From: Gallionellaceae bacterium
Lineage (GTDB): Bacteria; Pseudomonadota; Gammaproteobacteria; Burkholderiales; Thiobacillaceae
Reading direction: 5' to 3'
Length of the DNA stretch: 64,000 bases
Assembly (NCBI GenBank): GCA_028714875.1
Contig: JAQTLN010000006.1
Location: 62,001 to 126,000, forward strand
In this document: positions 1 to 64,000 of the stretch, piece by piece
How positions within the stretch are numbered: the stretch's first letter is position 1
Layout of the letters: every line of letters starts with the position of its first letter
Position numbers and translations under genes: made by a program
Notes under the pieces: model-generated
The model's input: only the letters and a program-made list of their open reading frames with translations
The model's database searches: none
What the model was told of the DNA's origin: nothing

Positions 1-363
1 AACGGCTATGGTTCTGTGGCCGATCCCAGGGTGGATGCCCTGCCGGCCGCTACCGAGAACCTTGTTGCCGTCATCCGCGCCCTGGATGGGACGTGGCACA
101 GGCCGTTCACCACTTTGGAGCTGGCGGCCCTCCAAGGCCTTCTGGATCCCGAAGAGCAACTCGAACTGGATGGGCTGAGCGACTCGGATTGGCGTATGCG
201 CATCGGCAATGCCGTGCCGCCGCCAGCGGCGCAGGCCATCGCTAGTGTGATGGGCAAGACGTTGTTGCTGGCGTGGTCAGGCGAGACATTCTCGTTGGGC
301 AACACGCCGATCTGGGTGCGGCCGGTGGCTGTGGCGCTGGCTGTGCGGGGAGGTGGGGTATGA
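1..363 (+). CDS. C5-cytosine DNA methyltransferase, C-terminal part (5' end outside window)
   Basis: The frame is open to the left edge, so only the C-terminal 120 residues are seen. They carry the late motifs of C5 methyltransferases: the ELAALQG segment of the target-recognition/motif IX region, and GNAVPPPAAQAIA, the classic motif X that completes the S-adenosylmethionine pocket. The catalytic PCQ motif would lie outside the window. The enzyme would methylate cytosine in host or element DNA, either for protection from restriction or as part of a restriction pair. It is followed by small unknown genes on the same strand. The family is well supported; specificity cannot be read. Confidence 0.82.
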   Translation, partial: NGYGSVADPRVDALPAATENLVAVIRALDGTWHRPFTTLELAALQGLLDPEEQLELDGLSDSDWRMRIGNAVPPPAAQAIASVMGKTLLLAWSGETFSLGNTPIWVRPVAVALAVRGGGV

Positions 364-403
364 GTGCGGCGCAACAGAGGGACACCACCACAAAGAGATT
401 GAC

Positions 404-688
404 ATGAACATAGATGAGGCACTGATTGCTGCCGACGAATTTCTGCCGCTACTGAAATGGCAGCAGAACGGCGGCGTAATACCAATCGCGCTGTATGTGT
501 TGGCAACAGAAGTGCGTCGCCAGCGCGACGAAATAGGAAAACTGCGGTCAGCCCTAGCTGTGTGCCGTATAGGAGGGCCACTGCGAGGCGTATTGGCGCC
601 GACTCACACCCTGATGGAGATCATCGACCACAACGGCGTGCCGCTTATGGCAGACCCATTCAAGTTCATGGGGGAGGGGACAACATGA
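404..688 (+). CDS. Hypothetical protein, 94 aa
   Basis: I do not recognise this small acidic protein. The ATG at 404 is chosen over one at 353 because it has an AAAGAG-type SD and the upstream residues look like read-through of the preceding gene end. The N-terminal half (IDEALIAADEFLPLL) looks helical. The stop overlaps the next start as ATGA (685-688), so the two genes are translationally coupled. No signal peptide or membrane segment is visible. Confidence 0.6.
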   Translation: MNIDEALIAADEFLPLLKWQQNGGVIPIALYVLATEVRRQRDEIGKLRSALAVCRIGGPLRGVLAPTHTLMEIIDHNGVPLMADPFKFMGEGTT

Positions 689-1239
689 GCCAGCACTATT
701 TCAACTCCAAGTATCAGGACCGGCCCGTCAAAGTGATTCTTGGCTGGGATCGCCCTCTCGGGTATTTCTTTCTGGTCATTGAGTTCGTTGACGACGAGCA
801 ATCAGAACCATCTGATGCGGCTGATGCTGTGGAAAATGAAGGTCTCCTGTACTCGAATTTGAATGACAGGGATGCCTGGCAAAAACCCCTGTCGTACTAC
901 CGGGACAAGCTCTCCCAGTTTGGCATCGCGGTGCCGGAAGCTATGTTCACCGAGTCGCTACGAGACGAAGCGCTCAATGTGGGCAACCGCCATGTCTGGC
1001 ATAAGGCGGATGGTTCGTACCATGCTCATGCCGACGACGAGGACTATTTCCATGTAGGTAAATGCAATTTCTGCGGTGCTCCAGCGATAAAGCAAGGGCG
1101 CTACCACTCTGGTGAGCCAGTCGGACTCTGCGGTTCCAAGGAATGCTCCGAGGCGTTTGATGCCGATTCGGCGGATGAATGGGTGGAGATGGCCAAGGCT
1201 GGGCTTGTGTATTCCGTCAACGCCCACGGGATGCCGTAA
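685..1239 (+). CDS. Hypothetical protein with C-terminal zinc-ribbon-like cysteines, 184 aa
   Basis: Unrecognised soluble protein, coupled by ATGA overlap to the gene before it. Around residues 130-155 it has CNFCG, then CGSKEC, an arrangement that would bind one zinc ion. The N-terminal half (FLVIEFVDDEQ and following) is acidic. A larger frame open from 457 is ignored because its start lies deep inside the upstream gene. Its place between a methyltransferase and topB suggests an accessory gene of the element, but no function is inferred. Confidence 0.65.
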   Translation: MSQHYFNSKYQDRPVKVILGWDRPLGYFFLVIEFVDDEQSEPSDAADAVENEGLLYSNLNDRDAWQKPLSYYRDKLSQFGIAVPEAMFTESLRDEALNVGNRHVWHKADGSYHAHADDEDYFHVGKCNFCGAPAIKQGRYHSGEPVGLCGSKECSEAFDADSADEWVEMAKAGLVYSVNAHGMP

Positions 1240-1242
1240 CCG

Positions 1243-1617
1243 ATGCTTCTCAATACCTGCTACCTCGGCGTGCGACCTATCCACCTGGCACTCGTGTTTT
1301 TTGCCCTCGCCAGCACTCCCACGCTCGCGAGGGAATGCTGGGATTGCGCGACTGATCGGGACTGCCAGCGTGGCTGGATCTGCGATGTCGAGTCCGCCCC
1401 TTGCGAAACGAATCCGCAGGCATCGGAATGCGTTCGTAAGGCGTGTGTGCCGGACACGCAAGGTCGGTCAAACGGATCAAGTCAACCTCAGTGCGAAGAT
1501 CAGCGGTCTATCCATGTAGCAGATAGGCTTGTTGATTTACCGTGGTGGTTTTCCCGTCGTGTCATCGCGCTTGCTGTATTAGCTATGGCAGTAGTGAGTT
1601 GCTCTGTCAGCACATGA
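1243..1617 (+). CDS. Small secreted or membrane cysteine-rich protein, 124 aa
   Basis: An N-terminal hydrophobic stretch (LALVFFALASTPTLA) ending in an AXA-like site suggests export. It is followed by a short domain with many cysteines (ECWDCATDRDC, CDVESAPC, CVRKAC) that could form disulfides outside the cytoplasm. A second hydrophobic segment near the C-terminus (VIALAVLAMAVV) could anchor it. The gene starts 3 nt after the previous stop, and topB follows after 7 nt, so it lies in the same operon. Function unknown. Confidence 0.6.
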   Translation: MLLNTCYLGVRPIHLALVFFALASTPTLARECWDCATDRDCQRGWICDVESAPCETNPQASECVRKACVPDTQGRSNGSSQPQCEDQRSIHVADRLVDLPWWFSRRVIALAVLAMAVVSCSVST

Positions 1618-1624
1618 GGAAGAA

Positions 1625-3841
1625 ATGAAACTTTACCTCTGCGAAAAGCCCTCCCAGGGCAGAGACATTGCCCGAGTCCTGAAAGCCGACCGCCAAGGCG
1701 ACGGCTGCTTACAGGGCCAGGATGTCACCGTGACCTGGTGCTTTGGCCATCTGATCGAACTGGCGCCCCCCGAGGCCTACAACGAATCTCTGTCCCTGTG
1801 GGCGCTGGAGAAGCTGCCGGTGCTACCTGACGACTGGAAGACCGCCGTCAAGGCGTCGGCGAGCAAACAATTCAACCTGATCGGCAAGCTCTTGAAGTCG
1901 GCTACCGAGGTTGTGGTGGCCACCGATGCCGATCGGGAGGGCGAGATGATCGGCCGAGAGGTTCTGGACAAGCACGGCTGGCGCGGGCCGGTGTCGAGGT
2001 TGTGGCTATCGGCGCTGGACGACGCCTCCATCCGTAAGGCGCTGGCCAGTATCCTTCCCGGAGAGAAGACCCGCGCCCTGTACCTCGCCGGCATGGCCCG
2101 TTCTCGCGCGGACTGGCTGGTCGGCATGAATCTGACGATGGCCTACACGGTGGCGCATGGCAAGGGCAAGGGGGCTTCCGGAGTGGTATCCGTAGGCAGG
2201 GTGCAAACGCCCACCCTGGCCTTGATCGTCGCGCGCGACCGCGAGATCGAGAACTTCAAGCCCAAGGATTACTTCATGGTGTCGGCGTCCTTCCAGGCGC
2301 GCGAAGGGGCCTTAGGGGCCTTTCCAGGCTTGTGGGTGCCGCCGGAAGGCGTGGCGGATGATGAGGGACGATGCTTGTCGAAAGCCGCCGCACAGGCGGT
2401 GGTGGACAAGGTGTCAGGCAAGACGGGGCGAGTTTCCTTGGCTGAGACGGCGCCGGCGAAGGAGCCGCCTCCCCTCCCCTTCGATCTGTCCACGCTCCAG
2501 CAGGAGGCCTCGCGGCGCTGGGGGATGGGCGCGGCCGAGACGCTGGAGTGTGCTCAGGCGCTGTATGAAACCCACAAGGCCACGTCGTATCCCCGTACCG
2601 ATTGCCCCTACCTGCCCTCCACCCAGTTCGTGGAGGCCGCGCGCGTGTTGGAAGCGGTCAGGCGTGTGTACCCGGATGTCGTCGGCGTGATGGACAAGGT
2701 GGATCCCTCGATCCGCTCGCGCGCCTGGGATGATCGGAAGATCACGGCTCACCACGCCATCATCCCGACCGGTAACATTCAGGTGAACGTGTCGGCCATG
2801 AAGCCGGCGGAACGACGCATCTATGACCTGGTGGTGCGGCATTACCTGGCTCAGTTCCTGGGCGACCATGAATTCCTGAAGCAGAAGATCGAGGTGGTTT
2901 GTGAAGGGGAAACCTTCAAGGTCACGGGGCGGACGCCGACCAAGCCCGGCTGGAAGCTGGCTTTCTTATCCCTGGACTCGGCAGCCGAAGGGGAGGGGCA
3001 GGATTCGCGCCTCCCCCGTGTCAATCAGGGTGAATCCGTTCCCTGCCTGAAAGCCGATCTGGCGGCCAAGAAAACCCAACCGCCAGCTAGATTTACCGAA
3101 GGCACGCTGATCGGGGCCATGAAGAACGTGGGGCGGAATGTCACCGATCCACGGCTGAAAAGCGTGTTGAAGGAAACCGCCGGCATCGGCACGGAAGCGA
3201 CCCGTGCCGCCATCATCAAGAACCTCTTCACGCGGGAATACACCCACGTCGAGAAGAAGAAGTGGTTGGTGTCGACCGAGAAAGGCCGCAACCTGATCGA
3301 CATCCTGCCGGCCGTGTTGACAGACCCGGCGACCACGGCGCGATGGGAGCAGGCGCTGGAGGAAGTGGCCGCCGGCCGCGCCGGCATGGACGCCTTCCTG
3401 GCGCTGCAATCCGAATTCGTAGCCGGCCTGGTCTCGAAGCTGAAGGCGGAGAATCCAGGTCGCGCGGCGCGTGGCCAGGATGACGTAAGCAAGCCAGCCC
3501 ACGAGGATGGACCGCTCTACCCCTGTCCCGCCTGTCATAAGCCGATGCGCCGGCGCCAGGGCAAGAACGGCGGGTTCTGGGGGTGTTCGGCCTACCCGGA
3601 GTGTCGGCAAACATTGCCGGACGAGGATGGCAAGCCTGGGTTGCCGCCTCCCGAGAATACCCCTCGGGCTGAGCGGCCCGCACCGGCTGCAAGAGAGGCA
3701 TCCGCACCTGGCAAGGCCGGCGAGAAGTGCCCAACATGCGGCACGGGGACGCTGGTGCTGCGCAGCCATAAGGAAAGCGGCAAGGCGTTCCTGGGGTGTT
3801 CCGGGTTCCCGTCATGCCGGTATTTCAACTGGATCAAATGA
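1625..3841 (+). CDS. topB: DNA topoisomerase III (type IA)
   Basis: A 738-aa type IA topoisomerase, which passes single strands through a transient nick and is typical of conjugative plasmids and ICEs. The Toprim domain is clear: EKPSQG at residues 7-12 and DADREGEM at about 101-108. The catalytic tyrosine lies in SYPRTD at about Y322. The C-terminus carries two four-cysteine zinc ribbons (from C634 and C702: CPAC, then CPTCG), extra DNA-binding fingers often found in mobile-element copies. The start has a good SD (AGGAAG). The enzyme would decatenate replication or transfer intermediates. High certainty for the family. Confidence 0.95.
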   Translation: MKLYLCEKPSQGRDIARVLKADRQGDGCLQGQDVTVTWCFGHLIELAPPEAYNESLSLWALEKLPVLPDDWKTAVKASASKQFNLIGKLLKSATEVVVATDADREGEMIGREVLDKHGWRGPVSRLWLSALDDASIRKALASILPGEKTRALYLAGMARSRADWLVGMNLTMAYTVAHGKGKGASGVVSVGRVQTPTLALIVARDREIENFKPKDYFMVSASFQAREGALGAFPGLWVPPEGVADDEGRCLSKAAAQAVVDKVSGKTGRVSLAETAPAKEPPPLPFDLSTLQQEASRRWGMGAAETLECAQALYETHKATSYPRTDCPYLPSTQFVEAARVLEAVRRVYPDVVGVMDKVDPSIRSRAWDDRKITAHHAIIPTGNIQVNVSAMKPAERRIYDLVVRHYLAQFLGDHEFLKQKIEVVCEGETFKVTGRTPTKPGWKLAFLSLDSAAEGEGQDSRLPRVNQGESVPCLKADLAAKKTQPPARFTEGTLIGAMKNVGRNVTDPRLKSVLKETAGIGTEATRAAIIKNLFTREYTHVEKKKWLVSTEKGRNLIDILPAVLTDPATTARWEQALEEVAAGRAGMDAFLALQSEFVAGLVSKLKAENPGRAARGQDDVSKPAHEDGPLYPCPACHKPMRRRQGKNGGFWGCSAYPECRQTLPDEDGKPGLPPPENTPRAERPAPAAREASAPGKAGEKCPTCGTGTLVLRSHKESGKAFLGCSGFPSCRYFNWIK

Positions 3842-3856
3842 TGTGAGGCACTACCG

Positions 3857-4345
3857 ATGAAACTCAGCATTGACCAACTCATCGCCTCGCTTTTGCTCGC
3901 TGGGGCCACCGCTTTCGGCCAGCAGGTCGCAGCAGGCGAACCACTAGCTTTGTGGTGCATCCCTCTGGAACGCCTCGGATGCGGCTGTGATGTTCGAATC
4001 ACCGGTCTGTCTTGCCCCAATCAATCGTTCCCAGGGCAGCCGCATCTTTTCTCGGAGCTGCATGAAGGCGCCCCGCTCTGGCTAAACATTGCAGGCCAAG
4101 ACATTTCGCTACAGTCTGATCGGTCTTCAACCAATTCATTCGAACCCTCGCGGGGTGCAAGCTGGAACGAAAGCTACCGCAGCCCCGATTTGTCCGTGAA
4201 GGTGAGCTATCGCCCAGGCAGAAACACATGTCCCAAGAGCAAGACCGAGGGCTGTGAGTTCTTCGATGTTGCTGCAACCGTGCTTATCACCACCGCGGAT
4301 GGCCGGACCACGCGATACTTCGGCACAGGCTCATGTGGCTGCTAA
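3857..4345 (+). CDS. Hypothetical exported protein, 162 aa
   Basis: It begins with a signal-peptide-like sequence (IASLLLAGATAFGQQVAAG) and continues as a cysteine-containing domain with no membrane helix, so a periplasmic or secreted protein is likely. Cysteines occur as LGCGCDV, near LSCPNQ, as CPKSKTEGC and as the terminal CGC. It starts 15 nt after topB. I recognise no family. The following 259 nt hold no gene but contain a strong palindrome. Confidence 0.6.
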   Translation: MKLSIDQLIASLLLAGATAFGQQVAAGEPLALWCIPLERLGCGCDVRITGLSCPNQSFPGQPHLFSELHEGAPLWLNIAGQDISLQSDRSSTNSFEPSRGASWNESYRSPDLSVKVSYRPGRNTCPKSKTEGCEFFDVAATVLITTADGRTTRYFGTGSCGC

Positions 4346-4382
4346 GCGCGCCTTATCTGTATTTTTACTGGGTCAGGACATG

Positions 4383-4405
4383 ACCTGCCTTTTTCTGAGG
4401 CAGGT
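4383..4405. repeat. Small inverted repeat downstream of the exported protein gene
   Basis: ACCTGCC and GGCAGGT are separated by nine bases, forming a 7-bp hairpin just after the preceding gene. No long T-run follows, so it is a weak terminator candidate. A 12-bp palindrome, GCGAAGCTTCGC, lies at 4434-4445. Confidence 0.4.
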
Positions 4406-4459
4406 TACCAAGTCGCTGCTGGGCAAGGATAAAGCGAAGCTTCGCGGCGTTTTCTGACA

Positions 4460-4488
4460 GACATATCCACAGAAACTGTGGATATGTC
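4460..4488. promoter_or_regulatory. Perfect 13-bp inverted repeat with two DnaA-box-like halves
   Basis: GACATATCCACAG and its exact reverse complement are separated by AAA. Each half contains ATATCCACA, one base away from the DnaA box TTATCCACA, so two near-boxes face each other. No T-run follows, so it does not look like a terminator. It lies in the gene-free stretch 4346-4604, upstream of the replication/accessory genes. It could be a DnaA or repressor site; that function is inference. Confidence 0.55.
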
Positions 4489-4604
4489 AGAATTCAGGCC
4501 AGCAGTTTTCAGGCCGTCCAATCAGTACCTTCCGGGGCGGGTTCTTTCTTACGCGTAGCGCCGCGCGGGCGCTTGAACCCGATCAACCCTCATTGGAGAT
4601 GCTC

Positions 4605-5330
4605 ATGGCAGCCACTATTCTTTCCTTCCCCGCCCCTCACAAATGCCAGCCAGGTACGCTGGCCTTTCATCCCGAGTACGGTTTATGCGAGGTGACAGGC
4701 GCATCAGGTGCAAAACGCACCGTGCTCTATGACGAGCGTGTGCCGGATGCCGTGCCTGATACTTCCGATCTTGAACCGGACGAAGACCCGGAATCCGTCC
4801 TCTCCAGTGCGACGATCACGATTCATGAGGTCGAGGTGGACGTGAACGAGTTGCGTGAACAGGATTTCCCTCGGGATCCGATGAAGCAGCCGCTATCCAG
4901 AATTCTGGGGATGAATGGGCGTGTTTCCCTACTCTCTTGGCGGCCGGTGGATACCCGCCCACGCCTTCAATCTCCGACTCTTGCGCAGGCGATCAAGATG
5001 GACACCCTTCCTACACCCGCAAGATGCCCCGTCGGCGCGACGGTACATCATCCCAAGTATGGTATTTGTGAAGTCATTGATGTGGATGGGGTGTGGCGCA
5101 CGATCGAATACGAAGTCCGCGAGAGCGAATTCAAGGCGTCACCTGAAAACGGCGCGGCGCTGGCGGCTTGCCTCTCCTTTTCCGCAGAGGATGACGATTC
5201 GGACTGGAATGAATCCATTTCTGCCTTTGAGGCTGTGGTGCATGTAGGCGAGTTGCGCTGGCTCAGGTCGGAAGTCGATCTGGCGAAGGCTGGCCCCCGC
5301 GTTCTCGCCATGAGAAAAAAACGGGCTTGA
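4605..5330 (+). CDS. Hypothetical protein with two related halves, 241 aa
   Basis: The ATG at 4605 has GGAG six bases upstream; the alternatives at 4593 and 4599 lie on the SD itself. The protein contains the same motif twice: FHPEYGLCEV near residue 25 and HHPKYGICEV near 150, each followed by a beta-rich stretch (KRTVLYDE and WRTIEYEV) and an acidic segment ending in VEVDVNELR or VVHVGELRW. This is an internal duplication of a domain that looks like a small beta-barrel. I do not recognise the family. Its stop codon overlaps the -35 of the next promoter. Confidence 0.65.
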   Translation: MAATILSFPAPHKCQPGTLAFHPEYGLCEVTGASGAKRTVLYDERVPDAVPDTSDLEPDEDPESVLSSATITIHEVEVDVNELREQDFPRDPMKQPLSRILGMNGRVSLLSWRPVDTRPRLQSPTLAQAIKMDTLPTPARCPVGATVHHPKYGICEVIDVDGVWRTIEYEVRESEFKASPENGAALAACLSFSAEDDDSDWNESISAFEAVVHVGELRWLRSEVDLAKAGPRVLAMRKKRA

Positions 5331-5354
5331 CACACGTTTTCGGCTGAATAAACT
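5327..5354 (+). promoter_or_regulatory. Sigma-70-type promoter of long leader copy A
   Basis: TTGACA (5327-5332), a 16-bp spacer, then TAAACT (5349-5354). The -35 overlaps the stop of the preceding gene. The same arrangement recurs at 28587-28614 in front of leader copy D, which supports a real promoter. Confidence 0.65.
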
Positions 5355-5362
5355 AAACACAG

Positions 5363-5581
5363 TTTCACGTTGGCTTCGTACAGCCCGCCGCCCAGCGTCA
5401 CGGGTGCCTTTTGAGGCCGGTCAGTCCCTGAGGAGTTCGCTCCGTACCGGCACGTCTCGCAAGAGACCGGGATTAACGTAATGCTATTTTTCTTCACCCA
5501 TCTGGGGAACCACCTTCCCCATATGGGAACTGTCATTTCTGACAGGGTGGTCTCCCCTTCTTTTCATTTCTGGAGATCACC
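5363..5581 (+). ncRNA. Long structured leader RNA, copy A
   Basis: A 219-nt leader in front of the DUF3577 gene, about 95% identical by eye to copy C (13103-13321). Visible hairpins in order: GGCT/AGCC; GCCGGT/ACCGGC enclosing GGAG-TTCG-CTCC; GTCTC-GCAA-GAGAC; then the conserved string GGGATTAACGTAATGC; CCCAT/ATGGG; CTGTCA-TTTC-TGACAG; and a last stem GGTGGTCTCC/GGAGATCACC that holds the SD. Other copies keep the stems with different bases. I recall a computationally found RNA motif named after DUF3577; whether this is it needs a covariance-model search. Confidence 0.8.
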
Positions 5582-6382
5582 ATGACCAATCCCGCTTCTG
5601 CTTCCAAGTATTTCGATCTGCACACGTTCGCCACCGGCCATGTCGATGACATTCGTGAAGTCCAAGTCAAGCGTGGCAGTTTCATCGCCTGCCGTTTCTC
5701 CGCCCTCCGCACGGAAGGCAACAGCAACACTCGCTTCGATCTGAAAGTTGTCGGCGCCCACGCGAAGGCTTGCGTGCTCGCTCTGAAGCCTCTGGCCGCC
5801 ACTGGCAAGGCCGTCATCGCTCAGTTGAAGATCGGCGACATCTACCCCGAGGTTTTCTCCTACAAGTCCGGCAAACGCCAGGGTGAAATGGGTGTCAACA
5901 TCAAGGGGCGTGTGCTCAAGGTGTATATGGCGAAAGTGGATGGTCAGGACGTTGACCTGCCGCCCATGCCCTATACCGATACCCCCAGCAAACAGCCTCC
6001 CGTTGGGCTGGTCACGTCTGGTGTCGGCTATCTCAACCGAGTGAGTAAAGTCCACGTTGGTGAAGGTGAGCACGTCTGGATGGCCTCCATCGCCGCGCTT
6101 CGCGGCGACCCTGTGGATGGTGGCAAGGTTGAAATCACGCGCTTCGTCCTGGCCGTCGGCCCGGATGCGCTGGTCCCGGCTCAAGCCCTCCAGGATGCCT
6201 TGCTGGCCAAGAAGAAGGTGCTGGTTGGCTTCGACGCGAGCGGTATTCGCGCCGAACTGTTCCAGTACGAAAGAGGTGAAAAGAAAGGTCAGACTGACGC
6301 AGTGCTCAAGGGTGCGCTCTCGCGCATCTCTTGGGCGAAGGTGGACGGGGAGACTTTCCCGCTTACCGAAATAGCTGCCTGA
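5582..6382 (+). CDS. STY4534-type ICE protein, two tandem DUF3577 domains
   Basis: The 266-aa protein reads as two copies of the same domain. The first (about residues 8-120) has YFDLHTFATGHVDDIREVQV, and later ADIGDIY-like and RVLKVYMAKVDGQ segments. The second (about 145-262) has GVGYLNRVSKVHVGEG, VLVGFDASGIRAELF, and RISWAKVDGE. This matches my memory of STY4534/DUF3577 proteins of SPI-7-like ICEs, implicated in element replication and perhaps single-strand DNA binding. Usual members have a single domain, so this looks like a fusion or duplication. Translation depends on an SD trapped in leader A. Confidence 0.8.
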   Translation: MTNPASASKYFDLHTFATGHVDDIREVQVKRGSFIACRFSALRTEGNSNTRFDLKVVGAHAKACVLALKPLAATGKAVIAQLKIGDIYPEVFSYKSGKRQGEMGVNIKGRVLKVYMAKVDGQDVDLPPMPYTDTPSKQPPVGLVTSGVGYLNRVSKVHVGEGEHVWMASIAALRGDPVDGGKVEITRFVLAVGPDALVPAQALQDALLAKKKVLVGFDASGIRAELFQYERGEKKGQTDAVLKGALSRISWAKVDGETFPLTEIAA

Positions 6383-6458
6383 TCTGGCTCGACCATGATC
6401 CATCCAGGGGAGTAATCCCCTGGATGGCGAATGGCATCTACAAACATGAGGAAAACCT

Positions 6459-6641
6459 ATGAATATCAACAAGGAGCAGTCCAAGCATCTGGCTGAAACA
6501 GCACGGGTTGTGGCCATCGCCCAGTTTGCGGCGTTTGGCTATACTGCCGTCGTCAATCAGCAATACTCGATTGCCATACTATCCACGCTGTGGTTCGTTG
6601 CAGCGGAGTGGTTGGCGGTGATGCTTTTGGAGGATCAATGA
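6459..6641 (+). CDS. Small two-helix membrane protein, 60 aa
   Basis: It begins with an amphipathic N-terminus (NKEQSKHLAETARVV) and has two hydrophobic stretches (IAQFAAFGYTAVV and IAILSTLWFVAAEWLAVML). GAGG lies upstream of the start. It is related to the 68-aa protein at 9511 (both have NK-Q---LA near the N-terminus) and is coupled by ATGA overlap to a 40-aa membrane protein, just as the other copy overlaps its own partner. Function unknown. Confidence 0.65.
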   Translation: MNINKEQSKHLAETARVVAIAQFAAFGYTAVVNQQYSIAILSTLWFVAAEWLAVMLLEDQ

Positions 6642-6760
6642 TGTTCGAATATTTTCTACTGGGGTTAGTTGGCGTAATTATTGCGCTGGGCTGGGGCGTC
6701 TACTTCCTCTCCCGCAAGGGAAGGGATGACCACAAGAACACCCACGTTCACCAGATTTGA
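6638..6760 (+). CDS. Single-pass membrane micro-protein with His-containing tail, 40 aa
   Basis: It starts inside the stop region of the preceding gene (ATGA at 6638-6641). It has one transmembrane segment (YFLLGLVGVIIALGWGVYFL) followed by a charged tail, SRKGRDDHKNTHVHQI. It closely parallels the 40-aa protein at 9707-9829, whose tail is KHRDGDHHHKD. The paired organisation, repeated twice in the window, argues that this very short gene is real. Confidence 0.6.
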   Translation: MMFEYFLLGLVGVIIALGWGVYFLSRKGRDDHKNTHVHQI

Positions 6761-6770
6761 ACCACACCAG

Positions 6771-6790
6771 CCCCTCTCAAGAGGGGTTTT
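6771..6790 (+). terminator. Intrinsic terminator
   Basis: CCCCTC-TCAA-GAGGGG followed directly by TTTT, 10 nt after the micro-protein stop. Confidence 0.7.
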
Positions 6791-6871
6791 CCCTGAGCAC
6801 CCTGAACCGGGGTGTTCCGGGAAAACGGTTTGTTCCCTGTTTTGTGCGTTTCAGGCTCAAAAACGCAAAAA

Positions 6872-6965
6872 CTGCCACGCAAGTGGCGCCCTTTGAGACC
6901 GGTCAGCCCCTGACACCGGTACGACGCTTCCGGTGGTATTGGAAGTGTTCGGGGTTAATGTAATC
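6872..6965 (+). ncRNA. Long structured leader RNA, divergent copy E
   Basis: It keeps the order of the long motif with changed bases: GCCAC-GCAA-GTGGC, TTTGAGACCGGTCAG with a later ACCGGTAC, a stem CGCTTCC/GGAAGTG, then GGGGTTAATGTAATC in place of GGGATTAACGTAATGC. The inner GGAG-TTCG-CTCC hairpin is missing. The gene-free stretch runs from 6761 to 7241. Past this motif it holds further small hairpins (CACTCC/GGAGTG at 7112-7130) but no convincing gene. Confidence 0.55.
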
Positions 6966-7175
6966 AATCCGCCGTGAGTGGTTTGTCGCCAGGAGCTCCC
7001 TGGAAGCGCCAATTCCACACAAGTTGTTGCATCTACAGCAACCTGAGGCATGACCACACGGTCACGTCCTGACTGCTTCGGTCTGAACACCCGAGGCTGA
7101 GTTTCAATCAACCGTCCACTCCCTAACCGGAGTGGCGGCCAACCTCTTCCCTTCCCTTGTTTTTTCGACCCGCTC

Positions 7176-7241
7176 GCCCGGGGCTAAATGCTCCCCTTGG
7201 GGAGACATGCGCCTCCGGCTGGCTTTTTTCTGGAGAACAGC
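7176..7241 (+). promoter_or_regulatory. Short two-hairpin leader of the DUF3275 gene
   Basis: CTCCCC-TT-GGGGAG at 7191-7204, then GCCTCC and a T-rich tract before GGAG. GCTG at 7218-7221 can pair with CAGC just before the start, placing the SD in a loop. This is the weakest member of the leader family. Confidence 0.45.
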
Positions 7242-7829
7242 ATGTCTGTCAGGCTTGATGGCACCCTGGTGGTGCGCCATATCAATGGCAAGAACGGTGG
7301 TTTTGCCGTCGGTGATCTGTCTACCCCCATCGGCAAGTTCAAGGTCAAGGACGCGATCCTGGACCAGTATGAAGAGGGGGAGTATCGGGGAGCTTTTCTG
7401 GTGACCCAGATTTTCCCGTCCACGTATGTCTGGGGCGGAAGGGTTGTCACAGAAATCCGTGTCAATGTTTCCGAAATCTTCCTGGAAGAGTCTGAAGAGA
7501 AAGCGGTTCCCGCCGCCCCGTTCGAGCCCGACCCGGTGAACGAGGAGCGGGTTGCGCATCCTGTTGATCAACCTTCGAGGGAGGTCGCGGATAAACAACC
7601 TGCGGAAGTGGGCTCTGGAGGCTTTGAAGGTGCGGCACCGGTCGCCGACACCAGTGATCCTGATGCGGCGCTGTTCGGCCCTGAGCTTTACGCACTTGTC
7701 GCCGCCGGCGCGCCGGTAAAACTCGATCCGACCATTGACCGTGGACAGTTCCGCAACCAGCGTGATCGGCTCAAGGTGCTCGGCTATGGCTTCCAGTCCG
7801 CAACTCAGACCTGGGAGCTGAAAACCTGA
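7242..7829 (+). CDS. DUF3275 family ICE protein, 195 aa
   Basis: The first 85 residues match my memory of DUF3275, common on PFGI-1/SPI-7-type ICEs: LDGTLVVRHINGKNGGFAVG, IGKFKVKD, LDQYEEGEYRGAFLV, FPSTYVWGGR. A low-complexity linker follows, then a C-terminal segment, DRGQFRNQRDRLKVLGY-like, which could be a small helical domain. Role unknown. The start at 7242 follows TGGAG with an 8-nt spacer; a frame open from 7188 begins inside the leader. Confidence 0.75.
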   Translation: MSVRLDGTLVVRHINGKNGGFAVGDLSTPIGKFKVKDAILDQYEEGEYRGAFLVTQIFPSTYVWGGRVVTEIRVNVSEIFLEESEEKAVPAAPFEPDPVNEERVAHPVDQPSREVADKQPAEVGSGGFEGAAPVADTSDPDAALFGPELYALVAAGAPVKLDPTIDRGQFRNQRDRLKVLGYGFQSATQTWELKT

Positions 7830-8140
7830 GTCGGCTACATCCAGGTGCGCTTCGCGCACCTGGTGTGAAACATCAACCAGGCCTGCGATAGCGGGCTTTC
7901 CACCGGGCCAACCCGGCGGAAAGCCTGTTGCGACGGGCTTTTCTAATCAGGGTGACGACGACCCAGACTGTCGTGGCCTTTGCGTCGTAGACGCACCCCC
8001 TTTTTCGGCGTTCTGGTTCCCGATTCCGACGCCCGGGCAATGCCCGCAGGGAACGATGTAAACAACATGCCACCTGGCGCCATGAATCAACCTGAACCCG
8101 ACGGGTTCCTCGATGGGATAGCACCTGTCTCATGGAGGAA
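7830..8140. other. Gene-free stretch with two hairpins
   Basis: CCAGGTGCGC-TTC-GCGCACCTGG lies at 7841-7863, just past the DUF3275 stop, and probably acts as a transcription or RNA-end structure. A second near-perfect stem with GGCTTTCC/GGAAAGCC arms lies at 7899-7932. A short open frame at 7980-8189 runs into leader B and is not credible as a gene. Confidence 0.5.
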
Positions 8141-8360
8141 CACGTTGGCTGAGTACAGCCCGCCACCCTGCGATATGGGTGCCTTTTGAGGCCGGTCAGT
8201 CCCTGAGGAGTTCGCTCCGTACCGGCACACCTCGACCCGAATGGGTTGGGGCCGGGATCATCGTAATGCTGTTTATTTACCCTATCGGGGAGCGCCGCCT
8301 TCCCGCCAGGGAACCGTCCTGTTGGACGGGGTGGTCTCTCTTTTCCTTCTGGAGACCATC
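8141..8360 (+). ncRNA. Long structured leader RNA, copy B
   Basis: Shares with copies A and C the strings GTTGGCT, GTACAGCCCGCC, TTTTGAGGCCGGTCAG and GGAGTTCGCTCC, and has GGGATCATCGTAATGCTG. The hairpins hold compensatory changes: CCTCGACCC-GAAT-GGGTTGGGG replaces GTCTC-GCAA-GAGAC, CCGTCC-TGTT-GGACGG replaces CTGTCA-TTTC-TGACAG, and the SD stem is TGGTCTC/GGAGACCA. It leads into a 53-aa gene. Confidence 0.78.
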
Positions 8361-8522
8361 ATGGAAGTCCTTCAATACCAAGTCATTAACGCCGGCAACG
8401 GCTTCTGTATCGCCGCCTACGACGAATCCGTTGGCGACTTTCGTCGTCTGTCCAAAGAGGCCTATCCGAGGTTCAAGGATGCTCGTGATGCGCTTTTCAC
8501 GGGCAAATGGACCATCGCTTGA
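8361..8522 (+). CDS. Small hypothetical protein, 53 aa
   Basis: The start is fixed by the SD stem of leader B (CTGGAGACCATC then ATG). The product has a beta-rich N-terminus (VLQYQVINAGNGFCIAAYDE) and a helical, basic C-terminus (LSKEAYPRFKDARDALFTGKW). No membrane segment. It is short, but codon use and the leader support it. Function unknown. Confidence 0.6.
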   Translation: MEVLQYQVINAGNGFCIAAYDESVGDFRRLSKEAYPRFKDARDALFTGKWTIA

Positions 8523-8532
8523 ATCGTTCTTT

Positions 8533-8602
8533 CCCAACCGGGACGCATCACTCCCGGCTGGGGGTGGTGTCGTTCCATTTTCATATTTCGAGGAGCAACA
8601 CC
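8533..8602 (+). promoter_or_regulatory. Short two-hairpin, SD-sequestering leader
   Basis: Hairpin 1: CCCAACCGGGA (8533-8543) with TCCCGGCTGGG (8552-8562). Hairpin 2: GGTGTCGTTCC (8566-8576) with GGAGCAACACC (8592-8602), enclosing a T-rich loop and burying the SD. Confidence 0.7.
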
Positions 8603-9064
8603 ATGAGCCACACCAAGATCATCGGCAGTACGAAGTCGCTGTACTACCAGTTCTACGAGCTTGCTCGCATGTACTGGCGTGACATGCAGTACAGCGGCCT
8701 GGACGCCATCGAGAAATCGAAGCGCCGGGCCTATGAGGTTGCCGCTCAGCGCGTGGGCTTCCCGCTCTCGCTGTGTGATCGCCTTTATGACCGCTGCTTC
8801 CAGGAATGCTGGAGCATGGACCTTGGCTGCTATGTCACCCCCCTCGACCCCGAGGCCCGCATGTTCGATCTCGCGGACCGCATCGAGAACGCGTGGGCGG
8901 GGCGGCTTGACTGCTGCCCTGTCGATTTGACGCAGTACCGTGTCAATCGGGAAAACCGCGACAAGCTGGCCATGCGGCAACGCCGGCAAGCTGATCGCGA
9001 GCAGTCAGTGCGGGGTCGGCCATTACTTCTGGTTGATCCACTTATTGAGGAGGCTGTCGCATGA
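8603..9064 (+). CDS. Hypothetical protein, 153 aa
   Basis: Soluble, mostly helical protein beginning SHTKIIGSTKSLYYQFYELA. It has several cysteines (CDRLYDRCFQEC, CCPVD) that do not form an obvious zinc motif. The start is fixed by the SD in the upstream leader. Its stop overlaps the next start (ATGA at 9061-9064). I do not recognise the family. Confidence 0.62.
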   Translation: MSHTKIIGSTKSLYYQFYELARMYWRDMQYSGLDAIEKSKRRAYEVAAQRVGFPLSLCDRLYDRCFQECWSMDLGCYVTPLDPEARMFDLADRIENAWAGRLDCCPVDLTQYRVNRENRDKLAMRQRRQADREQSVRGRPLLLVDPLIEEAVA

Positions 9065-9378
9065 TTACCGTGAGGTCGTATCAGGGTTTCGGCTATGGCT
9101 GTAAAGAGCAGCCATTTGACCGTATCGAGGACGCCATCAAGGCGTTTAACAGTATGGATCCATGCCATGAGATGCCCCGTCTTTGTCGTGATGGCAAGAC
9201 GGTTGCTGAACATGATGTGGAGTCAGGCATGGCTGTGATGTTCTGGGCTGACGATGTCAGGTTGGTCTACAACAGCGTGACATTCGATGCTTTGCTGGAT
9301 GAAAGCATTTCCTTGGATAGCCGACAGGCTATTTGGCAACCAGGAGAAGCACCATGTATGACCGTGGACAAGATGTAG
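9061..9378 (+). CDS. Hypothetical protein, 105 aa
   Basis: Coupled to the preceding gene by ATGA overlap, with GGAGG upstream. Contains FDRIEDAIKAFNSM and an acidic, beta-rich middle; no membrane helix. Its last 25 nt overlap the start of a 36-aa membrane peptide. No family recognised. Confidence 0.6.
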   Translation: MITVRSYQGFGYGCKEQPFDRIEDAIKAFNSMDPCHEMPRLCRDGKTVAEHDVESGMAVMFWADDVRLVYNSVTFDALLDESISLDSRQAIWQPGEAPCMTVDKM

Positions 9379-9464
9379 ATATAAACCGTTACGCGGCCAT
9401 ATCAGGCGAGATCGCCGGCTTGATATTGGCGGTCGTGATGTTCTTGCTGACGATCCCGATGTAA
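9354..9464 (+). CDS. Membrane micro-protein, 36 aa
   Basis: ATG at 9354 has AGGAG seven bases upstream. The product has a charged N-terminus (YDRGQDVDINRYAA) and one transmembrane helix (IAGLILAVVMFLLTIPM). It overlaps the preceding gene by 25 nt. It is similar in size and style to the two 40-aa membrane proteins nearby. Confidence 0.5.
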   Translation: MYDRGQDVDINRYAAISGEIAGLILAVVMFLLTIPM

Positions 9465-9510
9465 CCCCTACCCCCGCGCGCCTCTGGTGCAGGGGAGTAA
9501 AGGAGAAAAC

Positions 9511-9717
9511 ATGAAGTTCAACAAGGACCAGCGTGAGGGGTTGGCCAAGGTGGCTGACAACCTGGCCACGGCCTGCATGATTACGGCAATTGTCGGTGGC
9601 TTGGTCGATCAGAAGATCGGCTGGGTAACCGCGATGCTGCTGTTAGCAATGTTCGTGGTGCTACTATCCGTAGCGTATATCCTTCGTTTCGAAAAAGGAG
9701 GCAGCAATGGCAATTGA
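9511..9717 (+). CDS. Small two-helix membrane protein, 68 aa
   Basis: The ATG at 9511 follows AAAGGAG and is preferred over 9487. N-terminus KFNKDQREGLAKVADNLATA, then two hydrophobic segments (MITAIVGGLVDQ and VTAMLLLAMFVVLLSVAYIL). It is a paralogue, by eye, of the 60-aa protein at 6459, and again overlaps a 40-aa single-pass protein downstream. Confidence 0.65.
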   Translation: MKFNKDQREGLAKVADNLATACMITAIVGGLVDQKIGWVTAMLLLAMFVVLLSVAYILRFEKGGSNGN

Positions 9718-9829
9718 ATCTTTGGTCGCTCTTGGCCTTGCCACGGCGTTCTTGCTTGGTGTGGCTCTCTACTCGTTGAAACACCGGGACGGGGATCATC
9801 ACCACAAGGACAGTGCGCTCTCGAAGTAA
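9707..9829 (+). CDS. Single-pass membrane micro-protein with His-rich tail, 40 aa
   Basis: Starts 11 nt before the end of the preceding gene with a near-perfect SD (AAAGGAGG). One helix (LVALGLATAFLLGVALYSL), then KHRDGDHHHKDSALSK. Similar in design to the micro-protein at 6638. The His-rich tail could bind metal; that is inference. Confidence 0.6.
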   Translation: MAIESLVALGLATAFLLGVALYSLKHRDGDHHHKDSALSK

Positions 9830-9850
9830 CGCGAGACACTTCTCAAATAA

Positions 9851-9882
9851 AGCCCCGCGCAGCACTGCTGCCGGGGCTTTTC
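9851..9882 (+). terminator. Intrinsic terminator
   Basis: AGCCCCG and CGGGGCT pair around a 14-nt loop and are followed by TTTT. It separates the small membrane-protein genes from the methyltransferase leader. Confidence 0.75.
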
Positions 9883-9891
9883 AATCACCCA

Positions 9892-9945
9892 CCCGGACGG
9901 GTCTCCCGTCTGGGGGCCTCCGTCCAGTTTCTGCATGGAGGCAAC
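9892..9945 (+). promoter_or_regulatory. Short two-hairpin, SD-sequestering leader
   Basis: Hairpin 1: CCCGGACGGG-TCT-CCCGTCTGGG. Hairpin 2: GCCTCC (9916-9921) with GGAGGC (9937-9942), which contains the SD of the methyltransferase gene. Confidence 0.68.
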
Positions 9946-11043
9946 ATGGCACTGATCTTCTCGCGCCTCGCGCGCAACTTCATCAAAAACGGCTATTACC
10001 CAACTGACGACATGACGCTGGAGCGGATCCTTTCCGCCCTGGACATCGCCGCCGGCAGGGTCCGCATTTTCGATCCCTGTTGTGGCGAGGGTGTGGCACT
10101 TGCCGAGGCCAAGCATCATCTGGCCGAATGCGGTGCTGCCGTGACCGCCCTGGGCGTGGAGTTCGACCCGGAACGTGCCTGGCACGCGAAGGGGCTGCTC
10201 GACACCGTGGCGCACGCGGACGTGAATGACGTGTTCGTGACCGCGCGCAGCATCGGCCTGTTGTTCCTGAATCCTCCTTACGGCGCCGTCGTTTCCGACA
10301 AAGCCGGCACCGGGGATGATGCCAAGCGCGAACGCCTGGAAAAAATCTTCTACCGCAAGACAGTGCCGTGGTTGCAGTTCGGTGGCGTCATGGTGTTGAT
10401 CATTCCTCACTACGTGCTCGATGCCGAGTTCGCCGCCATGATTGCCCGCCACTTCGAGCGGGTGACGATTCACATGGCGCCCGAGCAGCAGTTCAAGCAA
10501 TGCGTGATCATGGGCGTCAAGCGCCGGGCGGACAGCCCTGATTTGGCGATCGCGAAAGCGCTCGAAGCAGCCGGCCAGGGAGAACTCCCCCCAGTGCTGC
10601 CCGAGGGCTGGTGCGGTGAACCTTATCTTGTGCCGGCAATGACGGCGGAAGACGCGTTTGCCTTCACCTCGATGCGCATTGACGGCGCCCAGTTGGAAGC
10701 CGAAGTACGCCGACTTGGGGCTCACACCTTGTGGCCACAGTTCGGCGCCATGTACGGGCGAATCGCATTGCCGGCCAGGCGGCCGCTACGTGACCTGTCC
10801 AAATGGCATCTGGCGCTGGCGCTGGCCGCCGGGCAGATTTCCGGCGTAGTACGTTCCGGTTCCAGAACCCTGCTCATCAAGGGCGACACCTTCAAGGAGA
10901 AGTCGCGCGCTGTGGACCAGGAATTCAAGGCAGACGGCAGCATCGTCGAAACCATCCGGATGACCGACACCTTCGTGCCGGTCATACGGGGCCTTGATTT
11001 CACGCCTGGGTCTGGCTTCGGCCAGGTGGTGACGATTCGGTAA
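9946..11043 (+). CDS. DUF6094-type N6-adenine DNA methyltransferase-like protein, 365 aa
   Basis: A Rossmann-fold methyltransferase: the S-adenosylmethionine motif FDPCCGEG lies near residues 42-49 and the catalytic NPPYG near 109-113, as in N6-adenine or N4-cytosine enzymes. The C-terminal half (APEQQFKQCVIMGVKRR and beyond) resembles the DUF6094 family common in ICE and plasmid accessory regions. It may modify element DNA against restriction or regulate genes; no restriction partner is adjacent. The SD is held in the upstream leader. Family assignment is good, specificity unknown. Confidence 0.78.
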   Translation: MALIFSRLARNFIKNGYYPTDDMTLERILSALDIAAGRVRIFDPCCGEGVALAEAKHHLAECGAAVTALGVEFDPERAWHAKGLLDTVAHADVNDVFVTARSIGLLFLNPPYGAVVSDKAGTGDDAKRERLEKIFYRKTVPWLQFGGVMVLIIPHYVLDAEFAAMIARHFERVTIHMAPEQQFKQCVIMGVKRRADSPDLAIAKALEAAGQGELPPVLPEGWCGEPYLVPAMTAEDAFAFTSMRIDGAQLEAEVRRLGAHTLWPQFGAMYGRIALPARRPLRDLSKWHLALALAAGQISGVVRSGSRTLLIKGDTFKEKSRAVDQEFKADGSIVETIRMTDTFVPVIRGLDFTPGSGFGQVVTIR

Positions 11044-11061
11044 TTCATCTGTTTTTTACAA

Positions 11062-11125
11062 CCCGCGAGGGGCTTCACGCCCCTCGCGGGGATCGTGGCG
11101 CTCCCGTTTTTACATGGAGCGCATC
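11062..11125 (+). promoter_or_regulatory. Short two-hairpin, SD-sequestering leader
   Basis: Hairpin 1 is a perfect 12-bp stem, CCCGCGAGGGGC (11062-11073) with GCCCCTCGCGGG (11079-11090). Hairpin 2 is GCGCTCC (11098-11104) with GGAGCGC (11116-11122) around CGTTTTTACAT. The SD is fully paired. Confidence 0.75.
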
Positions 11126-11548
11126 ATGAAAAAAATGTGGAGTTTCAAAACCGCCCACTTCACGGTGGAGTGGCTAATTGAACGGGATGTTCTGAGTACG
11201 GACTACATGGACTCCGCCCTGGCTGATGAATGTCGTGCCAAGGTGCGATCCGGCGAGTGGAAATGCTTTACTTCCACCATCCGGGTTGTTCACCGCGCCA
11301 CGAAGAGGGTGTTGTCCGAGTCGTACCTGGGCAACTCGATCTATGCCGAACCCAGGGAATTCCGGGACCACTTCGGAATGAACGGGAAAGGCTACGGCTC
11401 CTACTTCTCGGACATGGTCCGCGAGGCTATCGCCGATGCCAGGAAGGCCTTCCCGGCTTTCCAGAAAGAGGCGAATGCCGAAATCAAGCGGCAGATGCGG
11501 GCGCTGAACTGCGCCATCAAGGCGCCGCGCCAGTTGCAACCGGCCTGA
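11126..11548 (+). CDS. Hypothetical protein, 140 aa
   Basis: The ATG at 11114 lies on the SD, so 11126 is taken. The protein starts KKMWSFKTAHFTVEWLIERD and contains MDSALADECRAKVRSGEW, which looks like a mixed alpha/beta domain. The C-terminus is helical and basic. Similar proteins occur, as I recall, in ICE accessory blocks, but I cannot name a family. Confidence 0.62.
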   Translation: MKKMWSFKTAHFTVEWLIERDVLSTDYMDSALADECRAKVRSGEWKCFTSTIRVVHRATKRVLSESYLGNSIYAEPREFRDHFGMNGKGYGSYFSDMVREAIADARKAFPAFQKEANAEIKRQMRALNCAIKAPRQLQPA

Positions 11549-11563
11549 TCTTTTCAACATCAA

Positions 11564-11622
11564 CCCGCGAGGGGCTTCACGCCCCTCTGGGGTGGCCTCT
11601 CGCTCTTTTCTGGAGCGAAAAC
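11564..11622 (+). promoter_or_regulatory. Short two-hairpin, SD-sequestering leader
   Basis: Hairpin 1: GAGGGGC-TTCAC-GCCCCTC with outer CCC/GGG. Hairpin 2: TCGCTC (11600-11605) with GAGCGA (11613-11618), holding the SD. Its 5' half is nearly identical to the leader at 11062, but hairpin 2 has different, still complementary arms. Confidence 0.72.
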
Positions 11623-12315
11623 ATGCGAATCGAACTTGGCATGCGTGTGCGTGTAAAGCGTGAACAGAACCGCATCTGTGGCCCGCTATACCCAGGCCGT
11701 GATGGCGTGGTCGTGGCGGACAACTTTTGTGGTTCCGACATGGACGATGGCTACTGGTATGTCTTGTTGCGTGCGACAAGACGGGCAAAAGAGCGCATCG
11801 AGTTGTTTCCGGGGACACACCTCGAAGCCATTGACCAGGCTGGTCATCCGTATTCCGCGCAGTTTCTGGAAATGGCTTATCGCCAGCATTACCGGGTCAA
11901 GGAATACGACCAGGTGACGCTGGTGGCTCTCCTCGATGAGCTGGTCGCGATTGAGAAGGAAGACGGCTTTGCCGTTATCCCGACTATCCGACGCGCTGTG
12001 GATCTGGAATTGGCCCGCAGAGGTAGCGAGCCGGCGCCGGTTTCGCCAGGCACCGAGCATCCCGCCGTTTCCGTCGCGATGGACGTGCTGCGCGGCTACG
12101 GCCGCGCGGATGCTGTGGCGCTGGTCACCCTGGCCACCTATGACGACTGGCAGAAGATCGCCAGGCAAGAGCTGGAGCGGCGCGCTACGCGCATCGTCCA
12201 AGTCTTGGATGAAGCAACTCTGGAAGTGATCGCCGCCGGCGGGCTGGATTTCACGGTGCTCTGCCGCGAGGTGGCCACCGAGTTGTCGCAGGCAGTGGCG
12301 CCGCCGACGGCGTAA
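11623..12315 (+). CDS. Hypothetical protein, 230 aa
   Basis: The start is placed by the leader SD; the frame is open from 11230 but that part overlaps the previous gene. The N-terminal 60 residues (LGMRVRVKREQNRICGPLYPGRDG) look like a small beta-barrel, possibly SH3-like. The rest is helical with repeats of acidic and leucine-rich segments. No catalytic motif seen. Confidence 0.62.
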   Translation: MRIELGMRVRVKREQNRICGPLYPGRDGVVVADNFCGSDMDDGYWYVLLRATRRAKERIELFPGTHLEAIDQAGHPYSAQFLEMAYRQHYRVKEYDQVTLVALLDELVAIEKEDGFAVIPTIRRAVDLELARRGSEPAPVSPGTEHPAVSVAMDVLRGYGRADAVALVTLATYDDWQKIARQELERRATRIVQVLDEATLEVIAAGGLDFTVLCREVATELSQAVAPPTA

Positions 12316-12333
12316 CCGCAGCTCTTACTTCAA

Positions 12334-12394
12334 ACCCTTTCGGGGAGTTCTCCTCCCCGGAGGCTCCCCGTGTTTTTCTGAAATGGAGGACACG
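12334..12394 (+). promoter_or_regulatory. Short two-hairpin, SD-sequestering leader of radC
   Basis: Hairpin 1: CGGGGAG (12341-12347) with CTCCCCG (12353-12359). Hairpin 2: CGTGT (12369-12373) with ACACG (12390-12394), or alternatively CTCC with GGAG; either masks the SD. Confidence 0.6.
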
Positions 12395-13018
12395 ATGCTG
12401 TCTCAAACCGTAGTAGAACTTTCCAACCGTGATCTGTTGGCCCTGCTGGTGGGCGAGAACACCGCCGACTGCATGCTGATGGAAACGGGAGGAAGCTTGT
12501 TTGGCTTGTTTCCCGACGAGCCTTGTACTGTCGCAACGGTTCGCGAACCCAGTGCGGAGTATGGCTGGGCAAGGCCTCGTGAGATCCTGTCGGCTGCCAG
12601 GGAACTGGCTCGTCGATGCCTTGGGGAATCACTCGCTCAGGGCGAAAGCATGAACTCGCCTCGCCAGGTGAAGGAATATCTATCACTCTCGCTTGGAAAG
12701 CTGCCCTATGAGGCATTCATGGTCTTGTGGCTAGACGCACAGAACCGGCTGATCGAGGCCGAAGTGCTTTTCAAGGGAACATTGACGCAAACCAGCGTTT
12801 ATCCCCGCGAAGTCGTGAAGCAGGCTCTGGCTCACAATGCCGCTGGCGTGATCCTGTCGCACAACCATCCGTCCGGCACCGCCGAGGCATCACAGGCGGA
12901 TCGTTGGCTTACTGACCAGCTCAAGGCCGCGCTTGGCCTGGTGGACGTAAAGCTGGTCGACCACATCATCGTGGCCGGCAATGAGCATTTGTCGTTTTGC
13001 GATCGCGGCTGGTTGTAA
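12395..13018 (+). CDS. radC: RadC-like JAB/MPN domain protein, 207 aa
   Basis: It carries the JAMM signature SHNHPSG at about residues 155-161 with the downstream SQAD aspartate near 169, typical of RadC (DUF2466) proteins found on ICEs, phages and plasmids. These resemble zinc metalloenzymes; the old DNA-repair role is doubtful. The N-terminal part (about 1-80) differs from chromosomal RadC, which has helix-hairpin-helix motifs, and appears to be an element-specific domain. ATG 12395 is chosen because 12383 overlaps the SD. A 12-bp hairpin follows at 13041-13082. Confidence 0.85.
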   Translation: MLSQTVVELSNRDLLALLVGENTADCMLMETGGSLFGLFPDEPCTVATVREPSAEYGWARPREILSAARELARRCLGESLAQGESMNSPRQVKEYLSLSLGKLPYEAFMVLWLDAQNRLIEAEVLFKGTLTQTSVYPREVVKQALAHNAAGVILSHNHPSGTAEASQADRWLTDQLKAALGLVDVKLVDHIIVAGNEHLSFCDRGWL

Positions 13019-13024
13019 CAACCC

Positions 13025-13082
13025 GGCCCCTCTCACGAGGGGCCTCACCTGGGCGACCGATTCGGTTGTCCAGGTGAGGCCT
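13025..13082 (+). repeat. Two strong hairpins after radC
   Basis: GGCCCCTC-TCAC-GAGGGGCC at 13025-13043 resembles hairpin 1 of the short leaders. It is followed by GGCCTCACCTGG with CCAGGTGAGGCC, a perfect 12-bp stem (13041-13082) with an inner ACCG-ATT-CGGT. The two share bases, so they could be alternative folds. A -10-like TAGACT at 13090 leads into leader C. Confidence 0.55.
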
Positions 13083-13102
13083 ACCTGGGTAGACTGAAAG
13101 CG

Positions 13103-13321
13103 TTTCACGTTGGCTTCGTACAGCCCGCCGCCCGGCGCCATGGGCGCCTTTTGAGGCCGGTCAGTCCCTGAGGAGTTCGCTCCGTACCGGCACGCTTCGC
13201 AAGAGGTCGGGATTATCGTAATGCTATTTTTCTTCACCCATCTGGGGATCCACCTTCCCCACATGGGAACTGTCATTTCTGACAGGGTGGTCTCCCCTTC
13301 TTTTCATTTCTGGAGAGCACC
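13103..13321 (+). ncRNA. Long structured leader RNA, copy C
   Basis: Same length (219 nt) as copy A and about 95% identical by eye. Changes are concentrated in loops or are paired, for example GGCGCC-ATGG-GCGCC where A has GCCC/GGGT. It ends in the same SD stem and drives a 119-aa protein unrelated to the DUF3577 protein downstream of copy A, so the leader is not tied to one gene family. Confidence 0.8.
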
Positions 13322-13681
13322 ATGAACACATCATTTACTGTTTCAGACCCCTTCTCGGACTGCCTTTACGTGAAAGCAACGCTTGCCGCAGTTGTGGTGG
13401 TAGCGGATCAGATCGGCGCACAGTTCATCGTTGAAGTAGATGATGGCGACGCCGACAAACCGGTTCAGCACTTCCATAAATACTTTGGTGAGTGGTTACC
13501 GATTCCGCGACTCGCGTGGGGAAAAGGCGAGCCTTTCATTCGCGGTTTCAAATATGGCGAAGGATGGCGGAAGCTGGGCCAGACTCGGCCTTGTGAGGCG
13601 GATTACCTCGGTAACCCTTATGAAAAAGGCAATCCAGCCAATCGTGAATGGCGGCAAGGCTTTGATGCCGCTTTTCAGTAA
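13322..13681 (+). CDS. Hypothetical protein, 119 aa
   Basis: Soluble, acidic N-terminal half (TLAAVVVVADQIGAQFIVEV) and a C-terminal half rich in Gly, Trp and Tyr (GEWLPIPRLAWGKGEPFIRG). The start is set by leader C. No family recognised. Confidence 0.6.
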   Translation: MNTSFTVSDPFSDCLYVKATLAAVVVVADQIGAQFIVEVDDGDADKPVQHFHKYFGEWLPIPRLAWGKGEPFIRGFKYGEGWRKLGQTRPCEADYLGNPYEKGNPANREWRQGFDAAFQ

Positions 13682-13695
13682 ATAAACCTTCTTTA

Positions 13696-13748
13696 CCCCA
13701 CCGGGGCCTTCCCCGGTCGGGGAGGCTCCATTTTTTCAGGAGCCGCAC
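13696..13748 (+). promoter_or_regulatory. Short two-hairpin, SD-sequestering leader
   Basis: Hairpin 1: CCGGGG-CCTT-CCCCGG with outer CCCC/GGGG. Hairpin 2: GGCTCC (13724-13729) with GGAGCC (13739-13744) around a T-rich loop. Confidence 0.7.
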
Positions 13749-14354
13749 ATGTTCAAAATCAAGGAACTGTTCGACATCTTCGCGGATGCCTGCGTCCGCG
13801 ATGAAGCCGGCAATCTCGTATTTCTCTCGCTCTACGGCCGTGACACCGTCATCCAGCAGCTCTACGCGGCCTTCTACCTGAAGGCGACGGAAGGCGGGTT
13901 CGATCAGATCCACCTGGTCGATGATGCTGGACGGCAACACCCGGTTTTTCTGGGGCAAGCTGACCGCCTTACGAAAATCTCCGGACGTTTCCCAAGAGCA
14001 AACCTGTTCGGCAACCTGGTTCACACATGGATCTACGATCCCGTGGTGGCCAGGCCGGACATGGTGAACCGCGCCGCCTGGTTGTTGGCGGAAGACGATG
14101 GCAGCGATGCCGTGAAAACCGCCTTTGATGCCCGCGTCTGGGAGGCCTACCGGCAGTTGTCGCCCGTGCCCTTGCTGGATCATTGGCAAGCGCCGGTCAT
14201 GGAGGCCACCGGGCACGCCTGCATCACCTCGATGGCACAGACCCCCTACCCTCCCCTGGGCCGGGTATCCGCTTGCAGGGTAACGATCGGCGAGCATTTT
14301 GCGCCGATGGTTTCCCGGCTGGTTCGCGATGGCACGTTGACCCTGGAGGAATGA
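13749..14354 (+). CDS. Hypothetical protein, 201 aa
   Basis: Begins FKIKELFDIFADACVRDEAG. A central segment (WIYDPVVARPDMVNRAAWLLAEDDG) and the C-terminal MVSRLVRDGTLTLEE look well folded. No membrane helices or catalytic motifs are clear. It is followed two bases later by a 57-aa gene, so they are probably co-translated. Unknown family. Confidence 0.62.
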   Translation: MFKIKELFDIFADACVRDEAGNLVFLSLYGRDTVIQQLYAAFYLKATEGGFDQIHLVDDAGRQHPVFLGQADRLTKISGRFPRANLFGNLVHTWIYDPVVARPDMVNRAAWLLAEDDGSDAVKTAFDARVWEAYRQLSPVPLLDHWQAPVMEATGHACITSMAQTPYPPLGRVSACRVTIGEHFAPMVSRLVRDGTLTLEE

Positions 14355-14355
14355 C

Positions 14356-14529
14356 ATGACACGCGACCAGGCTTTTGCCAAAGCGGGGAAGCTTTCACGG
14401 CATCGCGGAGAGCCGATGTATGTGGTCTTTGACCCGTCTTCCGAGAATGGTCCTTGGCAGGTGTCCACGGAGTCCGGCCTCGATACCTTTTACCTGGGCT
14501 GTTCCGATGTCACGGAAGTGACGGACTGA
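14356..14529 (+). CDS. Small hypothetical protein, 57 aa
   Basis: Not long enough for most gene finders, but it has GGAGG 7-9 bases upstream and sits tightly behind the 201-aa gene. The product (TRDQAFAKAGKLSRHRGE, then MYVVFDPSSENGPWQVST) looks like a compact beta-rich domain. Unknown function. Confidence 0.55.
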   Translation: MTRDQAFAKAGKLSRHRGEPMYVVFDPSSENGPWQVSTESGLDTFYLGCSDVTEVTD

Positions 14530-14548
14530 CGGCCACATGTTTTTATAA

Positions 14549-14610
14549 CCCTCGCGGGGAATTCCTCCCCGTCTGGGGAGGGTTCGCCGCTTTTTCTTGT
14601 GGAGCGGATC
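14549..14610 (+). promoter_or_regulatory. Short two-hairpin, SD-sequestering leader
   Basis: Hairpin 1: CGGGGA with TCCCCG inside CCCTC with GAGGG. Hairpin 2: CCGCT (14587-14591) with AGCGG (14603-14607) around TTTTTCTTGTGG. It leads to a 7-codon reading frame, not directly to the 65-aa gene. Confidence 0.68.
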
Positions 14611-14634
14611 ATGTTCAAAAGGGGATTCAAATGA
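14611..14634 (+). CDS. Seven-codon minigene at the leader start codon
   Basis: The ATG placed by the leader opens a frame encoding MFKRGFK and stops at TGA 14632-14634, which overlaps the ATG of the next gene (14631). Its AAAAGGGG codons also serve as SD for that gene. It may be a coupling peptide, or a remnant of an earlier start. Confidence 0.4.
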   Translation: MFKRGFK

Positions 14635-14828
14635 CAGGTGTAAAAGTAGAGCATGGGCACACGTTCGAGCAACTGATGGGGCGTCTTCTTGCGGGAGAGC
14701 AAGGCGATGATGTGCCCATCGTCATGGAAGCATTTGGTTGCAATTATGAAGCCGCTTGTGACGCCATATTCACGGGTGATCATCAAGAAGCAATTGCGAT
14801 GCTGAACGCCGCGATAGCGGCAGCCTGA
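14631..14828 (+). CDS. Small hypothetical protein, 65 aa
   Basis: Starts at ATG 14631 with AAGGGG upstream inside the minigene. The helical product (TFEQLMGRLLAGEQGDD, CNYEAACDAIFTGD, AIAMLNAAIAAA) has alternating acidic and alanine-rich helices. A longer frame from 14454 would run through the leader and is rejected. Unknown function. Confidence 0.55.
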   Translation: MTGVKVEHGHTFEQLMGRLLAGEQGDDVPIVMEAFGCNYEAACDAIFTGDHQEAIAMLNAAIAAA

Positions 14829-14843
14829 GCACCTTCTTTCAAA

Positions 14844-14906
14844 CCCATGCGGGGAAGCACTCCCCGCATGGGGCGTGGTTTCTCCGCGTTCTTCCTGGAG
14901 CAAACC
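14844..14906 (+). promoter_or_regulatory. Short two-hairpin, SD-sequestering leader
   Basis: Hairpin 1 is a perfect 12-bp stem, CCCATGCGGGGA (14844-14855) with TCCCCGCATGGG (14861-14872). Hairpin 2: GGTTTCTCC (14877-14885) with GGAG-c-AAACC (14897-14906), one bulged base. Confidence 0.73.
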
Positions 14907-15206
14907 ATGCTGTCGATACTCGAACCGGTAGTACACGGGCTTACACCCGGATCCAATGCCTTGAGGGTGTCAGTGGAAATCAACAAGGCACTGATTGAGC
15001 GCGGGCACACCGATGAATCTATCGGGCAGATGTCCGGCCGCGAGATCTTTTCTGAATACTGTACCTGGCATGGCCTGATCAACTGGAGCGACACCCTCTG
15101 GGATGTCGTTCTGGTGTTGAGGGCCATGGATGTCATTCAGGACATCGACGCTCGCGTAAATCACGCCTTTGCTGACCTGACAGCAAAGCAAGCCAACGCA
15201 GGCTAA
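14907..15206 (+). CDS. Hypothetical protein, 99 aa
   Basis: The start is fixed by the leader. Helical, soluble protein (LRVSVEINKALIERGHTDES; IFSEYCTWHGLINWSDTLW). No family recognised. Lies directly before the helicase gene. Confidence 0.6.
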   Translation: MLSILEPVVHGLTPGSNALRVSVEINKALIERGHTDESIGQMSGREIFSEYCTWHGLINWSDTLWDVVLVLRAMDVIQDIDARVNHAFADLTAKQANAG

Positions 15207-15226
15207 GCAAACTTCTGCTCTACCTA

Positions 15227-15293
15227 CCCTTGCGGGGAAATCATCCCGCAAGGGGCATGGTTTCCCCGTTTTTTTTCTTCTGGAGAAACCATC
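15227..15293 (+). promoter_or_regulatory. Short two-hairpin, SD-sequestering leader of the helicase gene
   Basis: Hairpin 1: CCCTTGCGGG (15227-15236) with CCCGCAAGGG (15245-15254), perfect. Hairpin 2: ATGGTTTC (15257-15264) with GAAACCAT (15285-15292) around a run of eight T. Confidence 0.73.
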
Positions 15294-17912
15294 ATGAGTG
15301 CAATCATAGAAAACCTGGCCGCCACCGATCTGCACGGCCAACTTAGCAACCGGTGCGTCGACTACCCGCTCTACAGCCAGGAACAGGTGGAAGACAAGCT
15401 GGTCGTGGCAAAGCTCTTCAACATCGCCGGCGGCGGCACCTGGTGGATCACCGAATACGATCCCAAGGACCACCTCGCAAGAGGCTATGTCACCGGCATG
15501 GACTACGACGAATGGGGCTACAGCTCCATCGACGAGATGGCCGAGCTGCGCTGGAACGGCATCCCGCGCATCGAGGTCGACCTGTACTTCAATCCAGCCC
15601 GGTTTTCTGAAATCGACTTCGAGACGGGGCAAGCCAGGAAACCAGAAACATTGGATGACCAGGTGGCCGATGCCGATGCCGGCGGGGAAGTCCTTCCGCT
15701 GACCGCCTTCATCGAGGAGTTCGGCGCGAGCCTGTTGGATGCGGTCCGTGAGCAGAATCCGCCGGTGTACTGTGGTGATGTCAACCCGACCCGCGAAGCG
15801 GTGATGGATGGCCTGTTGCGCAATCCGTTCGGCGCCCAACGCGAAGTCGTCCAGGCCGTCACCCGTCTGTTGATTGACGAGGGCGAACCGGCTTCGGTCA
15901 TCAATGCCGAAATGGGTACCGGCAAGACCATGATGGCCATCGCTGCGGCGGCCGTGATGCACCAGGAAGGTTTCGGCCGCTGCCTGGTCATCGCGCCGCC
16001 GCACCTGGTCTACAAGTGGCGGCGGGAAATCCGCGAAACGGTGCCTGGTGCCAGGGTGTGGATCCTCAACGGACCCGATACCCTCAAGAAGCTGCTGCAA
16101 TTGCGTGCGATGCTGGAAAAGCCGACGGTCCCTGAGTTCTTCATCATGGGCCGTGTTCGGATGCGCATGGGCTTCAACTGGCGGCCCGCCTTCGCGGTGA
16201 AACGTGCATTGGTGGCTGAACCGATGGGCGGCAAGGTGGCGATGTCCTATGCCACCTGTCCGCGTTGTGGTGATTTCATCAAGGACGAGGAAGACCGGCC
16301 GCTGCCGGTCGAACTCGCGAAGCTCCGTCTGGATCGGGAGCGTACAAGCTGCAAGTCATGCGGTGAGCGTCTCTGGACCTTGGCGGCACGTGGCCAGGCG
16401 CAGAAATCGGCGCGAGACATGGTGAGCGAGGCCCTGACGCAGATCCCCACCATCGGGGGCAAGACGGCCGAAAGGCTGCTGGCCACCTTCGGCGAGGAAA
16501 TGCTCTCCGGCATGTTGGGAGACAACGTCTACGAGTTCATCAACCTGATGAACGACGAGGGCGACCTGTTTTTCAGCGACCGCCAGGCCAAGCGCATGGA
16601 ACGCGCCATGGCCAACATGGAGTTTTCGTTCGGCCAGGGCGGCTATCAGCCGACCGAGTTCATCAAGCGGTATCTCCCGCAGGGCTATTTCAGCCTGGCA
16701 GTGTTTGATGAGGCGCATGAGTACAAAAACGAAGGTTCTGCCCAGGGCCAAGCCATGGGGGTGCTGGCGCGCAAGTGCCGGAAGACCATCCTGCTGACCG
16801 GAACCTTGATGGGTGGTTATGCCGACGATCTGTTCCACCTGCTCCACCGGCTGGATCCGGGGCAGATGATCGACGACGGCTACGCCTATAACGCCCGCCG
16901 CAGTCTGGGCGGCGCCGGCATGGCCTTCATGCGTGAGCATGGCGTACTCATCGATGTGTTCAAGGACACGAACGATGGCTCGCACCGCACCGCGAAGGGC
17001 AAGAGGCAGTCGCAACGCACCAAGAAAGGCCCTGGTTTCGGCCCCAAAGGGATCATGCGCTACGTGGTACCCATCACGGCCTTCCTGAAACTGCGCGATA
17101 TTGGCGCCAACGTGTTGCCTCCCTACCGGGAGCACTTCGTCGGCGTATCCATGCGTGAAGACCAGTATCTGGCCTATCGCAAACTGGAAGACACACTCAG
17201 GACGATCCTGTCCAAGGCGCTGGTCTGTGGCGACACGAGCTTGCTCGGCGTGGTGTTGAACGTGCTGCTGGCCTGGCCGGATTGCGCGTTTCGCGACGAA
17301 CTGGTGCGCCACCCGCGCACGCGGGCGCAACTGGCCTACGTGCCGGCGGTGCTGCGACCTGGTGAAGCCGGTCCCAAGGAAGAAAAACTTCTTGAGATCT
17401 GCCGAGCCGAAAAGGCGCGTGGCCGCCGCGTCCTGGTCTACACGGTCTACACGGGCACGCGGGACACCACCGCGCGCCTTAAAGCCCAGTTGGATCAGGC
17501 GGGCTTCAAGGTGGCCGTACTGCGGGCGAGCGTGGATGCGAGCAAGCGGGAAGACTGGTTGTTCGAGCAGGTCGATCGTGGGATGGACATCATCATCACC
17601 AACCCCGAGCTGGTGAAAACCGGCCTCGACATGCTGGAGTTCCCAACCATCGTGTTCATGCAGTCTGGGTACAACGTCTACACCCTGCAACAGGCTGCCC
17701 GCCGTAGCTGGCGGATTGGCCAGAAGGTGGAGGTGGACGTGTACTTCCTGGGTTACGAGGGCTCCGCCCAAATGACCTGTCTGTCGCTCATGGCCAAAAA
17801 AATCGCGGTGGCGCAATCCACCAGCGGCGACATGCCCGAGAGTGGACTCGACGTTCTCAACCAGGGCGGTGAGTCCATCGAAGTGGCCCTGGCCAGGCAA
17901 CTGGTTGGCTAA
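15294..17912 (+). CDS. SNF2-type superfamily 2 helicase with zinc-ribbon insert, 872 aa
   Basis: An ATP-driven DNA translocase/helicase. Walker A GTGKT is at about 208-212, the DEAH box at 472-475, and motif VI (RRSWRIGQ) near 801-808; the RIGQ ending is typical of SNF2 proteins. Between the first motifs is an insert with CPRCG (from C322) and CKSCG (from C353), a likely zinc ribbon. The N-terminal 200 residues are of unknown fold. Mobile-element copies probably help replication or remodel protein-DNA complexes during transfer. The SD is sequestered in the upstream leader and a strong terminator follows. Confidence 0.85.
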   Translation: MSAIIENLAATDLHGQLSNRCVDYPLYSQEQVEDKLVVAKLFNIAGGGTWWITEYDPKDHLARGYVTGMDYDEWGYSSIDEMAELRWNGIPRIEVDLYFNPARFSEIDFETGQARKPETLDDQVADADAGGEVLPLTAFIEEFGASLLDAVREQNPPVYCGDVNPTREAVMDGLLRNPFGAQREVVQAVTRLLIDEGEPASVINAEMGTGKTMMAIAAAAVMHQEGFGRCLVIAPPHLVYKWRREIRETVPGARVWILNGPDTLKKLLQLRAMLEKPTVPEFFIMGRVRMRMGFNWRPAFAVKRALVAEPMGGKVAMSYATCPRCGDFIKDEEDRPLPVELAKLRLDRERTSCKSCGERLWTLAARGQAQKSARDMVSEALTQIPTIGGKTAERLLATFGEEMLSGMLGDNVYEFINLMNDEGDLFFSDRQAKRMERAMANMEFSFGQGGYQPTEFIKRYLPQGYFSLAVFDEAHEYKNEGSAQGQAMGVLARKCRKTILLTGTLMGGYADDLFHLLHRLDPGQMIDDGYAYNARRSLGGAGMAFMREHGVLIDVFKDTNDGSHRTAKGKRQSQRTKKGPGFGPKGIMRYVVPITAFLKLRDIGANVLPPYREHFVGVSMREDQYLAYRKLEDTLRTILSKALVCGDTSLLGVVLNVLLAWPDCAFRDELVRHPRTRAQLAYVPAVLRPGEAGPKEEKLLEICRAEKARGRRVLVYTVYTGTRDTTARLKAQLDQAGFKVAVLRASVDASKREDWLFEQVDRGMDIIITNPELVKTGLDMLEFPTIVFMQSGYNVYTLQQAARRSWRIGQKVEVDVYFLGYEGSAQMTCLSLMAKKIAVAQSTSGDMPESGLDVLNQGGESIEVALARQLVG

Positions 17913-17967
17913 TTCCTGTAGTCGATGCGTGCCCGGTTATCCGGGTGCGCTGGCTGTTGCGATCTTG

Positions 17968-17991
17968 AACCTCCTTCGGGAGGTTTTTTTT
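17968..17991 (+). terminator. Intrinsic terminator after the helicase gene
   Basis: AACCTCC-TTCG-GGAGGTT followed by a run of T (eight in all). It ends the plus-strand accessory block. Confidence 0.88.
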
Positions 17992-18104
17992 CGTCCGCGA
18001 GATTTGATCGACTCATGCTTGTTAAGATTCGGCGAGAATTGATAAAAACAGCAGGGATAAGCCGGCAACGACTGGGCGCTACGCCGTGGCTTGCATACCA
18101 AACA

Positions 18105-19070
18105 ATGACTACAACGCATTCCAATGTCTCGCTATCCATCCAGATCGACGTATTCCTGTTGGCCCTGGAAGCACGCCAGTACAGTCCTGCCACCGTTTCC
18201 ACCTATGCCATCGACCTGGCGCATTTAATGGAACGGGTTGGGGATGTCGATCCCACCGGGCTTTCAAGCCACGACATTCGCCGTGCCCTGGCAACGCTGC
18301 ATGGGCGTGGATACCAGCCCAGAACTTTGGCGCGCACCCTTTCTGCATGGCGTAGCTTCTTCAAACATCTGGTGCATCTGGAGCTGGTTCAGGTCAATCC
18401 AGGTATCGGTATTCGCCCGCCCAAGGGAGACAAGAGGCTGCCCAACGCGCTTTCTGTTGGCGATATGGCGAAGCTCCTGGATGGACCTGTGGAGGGCGTT
18501 TTGGAAATTCGTGACCAGGCCATGTTCGAGCTGATGTATTCCTCCGGCCTGCGCCGCGCGGAGCTGATCGGATTGCACCTGGATAGTGTCGATCTGCGCG
18601 AGGGCGAGGTAAGGGTCATCGGCAAAGGGGGGCGCACTCGCATTGTTCCGGTCGGCAAGAAAGCGGTGGCGGCAACACAGCATTGGCTGGCCCGGCGTAG
18701 CGAGCTGGCGCCCGACACATCTGCCCTGTTCGTGGGTATACGGGGTGATCGAATCGGCGCCAGCGCGCTACGCCTGGCGTTGAACCGACTTGCTGAAAAG
18801 CGAGGGGTAATGGCGCGCGTGCATCCTCATGCTTTGCGCCACTCATTTGCCTCCCATATGCTGCAATCCTCCGGAAATCTTCGTGCCGTCCAAGAAATGC
18901 TCGGCCACTCCAGCGTGAGCACAACGCAGATATACACCCACCTGGACATGACCCATCTGCGCCGCGCCTACCAAGAGGCGCATCCAAGGGCATTGAAACG
19001 GAAACAGGCTGCCGAATCTCTCAGTGAAGAGGCAGAAACAGACGCAGCACATCAGCCCCCGGCGGTGTGA
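18105..19070 (+). CDS. xerC: XerC-like tyrosine recombinase, 321 aa
   Basis: A phage-integrase-family recombinase with an N-terminal SAM-like domain (EARQYSPATVSTYAIDLAH) and a catalytic domain. Catalytic residues read as R150 (SSGLRRAEL), H242-x-x-R245 (HPHALRHSF), H268 (LGHSS) and the nucleophile Y277 (IYTHL). Start 18105 is chosen because the homology begins soon after it and the total length fits XerC (about 300); no clear SD is seen, so starts further upstream (18015) remain possible. On a mobile element it may resolve multimers or integrate; no attachment site or tRNA is visible nearby. Confidence 0.85.
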   Translation: MTTTHSNVSLSIQIDVFLLALEARQYSPATVSTYAIDLAHLMERVGDVDPTGLSSHDIRRALATLHGRGYQPRTLARTLSAWRSFFKHLVHLELVQVNPGIGIRPPKGDKRLPNALSVGDMAKLLDGPVEGVLEIRDQAMFELMYSSGLRRAELIGLHLDSVDLREGEVRVIGKGGRTRIVPVGKKAVAATQHWLARRSELAPDTSALFVGIRGDRIGASALRLALNRLAEKRGVMARVHPHALRHSFASHMLQSSGNLRAVQEMLGHSSVSTTQIYTHLDMTHLRRAYQEAHPRALKRKQAAESLSEEAETDAAHQPPAV

Positions 19071-19401
19071 ACAGCCAGCCAAGCGCGCCACAGTTGAGAA
19101 CGACCGTGGCCCAGAAGGCAACCCGGAACGATAGCTTCCTGGATTTGTGGCGCAGCCGGTATTGAGCAACCAGCGCCCCAGGCCAGCCGCCGACTAGGCT
19201 GAGCAGGTGCAAGGTGCTCTCTTTGGTACGCCATCGCCCCCGCCTGGCGGCCGACTTGTCCATCGCGTAGGCGACATAGGTGATGAGGCTGCTGACCAGA
19301 TAAAGACCCAGCACCGCAATGGGCAACCTGCCCGCGATGGTGGACACAGCCACAAAAGCGAGGAAGGCGGTTGCCATGGCAACCGCGAATGTCCTGTTCA
19401 T
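19021..19401 (-). CDS. DUF1294 family membrane protein, 126 aa
   Basis: Several hydrophobic helices (AMATAFLAFVAVSTIAG; VLGLYLVSSLITYVAYAMDK) and the conserved-looking AARRGRWRTKESTLHLL, GGWPGALVAQ, HKSRK segments fit DUF1294, usually the C-terminal part of a cold-shock-domain fusion. Here the nucleic-acid-binding part is missing. The ATG at 19401 is preferred to a GTG at 19404. Its 3' end overlaps the convergent xerC end by 50 nt. Role unknown. Confidence 0.75.
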   Translation of the reverse strand: MNRTFAVAMATAFLAFVAVSTIAGRLPIAVLGLYLVSSLITYVAYAMDKSAARRGRWRTKESTLHLLSLVGGWPGALVAQYRLRHKSRKLSFRVAFWATVVLNCGALGWLFTPPGADVLRLFLPLH

Positions 19402-19411
19402 CACATCCCAC

Positions 19412-19462
19412 GAAAAAAGAAGGCGCCTCGCGGCGCCTTTGAAAAACCGCCGTTGCGGCGGT
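19412..19462 (-). terminator. Two tandem terminator-like hairpins reading on the minus strand
   Basis: On the minus strand ACCGCCG-CAA-CGGCGGT is followed by TTTTTC (19441-19462), then AAGGCGCC-GCGA-GGCGCCTT by CTTTTTTTC (19412-19439). They lie directly in front of the DUF1294 start, so they could attenuate its transcript. Confidence 0.55.
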
Positions 19463-19779
19463 CAGGGAGTAGCCGAATTCTAACTGAACGGGTAGACGAA
19501 CAAGTGCCCTGCGACAGTTCCAAAAACGGCCGTTTTCGGAACGGGCCGCGCACCCCTCCCTTACCCCCTCTCTACCGCCCGCAAAACGACACACAACCCA
19601 GTGTCGTTATCTGCATCCCTGAATACTCAACTTACTCAGGGATATGGGACGGTCCCGTGATCCAGGGCCAGGTCGCCGCCCTGCCTCACACAAATTAATT
19701 AATTAGTTAGTTCGTTTGTATGTTTGTTAGTTTATTCGTTGTGCTATAGTTGGGGCGTCAACCACCCCGGAGATGCGCC
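19463..19779. promoter_or_regulatory. Gene-free control region upstream of the KfrA-like gene, rich in inverted repeats
   Basis: It holds, in order: a 26-bp palindrome with one mismatch centred on AACGGCCGTT (19517-19542); AACGACAC/GTGTCGTT with an 8-nt gap (19585-19608); ATCCCTGA/TCAGGGAT (19614-19642); the 11-bp palindrome GGGACGGTCCC; and an AT-rich run of TTAG/TTTG-type tetranucleotides near 19687-19740. KfrA-type proteins autoregulate from such regions. No gene is seen here. Confidence 0.6.
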
Positions 19780-20856
19780 ATGCGCCCTGTCGAATTCACA
19801 CCCGAAGAAATCATTGCCGCTGGCGAGGCGCTGCAAGTCGCCGGCCGTAACGTCACAGGTTTCGCCCTCCGCCAGCGGGTCGGCGGTGGCAACCCGAACC
19901 GGCTCAAGCAAGTCTGGGATGAGCACCTGGCCAGCAAAACCGCGACGCAATCCGAGCCGGTGGCCGAATTGCCCGTCGAAGTGGCCGAGGAGGTCGGCAC
20001 TGTCACCAAGGCGCTTACCGAACGGATCTCAGTACTGGCCGTCGAGTTGAACGATCGGGCAGTGAAGGCTGCCGAGCGCCGGGTGGGGGAGATTGTCAGG
20101 GCCGCCGGCGAGCAGCGAGAGCAGGCCGAGCGCGAATTGGTCGACGCGGCACAGACGGTCGACGAACTGGAAGCGCGTTTGGATGAAGCGAGGACCGGGG
20201 CCGAGGCGTTGGAGAAACGCCTTTCTGAAGCTCTGGCAACTGGACAGGCGCAGGCTGTGGAACTCGCCCAATTGCGCGAGCGCCTCGCGGCCGCTGAACA
20301 AAGCGCTAAGTCTGCCAGTGAGCTGCACGTTACCGAGGTAACGCGGCTGAATGCGGCCTTCGAGGCGGAACGCGCACGCCACTTGCAAGAAGCCGAGCAA
20401 CTGCGCGCCGAACTGGCCGAACAGAAACAAATCAGCAAGGCCGCAGTTGCAGATAGCGACAAGGTCCGTGCCGACCTGGCGATTGCCAAGGCCAAGATCG
20501 AAGACGATCAGCACGAGTTCGAACGGCTGCGCACCGACCTCGAAGCTACTCGCAAGGCAGCGGCGGTCGAGATTGATCAGCTTCGCGCCGAGTTGGCGAC
20601 AGTGAAAGCCACCGCCGGCGCCGCCGAACTCACCCACCAGGAACAGCGCAAGACGGCTGCGCAGGAGGCCCACCGCGTGGCCGAGCGCCTGATGCGTGCC
20701 GAGACAGGCCGCGACGAGGCCCACAAAGAGGCTGGTCAGGCGCGAGAGGAAGTGGCGCGGCTGACTGGCCAGGTCGAGGCCATTGAACGTCAGAACAGCG
20801 CGTTGATGGCTACGCTGGGGCAACAACAGAACGAAACGGCCAAACCCAGGAAATAA
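19780..20856 (+). CDS. kfrA: KfrA-like DNA-binding coiled-coil protein, 358 aa
   Basis: The first 60 residues (RPVEFTPEEIIAAGEALQ; VTGFALRQRVGGGNPNRL) match the KfrA N-terminal DNA-binding domain, which reads GNP-x-x-L. From about residue 80 to the end it is one long alanine/glutamate/arginine-rich coiled coil. KfrA of IncP plasmids binds its own promoter and forms filaments that help partition. GGAG precedes the chosen ATG by seven bases; 19750 lacks one. The inverted repeats upstream are likely operators. Confident for the architecture, moderate for the function. Confidence 0.82.
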   Translation: MRPVEFTPEEIIAAGEALQVAGRNVTGFALRQRVGGGNPNRLKQVWDEHLASKTATQSEPVAELPVEVAEEVGTVTKALTERISVLAVELNDRAVKAAERRVGEIVRAAGEQREQAERELVDAAQTVDELEARLDEARTGAEALEKRLSEALATGQAQAVELAQLRERLAAAEQSAKSASELHVTEVTRLNAAFEAERARHLQEAEQLRAELAEQKQISKAAVADSDKVRADLAIAKAKIEDDQHEFERLRTDLEATRKAAAVEIDQLRAELATVKATAGAAELTHQEQRKTAAQEAHRVAERLMRAETGRDEAHKEAGQAREEVARLTGQVEAIERQNSALMATLGQQQNETAKPRK

Positions 20857-20876
20857 ACCTGCATAGGAGTTAAGCC

Positions 20877-21245
20877 ATGAGGAACATGAGCTTTGCGCTC
20901 ACCACGGAACAAGTGATGGACGGTACCAAGACTGTGACGCGCCGCCTTGGATGGCTGCACTTGAAACCCGGCGACAAAGTGCGCCCGGTGCTCAAGTGCA
21001 TGGGACTTCGTCCGGGAGAAAAGGTCGTGCCGCTGCGCGATCCGCTGACAACAGTGGGAAAACGCCGTGAGCCACTTCGGCGCTTGATTGATGAACCCGA
21101 ATACGGTCACGACGAATGCCGGCGCGAAGGCTTTCCACTCCTTTCACCGGCGGAGTTTGTCTCGATGTTCTGCGCTACTCACAAAGGCTGCACGCCCGAG
21201 ACGGTGGTCACACGCATCGAGTTCGATTATGGACAGGAAGGGTAA
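20877..21245 (+). CDS. ASCH-like domain protein, 122 aa
   Basis: Begins RNMSFALTTEQVMDGTKTVT followed by RRLGW, close to ASCH-fold proteins found in phages and plasmids (MxFxLTxxQ...KTVTRR). These are thought to bind RNA or modified nucleotides. LKPGDKVRPVLKCMGLRPGE matches the second half of the fold. The gene lies 20 nt after kfrA with TAGGAG upstream and is followed by a resolvase. Function inferred only from fold. Confidence 0.65.
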   Translation: MRNMSFALTTEQVMDGTKTVTRRLGWLHLKPGDKVRPVLKCMGLRPGEKVVPLRDPLTTVGKRREPLRRLIDEPEYGHDECRREGFPLLSPAEFVSMFCATHKGCTPETVVTRIEFDYGQEG

Positions 21246-21249
21246 CCAC

Positions 21250-21828
21250 ATGCTCATCGGCTACGCCCGCGTTTCGACCGCTGACCAGTCTCTGGACCCG
21301 CAGATCAATGCCCTGAATGCCGCAGGCTGCGAGAAGTTGTTCACCGACACGGCCAGCGGTGGCCGGATGGATCGCACCGGCCTCAAGGATGCCCTCTCCC
21401 ACCTGCGCGCCGGCGACGTCCTGGTTGTCTGGAAGTTGGACCGCCTCGGCCGCACCACGCGCGGCATGCTCGAATTCGCCAGCGACCTGGAAACCCGGAA
21501 GGTAGGCCTGAAAAGCCTGACCGACCACATCGACACTACCAGTGCCGCCGGCAGGATGTTTTTCACGCTCATGTCCGCTTTCGCGGAGATGGAGCGCGAG
21601 CTGATCCGCGAACGCACCCGTGCGGGTCTTGAGGTGGCCAGGTCGAGAGGAAGGAAAGGTGGCCGGCCGCCGGCGCTGACCCCGGAAAAGATCGAAGCGG
21701 CAAAGATCATGCTCAAGGATCCGAACATGACGGCTGTGGCAGTGGCCAAGGCCTTCAGTGTGTCGAAAACAACGCTGTACCGGAATGTGGGGAAGGTGAA
21801 GCCGGATCGGAGTCCGGGCAGAGGATGA
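21250..21828 (+). CDS. Serine recombinase (resolvase/invertase family), 192 aa
   Basis: YARVSTADQ places the nucleophile at S9 with R7; the catalytic arginines are in LDRLGRTTRG. The C-terminal third (GRKGGRPPALTPEKIEAAK; VAKAFSVSKTTLYRNV) is a helix-turn-helix of the Hin/Pin type. It would resolve element dimers or invert a segment. The short distance from the ASCH gene (4 nt) indicates co-transcription. No pair of res-like sites was identified with confidence. The start at 21250 is taken because the longer frame enters the upstream gene. Confidence 0.9.
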   Translation: MLIGYARVSTADQSLDPQINALNAAGCEKLFTDTASGGRMDRTGLKDALSHLRAGDVLVVWKLDRLGRTTRGMLEFASDLETRKVGLKSLTDHIDTTSAAGRMFFTLMSAFAEMERELIRERTRAGLEVARSRGRKGGRPPALTPEKIEAAKIMLKDPNMTAVAVAKAFSVSKTTLYRNVGKVKPDRSPGRG

Positions 21829-21871
21829 ACCCACTAAGAATGCTCTTCGAGATCGAGCACTATATCTAGTG

Positions 21872-21900
21872 TTGACAATGCGTTTCCTAGCATCTAAATA
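21872..21900 (+). promoter_or_regulatory. Sigma-70-type promoter of the ParB-like gene
   Basis: TTGACA (21872-21877), a 17-bp spacer and TAAATA (21895-21900). AGGGGAGGAAACAC precedes the ATG at 21927. Confidence 0.75.
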
Positions 21901-21926
21901 GTGTTTCTTCCTAGGGGAGGAAACAC

Positions 21927-23387
21927 ATGTCACGCGATAGCTTTTACCAAGTTCCCGATGTTCCAGTCGCTGATCTGTTGCTCGACACTTTCAATCCTCG
22001 CATCCGGCACGGACAGGACCAGAACGATTGCATCCACCGGCTACTGCGAGATCGCGCCAACTTCATCAACCTGTGCAAGGACATCGCCGCCCGTGGCCTA
22101 ACCCCAGAGCACATCCTTGTCTCGAAGAATGCGGATGGGAAATGGGTGGTGCGGGACGGAAATCGGCGCGTGGCCGCACTGAAACTTCTCAATACACCCA
22201 GTCAGGTGCACGCGGATACCGCACTGTTCAATACCCTGACCCGTGCCGCTGGTATGCCCGGCGTCAACATTCCGAGCCAGATCAACTGCTTGGCCTGCGA
22301 TGATGAGCAGATCATCCGGGATTACCTGGAACGCAAGCACACCGGTGCAAACCAGGGCATCGGCCAGAAGAACTGGACCGCGTTGCTGAAGTCGTTTTTC
22401 AATATCCAGGCCGATGCCCGCGATGACTATAAGCGTGCCGCACAGTTGTTGCTCTGGTTGGAAGAGCACGAATATGGTGGCGTTGATGATGACTTCTACA
22501 TCACCACCCTGCAGCGTGGACTCAACACCGACACCCTGGCTCTGATCGGTTTCGCAGTCCGTGACGACGACCTGGTGCCTATCCTGCCGGTTCACCAGGC
22601 CTATGACCTGGCGGCCAGGGTGGTCCGGGCAATCGGCTCAGGTGAGGTCAACGTCAAACGCGAAGAGGAGTCGGGATCCATAATTACCCCGGAGGCCCAA
22701 CTGGCCTTCTTCACCGCTGTCCGCAATGAAATCGGCCCACCCATCGCCGTAGCGACTCCGGTACCGGGCGATTCCGACCTGCAGCCCCTGACCGAACGAG
22801 CCGGGATCAGGCCGCCAGCGGCGCCCGCAGGAAACCAGAGCGCCACGGGAACACCCCCCCCTGCGATTGGCGGCCAGTGGGGTGCCACACCCCCGCCGGC
22901 CTCTATTCCCACCCGCCTGCCTGCCAGTCCAGCCACGGCGCCAAGGGACCGGAAATTCCTATTCGGTACAAGAAAGACTGCCTCGCCCGGGCTGAGCATC
23001 CCTCCCAGCGAGACAAAAGTTCAGACGATCATCGCCGAACTGCGCAAGCTGAACCCGCACGAAACATCGCTGGCCACGACGATGTTGCTGCGCGCCCTGA
23101 TCGAACTGAGCAACGATTATTACCGTGCACAGCATGACCTCCCCCCCAAAGAACAGACTGCTCTGCACAAAAGCATTGCTCACACCGCCAACCATATGGG
23201 CGATGCCAACATCTTGACGGAACCTGAACACACCGTTGTGATGAACTACACCCAAGGTTCGGAAGGTATGCTGCACATCAGAACCATCCAGGCCTACATC
23301 CATAGCACAGAGCACCACCCAAACGGCCAGGCCCTGAACACGATCTGGGACGACATCAGTTGTTTCGTGCGCGCTTGCTGGAAATAA
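21927..23387 (+). CDS. ParB/Srx-fold protein with C-terminal helical domain, 486 aa
   Basis: The N-terminal 150 residues include VPVADLLLDTFNPRI and GKWVVRDGNRRVAALKLL, the ParB/sulfiredoxin-type fold shared by partition proteins and some nucleases. A Pro/Gly/Ala-rich linker (about 285-360) leads to a helical C-terminal domain (ELRKLNPHETSLATTMLLRA; TEHHPNGQALNTIWDDI). No ParB helix-turn-helix is apparent, so a partition role is doubtful. It has its own promoter and is followed by a DUF3800 gene; such pairs are often in defence islands. Function is not established. Confidence 0.65.
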   Translation: MSRDSFYQVPDVPVADLLLDTFNPRIRHGQDQNDCIHRLLRDRANFINLCKDIAARGLTPEHILVSKNADGKWVVRDGNRRVAALKLLNTPSQVHADTALFNTLTRAAGMPGVNIPSQINCLACDDEQIIRDYLERKHTGANQGIGQKNWTALLKSFFNIQADARDDYKRAAQLLLWLEEHEYGGVDDDFYITTLQRGLNTDTLALIGFAVRDDDLVPILPVHQAYDLAARVVRAIGSGEVNVKREEESGSIITPEAQLAFFTAVRNEIGPPIAVATPVPGDSDLQPLTERAGIRPPAAPAGNQSATGTPPPAIGGQWGATPPPASIPTRLPASPATAPRDRKFLFGTRKTASPGLSIPPSETKVQTIIAELRKLNPHETSLATTMLLRALIELSNDYYRAQHDLPPKEQTALHKSIAHTANHMGDANILTEPEHTVVMNYTQGSEGMLHIRTIQAYIHSTEHHPNGQALNTIWDDISCFVRACWK

Positions 23388-23388
23388 A

Positions 23389-23552
23389 TTCCCCGAAAAA
23401 ATTTCGGAAAATAACTTCCGTGAAATTTTCACGCTATTATTCAAGCCGAGTCGGGAGCGCTGACCTTATTGCGGTGCGTTGGGCGTTTGCCCACCTGGCT
23501 TACCTTCTTCCACAGGTCGCGCTTGCGCGGCCTGTTTCATTTGGAGCGGGAC
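23389..23552 (+). ncRNA. Structured leader of the DUF3800 gene
   Basis: Contains CCGAAA/TTTCGG, CGTGAAA/TTTCACG, then GGGC-GTTT-GCCC and CAGG-CGCGC/GCGCG-CCTG (the last with symmetric single-base bulges) just before TTTCATTTGGAGCGGGAC and the ATG. I recall several published candidate RNA motifs located upstream of DUF3800 genes (DUF3800-I and following). Whether this matches one of them needs a covariance-model search. Confidence 0.55.
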
Positions 23553-24254
23553 ATGCATCTGCTGTACCTGGACGAATCTGGTTCGGTTACCGACCCCAAT
23601 GAACAATACTTTGTCCTCGCCGGCGTCTCAGTGTTCGAGCGCGAAGCCCACTGGATCGAGCAGGAACTCAACAAGATCGCTGCTCGCTTTGTACCAGCCG
23701 ATCCCTATGCAGTGGAACTGCATGGCTCTCCCATGCGCGCCGGCCGCGAGGGATGGAAGAAGTATGGCTTGCAGAATCGTCTCCAGGCGATCAAGGATGC
23801 CTTGCAGGTAGGGGTTGCGGACCGTCCCAGGAAGCATGTCAGGCTATTCGGCGCCGTGATCAAGAAAGCATCCATCGTTGGGAGCGACCCGGTCGAACAT
23901 GCCTTTGAGCAGATGACCAATCGCTTCGATCTGTTCTTGAAACGCCTCCATCACAAACATGGCGACTCCCAGCGCGGCATCATCCTTTTTGACAAGTCGT
24001 CGACCGAACGGCGCATCCAGACCCTGGCGCGCGAATTCAAGTACAACGGGCACAGCTGGGGACGTACCAAGAACTACGCTGAAGTTCCCGTGTTCCTGGA
24101 CTCCAAGGCCTCACGACTTATCCAGCTGGCCGACTTGGTGGCGTTTGCCCTCTACCGCTTTCACGAGCACAACGACAACTGTTTCTATGACGTAATCAAG
24201 CATTGCTTCGACAGCGAGGGCTTGGCGGAACACGGCCTGTACGTCCGCACCTGA
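23553..24254 (+). CDS. DUF3800 domain protein, 233 aa
   Basis: Starts with HLLYLDESGSVTD, the DUF3800 hallmark (YxDESGS), and ends with RLIQLADLVAFALYR, the second conserved block; acidic residues in both suggest an RNase H-like metal site. Middle basic segments (RLHHKHGDSQRGIILFDKSS) fit the family. DUF3800 proteins are common in mobile and defence regions; biochemical role unknown. GGAGCGGG gives a clear start at 23553. Confidence 0.82.
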   Translation: MHLLYLDESGSVTDPNEQYFVLAGVSVFEREAHWIEQELNKIAARFVPADPYAVELHGSPMRAGREGWKKYGLQNRLQAIKDALQVGVADRPRKHVRLFGAVIKKASIVGSDPVEHAFEQMTNRFDLFLKRLHHKHGDSQRGIILFDKSSTERRIQTLAREFKYNGHSWGRTKNYAEVPVFLDSKASRLIQLADLVAFALYRFHEHNDNCFYDVIKHCFDSEGLAEHGLYVRT

Positions 24255-24262
24255 TACAGGAA

Positions 24263-25150
24263 TTATCCCCGCTTCGTCAGCGAGGGGGCTTTATGTAAGG
24301 TCAAGTTGCCGTAGTACATGGCCTCGCTGGCCATCGGCCTGGTCTTGGCGGTCGAATACTGAAGCGAAAATGTCTCACCCTGGCAACCCGCATACAGTTC
24401 CTGTATCTCCGGGCAATTATCGTAGGTTACAAGCCACGGCGTGCCGATCTGGGTGATTGCAGTGGCGATTTTTGCGTGGTCGGCAGGCTTGTAATGGTTG
24501 CGATAGAGCTGGCTGCCTTTGTGATAGTAAGGTGGGTCCAGGTAGATCAGGCTGCGCGGGGACAAATCGGCACGCAGGCCGCCGATCAGATCAATGGCAT
24601 CTTCCCGATATAGGGAGATATGCCGTTTGAGAGAGGCCACCTTGCGCACTCGTGCGGCCAGATCAATCTGGTTGTAGCGGGCGTCCAGGGCATACGGCCC
24701 GGTCTGGGCTTTTCCGCCGATCACGCCGCCGGTCAATATCCCTGACCGGTTGGTCCGGTTGAGAAAGAAGGTGGCAAATCCGACCTCTATCTGGCTGTGT
24801 TGGTCGGGCGCGGCATGGACGGCTTTCTGGCGCCGCCAACTCTCCATGGTCACCGGCGTTTGCGCGATCAACCCCAGCATTTTCTCGGTGTCGTTAAGCA
24901 CAGCCCACCAGAAAGCGTGGACAACCGGATCGAGGTCGTTGATCAGGATGTGATCGACATACCCCCTGGTCAGCAGATAGATCGCCGCCCCGGCGCCGCC
25001 TGCATAGGGTTCCACATACCAGCCACCGCTTATGCGGTTGTGACGCATTAATTTGGCCAACCAAGGACCTAAGCGTCCTTTGCCTCCAGGGTATCTAAGT
25101 GGAGAGGCGAATGTTCCACCTTGTCCAATTGGCGCGGTATCCGTGATCAT
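24263..25150 (-). CDS. DNA adenine methylase, D12 class (Dam-like), 295 aa
   Basis: YPGGKG at residues 20-25 binds S-adenosylmethionine, and DPPY at 205-208 is the catalytic motif of D12-class N6-adenine methyltransferases. The intervening region contains FLNRTNRSGILTGG, also typical of this class. The start ATG (25148-25150) overlaps the stop of the DUF5131 gene, so they form a minus-strand pair. It probably methylates element or host DNA; the class often targets GATC but the sequence cannot say. Ends 9 bp from the convergent DUF3800 gene. Confidence 0.88.
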   Translation of the reverse strand: MITDTAPIGQGGTFASPLRYPGGKGRLGPWLAKLMRHNRISGGWYVEPYAGGAGAAIYLLTRGYVDHILINDLDPVVHAFWWAVLNDTEKMLGLIAQTPVTMESWRRQKAVHAAPDQHSQIEVGFATFFLNRTNRSGILTGGVIGGKAQTGPYALDARYNQIDLAARVRKVASLKRHISLYREDAIDLIGGLRADLSPRSLIYLDPPYYHKGSQLYRNHYKPADHAKIATAITQIGTPWLVTYDNCPEIQELYAGCQGETFSLQYSTAKTRPMASEAMYYGNLTLHKAPSLTKRG

Positions 25151-25917
25151 GATGGGGCACCCAAATGCGCGAATTGGGGTCGAGCCGCTGGCGGGTAGGC
25201 ATCCCAGGTCTTCCCCTGGAACACCCGCCCGTTCGCTTTCTTGTGCCGTTTCACGCCATCGGCGCCCCACCCTCCCCATTGCTTGAAGAAGAAGGCGGAG
25301 CCATGTGTCTCGGCCTGGATCTGCACGTTTTCCACCCACTCCGGCTGCATTGGCCGGGCCTTGTGACCTGACTCGCCACCGACGATCACCCAATGGATGC
25401 CGCTTAGGTTCATTTCGCCCAAGTCCTCCAGCAAGGGTTCCACTGAAAGAAAACGCACGCTGGCGTCGACCTGGCGTAGATGATCAATACGCGGCAACCC
25501 ATATTGTCGGTCTTCCACGCTCACACCCAGCCAGATGTTTGAAGGGCATTTGCGCGCGGCGAAGTAGGCGGGTAAACGCTCGGATCTCTTGGTGAGTATC
25601 TGGTAGGTGTGCTGCGGGGTAGACCGGATGGTGTTCATCACCTGGTCGATGAAGGCATCCGGCACGTCTTCGTGGAATAGATCTGACATCGAATTCACGA
25701 AGAACACCGTGGGTCGACGGATTGTTGTGGGCTGTAGCAGGCGGCCCGGATGTACGGTCAGCACGAAACCGTTTTCGTAGCCGGCCGCCCCCATCGCGGT
25801 CAGGCGGCGGGCCATGACCTCGGCGTAGCAATGTTTGCACCCAGGAGAAACCTTGTCGCAGCCCGTTACCGGGTTCCTGGTTTTCTCGGTCCACTCGATC
25901 TTTGAAGTCGCGCTCAT
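25147..25917 (-). CDS. DUF5131 (phage Gp37/Gp68-like) protein, 256 aa
   Basis: KIEWTEKTRNPVTGC followed by C27 and C30 (SPGCKHCYAE) gives a three-cysteine cluster like that of radical-SAM-like DUF5131 proteins. Further blocks: FFVNSMSDLFHEDVP, YQILTKRSERL, SNIWLGVSVEDR and WVIVGGESG, all familiar from the phage Gp37/Gp68 family. The start at 25917 is used because the family begins there. It overlaps the methylase gene by 4 nt and may be co-transcribed. Role unknown. Confidence 0.85.
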   Translation of the reverse strand: MSATSKIEWTEKTRNPVTGCDKVSPGCKHCYAEVMARRLTAMGAAGYENGFVLTVHPGRLLQPTTIRRPTVFFVNSMSDLFHEDVPDAFIDQVMNTIRSTPQHTYQILTKRSERLPAYFAARKCPSNIWLGVSVEDRQYGLPRIDHLRQVDASVRFLSVEPLLEDLGEMNLSGIHWVIVGGESGHKARPMQPEWVENVQIQAETHGSAFFFKQWGGWGADGVKRHKKANGRVFQGKTWDAYPPAARPQFAHLGAPS

Positions 25918-25978
25918 AGGGCACCCATTTTGACAGGCTAACGCCATGACGGCATGGGCGCATGGTATCTTTTGATTA

Positions 25979-25994
25979 TGTATTGCACAATACA
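25979..25994. promoter_or_regulatory. Operator-like palindrome between divergent genes
   Basis: TGTATTG and CAATACA with a 2-bp gap, in the 80-bp space between the minus-strand DUF5131 gene and the plus-strand SprT-like gene, 3 bp before the latter's start. A repressor site for either or both genes is likely. Confidence 0.5.
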
Positions 25995-25997
25995 CGA

Positions 25998-26780
25998 ATG
26001 AGCCAAGTTCGACCGACCGAAGAAGCCTATGCCGAGCTGCAACAGGCCTACGACTTCTACAGCCTGGAGCTGTTCGATGGCGGGTTACCGCACTGCCTGA
26101 TCACCTTCCAGCGACTGAAGCGGACCTATGGCTACTTCTCGAAAGATCGCTTCAGCCGGCGGGACGGCCGCAAGACGGATGAAATTGCGCTCAACCCGGA
26201 ATACTTCGCCGTGGTGCCGCCTGTGGAGGTGCTCCAGACTCTGGTGCATGAAATGACGCACCTATGGCAATGGCACTTCGGAAAACCAAGCCGCGCGTGC
26301 TACCACAACACGGAATGGGCCGAGCGGATGGAGGCCATCGGTCTGATGCCCTCCAGCACCGGGGGGCCAGGTGGAAGGCGCGTTGGCCAGAAGATGGCTG
26401 ACTATGTGATTACCGGCGGCAAGTTCGAGCTGGCCACCGCTCGCCTGTTTGCCACCGGCTTCGAGATCACCTGGCTGGATCGCTACCCTGCCCTTCCGCC
26501 GGCGCGCATGCCGTCGATGTCCAAGGGCAGCTCACCCGTTTCCGGCGCTGGCGCCGGCGCATCCATCGAGCAGAACGCCGGCACTCTCCCTGATTCGGCC
26601 TGGATAGCGCCAAGCGAGACACTGGCTCACCTGGTCGAGTCCCAGAAAACAGGCAACCGCAGCAACCGGATCAAGTACACCTGCCCTGGCTGCCAAAATA
26701 ACGCCTGGGGCAAGCCAAAACTGAAGCTCATTTGCGGCGATTGCAACGTGTTGCTCTCCGAGGCGCTGGAACAGGCTTGA
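25998..26780 (+). CDS. SprT-like zinc metalloprotease-type protein, 260 aa
   Basis: HEMTH at residues 84-88 is the HExxH zinc motif of the SprT/Spartan fold (LVHEMTHLWQWHFGKP), with AYDFYSLELFDGGLP at the start of the domain. The C-terminus has CPGC and CGDC, a zinc ribbon also found in SprT. Spartan-type proteins clear DNA-protein crosslinks; in an element this could relate to relaxase adducts, but that is speculation. It overlaps the next gene by 4 nt (TTGA). Confidence 0.78.
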   Translation: MSQVRPTEEAYAELQQAYDFYSLELFDGGLPHCLITFQRLKRTYGYFSKDRFSRRDGRKTDEIALNPEYFAVVPPVEVLQTLVHEMTHLWQWHFGKPSRACYHNTEWAERMEAIGLMPSSTGGPGGRRVGQKMADYVITGGKFELATARLFATGFEITWLDRYPALPPARMPSMSKGSSPVSGAGAGASIEQNAGTLPDSAWIAPSETLAHLVESQKTGNRSNRIKYTCPGCQNNAWGKPKLKLICGDCNVLLSEALEQA

Positions 26781-27994
26781 TTTCCTCGAAAGCACACAGC
26801 CTGCTGTGGCTCGCCACTGGTGGGGCACTGGGATACCTGGCCTGGCATCCCGAGGCAACGCAATGGTGGGTGGTTGCCCTCCCCTTGCTCTGGTCGGCAT
26901 CGCGGACACGACAGGCGGCTTTTCTGGTCTGGTTTGGGTACTACCTTGCCGGCGCCAGGGACGTGCCGGCGGCATTTGCCCTATTTTTCCCGGAGAGCTG
27001 GCCAGGATGGGGAGCCGTGACCTGGCTCATCCACGCCGCTCTCCTGACTGCGCCCTGGGCGATCCTATGGCGCGCCAACGCGGCCCCACAACAGGCCATG
27101 CTGGGCACCGTCGCCGCATTGCTGGCCGCCACCCTTCCCCCTCTGGGAATCCTGGGCGGACTATCTCCGCTCCTGCTTGCCGGCGAAGCTTTTCCGGGTA
27201 CCGGATGGTTCGGGCTTGGACTGACCCTATCCATCTTGGTGTTTGTGGCGGGATGTGCCCGAATGCAACGTAAATGGCAGGCGTTCGCCCTGTTGTCCGT
27301 CGTGGCCGTATCAATCAGCCTGGCGGCGAACTCGCGGTACATGCCACCTTCGATACCCGTCGGCTGGACAGGCATCGACACGGCCATGGGAGCCTACCCG
27401 GAGGACAGGGCCACGGCCTATCAACGCCATCTGGTGTTGATAGGCGCGGTAGAAACCAAGTTGAAGGCAGGCGCCAAGGTCATCGTATTGCCAGAAGAGA
27501 TCGCGGGATTCTGGAGGGCAGGATCGCAATTCTGGTGGCGCGACGCCGTAAAGATGGCAAAGGAGATGAAAGCCACGCTGATCTTGGGGGTCGATCTGCC
27601 GGCGGAGGGAGATCGCTTCATCAACGGCGCCGCACTACTGGGCACCACCATAGGCATACTGCCTGGCCGTGTGCCTATGCCTATCGGCGTATGGCGTCCT
27701 GGCCAGGACGTGAGCGGCGTGCCGGACTTCCTCGGCCGAGGGACGACACGCCTACATGGCATCCCGGTGGCCACCTCATTTTGCTATGAGGACTTCCTCG
27801 TCTATCCCCTGCTCCTGTCCAGCCTGGACAAACCCCAAGCCATCATCAGCCTGGCCAACAACTGGTTCGCCACCGACCTGGCGGCCATCTGGATACAGCG
27901 CCGTTCCATCGAGAACCAGGCCAGGTTGTTCGGCGTGCCGTTGGTGCGGGCGGTTAACCTGGCTACCTCGCCCCCTCATAAACACAAAACTTGA
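26777..27994 (+). CDS. traB: TraB/apolipoprotein N-acyltransferase-like nitrilase protein, C-terminally short, 405 aa
   Basis: The N-terminal half has several hydrophobic helices (WWVVALPLLW; LLGTVAALLAATLPPLGI-like). The C-terminal half is a carbon-nitrogen hydrolase domain with E240 in LPEEIAGF and C336 in SFCYEDF, as in Lnt and the TraB proteins of Ti-type and related conjugative elements. It stops soon after RAVNLA, where relatives continue for several dozen residues, and a ParDE promoter begins at once, so it is probably truncated. The TTG start is inferred from the overlap with the SprT-like gene; no strong SD is visible. Confidence 0.65.
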   Translation: MISSKAHSLLWLATGGALGYLAWHPEATQWWVVALPLLWSASRTRQAAFLVWFGYYLAGARDVPAAFALFFPESWPGWGAVTWLIHAALLTAPWAILWRANAAPQQAMLGTVAALLAATLPPLGILGGLSPLLLAGEAFPGTGWFGLGLTLSILVFVAGCARMQRKWQAFALLSVVAVSISLAANSRYMPPSIPVGWTGIDTAMGAYPEDRATAYQRHLVLIGAVETKLKAGAKVIVLPEEIAGFWRAGSQFWWRDAVKMAKEMKATLILGVDLPAEGDRFINGAALLGTTIGILPGRVPMPIGVWRPGQDVSGVPDFLGRGTTRLHGIPVATSFCYEDFLVYPLLLSSLDKPQAIISLANNWFATDLAAIWIQRRSIENQARLFGVPLVRAVNLATSPPHKHKT

Positions 27995-28020
27995 TGCGAT
28001 ACAGCACCAATAGTATGGTG
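27991..28020 (+). promoter_or_regulatory. parDE promoter and operator
   Basis: TTGATG (27991-27996), 17-bp spacer, TATGGT (28014-28019). The inverted repeat CACCA/TGGTG (28005-28020) overlaps the -10, as expected for autorepression by ParD. Confidence 0.6.
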
Positions 28021-28055
28021 AAAATACTTTCATGCTGATTTCGGAGGTTTACACC

Positions 28056-28301
28056 GTGGCAACCGTGCGCAAGACCATCACTTTGACGGACAAGCAAGAC
28101 GGCTGGATCAAGGCGCAGATTGACGCCGGACACTACACCAACGACAGCGAATACATCCGCGACCTCATCCGGCGCGAACAAGAGCGCAGCGCCGCGATTG
28201 AGGCCGTGCGTGCTGCTCTGATTGAAGGCGAAGCCAGCGGCGAACCGGGGCCCTTCGATGCCGACGTTTTCCGGCAGCGAATGCTGGCCTCGCATGGCTG
28301 A
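28056..28301 (+). CDS. parD: ParD-family antitoxin
   Basis: The 81-aa product begins ATVRKTITLTDKQDGWIKAQ and has NDSEYIRDLIRREQE, the ribbon-helix-helix DNA-binding domain of the CC2985-type ParD antitoxins. A GTG start with GGAGG eight bases upstream is used. The acidic C-terminus (GEASGEPGPFDADVF) would cover the toxin active site. It overlaps parE by 8 nt. Together they would kill or arrest cells that lose the element. Confidence 0.88.
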   Translation: MATVRKTITLTDKQDGWIKAQIDAGHYTNDSEYIRDLIRREQERSAAIEAVRAALIEGEASGEPGPFDADVFRQRMLASHG

Positions 28302-28590
28302 ATATCGCCTTGCCCCCGCCGCTGAGCGTGACCTTGAAAACATCTGGATTCACACCCGCCGGCGGTGGGGTTCGGAGCAGGCCAATCGCTACACCGACAC
28401 CTTGACGTCGGCATTTTCCGAGTTGGTGCAGTCGCCTAAGACAGCACCGACCTGTGACCACATCCGGCCTGGCTATCGTCGCTGGAGTGTTGAGCGGCAC
28501 ATGATTTACTTTCGCATCACGGTTTACGGTATTGCCATCGTTCGCATCCTGCATGAACGTATGGATGCTCCTCACCACCTGTGGGCTTGA
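28294..28590 (+). CDS. parE: ParE-family toxin
   Basis: 98 aa: AEYRLAPAAERDLENIWIHT, then PGYRRWSVERHMIYFRIT and VRILHERMD, all characteristic of RelE/ParE-fold toxins of the ParE branch, which act on DNA gyrase. Begins inside the last codons of parD. Its stop codon overlaps the -35 of the next promoter. Confidence 0.87.
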   Translation: MAEYRLAPAAERDLENIWIHTRRRWGSEQANRYTDTLTSAFSELVQSPKTAPTCDHIRPGYRRWSVERHMIYFRITVYGIAIVRILHERMDAPHHLWA

Positions 28591-28614
28591 CAGCGCCAAG
28601 TGTCTGAATACACT
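28587..28614 (+). promoter_or_regulatory. Sigma-70-type promoter of long leader copy D
   Basis: TTGACA (28587-28592), 16-bp spacer ending in CTGAA, TACACT (28609-28614). Spacer length and overlap with the upstream stop codon match the promoter of leader A. Confidence 0.65.
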
Positions 28615-28620
28615 GGATGA

Positions 28621-28803
28621 AGTTTCATGTGTACTTCGAGGCCGGTCAGTCCCTGAGGAGTTCGCTCCATACCGGCACGCCTCGCGAGAGGCCGGGATCA
28701 TCGTAAATCTGTTTTTAACCCTGCTGGGAATCCACTTTCCCGGTACGGGAACTGTCAATAACGACAGCGTGGTCTCCCATTCATTCTTGCTTAGGAGACT
28801 GTC
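28621..28803 (+). ncRNA. Long structured leader RNA, copy D
   Basis: Lacks the 5' hairpins of copies A-C but keeps CGAGGCCGGTCAGTCCCTGA, GGAG-TTCG-CTCC, CCTC-GCGA-GAGG, GGGATCATCGTAAATC, CCC/GGGAA stem pairs, CTGTC-AATAAC-GACAG and the SD stem GTCTCC/GGAGAC. Located 13 kb away from the other copies, in front of a gene for a secreted protein. Confidence 0.75.
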
Positions 28804-29598
28804 ATGACAAAAAAAACGTTACACACGGGACGGATCATCAACATGTTGCGAACCACTCTTCCCTTCATCTTGGCCGGCACGCTGGCCACCTTCCCCGCTC
28901 TCGCCGAGGATGGCTTCGATTTCATGGGCGGCAATGTTGCCCAGGTGGAGAAAGTCGCCAAGGCACCGAGGGAGGCGAATCCGCACTGCACTGTTGGGCC
29001 AATGTGTGCAGGCCCGTTAAAAAGCATGGGCACCGGCGCAGTTCTGGGGTTGCTTGGTCCAGTGGGGCTCATTGGCGTGCCATTTGCGGCCGCAAAAATC
29101 ACGGCCGATGAAAACCAGAAACTTAATAGTTTCTACCTGGGCACAGTGCTACGCGGCAAAGTCAATAAAGTTGAGGAAATGTCAAAGAACGAATGGGGCA
29201 TTTCTCCCGGACTGGTGAGTGTCAGCCTGGTCGCGCTGATCCTGGATGTGGACGGCCCGGTCGGTTCAGACCGGGTGGTACTGGCCGATAAGCATCTCGG
29301 TTTTGAGAAAGGCGACATCGTTGACGTGAAAATGGTGAGTGCTGAACCCGATAAATCCGAGTTCAACTTCAACCGTCACAAGCCCCGTGTGGTTGCCCTT
29401 TACTGCAAGCACGACCAACCTTGCCAGAACGACTACGACTCCTCGCTGGGTGTGCTGTACCGGCACCAGGACAAGGAATTCCCGGTCTCGCAATACCTGA
29501 TCGACCCGGCCATCATCGCGGCCGACCAGGCGAAGATGCGGAAGGAAGCGGAAGAAACGAAAACGGCTTCGAACAGCGGTTCTTTCAGCTTCTTCTGA
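28804..29598 (+). CDS. Hypothetical exported protein, 264 aa
   Basis: The N-terminus (MLRTTLPFILAGTLATFPAL then AED) is a signal peptide, preceded by 13 extra residues if the leader-defined ATG at 28804 is used. The middle has a glycine-rich hydrophobic segment (MGTGAVLGLLGPVGLIGVPF), then a beta-rich region with ALYCKHDQPCQND cysteines. Likely periplasmic or membrane-attached. Family not recognised. It converges on the minus-strand transfer operon with a shared terminator. Confidence 0.65.
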   Translation: MTKKTLHTGRIINMLRTTLPFILAGTLATFPALAEDGFDFMGGNVAQVEKVAKAPREANPHCTVGPMCAGPLKSMGTGAVLGLLGPVGLIGVPFAAAKITADENQKLNSFYLGTVLRGKVNKVEEMSKNEWGISPGLVSVSLVALILDVDGPVGSDRVVLADKHLGFEKGDIVDVKMVSAEPDKSEFNFNRHKPRVVALYCKHDQPCQNDYDSSLGVLYRHQDKEFPVSQYLIDPAIIAADQAKMRKEAEETKTASNSGSFSFF

Positions 29599-29610
29599 TT
29601 TACCCAAGCA

Positions 29611-29644
29611 AACGGCCCACATCCTTCACAGGATGTGGGCCGTT
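29611..29644. terminator. Bidirectional terminator hairpin between convergent operons
   Basis: AACGGCCCACATCC and GGATGTGGGCCGTT form a perfect 14-bp stem with a 6-nt loop. T-rich bases follow on the plus side (CTCATTTC) and TTTGCTTGGG on the minus side. Confidence 0.75.
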
Positions 29645-29654
29645 CTCATTTCAA

Positions 29655-31274
29655 TCACCGGGGAATCAAGGCTTCCATTCGCGCCGTGCAGCGGTCCAGC
29701 GCGGCGCCGGAGAGGCCCACATCCAGGCACTTGCGTCTCGCCTCAGCCATCTCCAGCACGAAATTCCGCTCCCGGTAGCTTTGCGGGCGCTGCGCAAGAC
29801 CCGGATCGCCAGCCGCGCAGACCTGTCCGGGCCGATCCCGGCAATCGCCATAGGCCATCTTCCGCGCGCCGGTGAGCGTGCCGGCGCCGATCACGCCCTG
29901 CCGCATCTTCGGCGCCAACGCCGCCGCGAGGCCCTGGGCTTGCTCACCCATGGCGCCGAGGTTGGGCGCGAGCAGTCCGTCGCCGGTTTGCCCAAACAGG
30001 GTGTTCTGGGCTTCGGACGCGCCATTTCCCATGACCTGATTCCCTGTGATGTAGCTGCTCCCGAACGTGTAAGCGAGATTCGCCGCTCCCATTGTTGTTG
30101 CACCAGCGGTTGCTCCAGCAGCGCCACCCCCAGCAGCCGCACCACCTGTGCCAGCCGTAGCAGTAAACATCGGCATCCCCATCGCCAGCCCGATCCCCAT
30201 CGTCACAATCGCCAGCAGCACCCCGATCGCCAGCACATTCAGCGAGGACTTTGTCTGGCTCCACTGATAAAGCATCTCCTCGTCGACCGGCAGATTTCCC
30301 CCGACCCACTCGCGTACCGACACCCCCGACCTGGCCACCCACTCCGGCGCCAGGCACTGGCCCTCGGTTGACGCCGTGCTGTGGATGCAGATCATCGCCT
30401 CCATCGGCGTGCTGTCCATGTTCTTCGGTACCGCCAAGTACCACTTCGGCTTGGCAAAGCCCTTCACCGTGGTGGTGCACTTCTTCTTGAAGAAGCTGCT
30501 CGAACACGATTGATTTTGGTCAAACCGCGTATCCGGGATGTAGATCAACCCGAAATGCGCCTGGTAGTGCTGCATGGCGTGGCCCAGGGCCACCTGCACC
30601 CCCTGGAAGCTGATGTTATGGAACAACGGGTCGCGTACCGCCGCCTCGTCCTCATGGCTGCTCTGCACATCCGGGTCCGCCTGGAACAACTGGAATGGGT
30701 TGTGCCCGGCATTGATGGCCATGCCCCGCTCGTAGGGCGTCATGTACTCCCGCGCCGCCTGCCAGTGGCGGCCGTGCCAGGGCGTCCAGTCGGCGACGTA
30801 GACGTGGATGCGGTTGTCGATGCCCTTCTCCACCTTCTGCAAGGTGATCCGCGCCGTGGCGTTCACCGCGTCATACGCGGCCCAGGCCTGGACGTAGGAG
30901 CCGTCGAACGCGACCCGCCGGTTCGACTTACCCATCCCGTCCACCGCGCCCCGGCCGAGGGACACGTTGTTGTTGGCGATCCACTCGGGCACGTCGATCA
31001 TGCGCTGGTCGCGGGTGTTGACCTTCCAGTTGTCTACGCCGATTTCCGCCCAGTTGTCTTTCGGTACCCAGATGTTTTCTGCGGCGGTGGGGTGGCCGCC
31101 GTTGAGCAACGCCGGCGTCCTCACCCAGTTTTGGGTCAGACCACTGGACCACCAGCCCCAGGTTTTGTCGACGCCGTGCATATCCACCACGGCCGCCGTG
31201 GCCTGGGCGGGAATGAGGATGGCCTGCATGAAGATAACGCCCATCAAAAGCCGGGCAATGAATCGGGTGAACAT
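29655..31274 (-). CDS. Exported membrane-associated protein of the pilus/transfer operon, 539 aa
   Basis: Unrecognised family at the end of the minus-strand operon. A signal peptide (FTRFIARLLMGVIFMQAILI) precedes a large extracytoplasmic domain rich in Trp and His (DKTWGWWSSGLTQNW; ADWTPWHGRHWQAAREYM). Cysteines at CSSSFFKKKC follow. Near residue 370 there is a hydrophobic helix (LNVLAIGVLLAIVTMGIGLAMG) and a Gly/Ala-rich run. The C-terminus ends with RKCLDVGLSGAALDRC. AGAGGT precedes the chosen start. Position suggests a surface or pilus-related function. Confidence 0.62.
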   Translation of the reverse strand: MFTRFIARLLMGVIFMQAILIPAQATAAVVDMHGVDKTWGWWSSGLTQNWVRTPALLNGGHPTAAENIWVPKDNWAEIGVDNWKVNTRDQRMIDVPEWIANNNVSLGRGAVDGMGKSNRRVAFDGSYVQAWAAYDAVNATARITLQKVEKGIDNRIHVYVADWTPWHGRHWQAAREYMTPYERGMAINAGHNPFQLFQADPDVQSSHEDEAAVRDPLFHNISFQGVQVALGHAMQHYQAHFGLIYIPDTRFDQNQSCSSSFFKKKCTTTVKGFAKPKWYLAVPKNMDSTPMEAMICIHSTASTEGQCLAPEWVARSGVSVREWVGGNLPVDEEMLYQWSQTKSSLNVLAIGVLLAIVTMGIGLAMGMPMFTATAGTGGAAAGGGAAGATAGATTMGAANLAYTFGSSYITGNQVMGNGASEAQNTLFGQTGDGLLAPNLGAMGEQAQGLAAALAPKMRQGVIGAGTLTGARKMAYGDCRDRPGQVCAAGDPGLAQRPQSYRERNFVLEMAEARRKCLDVGLSGAALDRCTARMEALIPR

Positions 31275-31347
31275 GGGTGACCTCTCTTGTTGTGGGTGGG
31301 AAATACGGAAGAATGGGAAAAACGGATTTGTTGCGGCTATGTGCCGC

Positions 31348-31929
31348 TCAGGTATCAACCACGCCCCGCTCATGCCGGCGCCGGTCGATGGAATCGCGGA
31401 CCTGCCTGGCCACGCTGTTCACCTGGCCGGTTGCTGGGACAGGATGTACAGCGTTCTCAGCCGCCACGAGCTTGGCCTCCGCCTCACTGATCATCTTGCC
31501 CAAAGCAGCCAGGTCGCTATCCAGCACAGAGGCTTCTTCGACCAGATAGCCCAGGGTGGTGGGACCGAAGGCATCGCCCTCCCCCTCCAGGACATCCTGG
31601 CGATCGAAATCCACCTCGATGCGCCAGTACACCCCCTCGATCTCGGTTGCGTACTTGCGCTGCGCGTGAGCGATAGCCTCACGGGAGAGCATGGACATCG
31701 TGGCTTGGGACAGCTTCACCACAGCGCGTTCCACGGTAATGAACAGCGCCGGCGGCTGGTCAGGGCCACCCAATGGCCTGATCTCCGCGCGGCCGCTCAT
31801 GCCGAGGCGGTGGAGCATCCGGACGACTGAGGAACAAACGGCTTTGTGGAGGCGGGCCTGATTCTCGGTACCGGCTGCTACGGCGACCCGTCCACGGGCC
31901 AGGGCGAGGATGCGATGGAGGGGTTTCAT
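31348..31929 (-). CDS. Hypothetical protein, 193 aa
   Basis: No signal peptide. N-terminus KPLHRILALARGRVAVAAGT, a possible alpha/beta region (PALFITVERAVVKLSQATMS; GVYWRIEVDFDRQDVLEGE), and a helical C-terminus rich in Glu and Arg (RQVRDSIDRRRHERG). It begins 6 nt after the upstream gene ends, inside the operon. Function unknown. Confidence 0.6.
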   Translation of the reverse strand: MKPLHRILALARGRVAVAAGTENQARLHKAVCSSVVRMLHRLGMSGRAEIRPLGGPDQPPALFITVERAVVKLSQATMSMLSREAIAHAQRKYATEIEGVYWRIEVDFDRQDVLEGEGDAFGPTTLGYLVEEASVLDSDLAALGKMISEAEAKLVAAENAVHPVPATGQVNSVARQVRDSIDRRRHERGVVDT

Positions 31930-31935
31930 GGCGAG

Positions 31936-33747
31936 TTACCAGACGATGGTTTCGTCCAGGGCGGGGCGGGAACAGGCCGGAGCGTCGCAGCCACCATATT
32001 CTCCGTAGCACTGACCAGGCTGATAGGTATATCCAGTTGGGCATGTCACTGACCACCAGCCAGGAGCCGCATTGGAAGCGCAGGCGTACAAGCTCCCTGG
32101 TTGGTTCAACAAGTATTCGCCAGGCCGGCAGGCAACCCCATCCGCATAAATCAAAGTGCCAAAAACGTTCTGGAGGACGTAGGGGAAGTTATTGGCTGCT
32201 GAGGTGGCCACCGAAGAACCGCCGATTCTTGAATTTCTTGGCGTGGTGGACTGCTTGAATCTGAAGGTACGGTTGCCGTCGTAGTAGACGGTAATGCCTA
32301 GCTCGCTCCCCCAGACATAGAGATCCCCCGATCCAAACGTGACGGAATCCATGGCGCCTGCCACCCCTGGCGTGAATTCAGCATAGATTTCCGGCGCCAT
32401 GCCGCTGAATTCCCCAACCAGCACCCGAATCTTGTTCCTGTCTTCGTCACAGGTGATCTTGTAGCCGGAGAACGCCGAGTGAGCATGGCTATAAACACCA
32501 CTGGTCCATCCCCACGTCACATCTTGAGACTGCTGCCCCGACTGCACCACCGGCGCCAAATAAGTAATCCCCGCCACATCCCCTGAATTGACCAATTCGC
32601 TCCCCGTCGGCCCCGGCGAAATGATTAACGAGCCGATTGATGCAACATAGGAACGCGCCACAGCTACCGACTTGTCATACGGTTGTGTCGGCGACGTGCG
32701 CACCTGGTCGCTCCAGTCCACCGGGTAATAGCGCAGGCTGGCATCCACCAGGTACTTCTCGGCATGGGCCGCCAGGGTGTAGCCGTAGGCACCCTGATTG
32801 CGGTAAGTCAGGTTCTGGCCACAGCCGTTGTAGCGCAGTTCGCGGTTGTCTATCGTCAGGCTGATACGCGGCTGCTGGATGAACTCACCGGGGCGGGCGG
32901 GATCCGCCACGTTGTCATAGAGGGGAGTAAGCCGACGGGTATAGGCCACGTAGGCCCCGGCCGCGCCCTGCTGGTCCATCAGAGTTTTGACGTCAGTGGG
33001 GCCGCCACAACGGGTGCGGTCCAGGATCAAGCACTTGAGGCCGGCATCGGGATCGACGTTCTCCGTGGCGGTGGACTCGGGATCGTCAAAAGCGCCGGCC
33101 GCATCGACCGTCACCCAGGCGGTGCGCGCCGTCCCGTTCCGGTCGATCAGCCGCCACTTGAGCAGGCCGGCATCGGCGTAGCGTGGCCACGACGGCGGAA
33201 GGATCGCCGAGAGATTAAGCGGGGTGTAAACCACGTCCAGGGTCAGCACTTCGGCCGGCAGCACCTCGGGCGCGCCATAGCGGGCGCTACCGCCGGAATC
33301 GACCATCATCCGCCAGGCCAGTACCCCACGTTGACTGTTCGGCAGCAACACGTCCTGCTTCCACTCCAACACCCCCGTAGCCGCATTCTGGGTGCGCATG
33401 GCCGCCACCATCGAGGCGGTCATGCCGCTGATGTTGCTGGCGATACGTCCGGTCAGATCAGCGATCAGATCGCTGGCGGTACGCGGGTTTACCGATGCAA
33501 CCGGCTCCATGAAGACCACCGCCCCGGCGGTGACGCTACCCAGTTCCTTGCCTGTCAGCCCCTGGTTCGTGCCGGCCGTGAGCTTCACGAAGCGGCCACT
33601 GAACGCCCGCTGGTAATTCTCCGCAGCGAGGCCGAAGCTCACCGTGACATGGAGGGCGGTACCGGCGGCGAAGGCCGGTAGTGCGAGCAAGATAAAGCTG
33701 ATCAAAAACACAGCCCGCAATACAGCTTTCGGTAAGGAAAAGATCAT
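31936..33747 (-). CDS. Large exported cysteine-rich protein, 603 aa
   Basis: A clear signal peptide (VFLISFILLALPAFAAG) leads to a long beta-rich extracellular protein. The C-terminal 80 residues carry many cysteines (VACRPGEYLL, YACASNAA, CPTGYTYQPGQC, CDAPACSRP), as in disulfide-rich tip or adhesin domains. It lacks a prepilin leader, so it is not a PilV-type minor pilin, but its position among pilus genes suggests a secreted adhesin or pilus-associated factor. That is inference. GAGGGTG precedes the ATG. Confidence 0.62.
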   Translation of the reverse strand: MIFSLPKAVLRAVFLISFILLALPAFAAGTALHVTVSFGLAAENYQRAFSGRFVKLTAGTNQGLTGKELGSVTAGAVVFMEPVASVNPRTASDLIADLTGRIASNISGMTASMVAAMRTQNAATGVLEWKQDVLLPNSQRGVLAWRMMVDSGGSARYGAPEVLPAEVLTLDVVYTPLNLSAILPPSWPRYADAGLLKWRLIDRNGTARTAWVTVDAAGAFDDPESTATENVDPDAGLKCLILDRTRCGGPTDVKTLMDQQGAAGAYVAYTRRLTPLYDNVADPARPGEFIQQPRISLTIDNRELRYNGCGQNLTYRNQGAYGYTLAAHAEKYLVDASLRYYPVDWSDQVRTSPTQPYDKSVAVARSYVASIGSLIISPGPTGSELVNSGDVAGITYLAPVVQSGQQSQDVTWGWTSGVYSHAHSAFSGYKITCDEDRNKIRVLVGEFSGMAPEIYAEFTPGVAGAMDSVTFGSGDLYVWGSELGITVYYDGNRTFRFKQSTTPRNSRIGGSSVATSAANNFPYVLQNVFGTLIYADGVACRPGEYLLNQPGSLYACASNAAPGWWSVTCPTGYTYQPGQCYGEYGGCDAPACSRPALDETIVW

Positions 33748-33934
33748 GGCAACACCCTCAATGGATCAGGTTTTGGTAGACGTGAAACCGCATCCGGTTT
33801 CCCTGGCGCCGCTGGTCGAAGTGGGTGCCCCGAACACAAAAACGGTGGACGCCATCCGGCAACTCGAAGCTGGGGGTGACATCGGGTTTGGCAGCGTGGA
33901 AGCATTGATGGCCGACCTCGAAGCGGACGATTGA
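33746..33934 (+). CDS. Possible antisense small gene, 62 aa
   Basis: Lies opposite the end of a minus-strand operon gene. It has AAGGAAAAG seven bases before its ATG and a plausible acidic product (VDAIRQLEAGGDIGFGSVEA; LMADLEADD) reminiscent of small antitoxin tails. The minus-strand frame it overlaps looks low-complexity here (many Ser, Pro, Thr), which may favour this reading. The two frames share codon third positions, so base composition cannot decide. Confidence 0.3.
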   Translation: MATPSMDQVLVDVKPHPVSLAPLVEVGAPNTKTVDAIRQLEAGGDIGFGSVEALMADLEADD

Positions 33935-34047
33935 GCGTGCTGCCCAGACAGGTAGGCCTGCACCACCTGGCTCGCGCCCCAGAACACCACGAAGATGCCC
34001 ACCCCGATCAGGGGCAGGTATTTGAGGGGGTTGGTTTCCGGGGTCAT
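33766..34047 (-). CDS. Small membrane protein of the operon, 93 aa
   Basis: Coupled to the upstream gene by ATGA (34044-34047). One transmembrane helix near the N-terminus (YLPLIGVGIFVVFWGASQVV) is convincing. The rest, from residue 33 on, is low-complexity (SSASRSAINASTLPNPM and following), so its true end or the need for the whole frame is uncertain. Sits upstream of the 603-aa exported protein with an 18-nt gap. Confidence 0.5.
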   Translation of the reverse strand: MTPETNPLKYLPLIGVGIFVVFWGASQVVQAYLSGQHAQSSASRSAINASTLPNPMSPPASSCRMASTVFVFGAPTSTSGARETGCGFTSTKT

Positions 34048-34787
34048 GCTTTGTGAGGGCGGATGGAGCCCATTTCCGAGGAAGCGATCGCCGTCTCGCC
34101 GGCATGGCGATGCAGGTAAACATCTCCCTCGGCCGCGCAACCGATAGCGAGGCGCACATGCTTGCCGATGGCCTTGTCGAAGTGATTGACGAAGCCGAAC
34201 GACTTGCCCAGGGCGATTCTCGCCAAGATAAACATCATGGAGATGAGGCCAACCATCTGGAGAAGCCGTGGCACGCTGGAAGCAACTTGCTCAGGCGTAA
34301 CCTGCCGCAACTCGGCCAGGATTGAGGCGAAGGTATCCGGGGCAAGGAAGAAGACCCCAAAGCCGTACCAAAACACGCCCAGTGGGATGCCCACGAACAG
34401 CATATCGACGATGCGCGAACCCATATTGCCAACGTTGAGCAGTTGGGCAATGTGGGTGCGCGCATCCAGCCAGACAGAAAGCTGGATAGCGGCGTAGTGC
34501 GAATCGGCAATGGTGCCCACGATCACGCCATTGACATCGACTGACCACGGCACAGCATTACCGGCCTCAATCCGCCTGGATAGCGTCGCCTCATCGCGCG
34601 ACAGCATGGCGAGTAATGGAAAGACGATGGCGAGACTCGCGAATGCCGGAATCCACAGGTCGGCCCACCGAGTGGGAAAGAAGAGAATGACCGACAACAA
34701 AATCGAAAACAGCCAGACCAGCGCGGCAATGGGGCGGTATTGGGTTTGAAAGGTGTTCAGGCTCTTCCACATCTTGATGAACTTCAT
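34044..34787 (-). CDS. Inner-membrane protein, 247 aa
   Basis: Helices at about 20-38 (PIAALVWLFSILLSVILFF), 45-62, 130-150 (IPLGVFWYGFGVFFLA) and 175-195 (LLQMVGLISMMFILARIAL). The SD AAGGAG is near perfect. The last third is soluble. No family recognised; co-operonic with pilus genes, so an assembly or membrane role is plausible. Confidence 0.58.
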   Translation of the reverse strand: MKFIKMWKSLNTFQTQYRPIAALVWLFSILLSVILFFPTRWADLWIPAFASLAIVFPLLAMLSRDEATLSRRIEAGNAVPWSVDVNGVIVGTIADSHYAAIQLSVWLDARTHIAQLLNVGNMGSRIVDMLFVGIPLGVFWYGFGVFFLAPDTFASILAELRQVTPEQVASSVPRLLQMVGLISMMFILARIALGKSFGFVNHFDKAIGKHVRLAIGCAAEGDVYLHRHAGETAIASSEMGSIRPHKA

Positions 34788-34802
34788 GTCATTTCTCCTT
34801 TG

Positions 34803-35522
34803 TTACTGGAAATTCGGCGGCATGAACGGCGTGGCCTGAGCGACAGGCTGCCCCGACGCCGCCGGCGACGTGTTCACACCACCGGCCACCACCCGCGCCA
34901 CCGGCTGCTTGTCGACATTGGTCACCAGCGCGAGCGAGCTGTTGTCCTGGGTCAAACGCTTGCCCCCCACCTCGGCCCAGCCGTCGCCGATTTTGGTGAC
35001 CTTCTGTCCATGGGCCGATTCACCTTCCTTGACCTGCTTCAGCACCCCACCCTGCTCGATGATCGCCACCCGGCCGGCCTCGTCGCGAAGGATGCCGACC
35101 AGGCGTGGCCCGACGGGAATAACAGGCGCCGCCGACGGCGCGGGGGCGGGGGTGACCACGGCGGGCGCCGACTCGGGCTTGGCGCCCTTCCCTTTCGGCT
35201 TGCCGAACGTGTCGAATAGCGGCATTTTTTCCGTGGGGAAGTTCAGCGTACCGAACTGGGCCAGTGGGTTCTTGAGATCGACCGGGGCTTTTTCTTCCTT
35301 CGCGATTCGGCGAATGTTCGCTTCCTCCGTGGCGATCTGCGCCTTCAGCCGGGCCACCTCCAGTTGCCGTTTCAGGCCGGCGATGGATGCCTCGGTTCCG
35401 GTGAAGGGATTCACATCGGCCACATCGGCCGCGCCGGTGCTCATCGACGTCAGCAGGCCGGCGACCAGGAATGCGGTGAGCAACGGCCGTAGGGTCTTGT
35501 GCGTGCAATATTTTTTGTGCAT
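34803..35522 (-). CDS. PilP-like pilus assembly protein, 239 aa
   Basis: A signal-anchor N-terminus (LRPLLTAFLVAGLL), a coiled-coil stretch (SIAGLKRQLEVARLKAQIAT), a proline-rich linker and a C-terminal beta domain (PRLVGILRDEAGRVAIIEQG; VKEGESAHGQKVTKIGDGW) like the homology region of PilP/GspC. Canonical PilP links inner-membrane PilN/PilO to the secretin. In R64-type pilus loci the name pilP belongs to a different protein, so no symbol is given. A strong SD (AGGAGG) precedes the start. Confidence 0.6.
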   Translation of the reverse strand: MHKKYCTHKTLRPLLTAFLVAGLLTSMSTGAADVADVNPFTGTEASIAGLKRQLEVARLKAQIATEEANIRRIAKEEKAPVDLKNPLAQFGTLNFPTEKMPLFDTFGKPKGKGAKPESAPAVVTPAPAPSAAPVIPVGPRLVGILRDEAGRVAIIEQGGVLKQVKEGESAHGQKVTKIGDGWAEVGGKRLTQDNSSLALVTNVDKQPVARVVAGGVNTSPAASGQPVAQATPFMPPNFQ

Positions 35523-35535
35523 GAAACCTCCTGAA

Positions 35536-36522
35536 TCAGTAAATCATCCCAACCGCGGTCGAGATGAGTTGGGTACCGTCCGGCATCGTGGTCTGGACGG
35601 CGGTGGTGAAGGGGGGAATGCGCATCGTGGCCGTGGCATTGCTGGGGTGCCGCAGGCCGGCGCCACAGTTGTCGTACCGGGCCACCTGGCCGTAGCCGTC
35701 GATGACGTCCTCGCGGGTCAGGCCCACCACACCGATGGCGGTGTTGGTCATGTCCACCGGCCCGGCGCAGGTCGTCGGCAGGCCGTTGGCGGCATCCCAG
35801 TTGGCGGCGGGGGCACCTGGCGGACAGGCCGCCGCGCCACAGCCGAAATAGTCGATTCCCGGTCCACGCGACGGGTCCGCCTGGTATCGCGCACTGAAAT
35901 ATTGCTGCAAGGCACCGGAGGACTTCGACAACACCTCCATCGTGCGGGTATAGGCCGCGATGGCTTGGCCAGCGGTATCCACCACCGCCCCGATGTCGTC
36001 CGTGGCCAGCGTGAGTTGTCCGTTGACGAACGTGGTGCCGACGGAAACCTGGCCGTTCGGCCCGCCACTGACGATGGCCACCGGGTGGTAGGGCAAGTTC
36101 TGGCCGTTGTAGGCGATTCCCGCCCGCGCCCCGATCAGCAAGCAGAAGTTGAGGCCATAGCCGTCGCGGATGGCCTCGTTCGGCGATGAACGGGCCAGAA
36201 GCGCGATAGGCGCCAGCGCATTGTCCGGGGGCACGCAGTAACCGTTGCCATTGGGCAACACCGGGTCGATATTGCCGGCGGCAGCGAAGTTGAGGCGGGC
36301 CTGGGCATCGCCGTCGATGCTGACCATGTTTTGTCGGTAGGCCGTCTCAAAGGCGCCCTTGAGCAGGGCCATGCGGTTTTCCGTATCGGCGCGGGATTTC
36401 CAGGCCAGCATGGGGCCAAGCGATTTGTAGACGACGCCGACCATCATCCCCAGGATCACCGCCGTTATGGCCAACTCGATCAGCGTGAAGCCGGATTGGT
36501 GCGCCCTCATGCGCGCCCTCAT
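35536..36522 (-). CDS. pilV: PilV-like prepilin, 328 aa
   Basis: A type IV prepilin leader is clear: HQSG, then FTLIELAITAVILGMM with the conserved glutamate at position +5 after cleavage. It is longer than a major pilin and carries cysteines typical of minor pilin/adhesin domains. In R64 the equivalent PilV forms the pilus tip and is varied by a shufflon; no shufflon is seen next to this gene. It overlaps the upstream ATPase gene by 4 nt. Confidence 0.65.
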   Translation of the reverse strand: MRARMRAHQSGFTLIELAITAVILGMMVGVVYKSLGPMLAWKSRADTENRMALLKGAFETAYRQNMVSIDGDAQARLNFAAAGNIDPVLPNGNGYCVPPDNALAPIALLARSSPNEAIRDGYGLNFCLLIGARAGIAYNGQNLPYHPVAIVSGGPNGQVSVGTTFVNGQLTLATDDIGAVVDTAGQAIAAYTRTMEVLSKSSGALQQYFSARYQADPSRGPGIDYFGCGAAACPPGAPAANWDAANGLPTTCAGPVDMTNTAIGVVGLTREDVIDGYGQVARYDNCGAGLRHPSNATATMRIPPFTTAVQTTMPDGTQLISTAVGMIY

Positions 36523-37613
36523 CGCTTCAACTCCTGCTCCAGCCCATTCCGGTCATAGGCCGCCGACAAGGCACTGTCCCGCTCGATCGTGCCGCGGCGC
36601 ACCAGGTCCGCCAGATTGGCGTTCATCAGGACATGGCCGTCCGCGCGGCCGGTCGCCATGATGTTGGGAATCTGGCTAACCTGACCGAGCGCGATGTTGG
36701 AGGCGATGGAGGGCGTGCCAGCCAAGATTTCATACGCGAGTAAACGGCCACCCTCCTTCCTCGGCACCAGGGTCTGCGCGACGATGCAGTTCATGACCGA
36801 CGCGAACGAGCTGCGCGCCAAATCCTGATTGTCCGAACCCGCCAGGCTCAGGATGCGGTCCACCGCCTTCACGGCCGATTTGGTGTGCAGGGTACCCAGC
36901 ACCAAGTGCCCGGTATCGGCCGCCGCCAGTGCCGCCGTCAGGGTCTCGCGATCGCGAATTTCGCCGATCATGATCACGTCCGGATCCTGGCGCATCGCCG
37001 CCCTCAGGGCGGCGTGGAAGGACGGCGAGTCGAGACCGATTTCCTTGCGGGTGACCTTGCACCGCCCCGCCGGCAGGATGTACTCGATCGGGTCCTCGAT
37101 GGTGATGATGTGGCCTTCGAGGTGCTGGTTGATATGGTCCAGCATCGCGGCCAGCGTGGTGGACTTGCCGGACCCGGTCTGCCCCGTCACCAGGATCAGG
37201 CCGGTGGCATGGTCCAGATAACGGATGATCGAACTCGGGAAACCCAGCGACTCCAAGGGTGGAATGTGATCGTTGAGGCGACGGATGACCAGGCTCAACA
37301 ATCCGCCATTGGCCAGGGATAAATTGCAGCGCAGCCGCGTGCCGTGCAGATCGGCACCGAAATCAAGGCCGGTGCGCGAATCCTCTTGCGACATCCGCGA
37401 CTCCCGTGCCCCGACGTCCGCCAAGGCCGCCATCGGGTCGGTGATCTTGAATCGGTCCAACAGCATGCGCAGATCGCCATCCGCCACCCGCATATCCTGG
37501 CTAGGCAGAAGCTTCCCATCCCGACGCACCCAGGGCGGATTGTTGGTGGTGAGGTGGACATCCGAGACGCCAGGTTGCAGCAGGGCATCCACGACAAATT
37601 CAGTGAGTTGCAT
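36519..37613 (-). CDS. pilT: PilT/PilU-type retraction ATPase, 364 aa
   Basis: Walker A TGQTGSGKSTT and the ASP/GTP-type segment RQDPDVIMIGEIRDRET, followed by GHLVLGTLHTKSA, are hallmarks of PilT-class hexameric ATPases that depolymerise type IV pili. The length fits PilT. A frame continuing upstream to 38270 lies antisense to no gene but overlaps the prior gene in another frame and is rejected. Pili of conjugative elements of the R64 type usually lack a true PilT ATPase, so this may give active retraction. The start overlaps the upstream stop (TGATG). Confidence 0.85.
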   Translation of the reverse strand: MQLTEFVVDALLQPGVSDVHLTTNNPPWVRRDGKLLPSQDMRVADGDLRMLLDRFKITDPMAALADVGARESRMSQEDSRTGLDFGADLHGTRLRCNLSLANGGLLSLVIRRLNDHIPPLESLGFPSSIIRYLDHATGLILVTGQTGSGKSTTLAAMLDHINQHLEGHIITIEDPIEYILPAGRCKVTRKEIGLDSPSFHAALRAAMRQDPDVIMIGEIRDRETLTAALAAADTGHLVLGTLHTKSAVKAVDRILSLAGSDNQDLARSSFASVMNCIVAQTLVPRKEGGRLLAYEILAGTPSIASNIALGQVSQIPNIMATGRADGHVLMNANLADLVRRGTIERDSALSAAYDRNGLEQELKR

Positions 37614-38437
37614 CAGGGCTCCTGAGCCGCCACCCGCAACACCCCGCCCCAGGGCAGGTTGGTACGGATGGACATGTAATAGGGCGACACCGTGCTGGAG
37701 TCGGCCAGGTTGGAAATCTCGACCGCCGCACCCCAGGCGCTCACGTTGGTATCGGCAGAGACGCCCGCCGCCACCGGCACGGCCGTCGCGTCGATCGCGC
37801 GGTAGCCGTCGTAACAGGGCAACTCGCCGGGATTGGGGGAAGCGCAATCGACGGCCCGGAACCAGTTCCGCCCTTCGGCCGCCACGGGGTCCAGCTCGCG
37901 CAACCGGGTGAACATGTTCTCCAGGCGGCTGGCGATGGTGCGCAATCGCCGCTGCGACTCGGAGAACTTCACCAACTGCGAGGCATGGCCATTGAAGACG
38001 GCATGTGCGACCTCGGCGGGCTGCCCATCGCTGAGCCACGTCCCCTGGGTGAATGCGCCGGTCGCGGGATCGAACGCCGTGCCCTGGACGCGATGCGGAT
38101 CGGGCAGCCATAGCGCCATGACGTGCCAGGACACCAGCCCATCGCTCAGGCGGTTGCTGGACGCGGCCTGTAGGCCGAAGCGCGGCGTGATGCCGGCTTC
38201 GGCCAGGGCGAGCGCCATGTCGATCGGGGCCGCCTGCGCGCCGGTGGCACCAGAGCGGTAGTCGTACCATTGCGCCAGGCGTGCCGTCGCATCTCGCAGG
38301 TAGGCCCGGTGGCCCACGTCGGCGCGGTTCTCACGATCCCGCTCCCCAGCCATCAACAACCCGATGCTGAGGGACAGAATCAGCCCGGCCATCACCACCA
38401 GCCAGAGATACGACGCGAAGCCGGCCTGAGCCCTCAT
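37613..38437 (-). CDS. Minor pilin-like protein, 274 aa
   Basis: N-terminus MRAQAG then FASYLWLVVMAGLILSLSIG resembles a prepilin cleavage site with a hydrophobic first helix, but the usual glutamate at +5 is absent. The rest is a large soluble domain with a pair of cysteines (VDCASPNPGELPC). It may be an assembly-initiating or tip protein. It starts 4 nt after the major pilin gene. Confidence 0.5.
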   Translation of the reverse strand: MRAQAGFASYLWLVVMAGLILSLSIGLLMAGERDRENRADVGHRAYLRDATARLAQWYDYRSGATGAQAAPIDMALALAEAGITPRFGLQAASSNRLSDGLVSWHVMALWLPDPHRVQGTAFDPATGAFTQGTWLSDGQPAEVAHAVFNGHASQLVKFSESQRRLRTIASRLENMFTRLRELDPVAAEGRNWFRAVDCASPNPGELPCYDGYRAIDATAVPVAAGVSADTNVSAWGAAVEISNLADSSTVSPYYMSIRTNLPWGGVLRVAAQEP

Positions 38438-38440
38438 GGC

Positions 38441-39043
38441 TTATCGAGTCTCGGTGAACATCATCGTCACGTTGGTCAATTCCGCGCCATTGGCCGTGCC
38501 GATGCACTTGAGGTTGCCATTGAACGCGACAGGCATCGCGGCGTTCGGGTCCGTTGCGTTGCACTTGGCGATCGCGAGCGTGGCGATGTCGTTGGGCACG
38601 TTGGCGGCGGTCAACACCCACCGCGTACCCAACCCGCCGGCCTGGCGCGCGATGGCGAGCGTCACGCCGCGCTGCACGTCATCGAGCAACATGGTGTTGT
38701 TGGGTGCGTCAGCGGAAACCTGTTGCGGCTTCATGAATGCCTCCATCCAGCCCGGGCGATGATCCAGGCCGCAAAACGTGTCGGCAGCCGACGCCTTGGT
38801 CCGATCCCAAAGCGCATCGAAACGGTTGGGATAGCAGCCCAGTTCCGCCTTGTAGCGATCCAGGGCACCGGCCGTGAGCTGCATGGTGGTGACCAGGCCG
38901 GTGGCGCGTGTGGACACGGTGCTCCCCGAGAATTTATTGAGCAGGACGGCGGCCAAGATGCCCATGACGACCACGACGACCAACATTTCGATCAGCGTAA
39001 AACCGGCCTGGGCGGGAAGGGGGAAGCGGTTGCGGTGTTGCAT
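38441..39043 (-). CDS. pilS: Major type IV pilin (PilS-like), 200 aa
   Basis: PAQAG then FTLIEMLVVVVVMGILAAVL is a standard class II-like type IV prepilin: cleavage after glycine, phenylalanine +1, glutamate +5. The mature domain has cysteines (GCYPNRF; TFCGLDH; AKCNATD; LKCIGT) suited to disulfide bonds. It would be the structural subunit of the thin conjugative pilus, in the same position as pilS of IncI1 plasmids, after pilR. TGGAG is 8-9 bases before the start. No prepilin peptidase is present in the window. Confidence 0.85.
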   Translation of the reverse strand: MQHRNRFPLPAQAGFTLIEMLVVVVVMGILAAVLLNKFSGSTVSTRATGLVTTMQLTAGALDRYKAELGCYPNRFDALWDRTKASAADTFCGLDHRPGWMEAFMKPQQVSADAPNNTMLLDDVQRGVTLAIARQAGGLGTRWVLTAANVPNDIATLAIAKCNATDPNAAMPVAFNGNLKCIGTANGAELTNVTMMFTETR

Positions 39044-39083
39044 GGTGTGGTTCTCCAGAGTGAGGTTGGGTTGGGTAAATCGT

Positions 39084-40274
39084 TCAGACCTTGGACACGG
39101 CGGCGGTCAGAATCGGGAACAGGGTCAGATAGATAAAGAACATCATCATCAAGCCGCCCAGCACGGTGGACATGAGCTGCATACCGGCCTGGACGGTGCC
39201 GGTGGCATCGGACACATCCAGGGCGAGTTCGCGGGTGAACTCCTGGAGTGCCTGCGCCATGGAACCGCCGCTTTCCTCGGCGGCGATCACCCCGGCGACG
39301 GCGAAATCCGGGAAACCCGCGCGAGTGACGGACATGGACATCGTCTGCCCCGCCATCAACAGGCGCGCCAGCAGGGTGAAGGACTCACGGGTGTCCTCGC
39401 GCCGCGCGGCGCCGGCGACCACGGTGGCGCACTCGGTAGGCGGTATGCCGGCCTGGTAGAGCATGGCGAATGCCGTCCAGCAGGCGCCGTGATCGGATTT
39501 CTCGGACATGGCCCGCCAGGACGGCCAGAAATCCAACATCCGCCCCGGCCTGAGCCGACGGCCGAACGCCAGCGCCACGATGGGCAAGGCCAGATACACG
39601 CCGCCCCACAGCGGCAAGTTGTCGTGGAGCGCATGCGAAGCCGCGAAATACACCTCATGCAACGCCTCCGGCTTGCTGCCGATCTCCTGCATGAACTTTT
39701 CTGGGAGAGGGGCGATGAAGTAGGTGGCCGAGAACAGCGCGACGTACATGAAGGCCGAGAGGATTTTCGGCATCCGCATGGCGCTGGCGATGTCCTTGTT
39801 CAGCCGCACCTCGCGGCCCAAGTCGTCAGCCAGGCGGGCGAACGTATCGCCGTAATTGCCCGCCCCTTCGGCGGCGCGGATGGACATGGCGTGGATGCGC
39901 GGGAAACCCGCGATCAGCATCGCCTCGCTGACCGAGACGCCGTCCTGGATGCGCTGGCCCATCAACAGGGCGGCCTCGCGGATGGCGTTGTCGCGAATAT
40001 AGGCGGCGGCATTCTCCAGGGTGTCCCGGATCGAGCGGCTGGCCTTGTAGCGTCGCGCGAGCACCCGATAAAACCGGGACAGCTCCGATTGCGACATCTT
40101 GCCGCCTGACACCCAGCGCTCGATGGTGGCCTTCGGATCGAAGTCCACACTTCGTGCTTTCAGCGCCGACTGGCGGATGCGCGCATAGGCCATGTCGAGG
40201 TTCGGCGCGTAGATCATGCCGTTGATCTCTTGCCCACGGGCGTTGCTGGCGCGGTAGTGATAGGCCCATTCCAT
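39084..40274 (-). CDS. pilR: PilR-like inner-membrane platform protein (GspF/PilC family), 396 aa
   Basis: Two GspF-type domains are apparent: residues about 70-200 (SRFYRVLARRYKASRSIRDT; RAAEGAGNYGDTF) and 270-390 (AFAMLYQAGIPPTECAT; AAEESGGSMAQALQEF), with transmembrane helices at the end of each. It is the platform that the assembly ATPase drives. Its place between the ATPase and pilin genes matches R64 pilR. Confidence 0.88.
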   Translation of the reverse strand: MEWAYHYRASNARGQEINGMIYAPNLDMAYARIRQSALKARSVDFDPKATIERWVSGGKMSQSELSRFYRVLARRYKASRSIRDTLENAAAYIRDNAIREAALLMGQRIQDGVSVSEAMLIAGFPRIHAMSIRAAEGAGNYGDTFARLADDLGREVRLNKDIASAMRMPKILSAFMYVALFSATYFIAPLPEKFMQEIGSKPEALHEVYFAASHALHDNLPLWGGVYLALPIVALAFGRRLRPGRMLDFWPSWRAMSEKSDHGACWTAFAMLYQAGIPPTECATVVAGAARREDTRESFTLLARLLMAGQTMSMSVTRAGFPDFAVAGVIAAEESGGSMAQALQEFTRELALDVSDATGTVQAGMQLMSTVLGGLMMMFFIYLTLFPILTAAVSKV

Positions 40275-40276
40275 GG

Positions 40277-42205
40277 TCAGCTCCGTTCCACGCGATCACG
40301 CAGTTCGTCCATATCCACCAGGCCGGCAGCCACCAGCAGCAGGCTGCGCGCCCACATGCTCTGGCCGGGCTGGATGCCGGCGTCATGGATCTTCGAGATG
40401 GGCGCATTGGCCTCGACCAGGGGGCGAATCTTGTCGCCTTCCATGATCTCGTAGACCATCCGCCGCCCGCGAATGCCCGTTCCGCCGCAGCGTTGGCAGC
40501 CCCCGTCCGTCCTGCGCATTGGTGCTTTCGTGAGGCCTTCGAGCCAGGCTTGATCCAGCTCCCGCGCCACCTCGTCGCGGCTGTCTGGCGTCTTGCAATG
40601 CGGGCACAGGGTCGGCACCAGGCGTTGCGCGAGCACGCCGATCAGGGTGTAGGCCAGGGCATCGACCGAGGCATCCATCTCGCGCAGCCGCAGAATCGCC
40701 CCGGCCGCGCTCTTGGTGTGCAGGGTCGTGAAGACCAGGTGGCCGGTATTGGCCGCAGCCAGCACAGCCGCCACCACCTTGCTGTCGCGCATTTCGCCGA
40801 GCAGGATCACGTCGGGCGCCTGACGCAGCAACGACACCAGTTGCTTGTGGAACAGGTCACCCTCGTCGGCATCCCCTTTGACCACCACCTCCTGCTGCGC
40901 CCACATCGAGAACTCGGCCTCGACCGGGTTCTCGACGCTGGCGATCTGTTTGGCGAGCGGGTCGATCATCTGAAGCATCGAGTACAACGACGTTGTTTTG
41001 CCTGAACCAGTCGGGCCGGTGACCAGAATCAACCCGGCCGGCCGGCGTATCCAGCCGCGCAGGATCTCGTTGGAGCGTGTGTCGAAGCCGATCGAATCGA
41101 ACTCCACCTCTTGCGCGTGAGCATCCTGGATCCGGATGACGGCGAGGATGCGTTTTTTCATGGCGGGGGTGAGCGCCATGCGGAAGTTGTAGCGATGCAG
41201 GATGTCGCCGAACTTCGCCTGGACATCCGGCGAGTCGATGGTCACGCGGGTATCGACCGGCCCTTGAGCCAGGCGCTCCGTCGCCCCGGAACTGCCGGCC
41301 AGCATGGTCATGACCCGCTCGAAGACCGCGTCCGGCAGGCTGCGCACCACTTCTCCGGTGCCGTCCTTCTTCATTTTGAAGATGCCGCCCAGGGCGGAAC
41401 GTGACAGAAACACGTCGGACGCGCCTTGGTAGCAGGCATAGCGCAACATGCAGCACACCACCTCTTGCACCAGACCGGGATTGTCCGTTTCCGTGCCCGC
41501 CTCGATCGCACGCTCCAATGCGGCCACGGTGGTGTCCAGCGCTTCCAGCGTGCGCGCGTAATAGCGCCGATATACCGCCTGAATCGTGCTCTCTGAGGCG
41601 ATGCACAGCGTCGGCCGATGTTCGTGGAAATGGTTGCGCGCCCGGTTCACGTCCTGCATCGACGCCGCCGCCACCAACACCCCGCCACGGTCGTTCGTGC
41701 CGATCGGCGCGAATGGCTGTAACTCCTCCATCAGACCGGCGTAGCGGGCCAGTTCCGCCACATCCAGCGCTTCGACCTCCATGGGCGCGAAGTAAGGCAG
41801 GCTGTTCATCTGCGCGATGGCGCGCGCGACCATCTCGGCGGAGACCAGGCCCACATCGCGGATTACCTCGGGCAGCGGCCGCTTCAAGATTCGGGCACGA
41901 TCCAGAGCAAAGCGTACATGGCTCTTGGAGGCGCCCATCTTGATCAGAATCGCCTCCATCCCACCCGCCGCGCCTGCCTCCACAAGGTCTTGATGCACAT
42001 CGGCATCCATCGGATGCGCGCGCTTTGTGGTTAGGTCCGTGGCGGGTAAGTCCGAGGCGGGTAAGCCATGTGACGGCGGCAGATCAATGCCCTTGGAGTG
42101 ATCAGGCGCGACCGGCGGGATGGATGGAGAGCCGCCCGGAGACTGTTTTTTCCCGAACCAGGACCGGACTGGGGAGCGAGCTGCCGCGACGCCTGGCTCA
42201 GACAT
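40277..42205 (-). CDS. pilQ: Type IV pilus assembly ATPase (PilQ/PilB/GspE family), 642 aa
   Basis: Walker A GPTGSGKTTSLYSML, Asp box and RQAPDVILLGEMRD, LVFTTLHTKSA, and the zinc-binding CPHC...CQRCGGTGIRGR found in assembly-type GspE/PilB ATPases. The N-terminal 120 residues hold an MshEN-like domain. It powers pilin extension, opposed by the PilT-like ATPase downstream. Named by synteny with R64 pilQ. Starts within the last codons of the upstream gene. Confidence 0.9.
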   Translation of the reverse strand: MSEPGVAAARSPVRSWFGKKQSPGGSPSIPPVAPDHSKGIDLPPSHGLPASDLPATDLTTKRAHPMDADVHQDLVEAGAAGGMEAILIKMGASKSHVRFALDRARILKRPLPEVIRDVGLVSAEMVARAIAQMNSLPYFAPMEVEALDVAELARYAGLMEELQPFAPIGTNDRGGVLVAAASMQDVNRARNHFHEHRPTLCIASESTIQAVYRRYYARTLEALDTTVAALERAIEAGTETDNPGLVQEVVCCMLRYACYQGASDVFLSRSALGGIFKMKKDGTGEVVRSLPDAVFERVMTMLAGSSGATERLAQGPVDTRVTIDSPDVQAKFGDILHRYNFRMALTPAMKKRILAVIRIQDAHAQEVEFDSIGFDTRSNEILRGWIRRPAGLILVTGPTGSGKTTSLYSMLQMIDPLAKQIASVENPVEAEFSMWAQQEVVVKGDADEGDLFHKQLVSLLRQAPDVILLGEMRDSKVVAAVLAAANTGHLVFTTLHTKSAAGAILRLREMDASVDALAYTLIGVLAQRLVPTLCPHCKTPDSRDEVARELDQAWLEGLTKAPMRRTDGGCQRCGGTGIRGRRMVYEIMEGDKIRPLVEANAPISKIHDAGIQPGQSMWARSLLLVAAGLVDMDELRDRVERS

Positions 42206-42731
42206 GGTTCACTCCGTAGATTTCGACGACCGACTCAAAGTGATCACCCGTGACCTTGAGCGATTGAACGGCGGCCAGATGCCCCAGGTCGTCCAGGAAC
42301 GCCTTGAATGACGGGTAGTCGGTGTAGCGCCCGTTCAGCGACAAGCGCACCGCCAGGATGCGGCCCCCGGTCAACGGCACCGGCGCGGATAAGGCATCAG
42401 CGCCGGCAAAGCCCTGTTGCCGCGATGCGGATGAGATGCGCTCGATCTCCACCGTGCGCGCCTTCGCCTGGTGGCTGATACGCACCAGGGTTTGCGCCAG
42501 GGTGACGTTCAAGGCCGTCGCCACGGCGGACTCACCCCGCGAGAGGGTCGGCACGGGGAGCGCGGCCAATGCGCTCGATGCGGCCCGCGCATCACGCCTG
42601 GCCAGGTCAAATCCGGCACCGGCGGAACGCGCGGCATCCCGCACCGTCCCGGCCTCAAACGCCAGGCTGGCCGCGGAAAGGGTGAGCAGCAGCGTCGCCA
42701 GTGGGACAAAGAAAGCGGATACGGATTTCAT
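42198..42731 (-). CDS. Pilus assembly protein with PilO-like C-terminus, 177 aa
   Basis: One membrane anchor (FFVPLATLLLTLSAASLAFE), a helical region, and a C-terminal domain (LSLNGRYTDYPSFKAFLDDL, AVQSLKVTG) like that of canonical PilO, which folds as a ferredoxin-like dimer in the inner-membrane platform. By position it matches R64 pilP, a naming conflict that is left open. It starts 77 nt inside the end of the upstream gene, unusually deep overlap; TGGAG precedes the chosen ATG. Confidence 0.6.
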   Translation of the reverse strand: MKSVSAFFVPLATLLLTLSAASLAFEAGTVRDAARSAGAGFDLARRDARAASSALAALPVPTLSRGESAVATALNVTLAQTLVRISHQAKARTVEIERISSASRQQGFAGADALSAPVPLTGGRILAVRLSLNGRYTDYPSFKAFLDDLGHLAAVQSLKVTGDHFESVVEIYGVNHV

Positions 42732-44004
42732 CGACAGCTCCAGAAAACTCAAGTGCGGTGCGTTCACAACCCGGCAGGGCCAGGGCCACCGCGCTGGACA
42801 TGGCGCGGGCATCCGGGGCATCGGCGGCGCCGGAGTCGCGTAAACGCACGGGAACGAACACCTCGTGGATATGCGCTTGCGGTGTCAGCGTGGACTCGAC
42901 CCGGCCACCCGGCAGGTACAACGCTTCCGCCTCGGCGAGTCCGGGGGCGGCGCTCAACCCCATGAAGCGCCGGAAGGCCGGCAGATCCGCCGTGATGCGC
43001 GTGGCGGCGGCAACGGTGTCGCGATCCGCTTCTGCCCTGGCGGCACGGGTATCGGCCTTGATCCGCGCCAGTTCCTCGCTGGCCAGCCACCACCCACCCC
43101 CCGCCGCGAGGCACAGCCCCGCTGATAGCGCGAGTGCGCCGCGCCAGGCCAATCGCGCCGGCACCCCCATGAAATCGTCCTGCGCCGGATAGGCCGCATA
43201 GAAGCCACGCAGCCCCGCCAAGGCTTCGGTCTGGCTGAAAACGGCCGGTTCGGTCGCCTCCGGCAAGCCCAGTTGGGTGATGAACGAGGCGTAGATCGCG
43301 TGCAGATTGTCCGGGCTGTCCGGATGGATCTCGGGATTGACCGGGTCGATGGTGATGAAGGTCTTGAGCTTGCCCTCCCCCACCTGGGCAAAGAACACGG
43401 CGATCGCGATGGCGCCGTCCGGTTGTTCCCCGAACACGAAACCGGACACGGTAGGCATCACGCCGCTGTGCCGCACGCCCAGACGATCCGCGAGCGCCAC
43501 CAACGGCGCCAGGCGCCGCCCACTCATCGCGTTTGGCCTGCTCCCGGCCTCGTGGACTCGCGCAACGCGCGTACCGTAAACCGCGCGGCCGGCGGCCACG
43601 ATGCTCAATTTATCGAACAGCGCGGACTCCCGAACCATCTGGCTACGGCCGGCGGCATGGGATCGCGTATCGGGCAAAACGACTCGCAGATCATCCTCGG
43701 TCGCCGACAGCACCAGCGGGCAATCCTCCGGCACGTCCTGTACCCGTTCAGCGCGACCATCGACATGCAGGGCGTAGATCACCTCGACGCCATTCTCCAG
43801 GCGAGCGAGCAGGCAGGCGGGTGTCGACGCGCGTAATGCCGGGTTGAACATCCTGCGCAGCAAGGCGCCGCCGGCACGCTCAGAAGGTTTCCGCTTCGGG
43901 GAAGGCTCGGGTGTGGACGACTTGGCCTGGCGCGGCTCACTCGGCCCTCGCACGGCTGGCCGCCGGCCCAACAGGCGCAACACGGCTGGAGGCAACAGTT
44001 TCAC
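42655..44004 (-). CDS. pilO: PilO-like pilus accessory protein (IncI1 type), 449 aa
   Basis: A soluble N-terminal part of about 310 residues (beta-rich, with LVALADRLGVRHSGVMPTV and GKLKTFITIDPVNPEIHPD) is followed by one transmembrane helix (LALSAGLCLAAGGGWWLA), a coiled coil (ELARIKADTRAARAEADRDT) and a periplasmic domain. This layout matches the PilO proteins of R64-type thin-pilus operons, which act between secretin and ATPase. Overlaps the secretin gene by 4 nt. Confidence 0.7.
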   Translation of the reverse strand: MKLLPPAVLRLLGRRPAVRGPSEPRQAKSSTPEPSPKRKPSERAGGALLRRMFNPALRASTPACLLARLENGVEVIYALHVDGRAERVQDVPEDCPLVLSATEDDLRVVLPDTRSHAAGRSQMVRESALFDKLSIVAAGRAVYGTRVARVHEAGSRPNAMSGRRLAPLVALADRLGVRHSGVMPTVSGFVFGEQPDGAIAIAVFFAQVGEGKLKTFITIDPVNPEIHPDSPDNLHAIYASFITQLGLPEATEPAVFSQTEALAGLRGFYAAYPAQDDFMGVPARLAWRGALALSAGLCLAAGGGWWLASEELARIKADTRAARAEADRDTVAAATRITADLPAFRRFMGLSAAPGLAEAEALYLPGGRVESTLTPQAHIHEVFVPVRLRDSGAADAPDARAMSSAVALALPGCERTALEFSGAVDEIRIRFLCPTGDAAAHPFRGQPGV

Positions 44005-45521
44005 ATCGCCTCCGTAAACAACGTGTCCTGCCGACGGGCCGGGATGATGTTGGCCTGCAACAGGATGGCGATCTCGGTGGCCGACGATTTACGGTCGCCG
44101 GAGGCGAGCTTATCGGAGTCGTTGCTGGCGTTCTGGCGGATGCCGCCGATGACCACGGTGCGGCCATTCTCGACCAGGGCCTGCATCAGGGATTGTTTGG
44201 ACATCTGCCGCATGCCTGTGAGCTTGGCGCCCCCGCCCACATCGAACGTAGTCAGGTCTCCCACCGTCGAGATGACCGGCACCAGGGTGATGTCGACCTG
44301 CTGATCGCTCAGGATGTCGGGAATCACGGACAGCGAGAGGCCACTGACCGCATAGGACAGCGAACTCGACCCCGGGGTGACGGTCGTGCCGGACACCACC
44401 GGCGGCGTGATGGAACCGACATACGGGATCTGCTCGCCGTTGAAGATCGTGGCCGGCGTGCGGTTCATCGCCACGATGGACGGTTGGCTGATGACGCGCA
44501 ATTCGGTCTTGTCCTTGAGCAATTTCAGCGCACTGGAGACGCTCGCGCCGGCGTAGGAGAGCGTGAAGGCCGGGTTGGTGACGGCGGCCGCACCGGTGAT
44601 AGCCAGCGTCGTCCCTTTGAGCGCGCCACTGCCGAACACCTTGGACCAGTCGATGCCGTAGGCGAACTCATCGGTCAGCGTCACCTCCACCACCGCCGCC
44701 TGGATCTCGACGCGGCGCATGGCGGTCTGGGTATAGCGGTTCAAAAAATCGCGCACCCGTTCCAGCGCCGGCCCCGGCCCGCGCACCATGATCAGTCCGG
44801 CGTCACTCGCCACGTTCACGCTGGCATTGGCGCCGGCCAGTTGGGTGATGAACAGCGCCAAGGCCTGAGCGTTGTTGCTCGATTCGCCGGTGACCTTGAA
44901 CTTGGCCTCGATGCCGCCCACCGCGCCCACCGCCTGGCCCATGCCGCCACTCGACGATCCCCCCCCCGCCGAGACCGGATTGCCGCCCACGGCGTACTCG
45001 GCTTTCAGTTTCTGCATGACGTGCGTCGGCACACGGAAGGTATAAGTCGCTTGGTCGGCCACCGTGACGCGCCGGGTCTGGGTGTCGATGACCGCCACCA
45101 GCCCCGCCGAGAGCGCCGCCTGGCGCAACGCATACTCCGGCGATACGCGGGACAGCTTGATGCCGATGACCCGCGTCCGGTCGACGTCGCTGACGAATGC
45201 CAGCGCGTAGCCATAGCGATCGGCGAGGCTGGCCAGCACGTCGGCCACCTTGCCCGCCATGTCCACATGCACGTTGCCGGTGTCGGGATCCAGATCGGTG
45301 GCCTGGATGTCCGGCACCTGGGCGGCGGATTCCACCTCAACCAAGCCGACACGGCGATCGTTCGTTTTGATTTCGGCGATGGCCGCGTTGACTGATTGCG
45401 CGGCGGACTTGGCCAGCTCGGCGGTTCTGGCCGGCCGGTCGCTGGCGCAGCCTGTCAGCAGCACGGCGAACAGCGCGGCCGTAAGGACGGCATGGGGAAA
45501 GGGATGGGTCACAGGGTTCAC
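44001..45521 (-). CDS. pilN: PilN-type outer-membrane secretin lipoprotein, 506 aa
   Basis: A lipobox (LFAVLLTGC) begins the mature protein. The C-terminal half has secretin landmarks: GTTLAITGAAAV..., VISQPSIVAMNRTPATIF with GEQIPYVGS, and VENGRTVVIGGIRQN. The N-terminal half contains N-domain ring-building modules (VADVLASLADRYGYALAFVS). It forms the outer-membrane ring through which the pilus passes. The order PilL-PilN-PilO matches R64. Confidence 0.9.
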   Translation of the reverse strand: MNPVTHPFPHAVLTAALFAVLLTGCASDRPARTAELAKSAAQSVNAAIAEIKTNDRRVGLVEVESAAQVPDIQATDLDPDTGNVHVDMAGKVADVLASLADRYGYALAFVSDVDRTRVIGIKLSRVSPEYALRQAALSAGLVAVIDTQTRRVTVADQATYTFRVPTHVMQKLKAEYAVGGNPVSAGGGSSSGGMGQAVGAVGGIEAKFKVTGESSNNAQALALFITQLAGANASVNVASDAGLIMVRGPGPALERVRDFLNRYTQTAMRRVEIQAAVVEVTLTDEFAYGIDWSKVFGSGALKGTTLAITGAAAVTNPAFTLSYAGASVSSALKLLKDKTELRVISQPSIVAMNRTPATIFNGEQIPYVGSITPPVVSGTTVTPGSSSLSYAVSGLSLSVIPDILSDQQVDITLVPVISTVGDLTTFDVGGGAKLTGMRQMSKQSLMQALVENGRTVVIGGIRQNASNDSDKLASGDRKSSATEIAILLQANIIPARRQDTLFTEAM

Positions 45522-46165
45522 CTCACGTAGAGTGTTTTGTTGGAGCGGGCATAGATGCCTTGCAGGCCATGCGCTCGCAGCAGCGCGTCGATCACGGCCA
45601 GTGGGGTTTCACCCGAGTAGTCGCCGGAAACGGTGGCCACACTGCCCACGTCTCCGGCACCCCAGACCATGGCCATGCCGTGCACACGCAGGAAGTCGCG
45701 TAGGGCATAGGCCGGAAAATCGGTGACGGCGAGCTTCAGGATGATGGGAGCGTGTGGCGGCTTGCTCGCCGAAGTGGTTGTGGCAGAGGCGGTGGCAGCC
45801 ACCTGGGAGGCCTCGGCCACTTTGCCTACCGGGGTCGGCGGTGGTTCCACTTTGTCGGCGGCCTGTCTCTGAATGGAAACGAGGCCGTTGTGCTCGCGCC
45901 AGGTACAGCCAAGCGCGACAGTCAGCCGCTCCAGAACGATGGGCAGGCGGCCGGAAACGTCCCGCGCGGAAATCCGCGCGGCAGGTGGCGGACAGTCATC
46001 CAGGGTGATAGCGATCCCGGCAAGTGCCGCAATTTTCGCGAAGGCCTCGGCGGCGGGTTGAGACTCGAAATTCAGGCCGGAGACGCGGGTTTCCATGAAC
46101 CCCGCACACAGGGCCGACCCAGGAAGCCAAAGCAGGCATAGCAGGCAGACAAGTCGGTGTCTCAT
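45518..46165 (-). CDS. pilL: PilL-like protein with TcpQ domain, 215 aa
   Basis: Signal peptide (LVCLLCLLWLPGSALC) then two similar modules: SGLNFESQPAAEAFAKIAAL near the N-terminus and the C-terminal VTDFPAYALRDFLRVHG with LRAHGLQGIYARSNKTLYV, the TcpQ-type secretin-accessory domain. It would bind or stabilise the secretin. It overlaps the next gene by 4 nt. Confidence 0.75.
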   Translation of the reverse strand: MRHRLVCLLCLLWLPGSALCAGFMETRVSGLNFESQPAAEAFAKIAALAGIAITLDDCPPPAARISARDVSGRLPIVLERLTVALGCTWREHNGLVSIQRQAADKVEPPPTPVGKVAEASQVAATASATTTSASKPPHAPIILKLAVTDFPAYALRDFLRVHGMAMVWGAGDVGSVATVSGDYSGETPLAVIDALLRAHGLQGIYARSNKTLYVR

Positions 46166-47166
46166 ACCTGAATCCCCCCGCCGATGAACACGATGTCGGC
46201 ATGTGGCGCGCCGCGTGTGGTCGCGGTCACGACACGCACCCGCTCCACCGCGATGCCGGCACGCACCAAGGCGGACTTGACCTCTTCACCACGCAATGCC
46301 GCGTAACGTCGGCGGGATTGCGCGTTTTGCGCCCCGCTGTAGGCCCGCACGACGATGTATCCGCCCTTGCTCATGTCCGCTGCCTGCTTGGCTGCGGTTT
46401 CGAGCGTTGCAAGGTCGGAGGCGCTGGCAATGAGATTGGCGAACCGTACCGACATACGTTCGATCACGGAACGAACGACAGGCAGTGCAATCGCGAGTTT
46501 CAGCGCTGGAGCCAGCGCATCCGGTTCGACCCGTCGCCGCATGGGTGCGTCGGCGCCAGGTGCGTCCATCCGCACCACGAAGCTGCCGGAGAAATCCGGC
46601 AACACGGGGGCCGGCGCGACTGGCGCGGGAAGCAACGGCATAGATGCCGGCATGGCGCGCTCCGCCACCGCGCCAGGTTTGATGATTTGCTGCGGCGCCG
46701 GCGGTGCCGGAACCACGGGTGTGGGGAGAAGCACCGGACGCGCCGCCATCGCGGGCATCTGCGGGGTAGAAAGCGAGGCGGGCCCCGTCTCCGAGATGGG
46801 CACGGCCGCGCCATACAGCGTGCCTTTCATGCCCAGTGGGCGGCTACCGGCGTAGCGCACGGCCGCGATTCCGCGCCCCAGGCGCAGGCGCCAGTCCGGG
46901 AGCACGCCATCGACCACGATATAAGGGCCATCGGGGCGCCAGGTGGCGAGCTGCTCGCCGGTCGGCCCGACCTTGAGAATGGCGGGTACCGGGCGCCCGG
47001 GCGCGAACTGGAAGAAGGTCGCCGTGCCGTCGTCGAAGACGTTGGCGGGGCGAGCATCGGCATCGCCCACGGTGCGGTAGTCGAAGTCGTAGGTGGCGCC
47101 CCAGGAGACGAGTGGCCAGAGGGTGGCCAAGACCAGTAAACGAAGCATGCGCGGATTCCTTCTCAT
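46162..47166 (-). CDS. VirB9-like C-terminal domain fused to an OmpA-like domain, 334 aa
   Basis: After a signal peptide, residues about 25-120 (YDFDYRTVGDADARPANVFD; TATFFQFAPG; GPYIVVDGVLPDWRLRLG) resemble the C-terminal beta domain of VirB9/TrbG. A Pro/Ala-rich linker leads to a C-terminal segment (GGYIVVRAYSGA; RRYAALRGEEVKSALVRAGI, VERVRVV) like an OmpA/MotB peptidoglycan-binding domain. This is a second VirB9-like domain beside the normal virB9. It might tie the T4SS channel or the pilus secretin to the cell wall. Overlaps virB10 by 4 nt. Confidence 0.62.
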   Translation of the reverse strand: MRRNPRMLRLLVLATLWPLVSWGATYDFDYRTVGDADARPANVFDDGTATFFQFAPGRPVPAILKVGPTGEQLATWRPDGPYIVVDGVLPDWRLRLGRGIAAVRYAGSRPLGMKGTLYGAAVPISETGPASLSTPQMPAMAARPVLLPTPVVPAPPAPQQIIKPGAVAERAMPASMPLLPAPVAPAPVLPDFSGSFVVRMDAPGADAPMRRRVEPDALAPALKLAIALPVVRSVIERMSVRFANLIASASDLATLETAAKQAADMSKGGYIVVRAYSGAQNAQSRRRYAALRGEEVKSALVRAGIAVERVRVVTATTRGAPHADIVFIGGGIQV

Positions 47167-48374
47167 TGCGACTTGTACGGCGCCAGCGCCATATCGCGAT
47201 TGACGATCACGTTGAACTTGGTGCCTTCAGGCAGATTCAAGGTCGGGCTGATGTTCTGTTTCTTCTCCAGCACCTTGCGGGCGGTTTCGGTGAGGATTTG
47301 CCCGGCCGAATCGGTCAAGGTGGTGGAGCCGCCGGCCTGGTTGATGACGGTCACATTGGCCTGGCTGGAGCGGTCGAATATCTTGGCGATGCCGGCGATG
47401 AGGAATCCCGCGCCGAACATCTTCCAGAAATGGTTGTTCACGTCCGCCGGCGCGCCCGAGCGTCCCATCGCGTCGGCGCCGCCGAAACCCGAGAGCCGCA
47501 CACTCTGCCCGTCCGGGAAAATCAGCCGCGAGAACGCCATGAGGATGCGTTCCTGCCCCTCCCCCACTTCGTTCATGTAGGCGCCGTAAAGGCGCGAACC
47601 CTTGGGAATCAGAAGACGCGCACCGCGCACGTCGTCGTAAACGTCGCGGGTGACGCGCGCGGTGATGGAACCCGGCGCGTCGCTGGTCACCGGCGTCACC
47701 AGCACCGCCGGGATCACCGCGCCCGGGAACAGCATCCAGGGAGAAGGCGCGGCCGTGGCGGTCAGCGGCGGCTCCACATCCGCCACGGCGCGCTGTTCAT
47801 TGGCCCAGGCATTCTGTGATTTGGCTGTGACAGCCCCTCCCGCTTGCGCCGTCTGCAAGGCGCGCTGAACCAGGGCCGCCGTGGCGTCGTTACCTGTGGA
47901 CACCGGTTGCATCATGCCCGAGAGGGCTTTTTCCACGGCGGCGAGAGAGTCGGTTTGCGGCTGTGCCACCGCCTTGGTGGCGGAGTCGAACTCTTCGTAA
48001 GCGACCAGGCTTGCCGTGGCGTTGCGTGCCTCTTCCTTGTTTTGGGCGTAAGCGTCTATCTCAGACGCGGGGGTGGGCGGAGTCGCCGCTGGCGTGCCCT
48101 TCGGCAGGCGGTAATCCTCACCCGGCACCGGGATCGGCAATGTCCCGGCCACCCCTGGCGAGGACGGTAGATCGACATCGGCCTGTTCACGGGCGCGGGA
48201 CGCGACGTTTTCCGCGCGCCCCGGCTGGATGGCGGCCTCGGGGGGATGCTCTTCAACGGCTTCGTTTTTATGGAAAGCGGTAAACAGCAGCCCACCCCCC
48301 ACCAGCACGGCGATAAAACCGGCCAGCATGGGCACGAGATTGCGCGGGAACCGCTGGGTGCGTGCCGTTGCCAT
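47163..48374 (-). CDS. virB10: VirB10 channel protein
   Basis: 403 aa with one N-terminal inner-membrane helix (VPMLAGFIAVLVGGGLLFTA), a Pro-rich periplasmic region and the conserved TrbI/VirB10 barrel (MLFPGAVIPAVLVTPVTSDA, VTRDVYDDVRGARLLIPKG, LPEGTKFNVIVNRDM). It spans both membranes as the T4SS energy-sensing scaffold. It shares its first base with the virB9 stop. Confidence 0.92.
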   Translation of the reverse strand: MATARTQRFPRNLVPMLAGFIAVLVGGGLLFTAFHKNEAVEEHPPEAAIQPGRAENVASRAREQADVDLPSSPGVAGTLPIPVPGEDYRLPKGTPAATPPTPASEIDAYAQNKEEARNATASLVAYEEFDSATKAVAQPQTDSLAAVEKALSGMMQPVSTGNDATAALVQRALQTAQAGGAVTAKSQNAWANEQRAVADVEPPLTATAAPSPWMLFPGAVIPAVLVTPVTSDAPGSITARVTRDVYDDVRGARLLIPKGSRLYGAYMNEVGEGQERILMAFSRLIFPDGQSVRLSGFGGADAMGRSGAPADVNNHFWKMFGAGFLIAGIAKIFDRSSQANVTVINQAGGSTTLTDSAGQILTETARKVLEKKQNISPTLNLPEGTKFNVIVNRDMALAPYKSQ

Positions 48375-49312
48375 CAGTCGCCCCAGGGCCAGAAGGATGA
48401 GGAAGCGCGTGCGCGCGACGGGAATGCCACCTTGCGGCCACGCGCCTCGATGCGCACTTCCTCACTGCCCAGCTTCAGCAGCCAGCCCGGCGCGGTGCGG
48501 GTGGCCTTGAACCAGTCGCCCTCGACCGGCACATAAGACGCGATTTCTGTTTCACCCTTGGCATCCAGTGCAAATAACGCCGGCGACACCTGCGCGCCCT
48601 TGGGCATCCTGAACCAGGTGAAATGGCCATCGTCGAACACCGCCGACGGGCGGAACTCAGCCTCCCCTTCAATCTTGTAGTCGAAGGAAGACCTTGCGAG
48701 GTCCACGCTCGTTGGAGAAGGTTCGGCTGCCTCGGCGGCCATCCCGGTGGCAACACCAGGCGTGGCGGAAGGCGCTTCGCTTGAGCGAAGCCGTTGCGCT
48801 TCAGCGCTTACGGATTCGGCCTCCCCCTTGCGGGGATTCCGCCCTACTTGCGCCGCCTCCAGTTCGTCGAACGCGGCGCCCGGGATGTACCAGGACACCC
48901 GCTGATGCCAGCGCTCATTCTCACCCCGGCTCTCCAGCACCAACTGATACACACGCCGGTCGGTGATGACCGTGCCGGAGTTGAAAGACCCTGCCGCGAC
49001 TCCCGCGAACGGCCGGATAAAGACATGGCGCTTGTCGCCGGCCACATGGAATTGCCAGCGCGCGGTATCCGACAGGTACACCCCCTGGACCCGCTCCCCC
49101 TCCTCGAAGGCGAGCACCGTGTACATGCCGGTGCGCGCCAGCACCGGGAACACCTGATCCGGATTCCACGCATACACCGCCAGGCGCGTATCGGCGAACG
49201 CCGCCGCCTCCGGCGCCGTGCGCGGCGGGGCTTCCTGGATGGGCTTATCCGCCCAGGCCGGAATGCCCGGAAGTGTGGAAAGAAACAGGCAAAGCCAAGT
49301 CAGTGTCCTCAT
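48374..49312 (-). CDS. virB9: VirB9/TrbG channel protein
   Basis: 312 aa. Signal peptide (LTWLCLFLSTLPGIPAWA), an N-terminal domain (LAVYAWNPDQVFPVLARTGM) and a C-terminal domain (SSFDYKIEGEAEFRPSAVFD) with the usual FDYKIxG motif. The ATG at 49312 lies 8 nt past the virB8 stop; an ATG at 49333 would overlap it. Forms the outer-membrane core with VirB10. Confidence 0.9.
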   Translation of the reverse strand: MRTLTWLCLFLSTLPGIPAWADKPIQEAPPRTAPEAAAFADTRLAVYAWNPDQVFPVLARTGMYTVLAFEEGERVQGVYLSDTARWQFHVAGDKRHVFIRPFAGVAAGSFNSGTVITDRRVYQLVLESRGENERWHQRVSWYIPGAAFDELEAAQVGRNPRKGEAESVSAEAQRLRSSEAPSATPGVATGMAAEAAEPSPTSVDLARSSFDYKIEGEAEFRPSAVFDDGHFTWFRMPKGAQVSPALFALDAKGETEIASYVPVEGDWFKATRTAPGWLLKLGSEEVRIEARGRKVAFPSRARASSSFWPWGD

Positions 49313-49319
49313 TTGATGC

Positions 49320-50021
49320 TCACTTGATGTCATCCAGGCTGAAATGCGTCACGTAGAAACCGATGGGATTGATGCGCAGGCGCCGCTTGATTTCGTCGTC
49401 AGACCCTTCGGCGGAGGGCGGAATCAGGGTGAAATGCAGGGTGAGACGCTGGTGTTTGGTCGAGATGGTGTTGCCGGCCATCTGCTCGGTGACGGTAGCG
49501 TCGATCACCGCCACGTCCTTGCTCAGAAAACTCGCCGGCAGCAGTTCCACCTCGCGGGAATAACCGGGATCGCGCTTGAGCCGCTCGAACGGCCGCTCCC
49601 GGTCCAGCCACTCGTCGAACTGCGCGGTCGCCGCCCCCGAGGTCATGACATAGGCCAGCGCAATCTCCTTCTCGGCGATCCGCCCTTCAGGGTCCAGCCC
49701 AAGACGCCGCTTCGCCCACTGGTTCATAAAGTAGCGCAGGGTCAGGTCCGACTTGTCCGCATTGAATCGCGTGGCCACCCGATCGGACGGCCGCACCTCG
49801 CCGGTCAGCCTGTCGACCTCGATGAAATAGGGAACCGAGGTCTTGAGCGGCAACATGGACCAGAGTGCGATGCCCTCAACCAAAGCCACCAGAATGGCGG
49901 CGAAAGCGAAGGCCCAGGCGCGGTTGCGCTCGGTGGACAGCACCGCGCCCTCACCCAGCACGGGCTTGCCCGTGACGGAGGCGGGGGGCGGATTGCCGGA
50001 GGGAGGTAGGCGGGAAGTCAT
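49320..50021 (-). CDS. virB8: VirB8 inner-membrane assembly protein
   Basis: 233 aa: N-terminal cytoplasmic tail, one helix (AWAFAFAAILVALVEGIALW), and a VirB8 NTF2-like periplasmic domain (PYFIEVDRLTGEV, YFMNQWAKRRLGLD, FYVTHFSLDDIK). First gene after the higBA cassette; 47 bp separate it from the divergent higB start, so both share a regulatory region. Confidence 0.9.
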   Translation of the reverse strand: MTSRLPPSGNPPPASVTGKPVLGEGAVLSTERNRAWAFAFAAILVALVEGIALWSMLPLKTSVPYFIEVDRLTGEVRPSDRVATRFNADKSDLTLRYFMNQWAKRRLGLDPEGRIAEKEIALAYVMTSGAATAQFDEWLDRERPFERLKRDPGYSREVELLPASFLSKDVAVIDATVTEQMAGNTISTKHQRLTLHFTLIPPSAEGSDDEIKRRLRINPIGFYVTHFSLDDIK

Positions 50022-50032
50022 AGATAGGCCGC

Positions 50033-50061
50033 TTGCAAAACGTAACCCATGTGGTTACAGT
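50033..50061 (+). promoter_or_regulatory. higBA promoter with inverted-repeat operator
   Basis: TTGCAA (50033-50038), 17-bp spacer, TACAGT (50056-50061). The inverted repeat GTAACC/GGTTAC (50042-50058) fills the spacer, as expected for HigA autoregulation. The site is also in front of the divergent virB8 gene. Confidence 0.7.
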
Positions 50062-50068
50062 AAATTCC

Positions 50069-50347
50069 ATGATCAGATCTTTCGCGCACAAAGGGTTGGA
50101 GCGTTTTTTCAACACGGGAAGCGCGGCTGGCATTCAGACGATTCACGCAAAGCGCTTGCGCCTCATGCTGTCGATGCTCAACGACGCCAGTCGAATTGAG
50201 GACATGTCCGCGCCTGGGCTGAGGTTGCACCGGCTGACCGGCGACTTGAATGGGCTCTGGTCCGTGACGGTGCAGGCGAACTGGCGCGTAACTTTCCGGT
50301 TCGAGGACGGCGATGCCTACATCGTCGATTACCTCGACTACCACTGA
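50069..50347 (+). CDS. higB: HigB-type toxin
   Basis: 92 aa: IRSFAHKGLERFFNTGS, LRLMLSMLNDASR, RLTGDLNGLWSVTVQANWRV and DYLDYH match HigB/plasmid-killer toxins of the RelE fold, ribosome-dependent mRNA endonucleases. The toxin gene comes first, as usual for higBA. The ATG follows TAAATTCC with a weak SD. It lies on the opposite strand to the virB genes on both sides. Confidence 0.9.
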   Translation: MIRSFAHKGLERFFNTGSAAGIQTIHAKRLRLMLSMLNDASRIEDMSAPGLRLHRLTGDLNGLWSVTVQANWRVTFRFEDGDAYIVDYLDYH

Positions 50348-50359
50348 ACGAGGTGAACC

Positions 50360-50668
50360 ATGCGTATGTACAACCCGCCCCACCCTGGAGAAATCCTTGC
50401 CGAGATGTGGCTGGAGCCGCTGGGGATGTCCATTACCGAGGCCGCCGTAAAGCTCAACATCTCGCGCAAGACCCTGTCCGAGATCGTCAACGGCCGCGCG
50501 GGAATCAGCCCGGAGATGGCCTTGCGACTCGAACTGGCCTTCGGCAAGAGCGCCGAGTCCTGGCTTGCCCACCAGGACGCCCACGACCTCTGGCAAGCAC
50601 GGCAACGCGGCGACAGCCTGGGCGTGACGGCTGTACCTATTCCCATGGCCGCGCTTGAAGCTGCGTGA
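50360..50668 (+). CDS. higA: HigA-type antitoxin
   Basis: 102 aa beginning [20 protein letters not shown], the HigA signature, with a helix-turn-helix ([20 protein letters not shown]). It neutralises HigB and represses the promoter. GAGGTGAACC precedes the start 12 nt after higB. Confidence 0.92.
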
Positions 50669-50764
50669 ACAGCGGCCAGTGACGCACATCACTTTCGCCG
50701 ATGCGGCAAAGCGGCTACATTTTGAATCGTGAAAATCGTCAAAAACACCAAGAGGGAAAACATC

Positions 50765-51115
50765 ATGATGATCGCCAAAGACACCCAGTTCAGCGCCGCG
50801 AAGGCGTTTCTCCATTGGTATCTGCTGACGTGCGCCGGGCTGCTTGCTGGCGGCTACATGCTCGCGCTCCTTGCCGAACGCTCCCCTCTGCTCATATTCG
50901 GCAAGGGGAACGAGCTGTTTAGCGGCGTAGTCGCCATCGCCGGCCTGGCCTGGGTGGTGTGGACAGTTTGGTACATCGGCCGGGGCGCATATCGGCATGG
51001 AAGCCTGTCTTACGTTGTGCGCGTAGCCGATATTGCATTGGCCGCCATCGCAGCCATCGGCACAGTCCTTTTGGTAGTACTGCGGTCTGGGGCCGCCTGC
51101 TGCGATGATGATTGA
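50765..51115 (+). CDS. Small membrane protein, 116 aa
   Basis: Three hydrophobic helices (WYLLTCAGLLAGGYMLALLA, GVVAIAGLAWVVWTVWYI and IALAAIAAIGTVLLVVL) and a C-terminal RSGAACCDDD. AGAGGG lies in front of the chosen ATG; a GTG at 50729 would add 12 residues. It is 96 nt after higA and ends 2 nt before the convergent virB6. Possible entry-exclusion or accessory role by size and position, but unproven. Confidence 0.55.
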   Translation: MMIAKDTQFSAAKAFLHWYLLTCAGLLAGGYMLALLAERSPLLIFGKGNELFSGVVAIAGLAWVVWTVWYIGRGAYRHGSLSYVVRVADIALAAIAAIGTVLLVVLRSGAACCDDD

Positions 51116-51117
51116 GG

Positions 51118-52317
51118 TCATGACTTCCCCTTCATCAACAGTTTTGCGGCGTTATCGAGTGTCCTGGCTGCCTTAGTCATATCCCCACCCGCATTGCCCT
51201 GAGTCAGCGCCGCCGCGATACTCGGCACCTGCCACATCAGCAGAAGAGTCAGAATCGAGATCACAACGGCCAGTAGCAGGCTCATCAGATCTCCCACCCA
51301 GACCCCCGCAGTCAATTGGTTGCTGGTATCAGCGAGCGACTTCGACGTGATGGTCAGTTCTTTGACCAGGTTGTAAGTCAGGCCCAGCATGACCGTGGCC
51401 ACCAGCTTGAAGAACCCCGCCGTGATCATGAAGCGCAGCCAGCCATCGAACAGGAACGACAGAACCGGCATCAGGTAGAAGGGAATCATGATCGGTCCAA
51501 GTGTTAGGCCGACGACTACCAGCACATCGGCCATGAGGACGACGAAGATATAGATCACCATCGCGACCTCGACGAATATCGCCGCGAGCAGCCCGAGGAT
51601 GATGTGGGGTATCCGCAGAACCTCCCTAAAGAGCGCTGGCACGTAATCCCACCATTTCGGACTATCTGGCAACAGATGCGCCCCCTCCGCGTAGTGCATC
51701 AATTGCAGGACGCTGTTCTGAAACATCTTTACGGCAACACCCAAGAGGTTGCTCCAGCCCGCCCCCGCCATCTCGGGTATCCCCGAATTCCCCGCGATCT
51801 TCCTGGCGTAATCCTCGAACCCGCCGGTAAAAATCTGCGCCATGTAAACCGGCGACCCACCCCATGTGCCGACCCCCGCGCGCGGGGGCATGTAAAGCAT
51901 CATGACCAGCAAGATGAAGGTGCTGACCGCACCAAACAGCGCCAAGGCGCCGACCAGGTCTTCGCTCTGGTGGTAATTCTTGTAGATGGTCCAACCCAGC
52001 ATCAGTATCCACACCAGCCAGAACAGCGTGATCCCCTCCTCCCACAGCGAACCCGCCATCCGCACACCGGCCGCCTGAATGCCGTTCATCGCCCGCGACA
52101 ACACCTTGTCCGCCTGCTGTCCGGCGGTCTTGGCCGTCGCTGGAGGCGCGGCCGGCGTGGTGGCCGCCTGTGCCGGCGTACTGGAGGCCATGGCCGCCAC
52201 GCCGGCCACCGCCGCCAACACCACGGGCGGCATCGACTCCGCCCGAGGCGTCCAGAGCGCCGCTGCTGCCAACACCACCACGCCCAGCCAGTAGAACCAT
52301 TTCACGCCGCGTGACAT
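51118..52317 (-). CDS. virB6: VirB6/TrbL polytopic channel protein
   Basis: 399 aa with at least five transmembrane helices, including LFWLVWILMLGWTIYKNYHQ, ALALFGAVSTFILLVMM, ILGLLAAIFVEVAMVIYIFV, DVLVVVGLTLGPIMIPFYLM and LLAVVISILTLLLMWQV. WLRFMITAGFFKLVATVM is typical of TrbL/VirB6. Forms the inner-membrane gate for DNA. The signal-like N-terminus and SD GGGAGG support the start. The minus-strand series is interrupted after this gene by the higBA block. Confidence 0.88.
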   Translation of the reverse strand: MSRGVKWFYWLGVVVLAAAALWTPRAESMPPVVLAAVAGVAAMASSTPAQAATTPAAPPATAKTAGQQADKVLSRAMNGIQAAGVRMAGSLWEEGITLFWLVWILMLGWTIYKNYHQSEDLVGALALFGAVSTFILLVMMLYMPPRAGVGTWGGSPVYMAQIFTGGFEDYARKIAGNSGIPEMAGAGWSNLLGVAVKMFQNSVLQLMHYAEGAHLLPDSPKWWDYVPALFREVLRIPHIILGLLAAIFVEVAMVIYIFVVLMADVLVVVGLTLGPIMIPFYLMPVLSFLFDGWLRFMITAGFFKLVATVMLGLTYNLVKELTITSKSLADTSNQLTAGVWVGDLMSLLLAVVISILTLLLMWQVPSIAAALTQGNAGGDMTKAARTLDNAAKLLMKGKS

Positions 52318-52820
52318 GCGAGCCTCCCTGTATTGTTTGTTCCCGACGTTCTACCCAGTCCTTCCCCGGCACCCATCGCCTGAACCCACCCGGCCAGCCG
52401 ACCCAGGTCCGCATCGACACGGGCGACATCGAATTTCTGCCGGTCGTGGATGGACAGCGCGAGGCCCAGGTCGAACCCGTAGCGCGGCATGAAGTGGCCG
52501 ACCATGGCCCAGCGATAAGCCAGCGCCGGGTTGTCATGCAGGTACTCGGCCAGCGCCCGCGCGCGCTCCAGATCGAGGTGGAAAGCGAAATGCGGCCAGT
52601 ACGGCGCCCGTCCACCGCCACCATGCCCGGCGCAGGACGCGAACACGCCGGCGCCATAACGCTCCAGCCCCGCGACCAGCGCGCGAGCGCGCGGCTCCAC
52701 CCGATCAGCCAGATGATCCGGATTCGGCACATGCGCGCCGACGGCGCGGGCGGCGCGGGCGGGCCGAGAGCCGGACAGATGGGAGAGAAGGCCGAGCACC
52801 ATGCTCATGTCCATCCCCAT
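52302..52820 (-). CDS. Hypothetical transfer-operon protein, 172 aa
   Basis: Soluble; contains FASCAGHGGGGRAPYWPHFA and LSIHDRQKFDVARVDADLG. The start is coupled by TGATG to the upstream gene (52818-52822), and its 3' end overlaps virB6 by 16 nt. I cannot assign a family. Its place inside the virB operon implies a role in conjugation. Confidence 0.58.
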   Translation of the reverse strand: MGMDMSMVLGLLSHLSGSRPARAARAVGAHVPNPDHLADRVEPRARALVAGLERYGAGVFASCAGHGGGGRAPYWPHFAFHLDLERARALAEYLHDNPALAYRWAMVGHFMPRYGFDLGLALSIHDRQKFDVARVDADLGRLAGWVQAMGAGEGLGRTSGTNNTGRLACHAA

Positions 52821-53233
52821 CAATGCACCCGCCCGCTGCCGTTCAACCGCAACCCGTCAAGCAAGGTGACAAGGGGCATGGCCTGGAGGCGTTCATGCTT
52901 GAGCGTGACCAGCAGCACCAGGCTGTGAACCTCCTCCCCCTTGGGCAACTTATCGAAATCAAGCAGCGGCCAGCCATCGGCGGGTTCGACGGACAGGCCA
53001 AGCAAATCGGAAGTCTCGCAATAGGACTCGCGCAAACGATCCAGGTACGCGTCGAACTGCGTCAGCTTCCATATCTGCGTTTCCACGCGGGTATCGCCTC
53101 TGAGCTTCTCGAAGCGCGCCCGCATCTCCTCCTTCTCGGTACCGAGCGCAATGGCCTGTTCGACGGCGCGCTGGTAACGCTTCTGGTCTTGAGCCGGCAA
53201 CTCAGCGAAGCCCGCGATAAATCCTGAATTCAT
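52820..53233 (-). CDS. Hypothetical transfer-operon protein, 137 aa
   Basis: Helical N-terminal half (PAQDQKRYQRAVEQAIALGT, EKEEMRARFEKL) and a C-terminal half with VHSLVLLVTLKHERLQAMPL. The ATG at 53233 is coupled by ATGA to the gene before. No membrane segment. Unknown family. Confidence 0.55.
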   Translation of the reverse strand: MNSGFIAGFAELPAQDQKRYQRAVEQAIALGTEKEEMRARFEKLRGDTRVETQIWKLTQFDAYLDRLRESYCETSDLLGLSVEPADGWPLLDFDKLPKGEEVHSLVLLVTLKHERLQAMPLVTLLDGLRLNGSGRVH

Positions 53234-53589
53234 AAAACCCACCCCATAACCGTGTTCACGATGTTGTTGACCAGCGCGACGAGCGCGATGCCGACCAGAA
53301 TCAGGTTGATGAAGACCAGCGCTGGCTGGTCCTGCATCACGACGGCCAACCCCCATGCCGCTTCCAGGCGCCAGCGATGCGCCTGGCGCCAGGCCTCCCG
53401 CTCAGCCGGTCGGTAATCGCCACGCGCGCCCTCTGGCCCATAAGCCAGCCGCCCCTTGAAAACCGTGGTGATCAGCGCCTGGTCGGCCTCATTCGCGCGC
53501 ACCAGCCAGCCGATAAGTCGATCTGGCCCGTGCTCGCCGAAGAAAACCGCTTCCAGCGCCTGTGCCATACGGGCTCTGATGAGGCTCAT
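53230..53589 (-). CDS. Hypothetical transfer-operon protein with C-terminal helix, 119 aa
   Basis: Soluble basic domain (EHGPDRLIGWLVRANEAD, YRPAEREAWRQAHRWRLEAA) and a C-terminal hydrophobic helix (ALVFINLILVGIALVALVNN). ATG 53589 with GGAG eight bases upstream is preferred to a GTG at 53598. It follows virB5 by 13 nt. Possibly a lytic-type lipoprotein or VirB7 replacement; not assignable. Confidence 0.55.
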   Translation of the reverse strand: MSLIRARMAQALEAVFFGEHGPDRLIGWLVRANEADQALITTVFKGRLAYGPEGARGDYRPAEREAWRQAHRWRLEAAWGLAVVMQDQPALVFINLILVGIALVALVNNIVNTVMGWVL

Positions 53590-53602
53590 TTGCAACACTC
53601 CT

Positions 53603-54394
53603 TCACCATTTCCACCATGTCGGCTGCTCCAGCTTGAACTGCGCCGCCGCAGCCTTGTCGGCTGCCTCCTGCGCGGCCTTGGCCGCCATCTCCCGCTGGG
53701 TCTGCTCGCCCGTCGCGGCGATGCGCAACTGCTCTTCCTGCGACTTCATCGCTACAGCGGCTTTCTGCTCGGTGATGACCTGGGCCATATCCAGCATGGC
53801 GGAACCAGCGATAGCGTTCTGGGTGGCCAGCGCCGCCAGCCCTTCCACCGTGCCGGAAGCCTTGGTGGCATTCTTGGTGGCCTCCGCCAAAGCAACGCTC
53901 TTCTCGTTGAAGGTATTCAGCCGGGCCACGTCGCGGTCGAACTCGCGGGCGTAATTCCCACCGCGCGTTTTGGCCAGGGCGATTTCCTGTGCCAGGTATT
54001 CCTTCGGGCTCAATTTCATGTAGGCGGCTTCACTGCCGCGCTGTTGCAGCATCGCCGCCGCCTGCTGTGAAGCGGCCTTGATGTCGGCCACCGCGCGGTA
54101 CAAGTCGGTATAAACGCGCAAATCCTTCTGCAATGGCGCCAACGCGATGGCGGCGGCGGCGGCCGGAAGCTTCTGAAGGTTCTGCACCATGAGCATCTTT
54201 TGGTCGATCTCCACCATGATCTGGCGGATCTGATTGGCGACCTGTTGCGCTTGCTTGCTGACCGAGGTGGCCAGTTGGCCGTTATTGAGTATCTGGGTGA
54301 ATTCCGTTGAACCACCCGTTCCCGCGACCGACCCCGCCCATGCAGGCACTAGAAATACGACGTACAGGAAGACGCCAAGCAAGAAACTACGCAT
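53603..54394 (-). CDS. virB5: VirB5/TrbJ-like pilus-associated protein
   Basis: 263 aa with a signal peptide (FLLGVFLYVVFLVPAWAGSV). The mature start, GGSTEFTQILNNGQL, followed by helices (QAQQVANQIRQIMVEIDQKM), matches TrbJ/VirB5-type proteins, which sit at the pilus tip. A long Ala/Gln-rich C-terminus follows. It overlaps virB4 by 8 nt. Confidence 0.83.
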   Translation of the reverse strand: MRSFLLGVFLYVVFLVPAWAGSVAGTGGSTEFTQILNNGQLATSVSKQAQQVANQIRQIMVEIDQKMLMVQNLQKLPAAAAAIALAPLQKDLRVYTDLYRAVADIKAASQQAAAMLQQRGSEAAYMKLSPKEYLAQEIALAKTRGGNYAREFDRDVARLNTFNEKSVALAEATKNATKASGTVEGLAALATQNAIAGSAMLDMAQVITEQKAAVAMKSQEEQLRIAATGEQTQREMAAKAAQEAADKAAAAQFKLEQPTWWKW

Positions 54395-56924
54395 GTTGTT
54401 TCAACTCCTCGATGTAACGCACTTGCCAGCCTTCCCCGCCTTCGCGATAAATTCGATCGAAAACACCCAGCGCGGCCTTATCTGAGCGCAAGCAAGCCAG
54501 GGTGTCGGGGTCCAGGCGCAGGTTCACCATGCGCGACAGGCCGGGCTGCACCACCATGAGCTGGCCCTTGCCCGTCGCGGTGGCGATCGCCTCGATCTGC
54601 ACCTCGTTGAGCGACAGGTGGCGGGAATAAAGCTCGCGCAAGGTCTCCGAACGGGCTTCCGGGTTGGGCAGCAGGATTCGGGTGGGCACGTTGTCGCGCA
54701 CGGCCGGCCAGATGCGCGAGGTCAGCACCGATTCCGGCGACTGCGTGGTCATCCAGACCGCCGTCAACTTCTTGCGGAAGGTCTCCAGCCAGTCCTTCAC
54801 CTTGGCTTCGAACGCCGCATCAGCCAGCAAGTGCTGGCACTCCTCCAGGTACACCAAGGTCGGGATCGGCCGCCCATCAGGGCCGACTTCCATGATCGTT
54901 CGCATCAAGCGATGGAAGGCGTAGTCCAGGAAGGCGCGCGCCACGTTCGGATAGAGGAAGACCTCGCCCATTTCGATGCAGGTGATGTCCGTGAGATCGA
55001 GGCCGTCTTCCACGTTGTCGAAGAACGGCGCCTGCGGGCCATCGCCGATCCACGGCGATAACTGCACGCGCAGCCGCTCCGGCAAGCCGGAAGCCAGCGA
55101 CAGCAGCCGCCAATCCTCGCGCGGCAGCGATGCCGTCGCCTCCACCGCCTCATGCAGCAGGCGTTCATCCTCGGCCGTCACGATGTAATCGCCGCGCGAG
55201 ACAATCAGCCCCTCCACCCACTGCGCGATCCATCCCCACTCTGTCGGATCGGACAGCCAAGCCAGCGGATTGACCTTTACCCCGCTGGAAGCGCCGCTGG
55301 ACGGCACGACATGGCGGCCCCCCATGAGCAATGTCTGTACCTTGCAGGAAAAACCCTTGTCGAAGATCACGATTCGGCAGGGGTAATACTTGCGCCACAT
55401 CGCCATGAGAAACGTCACGATCACCGTCTTGCCTGCGCCCGAGGGACCGAGAATTAGGGTGTGCGCCACGTCGCCCACGAACGGGTCGAAATAGAACGGC
55501 ATCCCGTGAGCGGTCGGCAGCACCGCCAGCGCCGGGCAATGCCGTCCCGTCTGCGAGGTCAAGTGTCGTGAGACCGGATCACCCTGCCGTATGGAAAACA
55601 GCGGCGCCACGCAGGCCTGGGCGATTGACGACAGCACCCGCCAGCGCCGCACCTGGGCATGCTGCCCAGGCATCGTTCCGGCGAAAGCGGATACCAGATG
55701 CAGGTGCTCGCGCACCAGCACCACACCCTGGTAGCGCAATGCGGCGGTCACGATGCCGAGGCTTTCCTCCAGCGCATCCGGCGTCTCCCCGAAGACCAGC
55801 ACCGTGGTGTTGTGCCAGCCGAATTGCCGCTCACCCGAGTTCAAGGCCGCCAACGCTTTCTTGGCCTGCTTCTCGTCATCCTCGCGCGCCTTGTTGATCG
55901 GCGCCTTGTTCATGCTGCCGCCATTGGCAGCCGCACCCAATAGCGCGCCGATACGTAGCGTCTTCGCCAAACCACTCCACCAGACCACCCGCTCGATGTG
56001 GTCAAGCGCTTCGGCGCGCGGCATCAGCCGGAAGATGTGGCTGACGGTCAGTTCCACCGGCAGGCGCGCCAGGATGTCCAGGAAACCAGGATGCAATTCC
56101 GGTGTTTCCCCACCCTCTCTCCACCTGGATATGGTGACGGCCGCCGCGTATTGCTTGCGGTCACCCTCGAACACCAAGCAGTCCTCGAAGACATCGACCG
56201 CCGCATCCGGCAAGCCGGCATCCAGAAACCAATCCGGGAAGCCATCGGCCGATCCCGGTGTCGCGACGTGCTCCTGCCGGTCATGGACCGGCGAGGCTTG
56301 GCCGTGCAGGAATGCCGTCAGCTCGGTGCCGGAAAGCCGCGTGAGATGGAGGTCACGCAAGGGTTCCGCAAAATCCGACAGCAAGGATTCGAAGCGTTCC
56401 ACCTGGGTATCCAGTTCTTGCGCCGAGTAAGCGAAGGCCACCGACGGATCGAAGGTGAGCCGCAAGGCATTCCCGAGAGCGGACCAGAAGCCATGCCCTT
56501 CCCGCATGCCCGCGCGCACCCGTTCTCCCAGCCTGGCGCTTGCCCGTTCCGGCACGAGAGACGGACTGAGGAAATGGGTGTTGCGGAACTGCTTGCCATC
56601 TACAAACGCACGCCGGCGATTGGCGTCGATGCGCGCGGAAACCGGATCGGGAAACGACGCCTCCGGGTAGTCCAGGATGCGCCGACGGCGCAGCGTCCAC
56701 CACAGATGCACTGGTCGATCATCCCAACCGCGCAATGCCGAACCGACACGGCGCACCAGGTCGTTGAGCGCCATCGAGGCCATACCCTCCTCATCCATGC
56801 CGGAGAAAGCGTAGCTGGCCAGCAAGGCGGAATCCTTGTTCACCACCACACGGTCACCGGCCATGAACAGCCAAGGCGCCAATTCGGCCACGGCGCGGGT
56901 TTCCGAGCGGCGCTCATGGCTCAT
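54387..56924 (-). CDS. virB4: VirB4 ATPase
   Basis: 845 aa, the conserved motor of T4SS. Walker A GPSGAGKT at about 494-501, Walker B TLVYLEECQHLL, and the N-terminal domain LTGTELTAFLHG-like. A frame open further upstream to 57101 overlaps virB3 in another frame and is rejected. ATGA overlap with virB3. It energises pilus and DNA transfer. Confidence 0.93.
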   Translation of the reverse strand: MSHERRSETRAVAELAPWLFMAGDRVVVNKDSALLASYAFSGMDEEGMASMALNDLVRRVGSALRGWDDRPVHLWWTLRRRRILDYPEASFPDPVSARIDANRRRAFVDGKQFRNTHFLSPSLVPERASARLGERVRAGMREGHGFWSALGNALRLTFDPSVAFAYSAQELDTQVERFESLLSDFAEPLRDLHLTRLSGTELTAFLHGQASPVHDRQEHVATPGSADGFPDWFLDAGLPDAAVDVFEDCLVFEGDRKQYAAAVTISRWREGGETPELHPGFLDILARLPVELTVSHIFRLMPRAEALDHIERVVWWSGLAKTLRIGALLGAAANGGSMNKAPINKAREDDEKQAKKALAALNSGERQFGWHNTTVLVFGETPDALEESLGIVTAALRYQGVVLVREHLHLVSAFAGTMPGQHAQVRRWRVLSSIAQACVAPLFSIRQGDPVSRHLTSQTGRHCPALAVLPTAHGMPFYFDPFVGDVAHTLILGPSGAGKTVIVTFLMAMWRKYYPCRIVIFDKGFSCKVQTLLMGGRHVVPSSGASSGVKVNPLAWLSDPTEWGWIAQWVEGLIVSRGDYIVTAEDERLLHEAVEATASLPREDWRLLSLASGLPERLRVQLSPWIGDGPQAPFFDNVEDGLDLTDITCIEMGEVFLYPNVARAFLDYAFHRLMRTIMEVGPDGRPIPTLVYLEECQHLLADAAFEAKVKDWLETFRKKLTAVWMTTQSPESVLTSRIWPAVRDNVPTRILLPNPEARSETLRELYSRHLSLNEVQIEAIATATGKGQLMVVQPGLSRMVNLRLDPDTLACLRSDKAALGVFDRIYREGGEGWQVRYIEELKQHA

Positions 56925-57238
56925 ATGAGCGCACCCCTGCCCAGGCCGTTTGGACGCCGCCCCTGGTGCATATCCACCACGGCCTGGGGCTCGTATCGAG
57001 CCGCCTGCCCGGCATAGGCCAGGTAAATGCCCATCATGTCCGGGTCGCGCTTCGTGGCAATCATGAGCGCCAGATGCGCAGCCAACGCCGGCACGGCCCA
57101 CCAGAATTGCTTGAACATCATCGCCATGAGCATCAAGACCATCGCGTTGCCGGCGAACATCCGCCAGTCCACGCCGAACACCACCATGGGTGCCGACAGG
57201 CAGGGATAGACGGGCTCCTTGTCCAGATCAGGGCGCAT
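56921..57238 (-). CDS. virB3: VirB3 inner-membrane protein
   Basis: 105 aa with PVYPCLSAPMVVFGVDWRM and two hydrophobic helices (GNAMVLMLMAMMFKQFWWAV, ALAAHLALMIATKRDP), the usual VirB3 layout. It links with VirB4. Start overlaps the virB2 stop by TGATG. Confidence 0.87.
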   Translation of the reverse strand: MRPDLDKEPVYPCLSAPMVVFGVDWRMFAGNAMVLMLMAMMFKQFWWAVPALAAHLALMIATKRDPDMMGIYLAYAGQAARYEPQAVVDMHQGRRPNGLGRGALI

Positions 57239-57612
57239 CAGAGGTTGTTGATGATCTGTTGCATGGCACCGGCGCCGCCGGCACAGTTGAACAAGGCCTT
57301 GGCCTTGGCGCCGGCGACATAGCCACCGATGGTGGCCGTACTAGCCAGCAATCCCGCACCCAGCACACCCTTCATTGCGTTCTGAACCCATTCACCTCCC
57401 TGCTTCATGTACAAAGCCCACGAAGCCCCTCCAACAGCCGCTACCGAGATGACCGCCGGGAGGATGGACTCGGTGACCGCGATGGCGCCGCAGAGGCCAT
57501 CCTTCACAGGCCCGGCCAGGGCAGGCTCCGAGACGATCAAAGACGCGGCGGCGATGAAGGAAAAGTTGAATGCAAGGTCGAGGAACGTGCGAGTAGTCGG
57601 TGAGACCTTCAT
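57238..57612 (-). CDS. virB2: VirB2-type conjugative pilin
   Basis: 124 aa. Long signal peptide (FLDLAFNFSFIAAASLIVSE, then PALAG) and two hydrophobic helices (GLCGAIAVTESILPAVISVA and VLGAGLLASTATIGGYVAGA). This is the VirB2/TrbC pilin pattern. AAGGAA lies before the start at 57612. Between virB11 and virB3, an uncommon order with virB11 first. Confidence 0.85.
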   Translation of the reverse strand: MKVSPTTRTFLDLAFNFSFIAAASLIVSEPALAGPVKDGLCGAIAVTESILPAVISVAAVGGASWALYMKQGGEWVQNAMKGVLGAGLLASTATIGGYVAGAKAKALFNCAGGAGAMQQIINNL

Positions 57613-58637
57613 GAAGGATTCCTTTTTTTGAAGATGGAACGGGTGACGTAGGCGCCGTCTTCCACCCCCAGCACCTCGATGATTTCGTCCGGGCCGCGCA
57701 TCCCGCCCACGCGGGCGGCCTGAACGACGAAACGGAAGACGGCGGCGATCTGGGCGCGCAGGGCCGGAAGCGGCCAGCCGGCCGCCTCCGGCGCCATGCG
57801 CACCATGTTTTCCAGGCGGGCCAGCGCCATGAAGGCACTGTTCGCGTGCAGCGAACACGCCCCACCGGAGTGGCCGGTATTGAAGGCATCCACCAGGTCG
57901 AACGCTTCATAGCCGCGCACCTCGCCCACCAGAATGCGATCAGGACGGAAGCGCAGACCCAGACGGACCAGCTCGCGCGTGGAGACGCCCTTGTGCAAGT
58001 TGGACTCGAAGCTCACATAGTTGGGCGCGCGCACGATCAACTCGGCCGTATCTTCAATGGTGATGATCCGGTCGCTGTCAGGCATGGCCGCGACAAGCGC
58101 ATTCAGGAGCATGGTCTTGCCGCTTGATGTGCTGCCCCCGATCAGCGTGGTCTGTCGGGATTCCACCGCCCAAACTAAAAACTGCATCAGGGCTTCCCCA
58201 CCCTGGGCTGTCTCAGCATCATCGGGCCGGGCAATGGGTGAATATCCACTCGCGGGCCAGGCCGGCGAGAAGGCACCCTGTTCCAGATAGTCCGACAAGG
58301 TAAGCTGCTGTCGCGCATGTTTGCGTATGGACAGGCAAGCACCGTTCACGGCCACCGGCGGCAATGCCGCCGCGATACGCAATCCCGGCATCCGAAGATC
58401 GAGGGTCAATGCCTCATCCTTGTGGCAGGACGCCGCCAGCGCCTTGATGGCCGCCCGCACTACCGTCTCGGAAAGGATGATGTCGGTCTTAGTCATGACG
58501 CCCCGGCGCTCCACCCAGATGTTGTTCGCCTGGTTGACCATGATTTCATTGACGGAGGGGTCTTCCATGAGCGGCACCAGTGGCGCCAGATGGGCGCGCG
58601 CCACGCGGATGGCCTGCTCTTCCAGGGCGCGGCTCAT
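57609..58637 (-). CDS. virB11: VirB11 ATPase
   Basis: 342 aa traffic ATPase of the PulE/VirB11 family. Walker A GGSTSSGKT at about 169-177, then IITIEDTAELIVRAPNYVSF, RFRPDRILVGEVRG and GHSGGACSLHANSA. It gates pilus and DNA transfer. Start by ATGA overlap with virB1 stop; the longer upstream frame overlaps virB1. Its own stop overlaps the virB2 start. Confidence 0.93.
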   Translation of the reverse strand: MSRALEEQAIRVARAHLAPLVPLMEDPSVNEIMVNQANNIWVERRGVMTKTDIILSETVVRAAIKALAASCHKDEALTLDLRMPGLRIAAALPPVAVNGACLSIRKHARQQLTLSDYLEQGAFSPAWPASGYSPIARPDDAETAQGGEALMQFLVWAVESRQTTLIGGSTSSGKTMLLNALVAAMPDSDRIITIEDTAELIVRAPNYVSFESNLHKGVSTRELVRLGLRFRPDRILVGEVRGYEAFDLVDAFNTGHSGGACSLHANSAFMALARLENMVRMAPEAAGWPLPALRAQIAAVFRFVVQAARVGGMRGPDEIIEVLGVEDGAYVTRSIFKKRNPS

Positions 58638-59107
58638 CCTTGCTTCTCCGCGTGCTCGCGAATCCGCCGGAACGCGGCAGCCACCTTGTTCGCATACCAT
58701 GCCCGCCGGCGCCGGCAATCCGCGCCTTTGAGGCTCGTGCAGGCCGCGTTATAGGCGCCGACCGCCTCCCAGGTCGCGCCATAGCGCGCAAACAGATCGG
58801 CCAGTATCCATGCGCCTACATGCACATTGACGCAGGGCTCCAGCAAGCGCTTGGCATCGATTCCGTACTGGCCCAACTTCGGCAGCCAGCGAGAGTTGAT
58901 CTGCATCAGGCCGATGTCGATGGAACGTGTGCGCTCGGCGTGCCCGCTGTTCACGGCCGTCGGTCTCCCCGACGACTCAACATCGGCGATCGCATAGAGC
59001 AGCCAGGGATGGATGTCGTAACGCTGGCCCGCCGCCACGAAACAATCCCCGGCCGCTGCCGACGTGGCGATCAGGAACACCAGAAAGGAAAAAGCGAATC
59101 TCGTCAT
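58634..59107 (-). CDS. virB1: VirB1-type lytic transglycosylase
   Basis: 157 aa with a signal peptide (FAFSFLVFLIATSAAAG) and an SLT domain: YAIADVESSGRP with the catalytic glutamate, then IDIGLMQINSRWLPKLGQYG, WEAVGAYNAAC. It opens the peptidoglycan for the secretion channel. First gene of the minus-strand virB operon; a terminator-like hairpin lies in its leader. Confidence 0.9.
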   Translation of the reverse strand: MTRFAFSFLVFLIATSAAAGDCFVAAGQRYDIHPWLLYAIADVESSGRPTAVNSGHAERTRSIDIGLMQINSRWLPKLGQYGIDAKRLLEPCVNVHVGAWILADLFARYGATWEAVGAYNAACTSLKGADCRRRRAWYANKVAAAFRRIREHAEKQG

Positions 59108-59120
59108 TCGTCCACGCAAG

Positions 59121-59163
59121 GTAAAAAAGGTGTCCGTCGCCTGGGAGGAGACGCGACGGACAC
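59121..59163 (-). terminator. Terminator or attenuator in the virB operon leader
   Basis: On the minus strand GTGTCCGTCGC and GCGACGGACAC form a perfect 11-bp stem with a 12-nt loop, followed by CTTTTTTAC. It lies 14 nt before the virB1 start, so it can end transcription before virB1. Confidence 0.68.
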
Positions 59164-59221
59164 GAAGCACAACTGCGGTGCCTAAATCAGGCGGAACGAA
59201 CGGTAGAGGGGAACGCAAGAA

Positions 59222-59271
59222 ATTTCCGCAATAAACCCCCGATACGATGCCAGGGGGTTTATTGCGGAAAT
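59222..59271. repeat. Perfect inverted repeat, left copy of a paired palindrome
   Basis: TTTCCGCAATAAACCCCC and its exact complement are separated by the 12-nt GATACGATGCCA; one more base pair extends it. The core CAATAAACCCCC-N12-GGGGGTTTATTG occurs again at 60718-60763 in inverted orientation, as shown by the loop. The stretch 59108-59466 holds no gene; a TATAGT at 59288 may be a promoter -10. Confidence 0.85.
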
Positions 59272-59466
59272 AAAAAACCAGAACTGCTATAGTGCGCGGT
59301 TTCGCGTAAAACTCGCATAACTAAAACAACAATAAAAACAGAGACTTGCGGCTAGATGCGCATTTCGTCGAGGCGCCGCCTGAAAATTATTTTTTAGGGC
59401 GCCTCCGCTCAAACGGTGATTAGGTACGGCGTACAGCCGTACAATTCCGCAAAAGAGGACCGCCCG

Positions 59467-59748
59467 ATGCCATCAGCCACCACCACAGCCCGACTCGAAG
59501 CCCGGATAAGCACAGATCTACATGCCATGCTTAAGCGAGCCGCTGAGATTCAGGGTCGCACCATGACCGACTTCGTGGTGTCCGCCGTGCAGGACGCCGC
59601 GAAGCAAGCCATCGAACAGGCCGAAGTCATCCGGCTGTCACTGGCCGACCAAGAGTGTTTCGCGCAGGCGCTTCTGTCTCCGCCACAACCTGCCGCCGCC
59701 CTGGAGCGCGCTTTTGCGCGCCGCCGAAAGCTGATGAGTGCTGAGTGA
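59467..59748 (+). CDS. tacA: DUF1778 antitoxin (TacA-like)
   Basis: 93 aa. N-terminal ribbon-helix-helix (TTARLEARISTDLHAMLKRA, GRTMTDFVVSAVQDA), then LSLADQECFAQALLSPP, the DUF1778 toxin-binding tail. It pairs with the GNAT toxin downstream, overlapping as GTGA. ATG 59467 is chosen because the family begins there. Binds and neutralises the acetyltransferase and its own promoter. Confidence 0.85.
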   Translation: MPSATTTARLEARISTDLHAMLKRAAEIQGRTMTDFVVSAVQDAAKQAIEQAEVIRLSLADQECFAQALLSPPQPAAALERAFARRRKLMSAE

Positions 59749-60251
59749 GTAGTACGCCGTTTCGTGTCACGCCACTCGATACAGGGCATGACCGCACACT
59801 GTTTAGTAGCGGTTCCGGGCCGCTGGACAGCTATTTCCAGAAACAGGTCACGCAAGACATTCGCCGAAGGGTAACGGCGTGCTTTGTTGCACTCACCTGT
59901 GAACAGCGCATCGCGGGCTACTACACCCTGGCATCGGCAAGCCTGTTGCTGTCCGATCTTCCCGCCAGCATTGGGAAGAAGCTGCCGCGCTACCCTACCG
60001 TGCCGACGGTGCGCATGGGGCGTCTGGCAGTAGACCAGAACTACAAGGGACAGGGCCTTGGTGGCGCGCTACTGGCGGATGCACTTGACCGCGCCATCCG
60101 CTCTGAAATCGCAGCCTTTGCCTTAATGGTCGACGCGAAGGATGAAGCGGCCGCAGCCTTCTATAGGCATCACGGCTTTATCGTATTGCCCAGCTCGCCG
60201 CTGGCGCTGTTCTTGCCGCTGGCGACAGCACGCACATCACCGTCCACCTGA
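59745..60251 (+). CDS. tacT: GNAT-fold acetyltransferase toxin (TacT-like)
   Basis: 168 aa beginning with GTG in a GTGA overlap. Acetyl-CoA motif QNYKGQGLGGALLADAL near residue 98, HGF at the end of the GNAT fold, and SGSGPLDSYFQKQVTQD, RRVTACFVALTCEQRIAGYY, familiar from TacT toxins that acetylate aminoacyl-tRNA. Here it sits between the two copies of the palindrome. Confidence 0.86.
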   Translation: MSSTPFRVTPLDTGHDRTLFSSGSGPLDSYFQKQVTQDIRRRVTACFVALTCEQRIAGYYTLASASLLLSDLPASIGKKLPRYPTVPTVRMGRLAVDQNYKGQGLGGALLADALDRAIRSEIAAFALMVDAKDEAAAAFYRHHGFIVLPSSPLALFLPLATARTSPST

Positions 60252-60476
60252 TTTGATGTGAGCCTGCGGCTGGGGTGTCTAGGGCCTAGACACTTTTCGG
60301 CGCCAGGCATTCGGCGGCTGGTATTTCCAACGGTTGGAAGGATTTCGGCGCCAGGGAGCCTGCGGTTTTGGTTTTCCACCGGGTGGAAAGATTCGGCGCC
60401 AGGCATTCGGCGGTTGATGTGTTACGGCCCGTAACGTTTACTGCCGCTAGGCATGCGTCTGTTATGCCTTCCAACG
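60250..60476. repeat. Tandem array, 48-bp period, each unit with its own palindrome
   Basis: Units start near 60250, 60298, 60346, 60394 and 60442. A shared part (CGGCGCCAGGCATTCGGCGG or variant) is followed by a palindrome that differs in each: GTGTCTAGG-G-CCTAGACAC, TTCCAAC-G-GTTGGAA, TTTCCACC-G-GGTGGAAA, GTTACGG-C-CCGTAAC. Palindrome centres are 48 bp apart (60284, 60332, about 60381, 60428). The last unit is degenerate. Both strands stay open in several frames because 48 is a multiple of 3, which yields spurious reading frames. Confidence 0.85.
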
Positions 60477-60562
60477 CCTCCATCCTCCCGACGACCTAAA
60501 AACGAGCAAAGGGGCGCCCGTGGGCGGCCGCTTTCAAGGGGAAGGGGCTTATCCAAAGGGCA

Positions 60563-60589
60563 CCCCCTCGCTAAAAATCCGCGAGGGGG
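60563..60589. repeat. Hairpin in gene-free stretch before the second palindrome
   Basis: CCCCCTCGC and GCGAGGGGG (9 bp) around TAAAAATCC. The stretch 60477-60717 has no convincing gene; it holds this hairpin and recurring AAAGGGCTTA-like words. Confidence 0.55.
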
Positions 60590-60717
60590 TTATCTAAAGG
60601 GCTTAATGGGAAACGGGAAAAAGCCTTAATGGTCAAAGGCTTAGATAAGGGGAAAGGGAAATGGCTTAACCCGAAAAGGCCGTCTGCCGCGCGAGCATAC
60701 CGTTTCTGGCGCAGTCT

Positions 60718-60763
60718 CGCCACAATAAACCCCCTGGCATCGTATCGGGGGTTTATTGTGGCG
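60718..60763. repeat. Perfect inverted repeat, right copy of a paired palindrome
   Basis: CGCCACAATAAACCCCC and its exact complement flank TGGCATCGTATC, the reverse complement of the loop in the left copy. It lies 55 nt before the first gene of the coupling-protein operon, so it may also act in its leader or terminator. Confidence 0.85.
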
Positions 60764-60817
60764 CGCGCATTTTTTCTTGGGCAGTCTCCGGCGTGTTGCC
60801 CTCTCTGGAGCAGAACC

Positions 60818-61147
60818 ATGTATCTGGCTCGCCTCACCAGCCCGAATTCCGTACTGCCGCTCATCGACACCCTCGTCGTCAAGAACCAACCGCGATCGTT
60901 GTTCGTGGTGGATGATCAAGTCCGCTCATGCCCTTCGGGCAGCCTGACTGAAAACCGCTACCTCAACAAAGAAGGCGCGGTCTATGTCGGAACCTACGAT
61001 GCCGGCGTGGACGCCAAGCAGCTTTATGAGGACATTCTGGCCTCTCTGCCGCAGAAGCAGCACTTGACCGGCCATAAGCTGGTGCTGGGGTGTACGCGAG
61101 ACGCTGGGAAGCGTATGGCGGCTTTCGTCCAGCCCGAGGCGGCGTGA
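60818..61147 (+). CDS. Hypothetical protein, 109 aa
   Basis: ATG follows CTCTCTGGAGCAGAACC, a leader reminiscent of the short leaders, though its second stem is weak. The product (YLARLTSPNSVLPLIDTLVV; VDDQVRSCPSGSL; GHKLVLGCTRDAGKRM) is probably a small alpha/beta domain. Coupled to the next gene by TGATG. Unknown family. Confidence 0.58.
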   Translation: MYLARLTSPNSVLPLIDTLVVKNQPRSLFVVDDQVRSCPSGSLTENRYLNKEGAVYVGTYDAGVDAKQLYEDILASLPQKQHLTGHKLVLGCTRDAGKRMAAFVQPEAA

Positions 61148-61557
61148 TGCAGGCAGTCGAAGAAGTGATGGATCGCATCTCCGAGCGCTTGGTGGCGCTC
61201 CACGCCGCGCGGTGGTTGCCCGTGCTGCACCGATGGCTGTCCCAGTACCGGGGTCTGTATGACGTGATCGCGGTGGACTCCGAATCGCCCGAGAGCCAAA
61301 TTCTTGCCTTGCTGGAGCAGATGGGTGCTCCTGTCGATGACGGCCATCTCGCGGCACGCCTGGCGTGCCTGGATTTCCTGACCTGGCGCGCCAGGCTGGA
61401 GAAACAACCTTGGAAACCGCTGGAGGTGCCCTTTCAGCAATTCTGGAATGAGGGGGTCGCCATCTGGCAATCCGACCGCGAATACCCGGAGCCGGCTGAA
61501 ACAGAACGCTGGCTGCTTGCCTGCATCAAGGAGATAGCCCCATGCCCTACCCTGTAG
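61147..61557 (+). CDS. Hypothetical protein of the coupling operon, 136 aa
   Basis: Helical soluble protein (QAVEEVMDRISERLVALHAA; LLEQMGAPVDDGHLAARLAC; ARLEKQPWKPLEVPFQQFW). Start by TGATG overlap. Its last 16 nt overlap the coupling-protein gene. A small gene here may be an accessory of the coupling protein; the family is not recognised. Confidence 0.58.
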   Translation: MQAVEEVMDRISERLVALHAARWLPVLHRWLSQYRGLYDVIAVDSESPESQILALLEQMGAPVDDGHLAARLACLDFLTWRARLEKQPWKPLEVPFQQFWNEGVAIWQSDREYPEPAETERWLLACIKEIAPCPTL

Positions 61558-63644
61558 AAAACCTGCTGCGCCGCCCTTATGAGCTGTACTCGGCCGTCGG
61601 CATGTCGAGTTTGGCGATGTCCACGGCGGCGCTATCCTTCGCCCGTATTCCCTTTGGCCCCAACCCACAAGAAGCCTTGCCGGTAGCGGCGTGCATTTGC
61701 GCCTATTCCGCCTGGCGCGCCTGGCAGGGCTGGCGCCTCGTGCGTTACAAGCGCGGATTGAGAAAACTCCCGCTCTTCCAGTTGGGTCTGGAAGAGATAC
61801 CGCATTCGACCAAGGCGTATTACACCGGCAAGGGCTTTCAGTGGGACGCGCGCCATGTTCAGCGCCTGGTCATGGCACGAGAGCCCCAGTTCGCGCATTT
61901 GTCCCGCCCCAGTTGGGCACATAAGAAGGCGCGGGCGCTTGAACTCAAAGCCGAGCAAGCCGGCAAGAATCTGCGCCAGCACACCAGCCGGGATACCTGG
62001 TGGAACCCGGCGCGCCCCCTGCCCCCTGTGGGTGGTAATCCCCTTCTTCATGCCGTGGGCCTCTGGGAAGGCGAGGAGGATGTCTGGTTCGACATGTCCG
62101 CCCGGGGAGGCCACACACTGGTACTGGGCACCACGGGGGTGGGCAAAACCCGCTTCCTGGAACTGCAAGTCACTCAGGACATTCGGCGCGGCGACACCAG
62201 CATCGTATTCGATCCGAAAGGCGATGCCGCCCTGCTCAAGCGCATGTACACGGAGGCGAAGCGGGCTGGACGCCTGGATCGCTTCTATGTGTTCCACCTG
62301 GGTTTCCCGGAACTGTCCGCGCGCTACAACGGAATCGGCGACTTCAGCCGCGTCACCGAGATCGCGACACGCATCACCAATCAACTGCCGCAGGAGGGCG
62401 AAGGCGCGAACTTCGCCCAGTTCGTCTGGGGGTTCGTGAACTCGATGGGACGCGCCCTGGTGGCGCTGGGGCGCAAGGTGCGCTATGTGGACATCCTGCG
62501 CTATGCCTCTGACATCGAGCCCCTGGTCATGGATTACTGTGCCTTCTGGCTGGACCGGGAGCCTCTTGCAGCCGGCTGGCGCGAGGAGGTCGCTGCCAGG
62601 GAAATCGAGAAGAAGAACGTCGAGCGCGCCATGCAAAGCCGGTCGATGGACATCATCAAGCTCATCGACTACATCCGCGCCAAGGGCCTTTACGACCCCG
62701 TCGCGCACTCCCTGATCAAGATCATCAGCTTCGAGCAAAGCTTCTGGAACAAGCTGGTGGCTTCACTCATTCCCTTGCTGGAAAAGCTCACCACCGGGCA
62801 GGTGGCGGAACTACTCAACCCGGACTACGAGGATCCGGACGATCCCCGCCCGATTTTCGACTGGGAAGGCATCCTGCGCGGCGGTGGCATCGTCTATGTC
62901 GGCCTGGATTCGCTGTCCGATTACGAAGTGGCGGGCGCCGTGGGCAACTCGATGTTCTCGGACCTCACCAGTCTGGCCGGACGCATCTACAAGGATGTGC
63001 AAGCGGGTGGAGCCCCCATCGAAAAATGCAGCATCCACGCAGACGAATTCAACGAGTTGATCGGCGACGAGTTCGTGCCCCTCCTGAACAAGTCTCGTGG
63101 CGCGGGCTTTCAGGTCACCGTTTACACCCAGACCTGGTCGGACATCGAAGCACGCATCGGCAACAAGGCGAAGGCCGGACAGATCGGCGGCAACCTCAAT
63201 AGCCTATTCATGCTGCGGGTCAAAAATCCCGAAACGGCGGAGATCCTTACCAAGCAACTCGGCAAGGTATTTATCAACACCCTGACCCCGGTCACCGGGG
63301 CGAACGACAACAACAATCCCGAGGATTTCGACGAGTTCACCAGCAAAAACGAGGACCGCATCAACCGGCAGGAAGTGGATCTGCTGACTACGGCCGACCT
63401 CACCAGCCTGCCGAAAGGCCAGGCCTACGCTTACGTGGAGGGGAGCCTCCACAAACTGCGCCTACCCCTGCCGGACCCGGCCGATGAAGAAGCGATGCCG
63501 GAAAGCATCGCTCATATGGTGCGCGAGATGGCGCGGCGGTACGACATCGACAAATTCGAGACCGGTGCCTTTGAAGGCTTGGCTGCGCCAGATCCAGGCG
63601 AGGAGCATGGCGTGACCGTGGAAGGAAAAGGCTGTGGCTGGTAA
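61542..63644 (+). CDS. traD: TraD-type coupling protein (SXT/TOL-like)
   Basis: 700 aa. Two hydrophobic N-terminal helices, then a FtsK/VirD4-type ATPase: Walker A GTTGVGKT at 196-203, SIVFDPKGDAALLKRM, and a later SIHADEFNELIGDEFVPLLN. The opening NLLRRPYELYSA and NLNSLFMLRVKNPETAEILT recall the SXT/TOL branch of TraD. It brings the relaxosome to the channel. Starts inside the preceding gene and overlaps the next. Confidence 0.88.
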   Translation: MPYPVENLLRRPYELYSAVGMSSLAMSTAALSFARIPFGPNPQEALPVAACICAYSAWRAWQGWRLVRYKRGLRKLPLFQLGLEEIPHSTKAYYTGKGFQWDARHVQRLVMAREPQFAHLSRPSWAHKKARALELKAEQAGKNLRQHTSRDTWWNPARPLPPVGGNPLLHAVGLWEGEEDVWFDMSARGGHTLVLGTTGVGKTRFLELQVTQDIRRGDTSIVFDPKGDAALLKRMYTEAKRAGRLDRFYVFHLGFPELSARYNGIGDFSRVTEIATRITNQLPQEGEGANFAQFVWGFVNSMGRALVALGRKVRYVDILRYASDIEPLVMDYCAFWLDREPLAAGWREEVAAREIEKKNVERAMQSRSMDIIKLIDYIRAKGLYDPVAHSLIKIISFEQSFWNKLVASLIPLLEKLTTGQVAELLNPDYEDPDDPRPIFDWEGILRGGGIVYVGLDSLSDYEVAGAVGNSMFSDLTSLAGRIYKDVQAGGAPIEKCSIHADEFNELIGDEFVPLLNKSRGAGFQVTVYTQTWSDIEARIGNKAKAGQIGGNLNSLFMLRVKNPETAEILTKQLGKVFINTLTPVTGANDNNNPEDFDEFTSKNEDRINRQEVDLLTTADLTSLPKGQAYAYVEGSLHKLRLPLPDPADEEAMPESIAHMVREMARRYDIDKFETGAFEGLAAPDPGEEHGVTVEGKGCGW

Positions 63645-64000
63645 GCAGAGCACACCAGATCCAAATCCATTCGGGTTTTTCTTCGCGCCCCTGCGCTTCG
63701 CCATCTGGCTGGTGCTGACCTGCTGCGGCCTGGCGTTGTTGTCCCTCGTCATGCAGATCGCGGTGGCCAAACTGGCCTGGCCACCAGGTCAGGGGCAAGA
63801 CAGGATGCATGCCCTGGCTCGGGCCGAGGCACTGCATCTCGGCCTGGCGGATAACGCGATGTCCTATCGCATCGGTCGGCATCTCGCCGAAAGCATTTAT
63901 GCCCTGGAATTCCGCGCGACCGGCCTGCATCGGGTGGTGGTGGAACATCGCCCTTTACCAGTCATCAGCAAACTGGCGGCGAACTTCGGTGAAGAAATCC
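63634..64000 (+). CDS. DUF4400-type ICE membrane protein (3' end outside window)
   Basis: GTG at 63634 overlaps the traD end by 11 nt, with GAAGGAAAAG upstream. The visible 122 residues show a short N-terminus, one strong helix (LVLTCCGLALLSLVMQIAVA) and a soluble segment (MHALARAEALHLGLADN, YRIGRHLAESIYALEF) that fits DUF4400/PFL_4697 proteins of ICEs, found after traD. The remainder is cut off by the window end. Confidence 0.7.
   Translation, partial: MAGKQSTPDPNPFGFFFAPLRFAIWLVLTCCGLALLSLVMQIAVAKLAWPPGQGQDRMHALARAEALHLGLADNAMSYRIGRHLAESIYALEFRATGLHRVVVEHRPLPVISKLAANFGEEI

Follow-up and report, generated by a model that had tools for sequence, protein, structure and literature searches.

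The leaders described here consist of four segments that can pair in two mutually exclusive ways, either as an upstream hairpin (1:2) followed by a hairpin that buries the Shine-Dalgarno sequence (SD; 3:4), or through a third helix (1:3) between segment 1 and the anti-SD segment 3, which excludes both hairpins. All three helices covary, and 1:3 is specific to the individual leader. As 1:3 is conserved and excludes both hairpins, a two-state switch is indicated, and the leaders are probably co-transcriptional translational switches in which 1:3 serves as anti-sequestor. Judged from sequence, such a pairing of mutually exclusive sequestor and anti-sequestor would amount to a riboswitch-like translational platform. 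An earlier note on this DNA had proposed that the SD is buried in a hairpin; the SD does lie in 3:4, but the conserved helix 1:3, also present, had been missed.

Leaders in the window

The window, the whole 64,000-nucleotide stretch from a Gallionellaceae bacterium, had been said to hold nine clear two-hairpin leaders (8533, 9892, 11062, 11564, 12334, 13696, 14549, 14844, 15227). All nine are present with the quoted arms and match the covariance model R1 at E <= 7e-4 (9/9, six of them in its training alignment), and the leader at 7176 is as weak as claimed (7174-7244, R1 E = 0.049). The SD hairpin assigned to the ends of long leaders is recovered in three R1 matches (5495-5584, 8300-8363, 13256-13324; Table 1); the coordinate 5495-5584 does not occur in the earlier note. 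The arms CGTGT/ACACG are found at the leader with start codon 12395, but their 5-bp part sits next to GGAG, and the stem predicted by RNAfold reaches over GGAG mostly through G-U pairs; the SD stem of the leader with start codon 8603 contains one mismatch. The start codon at 14611 opens a 7-codon ORF that overlaps the next start at 14631. R1 gave zero matches at E <= 0.01 on the window's minus strand, which carries transfer genes.

Table 1. Leaders and associated features in the window
Feature	Position	Strand	Start codon	R1 match	Remarks
Conserved upstream module directly 5' of a leader	5380..5495	+			blastn, alignment A8
Two-hairpin leader, DUF3577 gene (Pfam)	5495..5584	+	5582	36.9 bits, E 2.4e-7	Additional hairpin separates 1:2 from 3:4; 1:3 duplex -22.1 kcal/mol
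Weak leader, DUF3275 gene (Pfam)	7174..7244	+	7242	E 0.049	
SD hairpin closing a long leader	8300..8363	+	8361	E 1.5e-6	
Leader	8531..8605	+	8603	E 6.1e-10	Folds
Leader, DUF6094 methyltransferase-family gene (Pfam)	9890..9948	+	9946	E 6.6e-4	
Leader	11060..11128	+	11126	E 4.8e-10	
Leader	11562..11625	+	11623	E 5.1e-7	
Leader, RadC-domain gene (Pfam RadC)	12334..12397	+	12395	E 4.4e-5	
SD hairpin closing a long leader	13256..13324	+	13322	E 2.5e-6	Complete upstream hairpin starts near 13237 (by eye)
Leader	13694..13751	+	13749	E 4.8e-9	1:3 form also terminator-like by score (stem 13703-13729, then ATTTTTTC)
Leader	14547..14613	+	14611	E 8.4e-12	
Leader	14842..14909	+	14907	E 4.2e-13	
Leader, SNF2/DEAD helicase gene	15225..15296	+	15294	62.6 bits, E 1.2e-13	
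Helicase leader, segments 1 + 2 (upstream hairpin 1:2)	15227..15254	+			
Helicase leader, segments 3 + 4 (SD hairpin)	15257..15292	+			U-rich loop
Helicase leader, GGAG	15282-15285	+			Placed by eye
Borderline leader	28717..28806	+	28804	E 0.013	

Spread across elements

A covariance model and a search of other elements had been proposed as a check, and R1, once built and run, revealed that the leaders occur far beyond the window. Across the window and 79 related loci there were 404 matches (39 to leaders used in training), 399 of them on the gene strand vs 5 on the opposite strand; loci L001-L006 were left out of this search, L006 sharing 99% identity with the window over the helicase. A structure scanner that makes no use of R1 returned 179 hits on the gene strand vs 11 on the other strand in 86 records. 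In the 4.08-Mb host genome, where 150 of 1346 first-look candidates were scored, all ten R1 matches at E <= 0.001 fall inside this element. The family is not confined to the window's element: many ICE-like loci and MOBH plasmids, among them IncC, R27 and pCAR1, also have it. The IncC plasmid pAR060302 has 21 R1 matches, and of 27 matches checked, 25 stop precisely at an annotated start codon. Of 5,426 complete E. coli genomes, 91 contain a match to the leader-bearing DUF3150 gene of IncC. The common architecture in front of unrelated genes is borne out.

Covariation of the two hairpins

The claim that selection acts on RNA shape is supported by covariation of 1:2 and 3:4; the location of the SD in the right arm of 3:4 is borne out too. 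Among 150 aligned leaders (147 distinct), in an alignment that is fitted to the model, 14 of 20 base pairs show changes on both sides vs 11.0 in shuffles, with 340 doubly changed cells vs 165.5 +/- 9.3, and the signal is gone when partners are slid by 1-3 columns. Eight of the top nine column pairs by G-test belong to 1:2 or 3:4. The leader's conserved bases, CCC/GGG, GGAG and AUG, do not resemble an aptamer; some leaders are preceded by upstream modules. In 148 of 191 leaders, 6-7 nt separate SD and start.

The third helix

Column-wise covariation blurs 1:3 because its register varies among leaders, and the helix is seen instead by permutation within elements. For this purpose the 5 minus-strand matches were dropped and the remaining 399 reduced to 206 leaders, 191 of which lie in loci with at least two. 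The mean 1:3 duplex energy is -16.3 vs -11.1 +/- 0.13 kcal/mol when leaders of one element exchange their segment 3, giving a leader-specificity of z = -40.5 (191 leaders, 50 loci), against z +2.9, -1.4 and -3.0 for the control pairings 2:3, 1:4 and 2:4 in the same leaders; reversed-sequence controls are a little off zero (z -3.1 and -2.7). The value is z = -35.2 when training leaders are removed (160 leaders, 47 loci) and z = -28.8 with scanner-defined segments (173 leaders, 46 loci), the latter drawn from 274 plus-strand leaders (L001-L006 left out, 25 minus-strand detections set aside), of which 188 are below 80% identity and 173 of these are in loci with at least two. The held-out plasmid set comprises 61 matches, 59 of which end in a start codon and 49 of which are unique; here z = -16.1 (n=49), in a set that retained at least one antisense match (L105:7653-7731), and IncC alone gives z = -8.0 (n=13). 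That match had been removed from the held-out sets used for T content and energies below.

Pairing in 1:3 also reaches beyond the core that mimics the SD, with z = 6.6 when the register is taken from the core alone (183 of 206 leaders usable, 166 in loci with at least two); a z of 8.5, with the register picked over the tested bases, is a biased estimate. For the helicase leader, none of 206 other segments pairs better in 1:3, and in 2 of 11 window leaders (8300, 13256) the model-assigned 1:3 is weak. Within segment 2, the fourth pair of a mini-hairpin is weakly supported, at z = 4.0 by columns (68 of 69 non-redundant rows of alignment A3) and z = -0.1 by regular expression (189 leaders; the base is misplaced where GGGG occurs), and a test of the segment-1 mini-hairpin on columns 2 and 13 gives no support.

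Predicted energies and SD accessibility

Energies and SD spacing were computed for 191 of the 206 leaders, the other 15 having no GGAG before the start or a 1:3 that runs beyond it. When the transcript ends at segment 3, 1:3 is favoured in 75% of 191 leaders (median -3.0 kcal/mol), 88% of 16 IncC leaders (-4.2 kcal/mol) and 82% of 28 other held-out leaders (-3.3 kcal/mol). In the full leader 1:2 is favoured, with medians of +6.3 (191), +6.9 (IncC) and +7.3 (other held-out), and 1:3 is predicted to be less stable in 88% of 206, so that the open state depends on kinetics or a factor. The computed order of energies along transcription would place 1:3 mostly first, and 1:2 with 3:4 afterwards.

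The mean probability that the SD is unpaired is 0.09 with 1:2 forced vs 0.41 with 1:3 forced, and the SD is more open with 1:3 in 173 of 191 leaders, 16/16 from IncC and 24/28 other held-out ones; even in the 1:3 state the SD is partly paired locally (paired fraction 0.61 in the MFE). Helix 1:3 ends a median of 22 nt (5-95%: 16-31) upstream of the start codon, which we take to be about clear of the 30S footprint for most leaders. In the free ensemble, the probability of an unpaired SD is at least 0.2 in 35% of the 55 unique helicase leaders (orthologues from 77 related loci). Within the window, predicted SD accessibility of the leader genes is lower than at other plus-strand genes (p = 0.008; 14 vs 15 genes), and not significantly below that of minus-strand, mostly pilus/transfer ORFs whose starts come from the ORF list (p = 0.07; 14 vs 20). 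By these predictions, SD burial by itself would not clearly set leader genes apart.

Upstream modules and the radC RNA

Further copies of the module at 5380..5495 lie in the window at 8155-8274, 13120-13235 and 28635-28716, with a divergent one at 6861-7000, and blastn finds copies in loci L006, L010, L014, L015, L016 and L037. No described family was found to fit, as the earlier note had supposed: searches of Rfam and of the literature turned up no matching family or paper. At the gathering score the leaders of the window and 12 loci gave zero family matches, and sub-gathering matches, some overlapping leaders on the opposite strand, were judged to be chance. The radC RNA (Rfam RF01754), listed in Weinberg et al. 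2010 (PMC2864571), is likewise a cis-regulatory candidate of Proteobacteria. However, it is about 149 nt long, has its own conserved core and ends ahead of the two-hairpin leader, and most leaders have no radC match. Its model gave no window match, with none at E <= 2 in 6500-24500; four matches in the 12 loci (L070, L059) each lie just upstream of leader sequence, three of them 11-42 nt from an R1 match and the fourth before leader-like sequence recognised by eye.

Discussion

The present data allow a model by which these leaders may control translation. Hairpin 1:2 would be the earliest to form during transcription, and the emerging segment 3 could then invade it via the hairpin loop to yield 1:3, which would leave the SD free while the RNA is being made. 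We infer that 1:3 is the ON state and that folding events follow this order. In the open state the 3' half of the arm of segment 1, with its loop, would pair with segment 3 as anti-sequestor, segment 2 may fold on itself as CCC-N-GGG, and the G-free spacer and the SD would lie outside the helix. If no ribosome is taken up, the finished leader may relax to the stabler 1:2 and 3:4, the latter being the closed SD hairpin. The balance may be set by timing or by a common factor acting on 1:2, and would govern genes of replication, recombination and anti-restriction type in these elements.

The same helices could be read as a transcription attenuator, with 1:3 and the nested hairpin of segment 2 as intrinsic terminator and 1:2 as antiterminator. 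In ICE leaders (66 with long loops) a T-rich run follows straight after 1:3, with T fractions of 0.68, 0.71, 0.65, 0.58, 0.67, 0.59 and 0.53, then falling, and at least five T in eight occur there in 98 of 191 leaders and 10 of 11 in the window; a terminator scan of 13 kb gave 25 sites vs 12.1 +/- 3.7 in shuffles, and two of its top-ranking sites, at 13703 and 8545 with 11 pairs, belong to 1:3 forms; once segment 3 has been transcribed, 1:3 is favoured in 76%. However, only 2 of 15 IncC leaders have at least five T in eight (mean T 0.31), mean T is also low in L099 (0.25, 7 leaders) and L103 (0.41, 8), the trait conserved after 1:3 is absence of G (0.03-0.04) rather than T, and a terminator would leave the adjoining conserved SD-sequestering 3:4 helix unexplained. 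As a family-wide role termination is rejected for IncC, where few leaders have a U-tract; it stays a rival for the ICE leaders, and overall an unlikely one. Equally improbable are static, non-switching structures whose only effect would be to dampen or insulate translation or to stabilise the ends of mRNAs: the predicted ground state of most full leaders is indeed 1:2 with 3:4, no ligand or protein is known, and 147 of 349 upstream hairpins lie 10-34 nt past an upstream stop, but leader-specific 1:3 complementarity, and its extension past the SD-mimicking core, would be superfluous.

Repression by a CsrA/Rsm-type protein on GGA sites in segment 1 and the SD would suit the many leaders with GGA in segment 1, the GGA of the SD itself and the csrA gene in the same region of pCAR1. 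However, segment 1 often has other sequences (GGGGC, GGGTA, GGGCA), and a search found no CsrA in the window's own genome, the same search being positive in 3 of 14 control genomes including E. coli; CsrA control, very improbable at best, was rejected. An RNA thermometer, whose SD hairpin would melt with heat, agrees with the pairing of the SD but is highly unlikely, given stable predicted leader folds (mean MFE -32 kcal/mol), a predicted SD accessibility of 0.13 vs 0.14 between 25 and 37 C (55 helicase leaders), and a 1:3 helix left unexplained. Coupling to an upstream ribosome was rejected as a general rule, the median distance to the upstream ORF end being 39 nt with a long tail (an end was found in the searched range for 349 of 399 leaders).

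The favoured translational switch has several known counterparts. Translational riboswitch expression platforms alternate between sequestor and anti-sequestor, and the leaders likewise have a sequestor (3:4), an anti-sequestor (1:3) and a competing helix (1:2); however, no conserved aptamer core is seen in the leader itself, and each element carries many paralogous copies of it. Attenuators of the pyr type, which combine an anti-antiterminator, an antiterminator and a terminator, follow the identical 1:2 / 1:3 / 3:4 logic, but the leaders would act on the SD rather than on a terminator, and we know of no PyrR-like protein for them. In the MS2 maturation gene and hok mRNA, delayed folding keeps the SD open in young RNA and closed after refolding, as is predicted here, although the leaders form a family on different genes and their timing is predicted only. 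Erm-type translational attenuation also frees the SD by alternative pairing, whereas the leaders have no recognised leader peptide and their alternative helix is 1:3, not 2:3; ATG and GTG triplets occur inside 104 and 129 of 206 leaders, respectively, in any frame and at any place.

More tentatively, and with some doubt, MOBH-type elements (ICEs, IncC, R27, pCAR1 and relatives) may share a dedicated layer of RNA control, in which one three-way expression platform, in up to about 20 copies per element on replication, recombination and anti-restriction genes, would let ribosomes load only on new mRNA or in response to a common signal, with different upstream sensor RNAs (the radC RNA, the GGTCAG module) plugged into it. 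If this is right, a common class of mobile elements would run a block of its own genes via an RNA switch, so far undescribed, that reaches up to about 20 copies. Such a switch would offer a shared handle on the timing of recombination and anti-restriction proteins in these elements, and would hint at a route by which the orphan radC RNA may act.

Leaders and their genes

The window carries a series of leaders of 60-90 nt, each ending in a start codon (Table). Typically, the upstream hairpin (1:2) reads CCC-N3/4-GGG, loop, CCC-N3/4-GGG, and the second, Shine-Dalgarno (SD) hairpin (3:4) holds GGAG in its right arm; the start codon follows within a few bases. The genes behind them are unrelated, as the earlier note held: by Pfam they encode DUF3275, DUF6094, RadC, DUF3577 and an SNF2/DEAD helicase, and several have no Pfam family. 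The window itself, an integrative conjugative element (ICE) or similar, also carries topoisomerase, integrase, KfrA, type IV pilus and conjugation genes.

A scanner requiring two hairpins, an SD and an ORF, and nothing else, returned 179 leaders on the gene strand vs 11 on the opposite strand (86 records). A covariance model, R1, was built from an alignment of 39 leaders, six from the window, and searched against loci found via the helicase (80 of 171 kept). At E <= 0.002 per search, the window and 79 related loci together yielded 404 matches, all 39 training leaders included, and 399 matches lay on the gene strand. Within the element's own genome (150 of 1346 candidates scored), all ten matches at E <= 0.001 fell inside this element. 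In the leader alignment, 78.1% of cells were paired vs 68.8% in shuffles, 340 cells were doubly changed vs 165.5, and the covariation score was 0.266 vs 0.133, or 0.06-0.12 when partners were slid. The compensatory pairing proposed from the window is thereby borne out, and the model search proposed with it found matches in related loci and several plasmids.

Two predicted alternative states of the leader

Read side by side in many elements, segment 1 (the left arm of 1:2 plus loop) looks complementary to segment 3 (the anti-SD arm plus the few bases after it). Segment 3 was swapped among leaders of the same element and duplex energies were compared, a permutation that controls base composition and element of origin and is distinct from R-scape; segments were set by a model aware of 1:2 and 3:4 only. 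The 1:3 duplex reached -16.28 kcal/mol with own partners vs -11.06 +/- 0.13 kcal/mol with swapped ones (z = -40.5; 191 leaders, 50 loci). Positive controls gave z of -26 (1:2) and -28 (3:4), the remaining combinations +2.9 (2:3), -1.4 (1:4) and -3.0 (2:4), and reversed sequences about -3. The 1:3 signal was found without the training leaders (z = -35.2; 160 leaders), with scanner-defined segments (z = -28.8), in elements outside R1 building (z = -16.1; 49 leaders) and, taken on its own, in the IncC plasmid (z = -8.0; 13 leaders). When the GGG core and loop set the register, pairing in 1:3 extends into the variable block by 1.38 contiguous pairs of 3 vs 0.97 expected (z = 6.6). Because 1:3 excludes both 1:2 and 3:4, the leader is predicted from these sequence comparisons to have two alternative states.

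Energies computed with ViennaRNA distinguish the transcript ending at segment 3 from the complete leader. In the former, 1:3 is predicted to be favoured in 75% of 191 leaders (median -3.0 kcal/mol), 88% of 16 in IncC (-4.2) and 82% of 28 in other held-out elements (-3.3); in the latter, 1:2 plus 3:4 is favoured by a median of 6.3 kcal/mol (IncC, 6.9; other held-out, 7.3). With 1:3 forced, the mean predicted probability of an unpaired SD rises from 0.09 to 0.41 (an increase in 173/191 leaders), from 0.16 to 0.42 in IncC (16/16) and from 0.13 to 0.42 in other held-out elements (24/28). The median distance from the end of 1:3 to the start codon is 22 nt (IncC, 21). This modelled energy order along the transcript is that expected of a co-transcriptional translational switch; its open state, trigger and biological occasion are putative. 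In the 1:3 state, segment 2 could fold on itself as a CCC-N-GGG mini-hairpin; for a fourth pair of this hairpin, one test shows covariation (z = 4.0) and another, less refined, does not (z = -0.1). The CCC/GGG blocks are near-invariant, as would follow from the SD, 1:3, 1:2 and this mini-hairpin jointly. Predicted SD accessibility of the window's leader genes is lower than that of other + strand genes (p = 0.008) and not significantly lower than that of minus-strand genes (p = 0.07), and in 35% of 55 helicase leaders the predicted probability of an unpaired SD is not below 0.2.

A T-rich run, some 7-8 nt long, begins at the end of 1:3 in ICE leaders, with at least 5 T in 8 in 98 of 191 leaders and 10 of 11 in the window. 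Termination as a general role is nevertheless disfavoured, because only 2 of 15 IncC leaders reach that T content despite the same 1:3 helix; termination may have been added on in some elements. The feature kept after 1:3, IncC included, is the absence of G (0.03-0.04). Separately, the roughly 12 nt 5' of the upstream hairpin are strongly G-depleted and T-rich, mostly with CAA before CCC (204 leaders).

Occurrence in genomes and plasmids

R1 matched 18 of 185 genomes of a class sample at E <= 1e-4 (own genome included), with leaders in 7 of 8 genomes with the helicase and 11 of 177 without, and 5 of 150 genomes of a phylum sample at E <= 1e-5. In a small, hand-chosen plasmid sample, leaders occurred on 5/5 MOBH plasmids, three of them reached via shared genes, vs 1/4 (weakly) MOBF/MOBP plasmids; a Hydrogenophaga plasmid of 319,548 bp carries the family too. 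We take R27 to be IncHI1 and pCAR1 to be IncP-7. The annotated start codon was the exact end of 25 of 27 matches compared: 14/16 gene-strand matches in the compared part of pAR060302 (one 3 nt off, one without a listed gene), 7/7 in that of pCAR1 and 4/4 in R27. Genes behind plasmid leaders include AAA ATPase, DUF3150, ssb, bet, exonuclease, VWA and DNA methyltransferase, and some leaders of other loci precede genes for presumably RadC-like and ArdC-like proteins. No CsrA was found in the host genome.

Features of the window and of related elements (R1 matches at E <= 0.001)
Feature	Sequence	Position	Remarks
Leader series	window	5495 to 15296	+ strand
Upstream module	window	5380-5495, 8155-8274, 13120-13235, 28635-28716	directly 5' of leaders
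Upstream module, divergent	window	6861-7000	directly 5' of leaders
Upstream module	ICE-like loci L006, L010, L014, L015, L016, L037
GC hairpin, then TTTTC	window	9852-9881	by eye ordinary-looking; directly 5' of 9890 leader; possibly terminator of preceding genes
7-codon ORF	window	14611-14634	opened by the leader's start codon; stop overlaps next start codon (ATGA), which suggests coupled re-initiation
DUF3800-VI RNA (Rfam)	window	23448-23501	48.2 bits; at start of DUF3800 gene
csrA gene	pCAR1 (L112)	11608-11781	same region as leaders
21 R1 matches	IncC pAR060302		MOBH (PLSDB)
9 R1 matches	P. aeruginosa NZ_CP124633		MOBH (PLSDB)
8 R1 matches	pCAR1		MOBH (PLSDB)
8 R1 matches	Vibrio pVP157-1		annotated mobH gene
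4 R1 matches	R27		MOBH (PLSDB)
1 R1 match	R64		E 5e-4; typed MOBF or MOBP
0 R1 matches each	F, pWW0, R388		typed MOBF or MOBP

Upstream RNAs

At gathering score, no Rfam family covers the leader in the window and the 12 loci scanned, and no earlier description of the family was found in the openly licensed literature searched; the words hairpin, leader and untranslated are absent from the main text of the IncC regulon paper (PMC4207636), as are conjugative, plasmid and radC from PMC11109978. The radC RNA (RF01754; cis-regulatory in Rfam, and tabulated in PMC2864571) lies directly 5' of leaders in two Pseudomonas elements, adjoining but not covering them. In the window's long leaders, a different conserved, RNA-like module takes that position and recurs in other ICE loci, with the consensus GAG-N-CCGGTCAGTCCCTGA...CCGG-A-CG...GGGATT and many invariant columns (14 aligned copies). 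It had no Rfam match in the window at gathering score or in 6500-24500 at E <= 2, and appears to be a candidate sensor RNA in its own right. As the radC RNA and this module occupy the same place upstream of some leaders, the two-hairpin leader may be the output end for several upstream RNAs.
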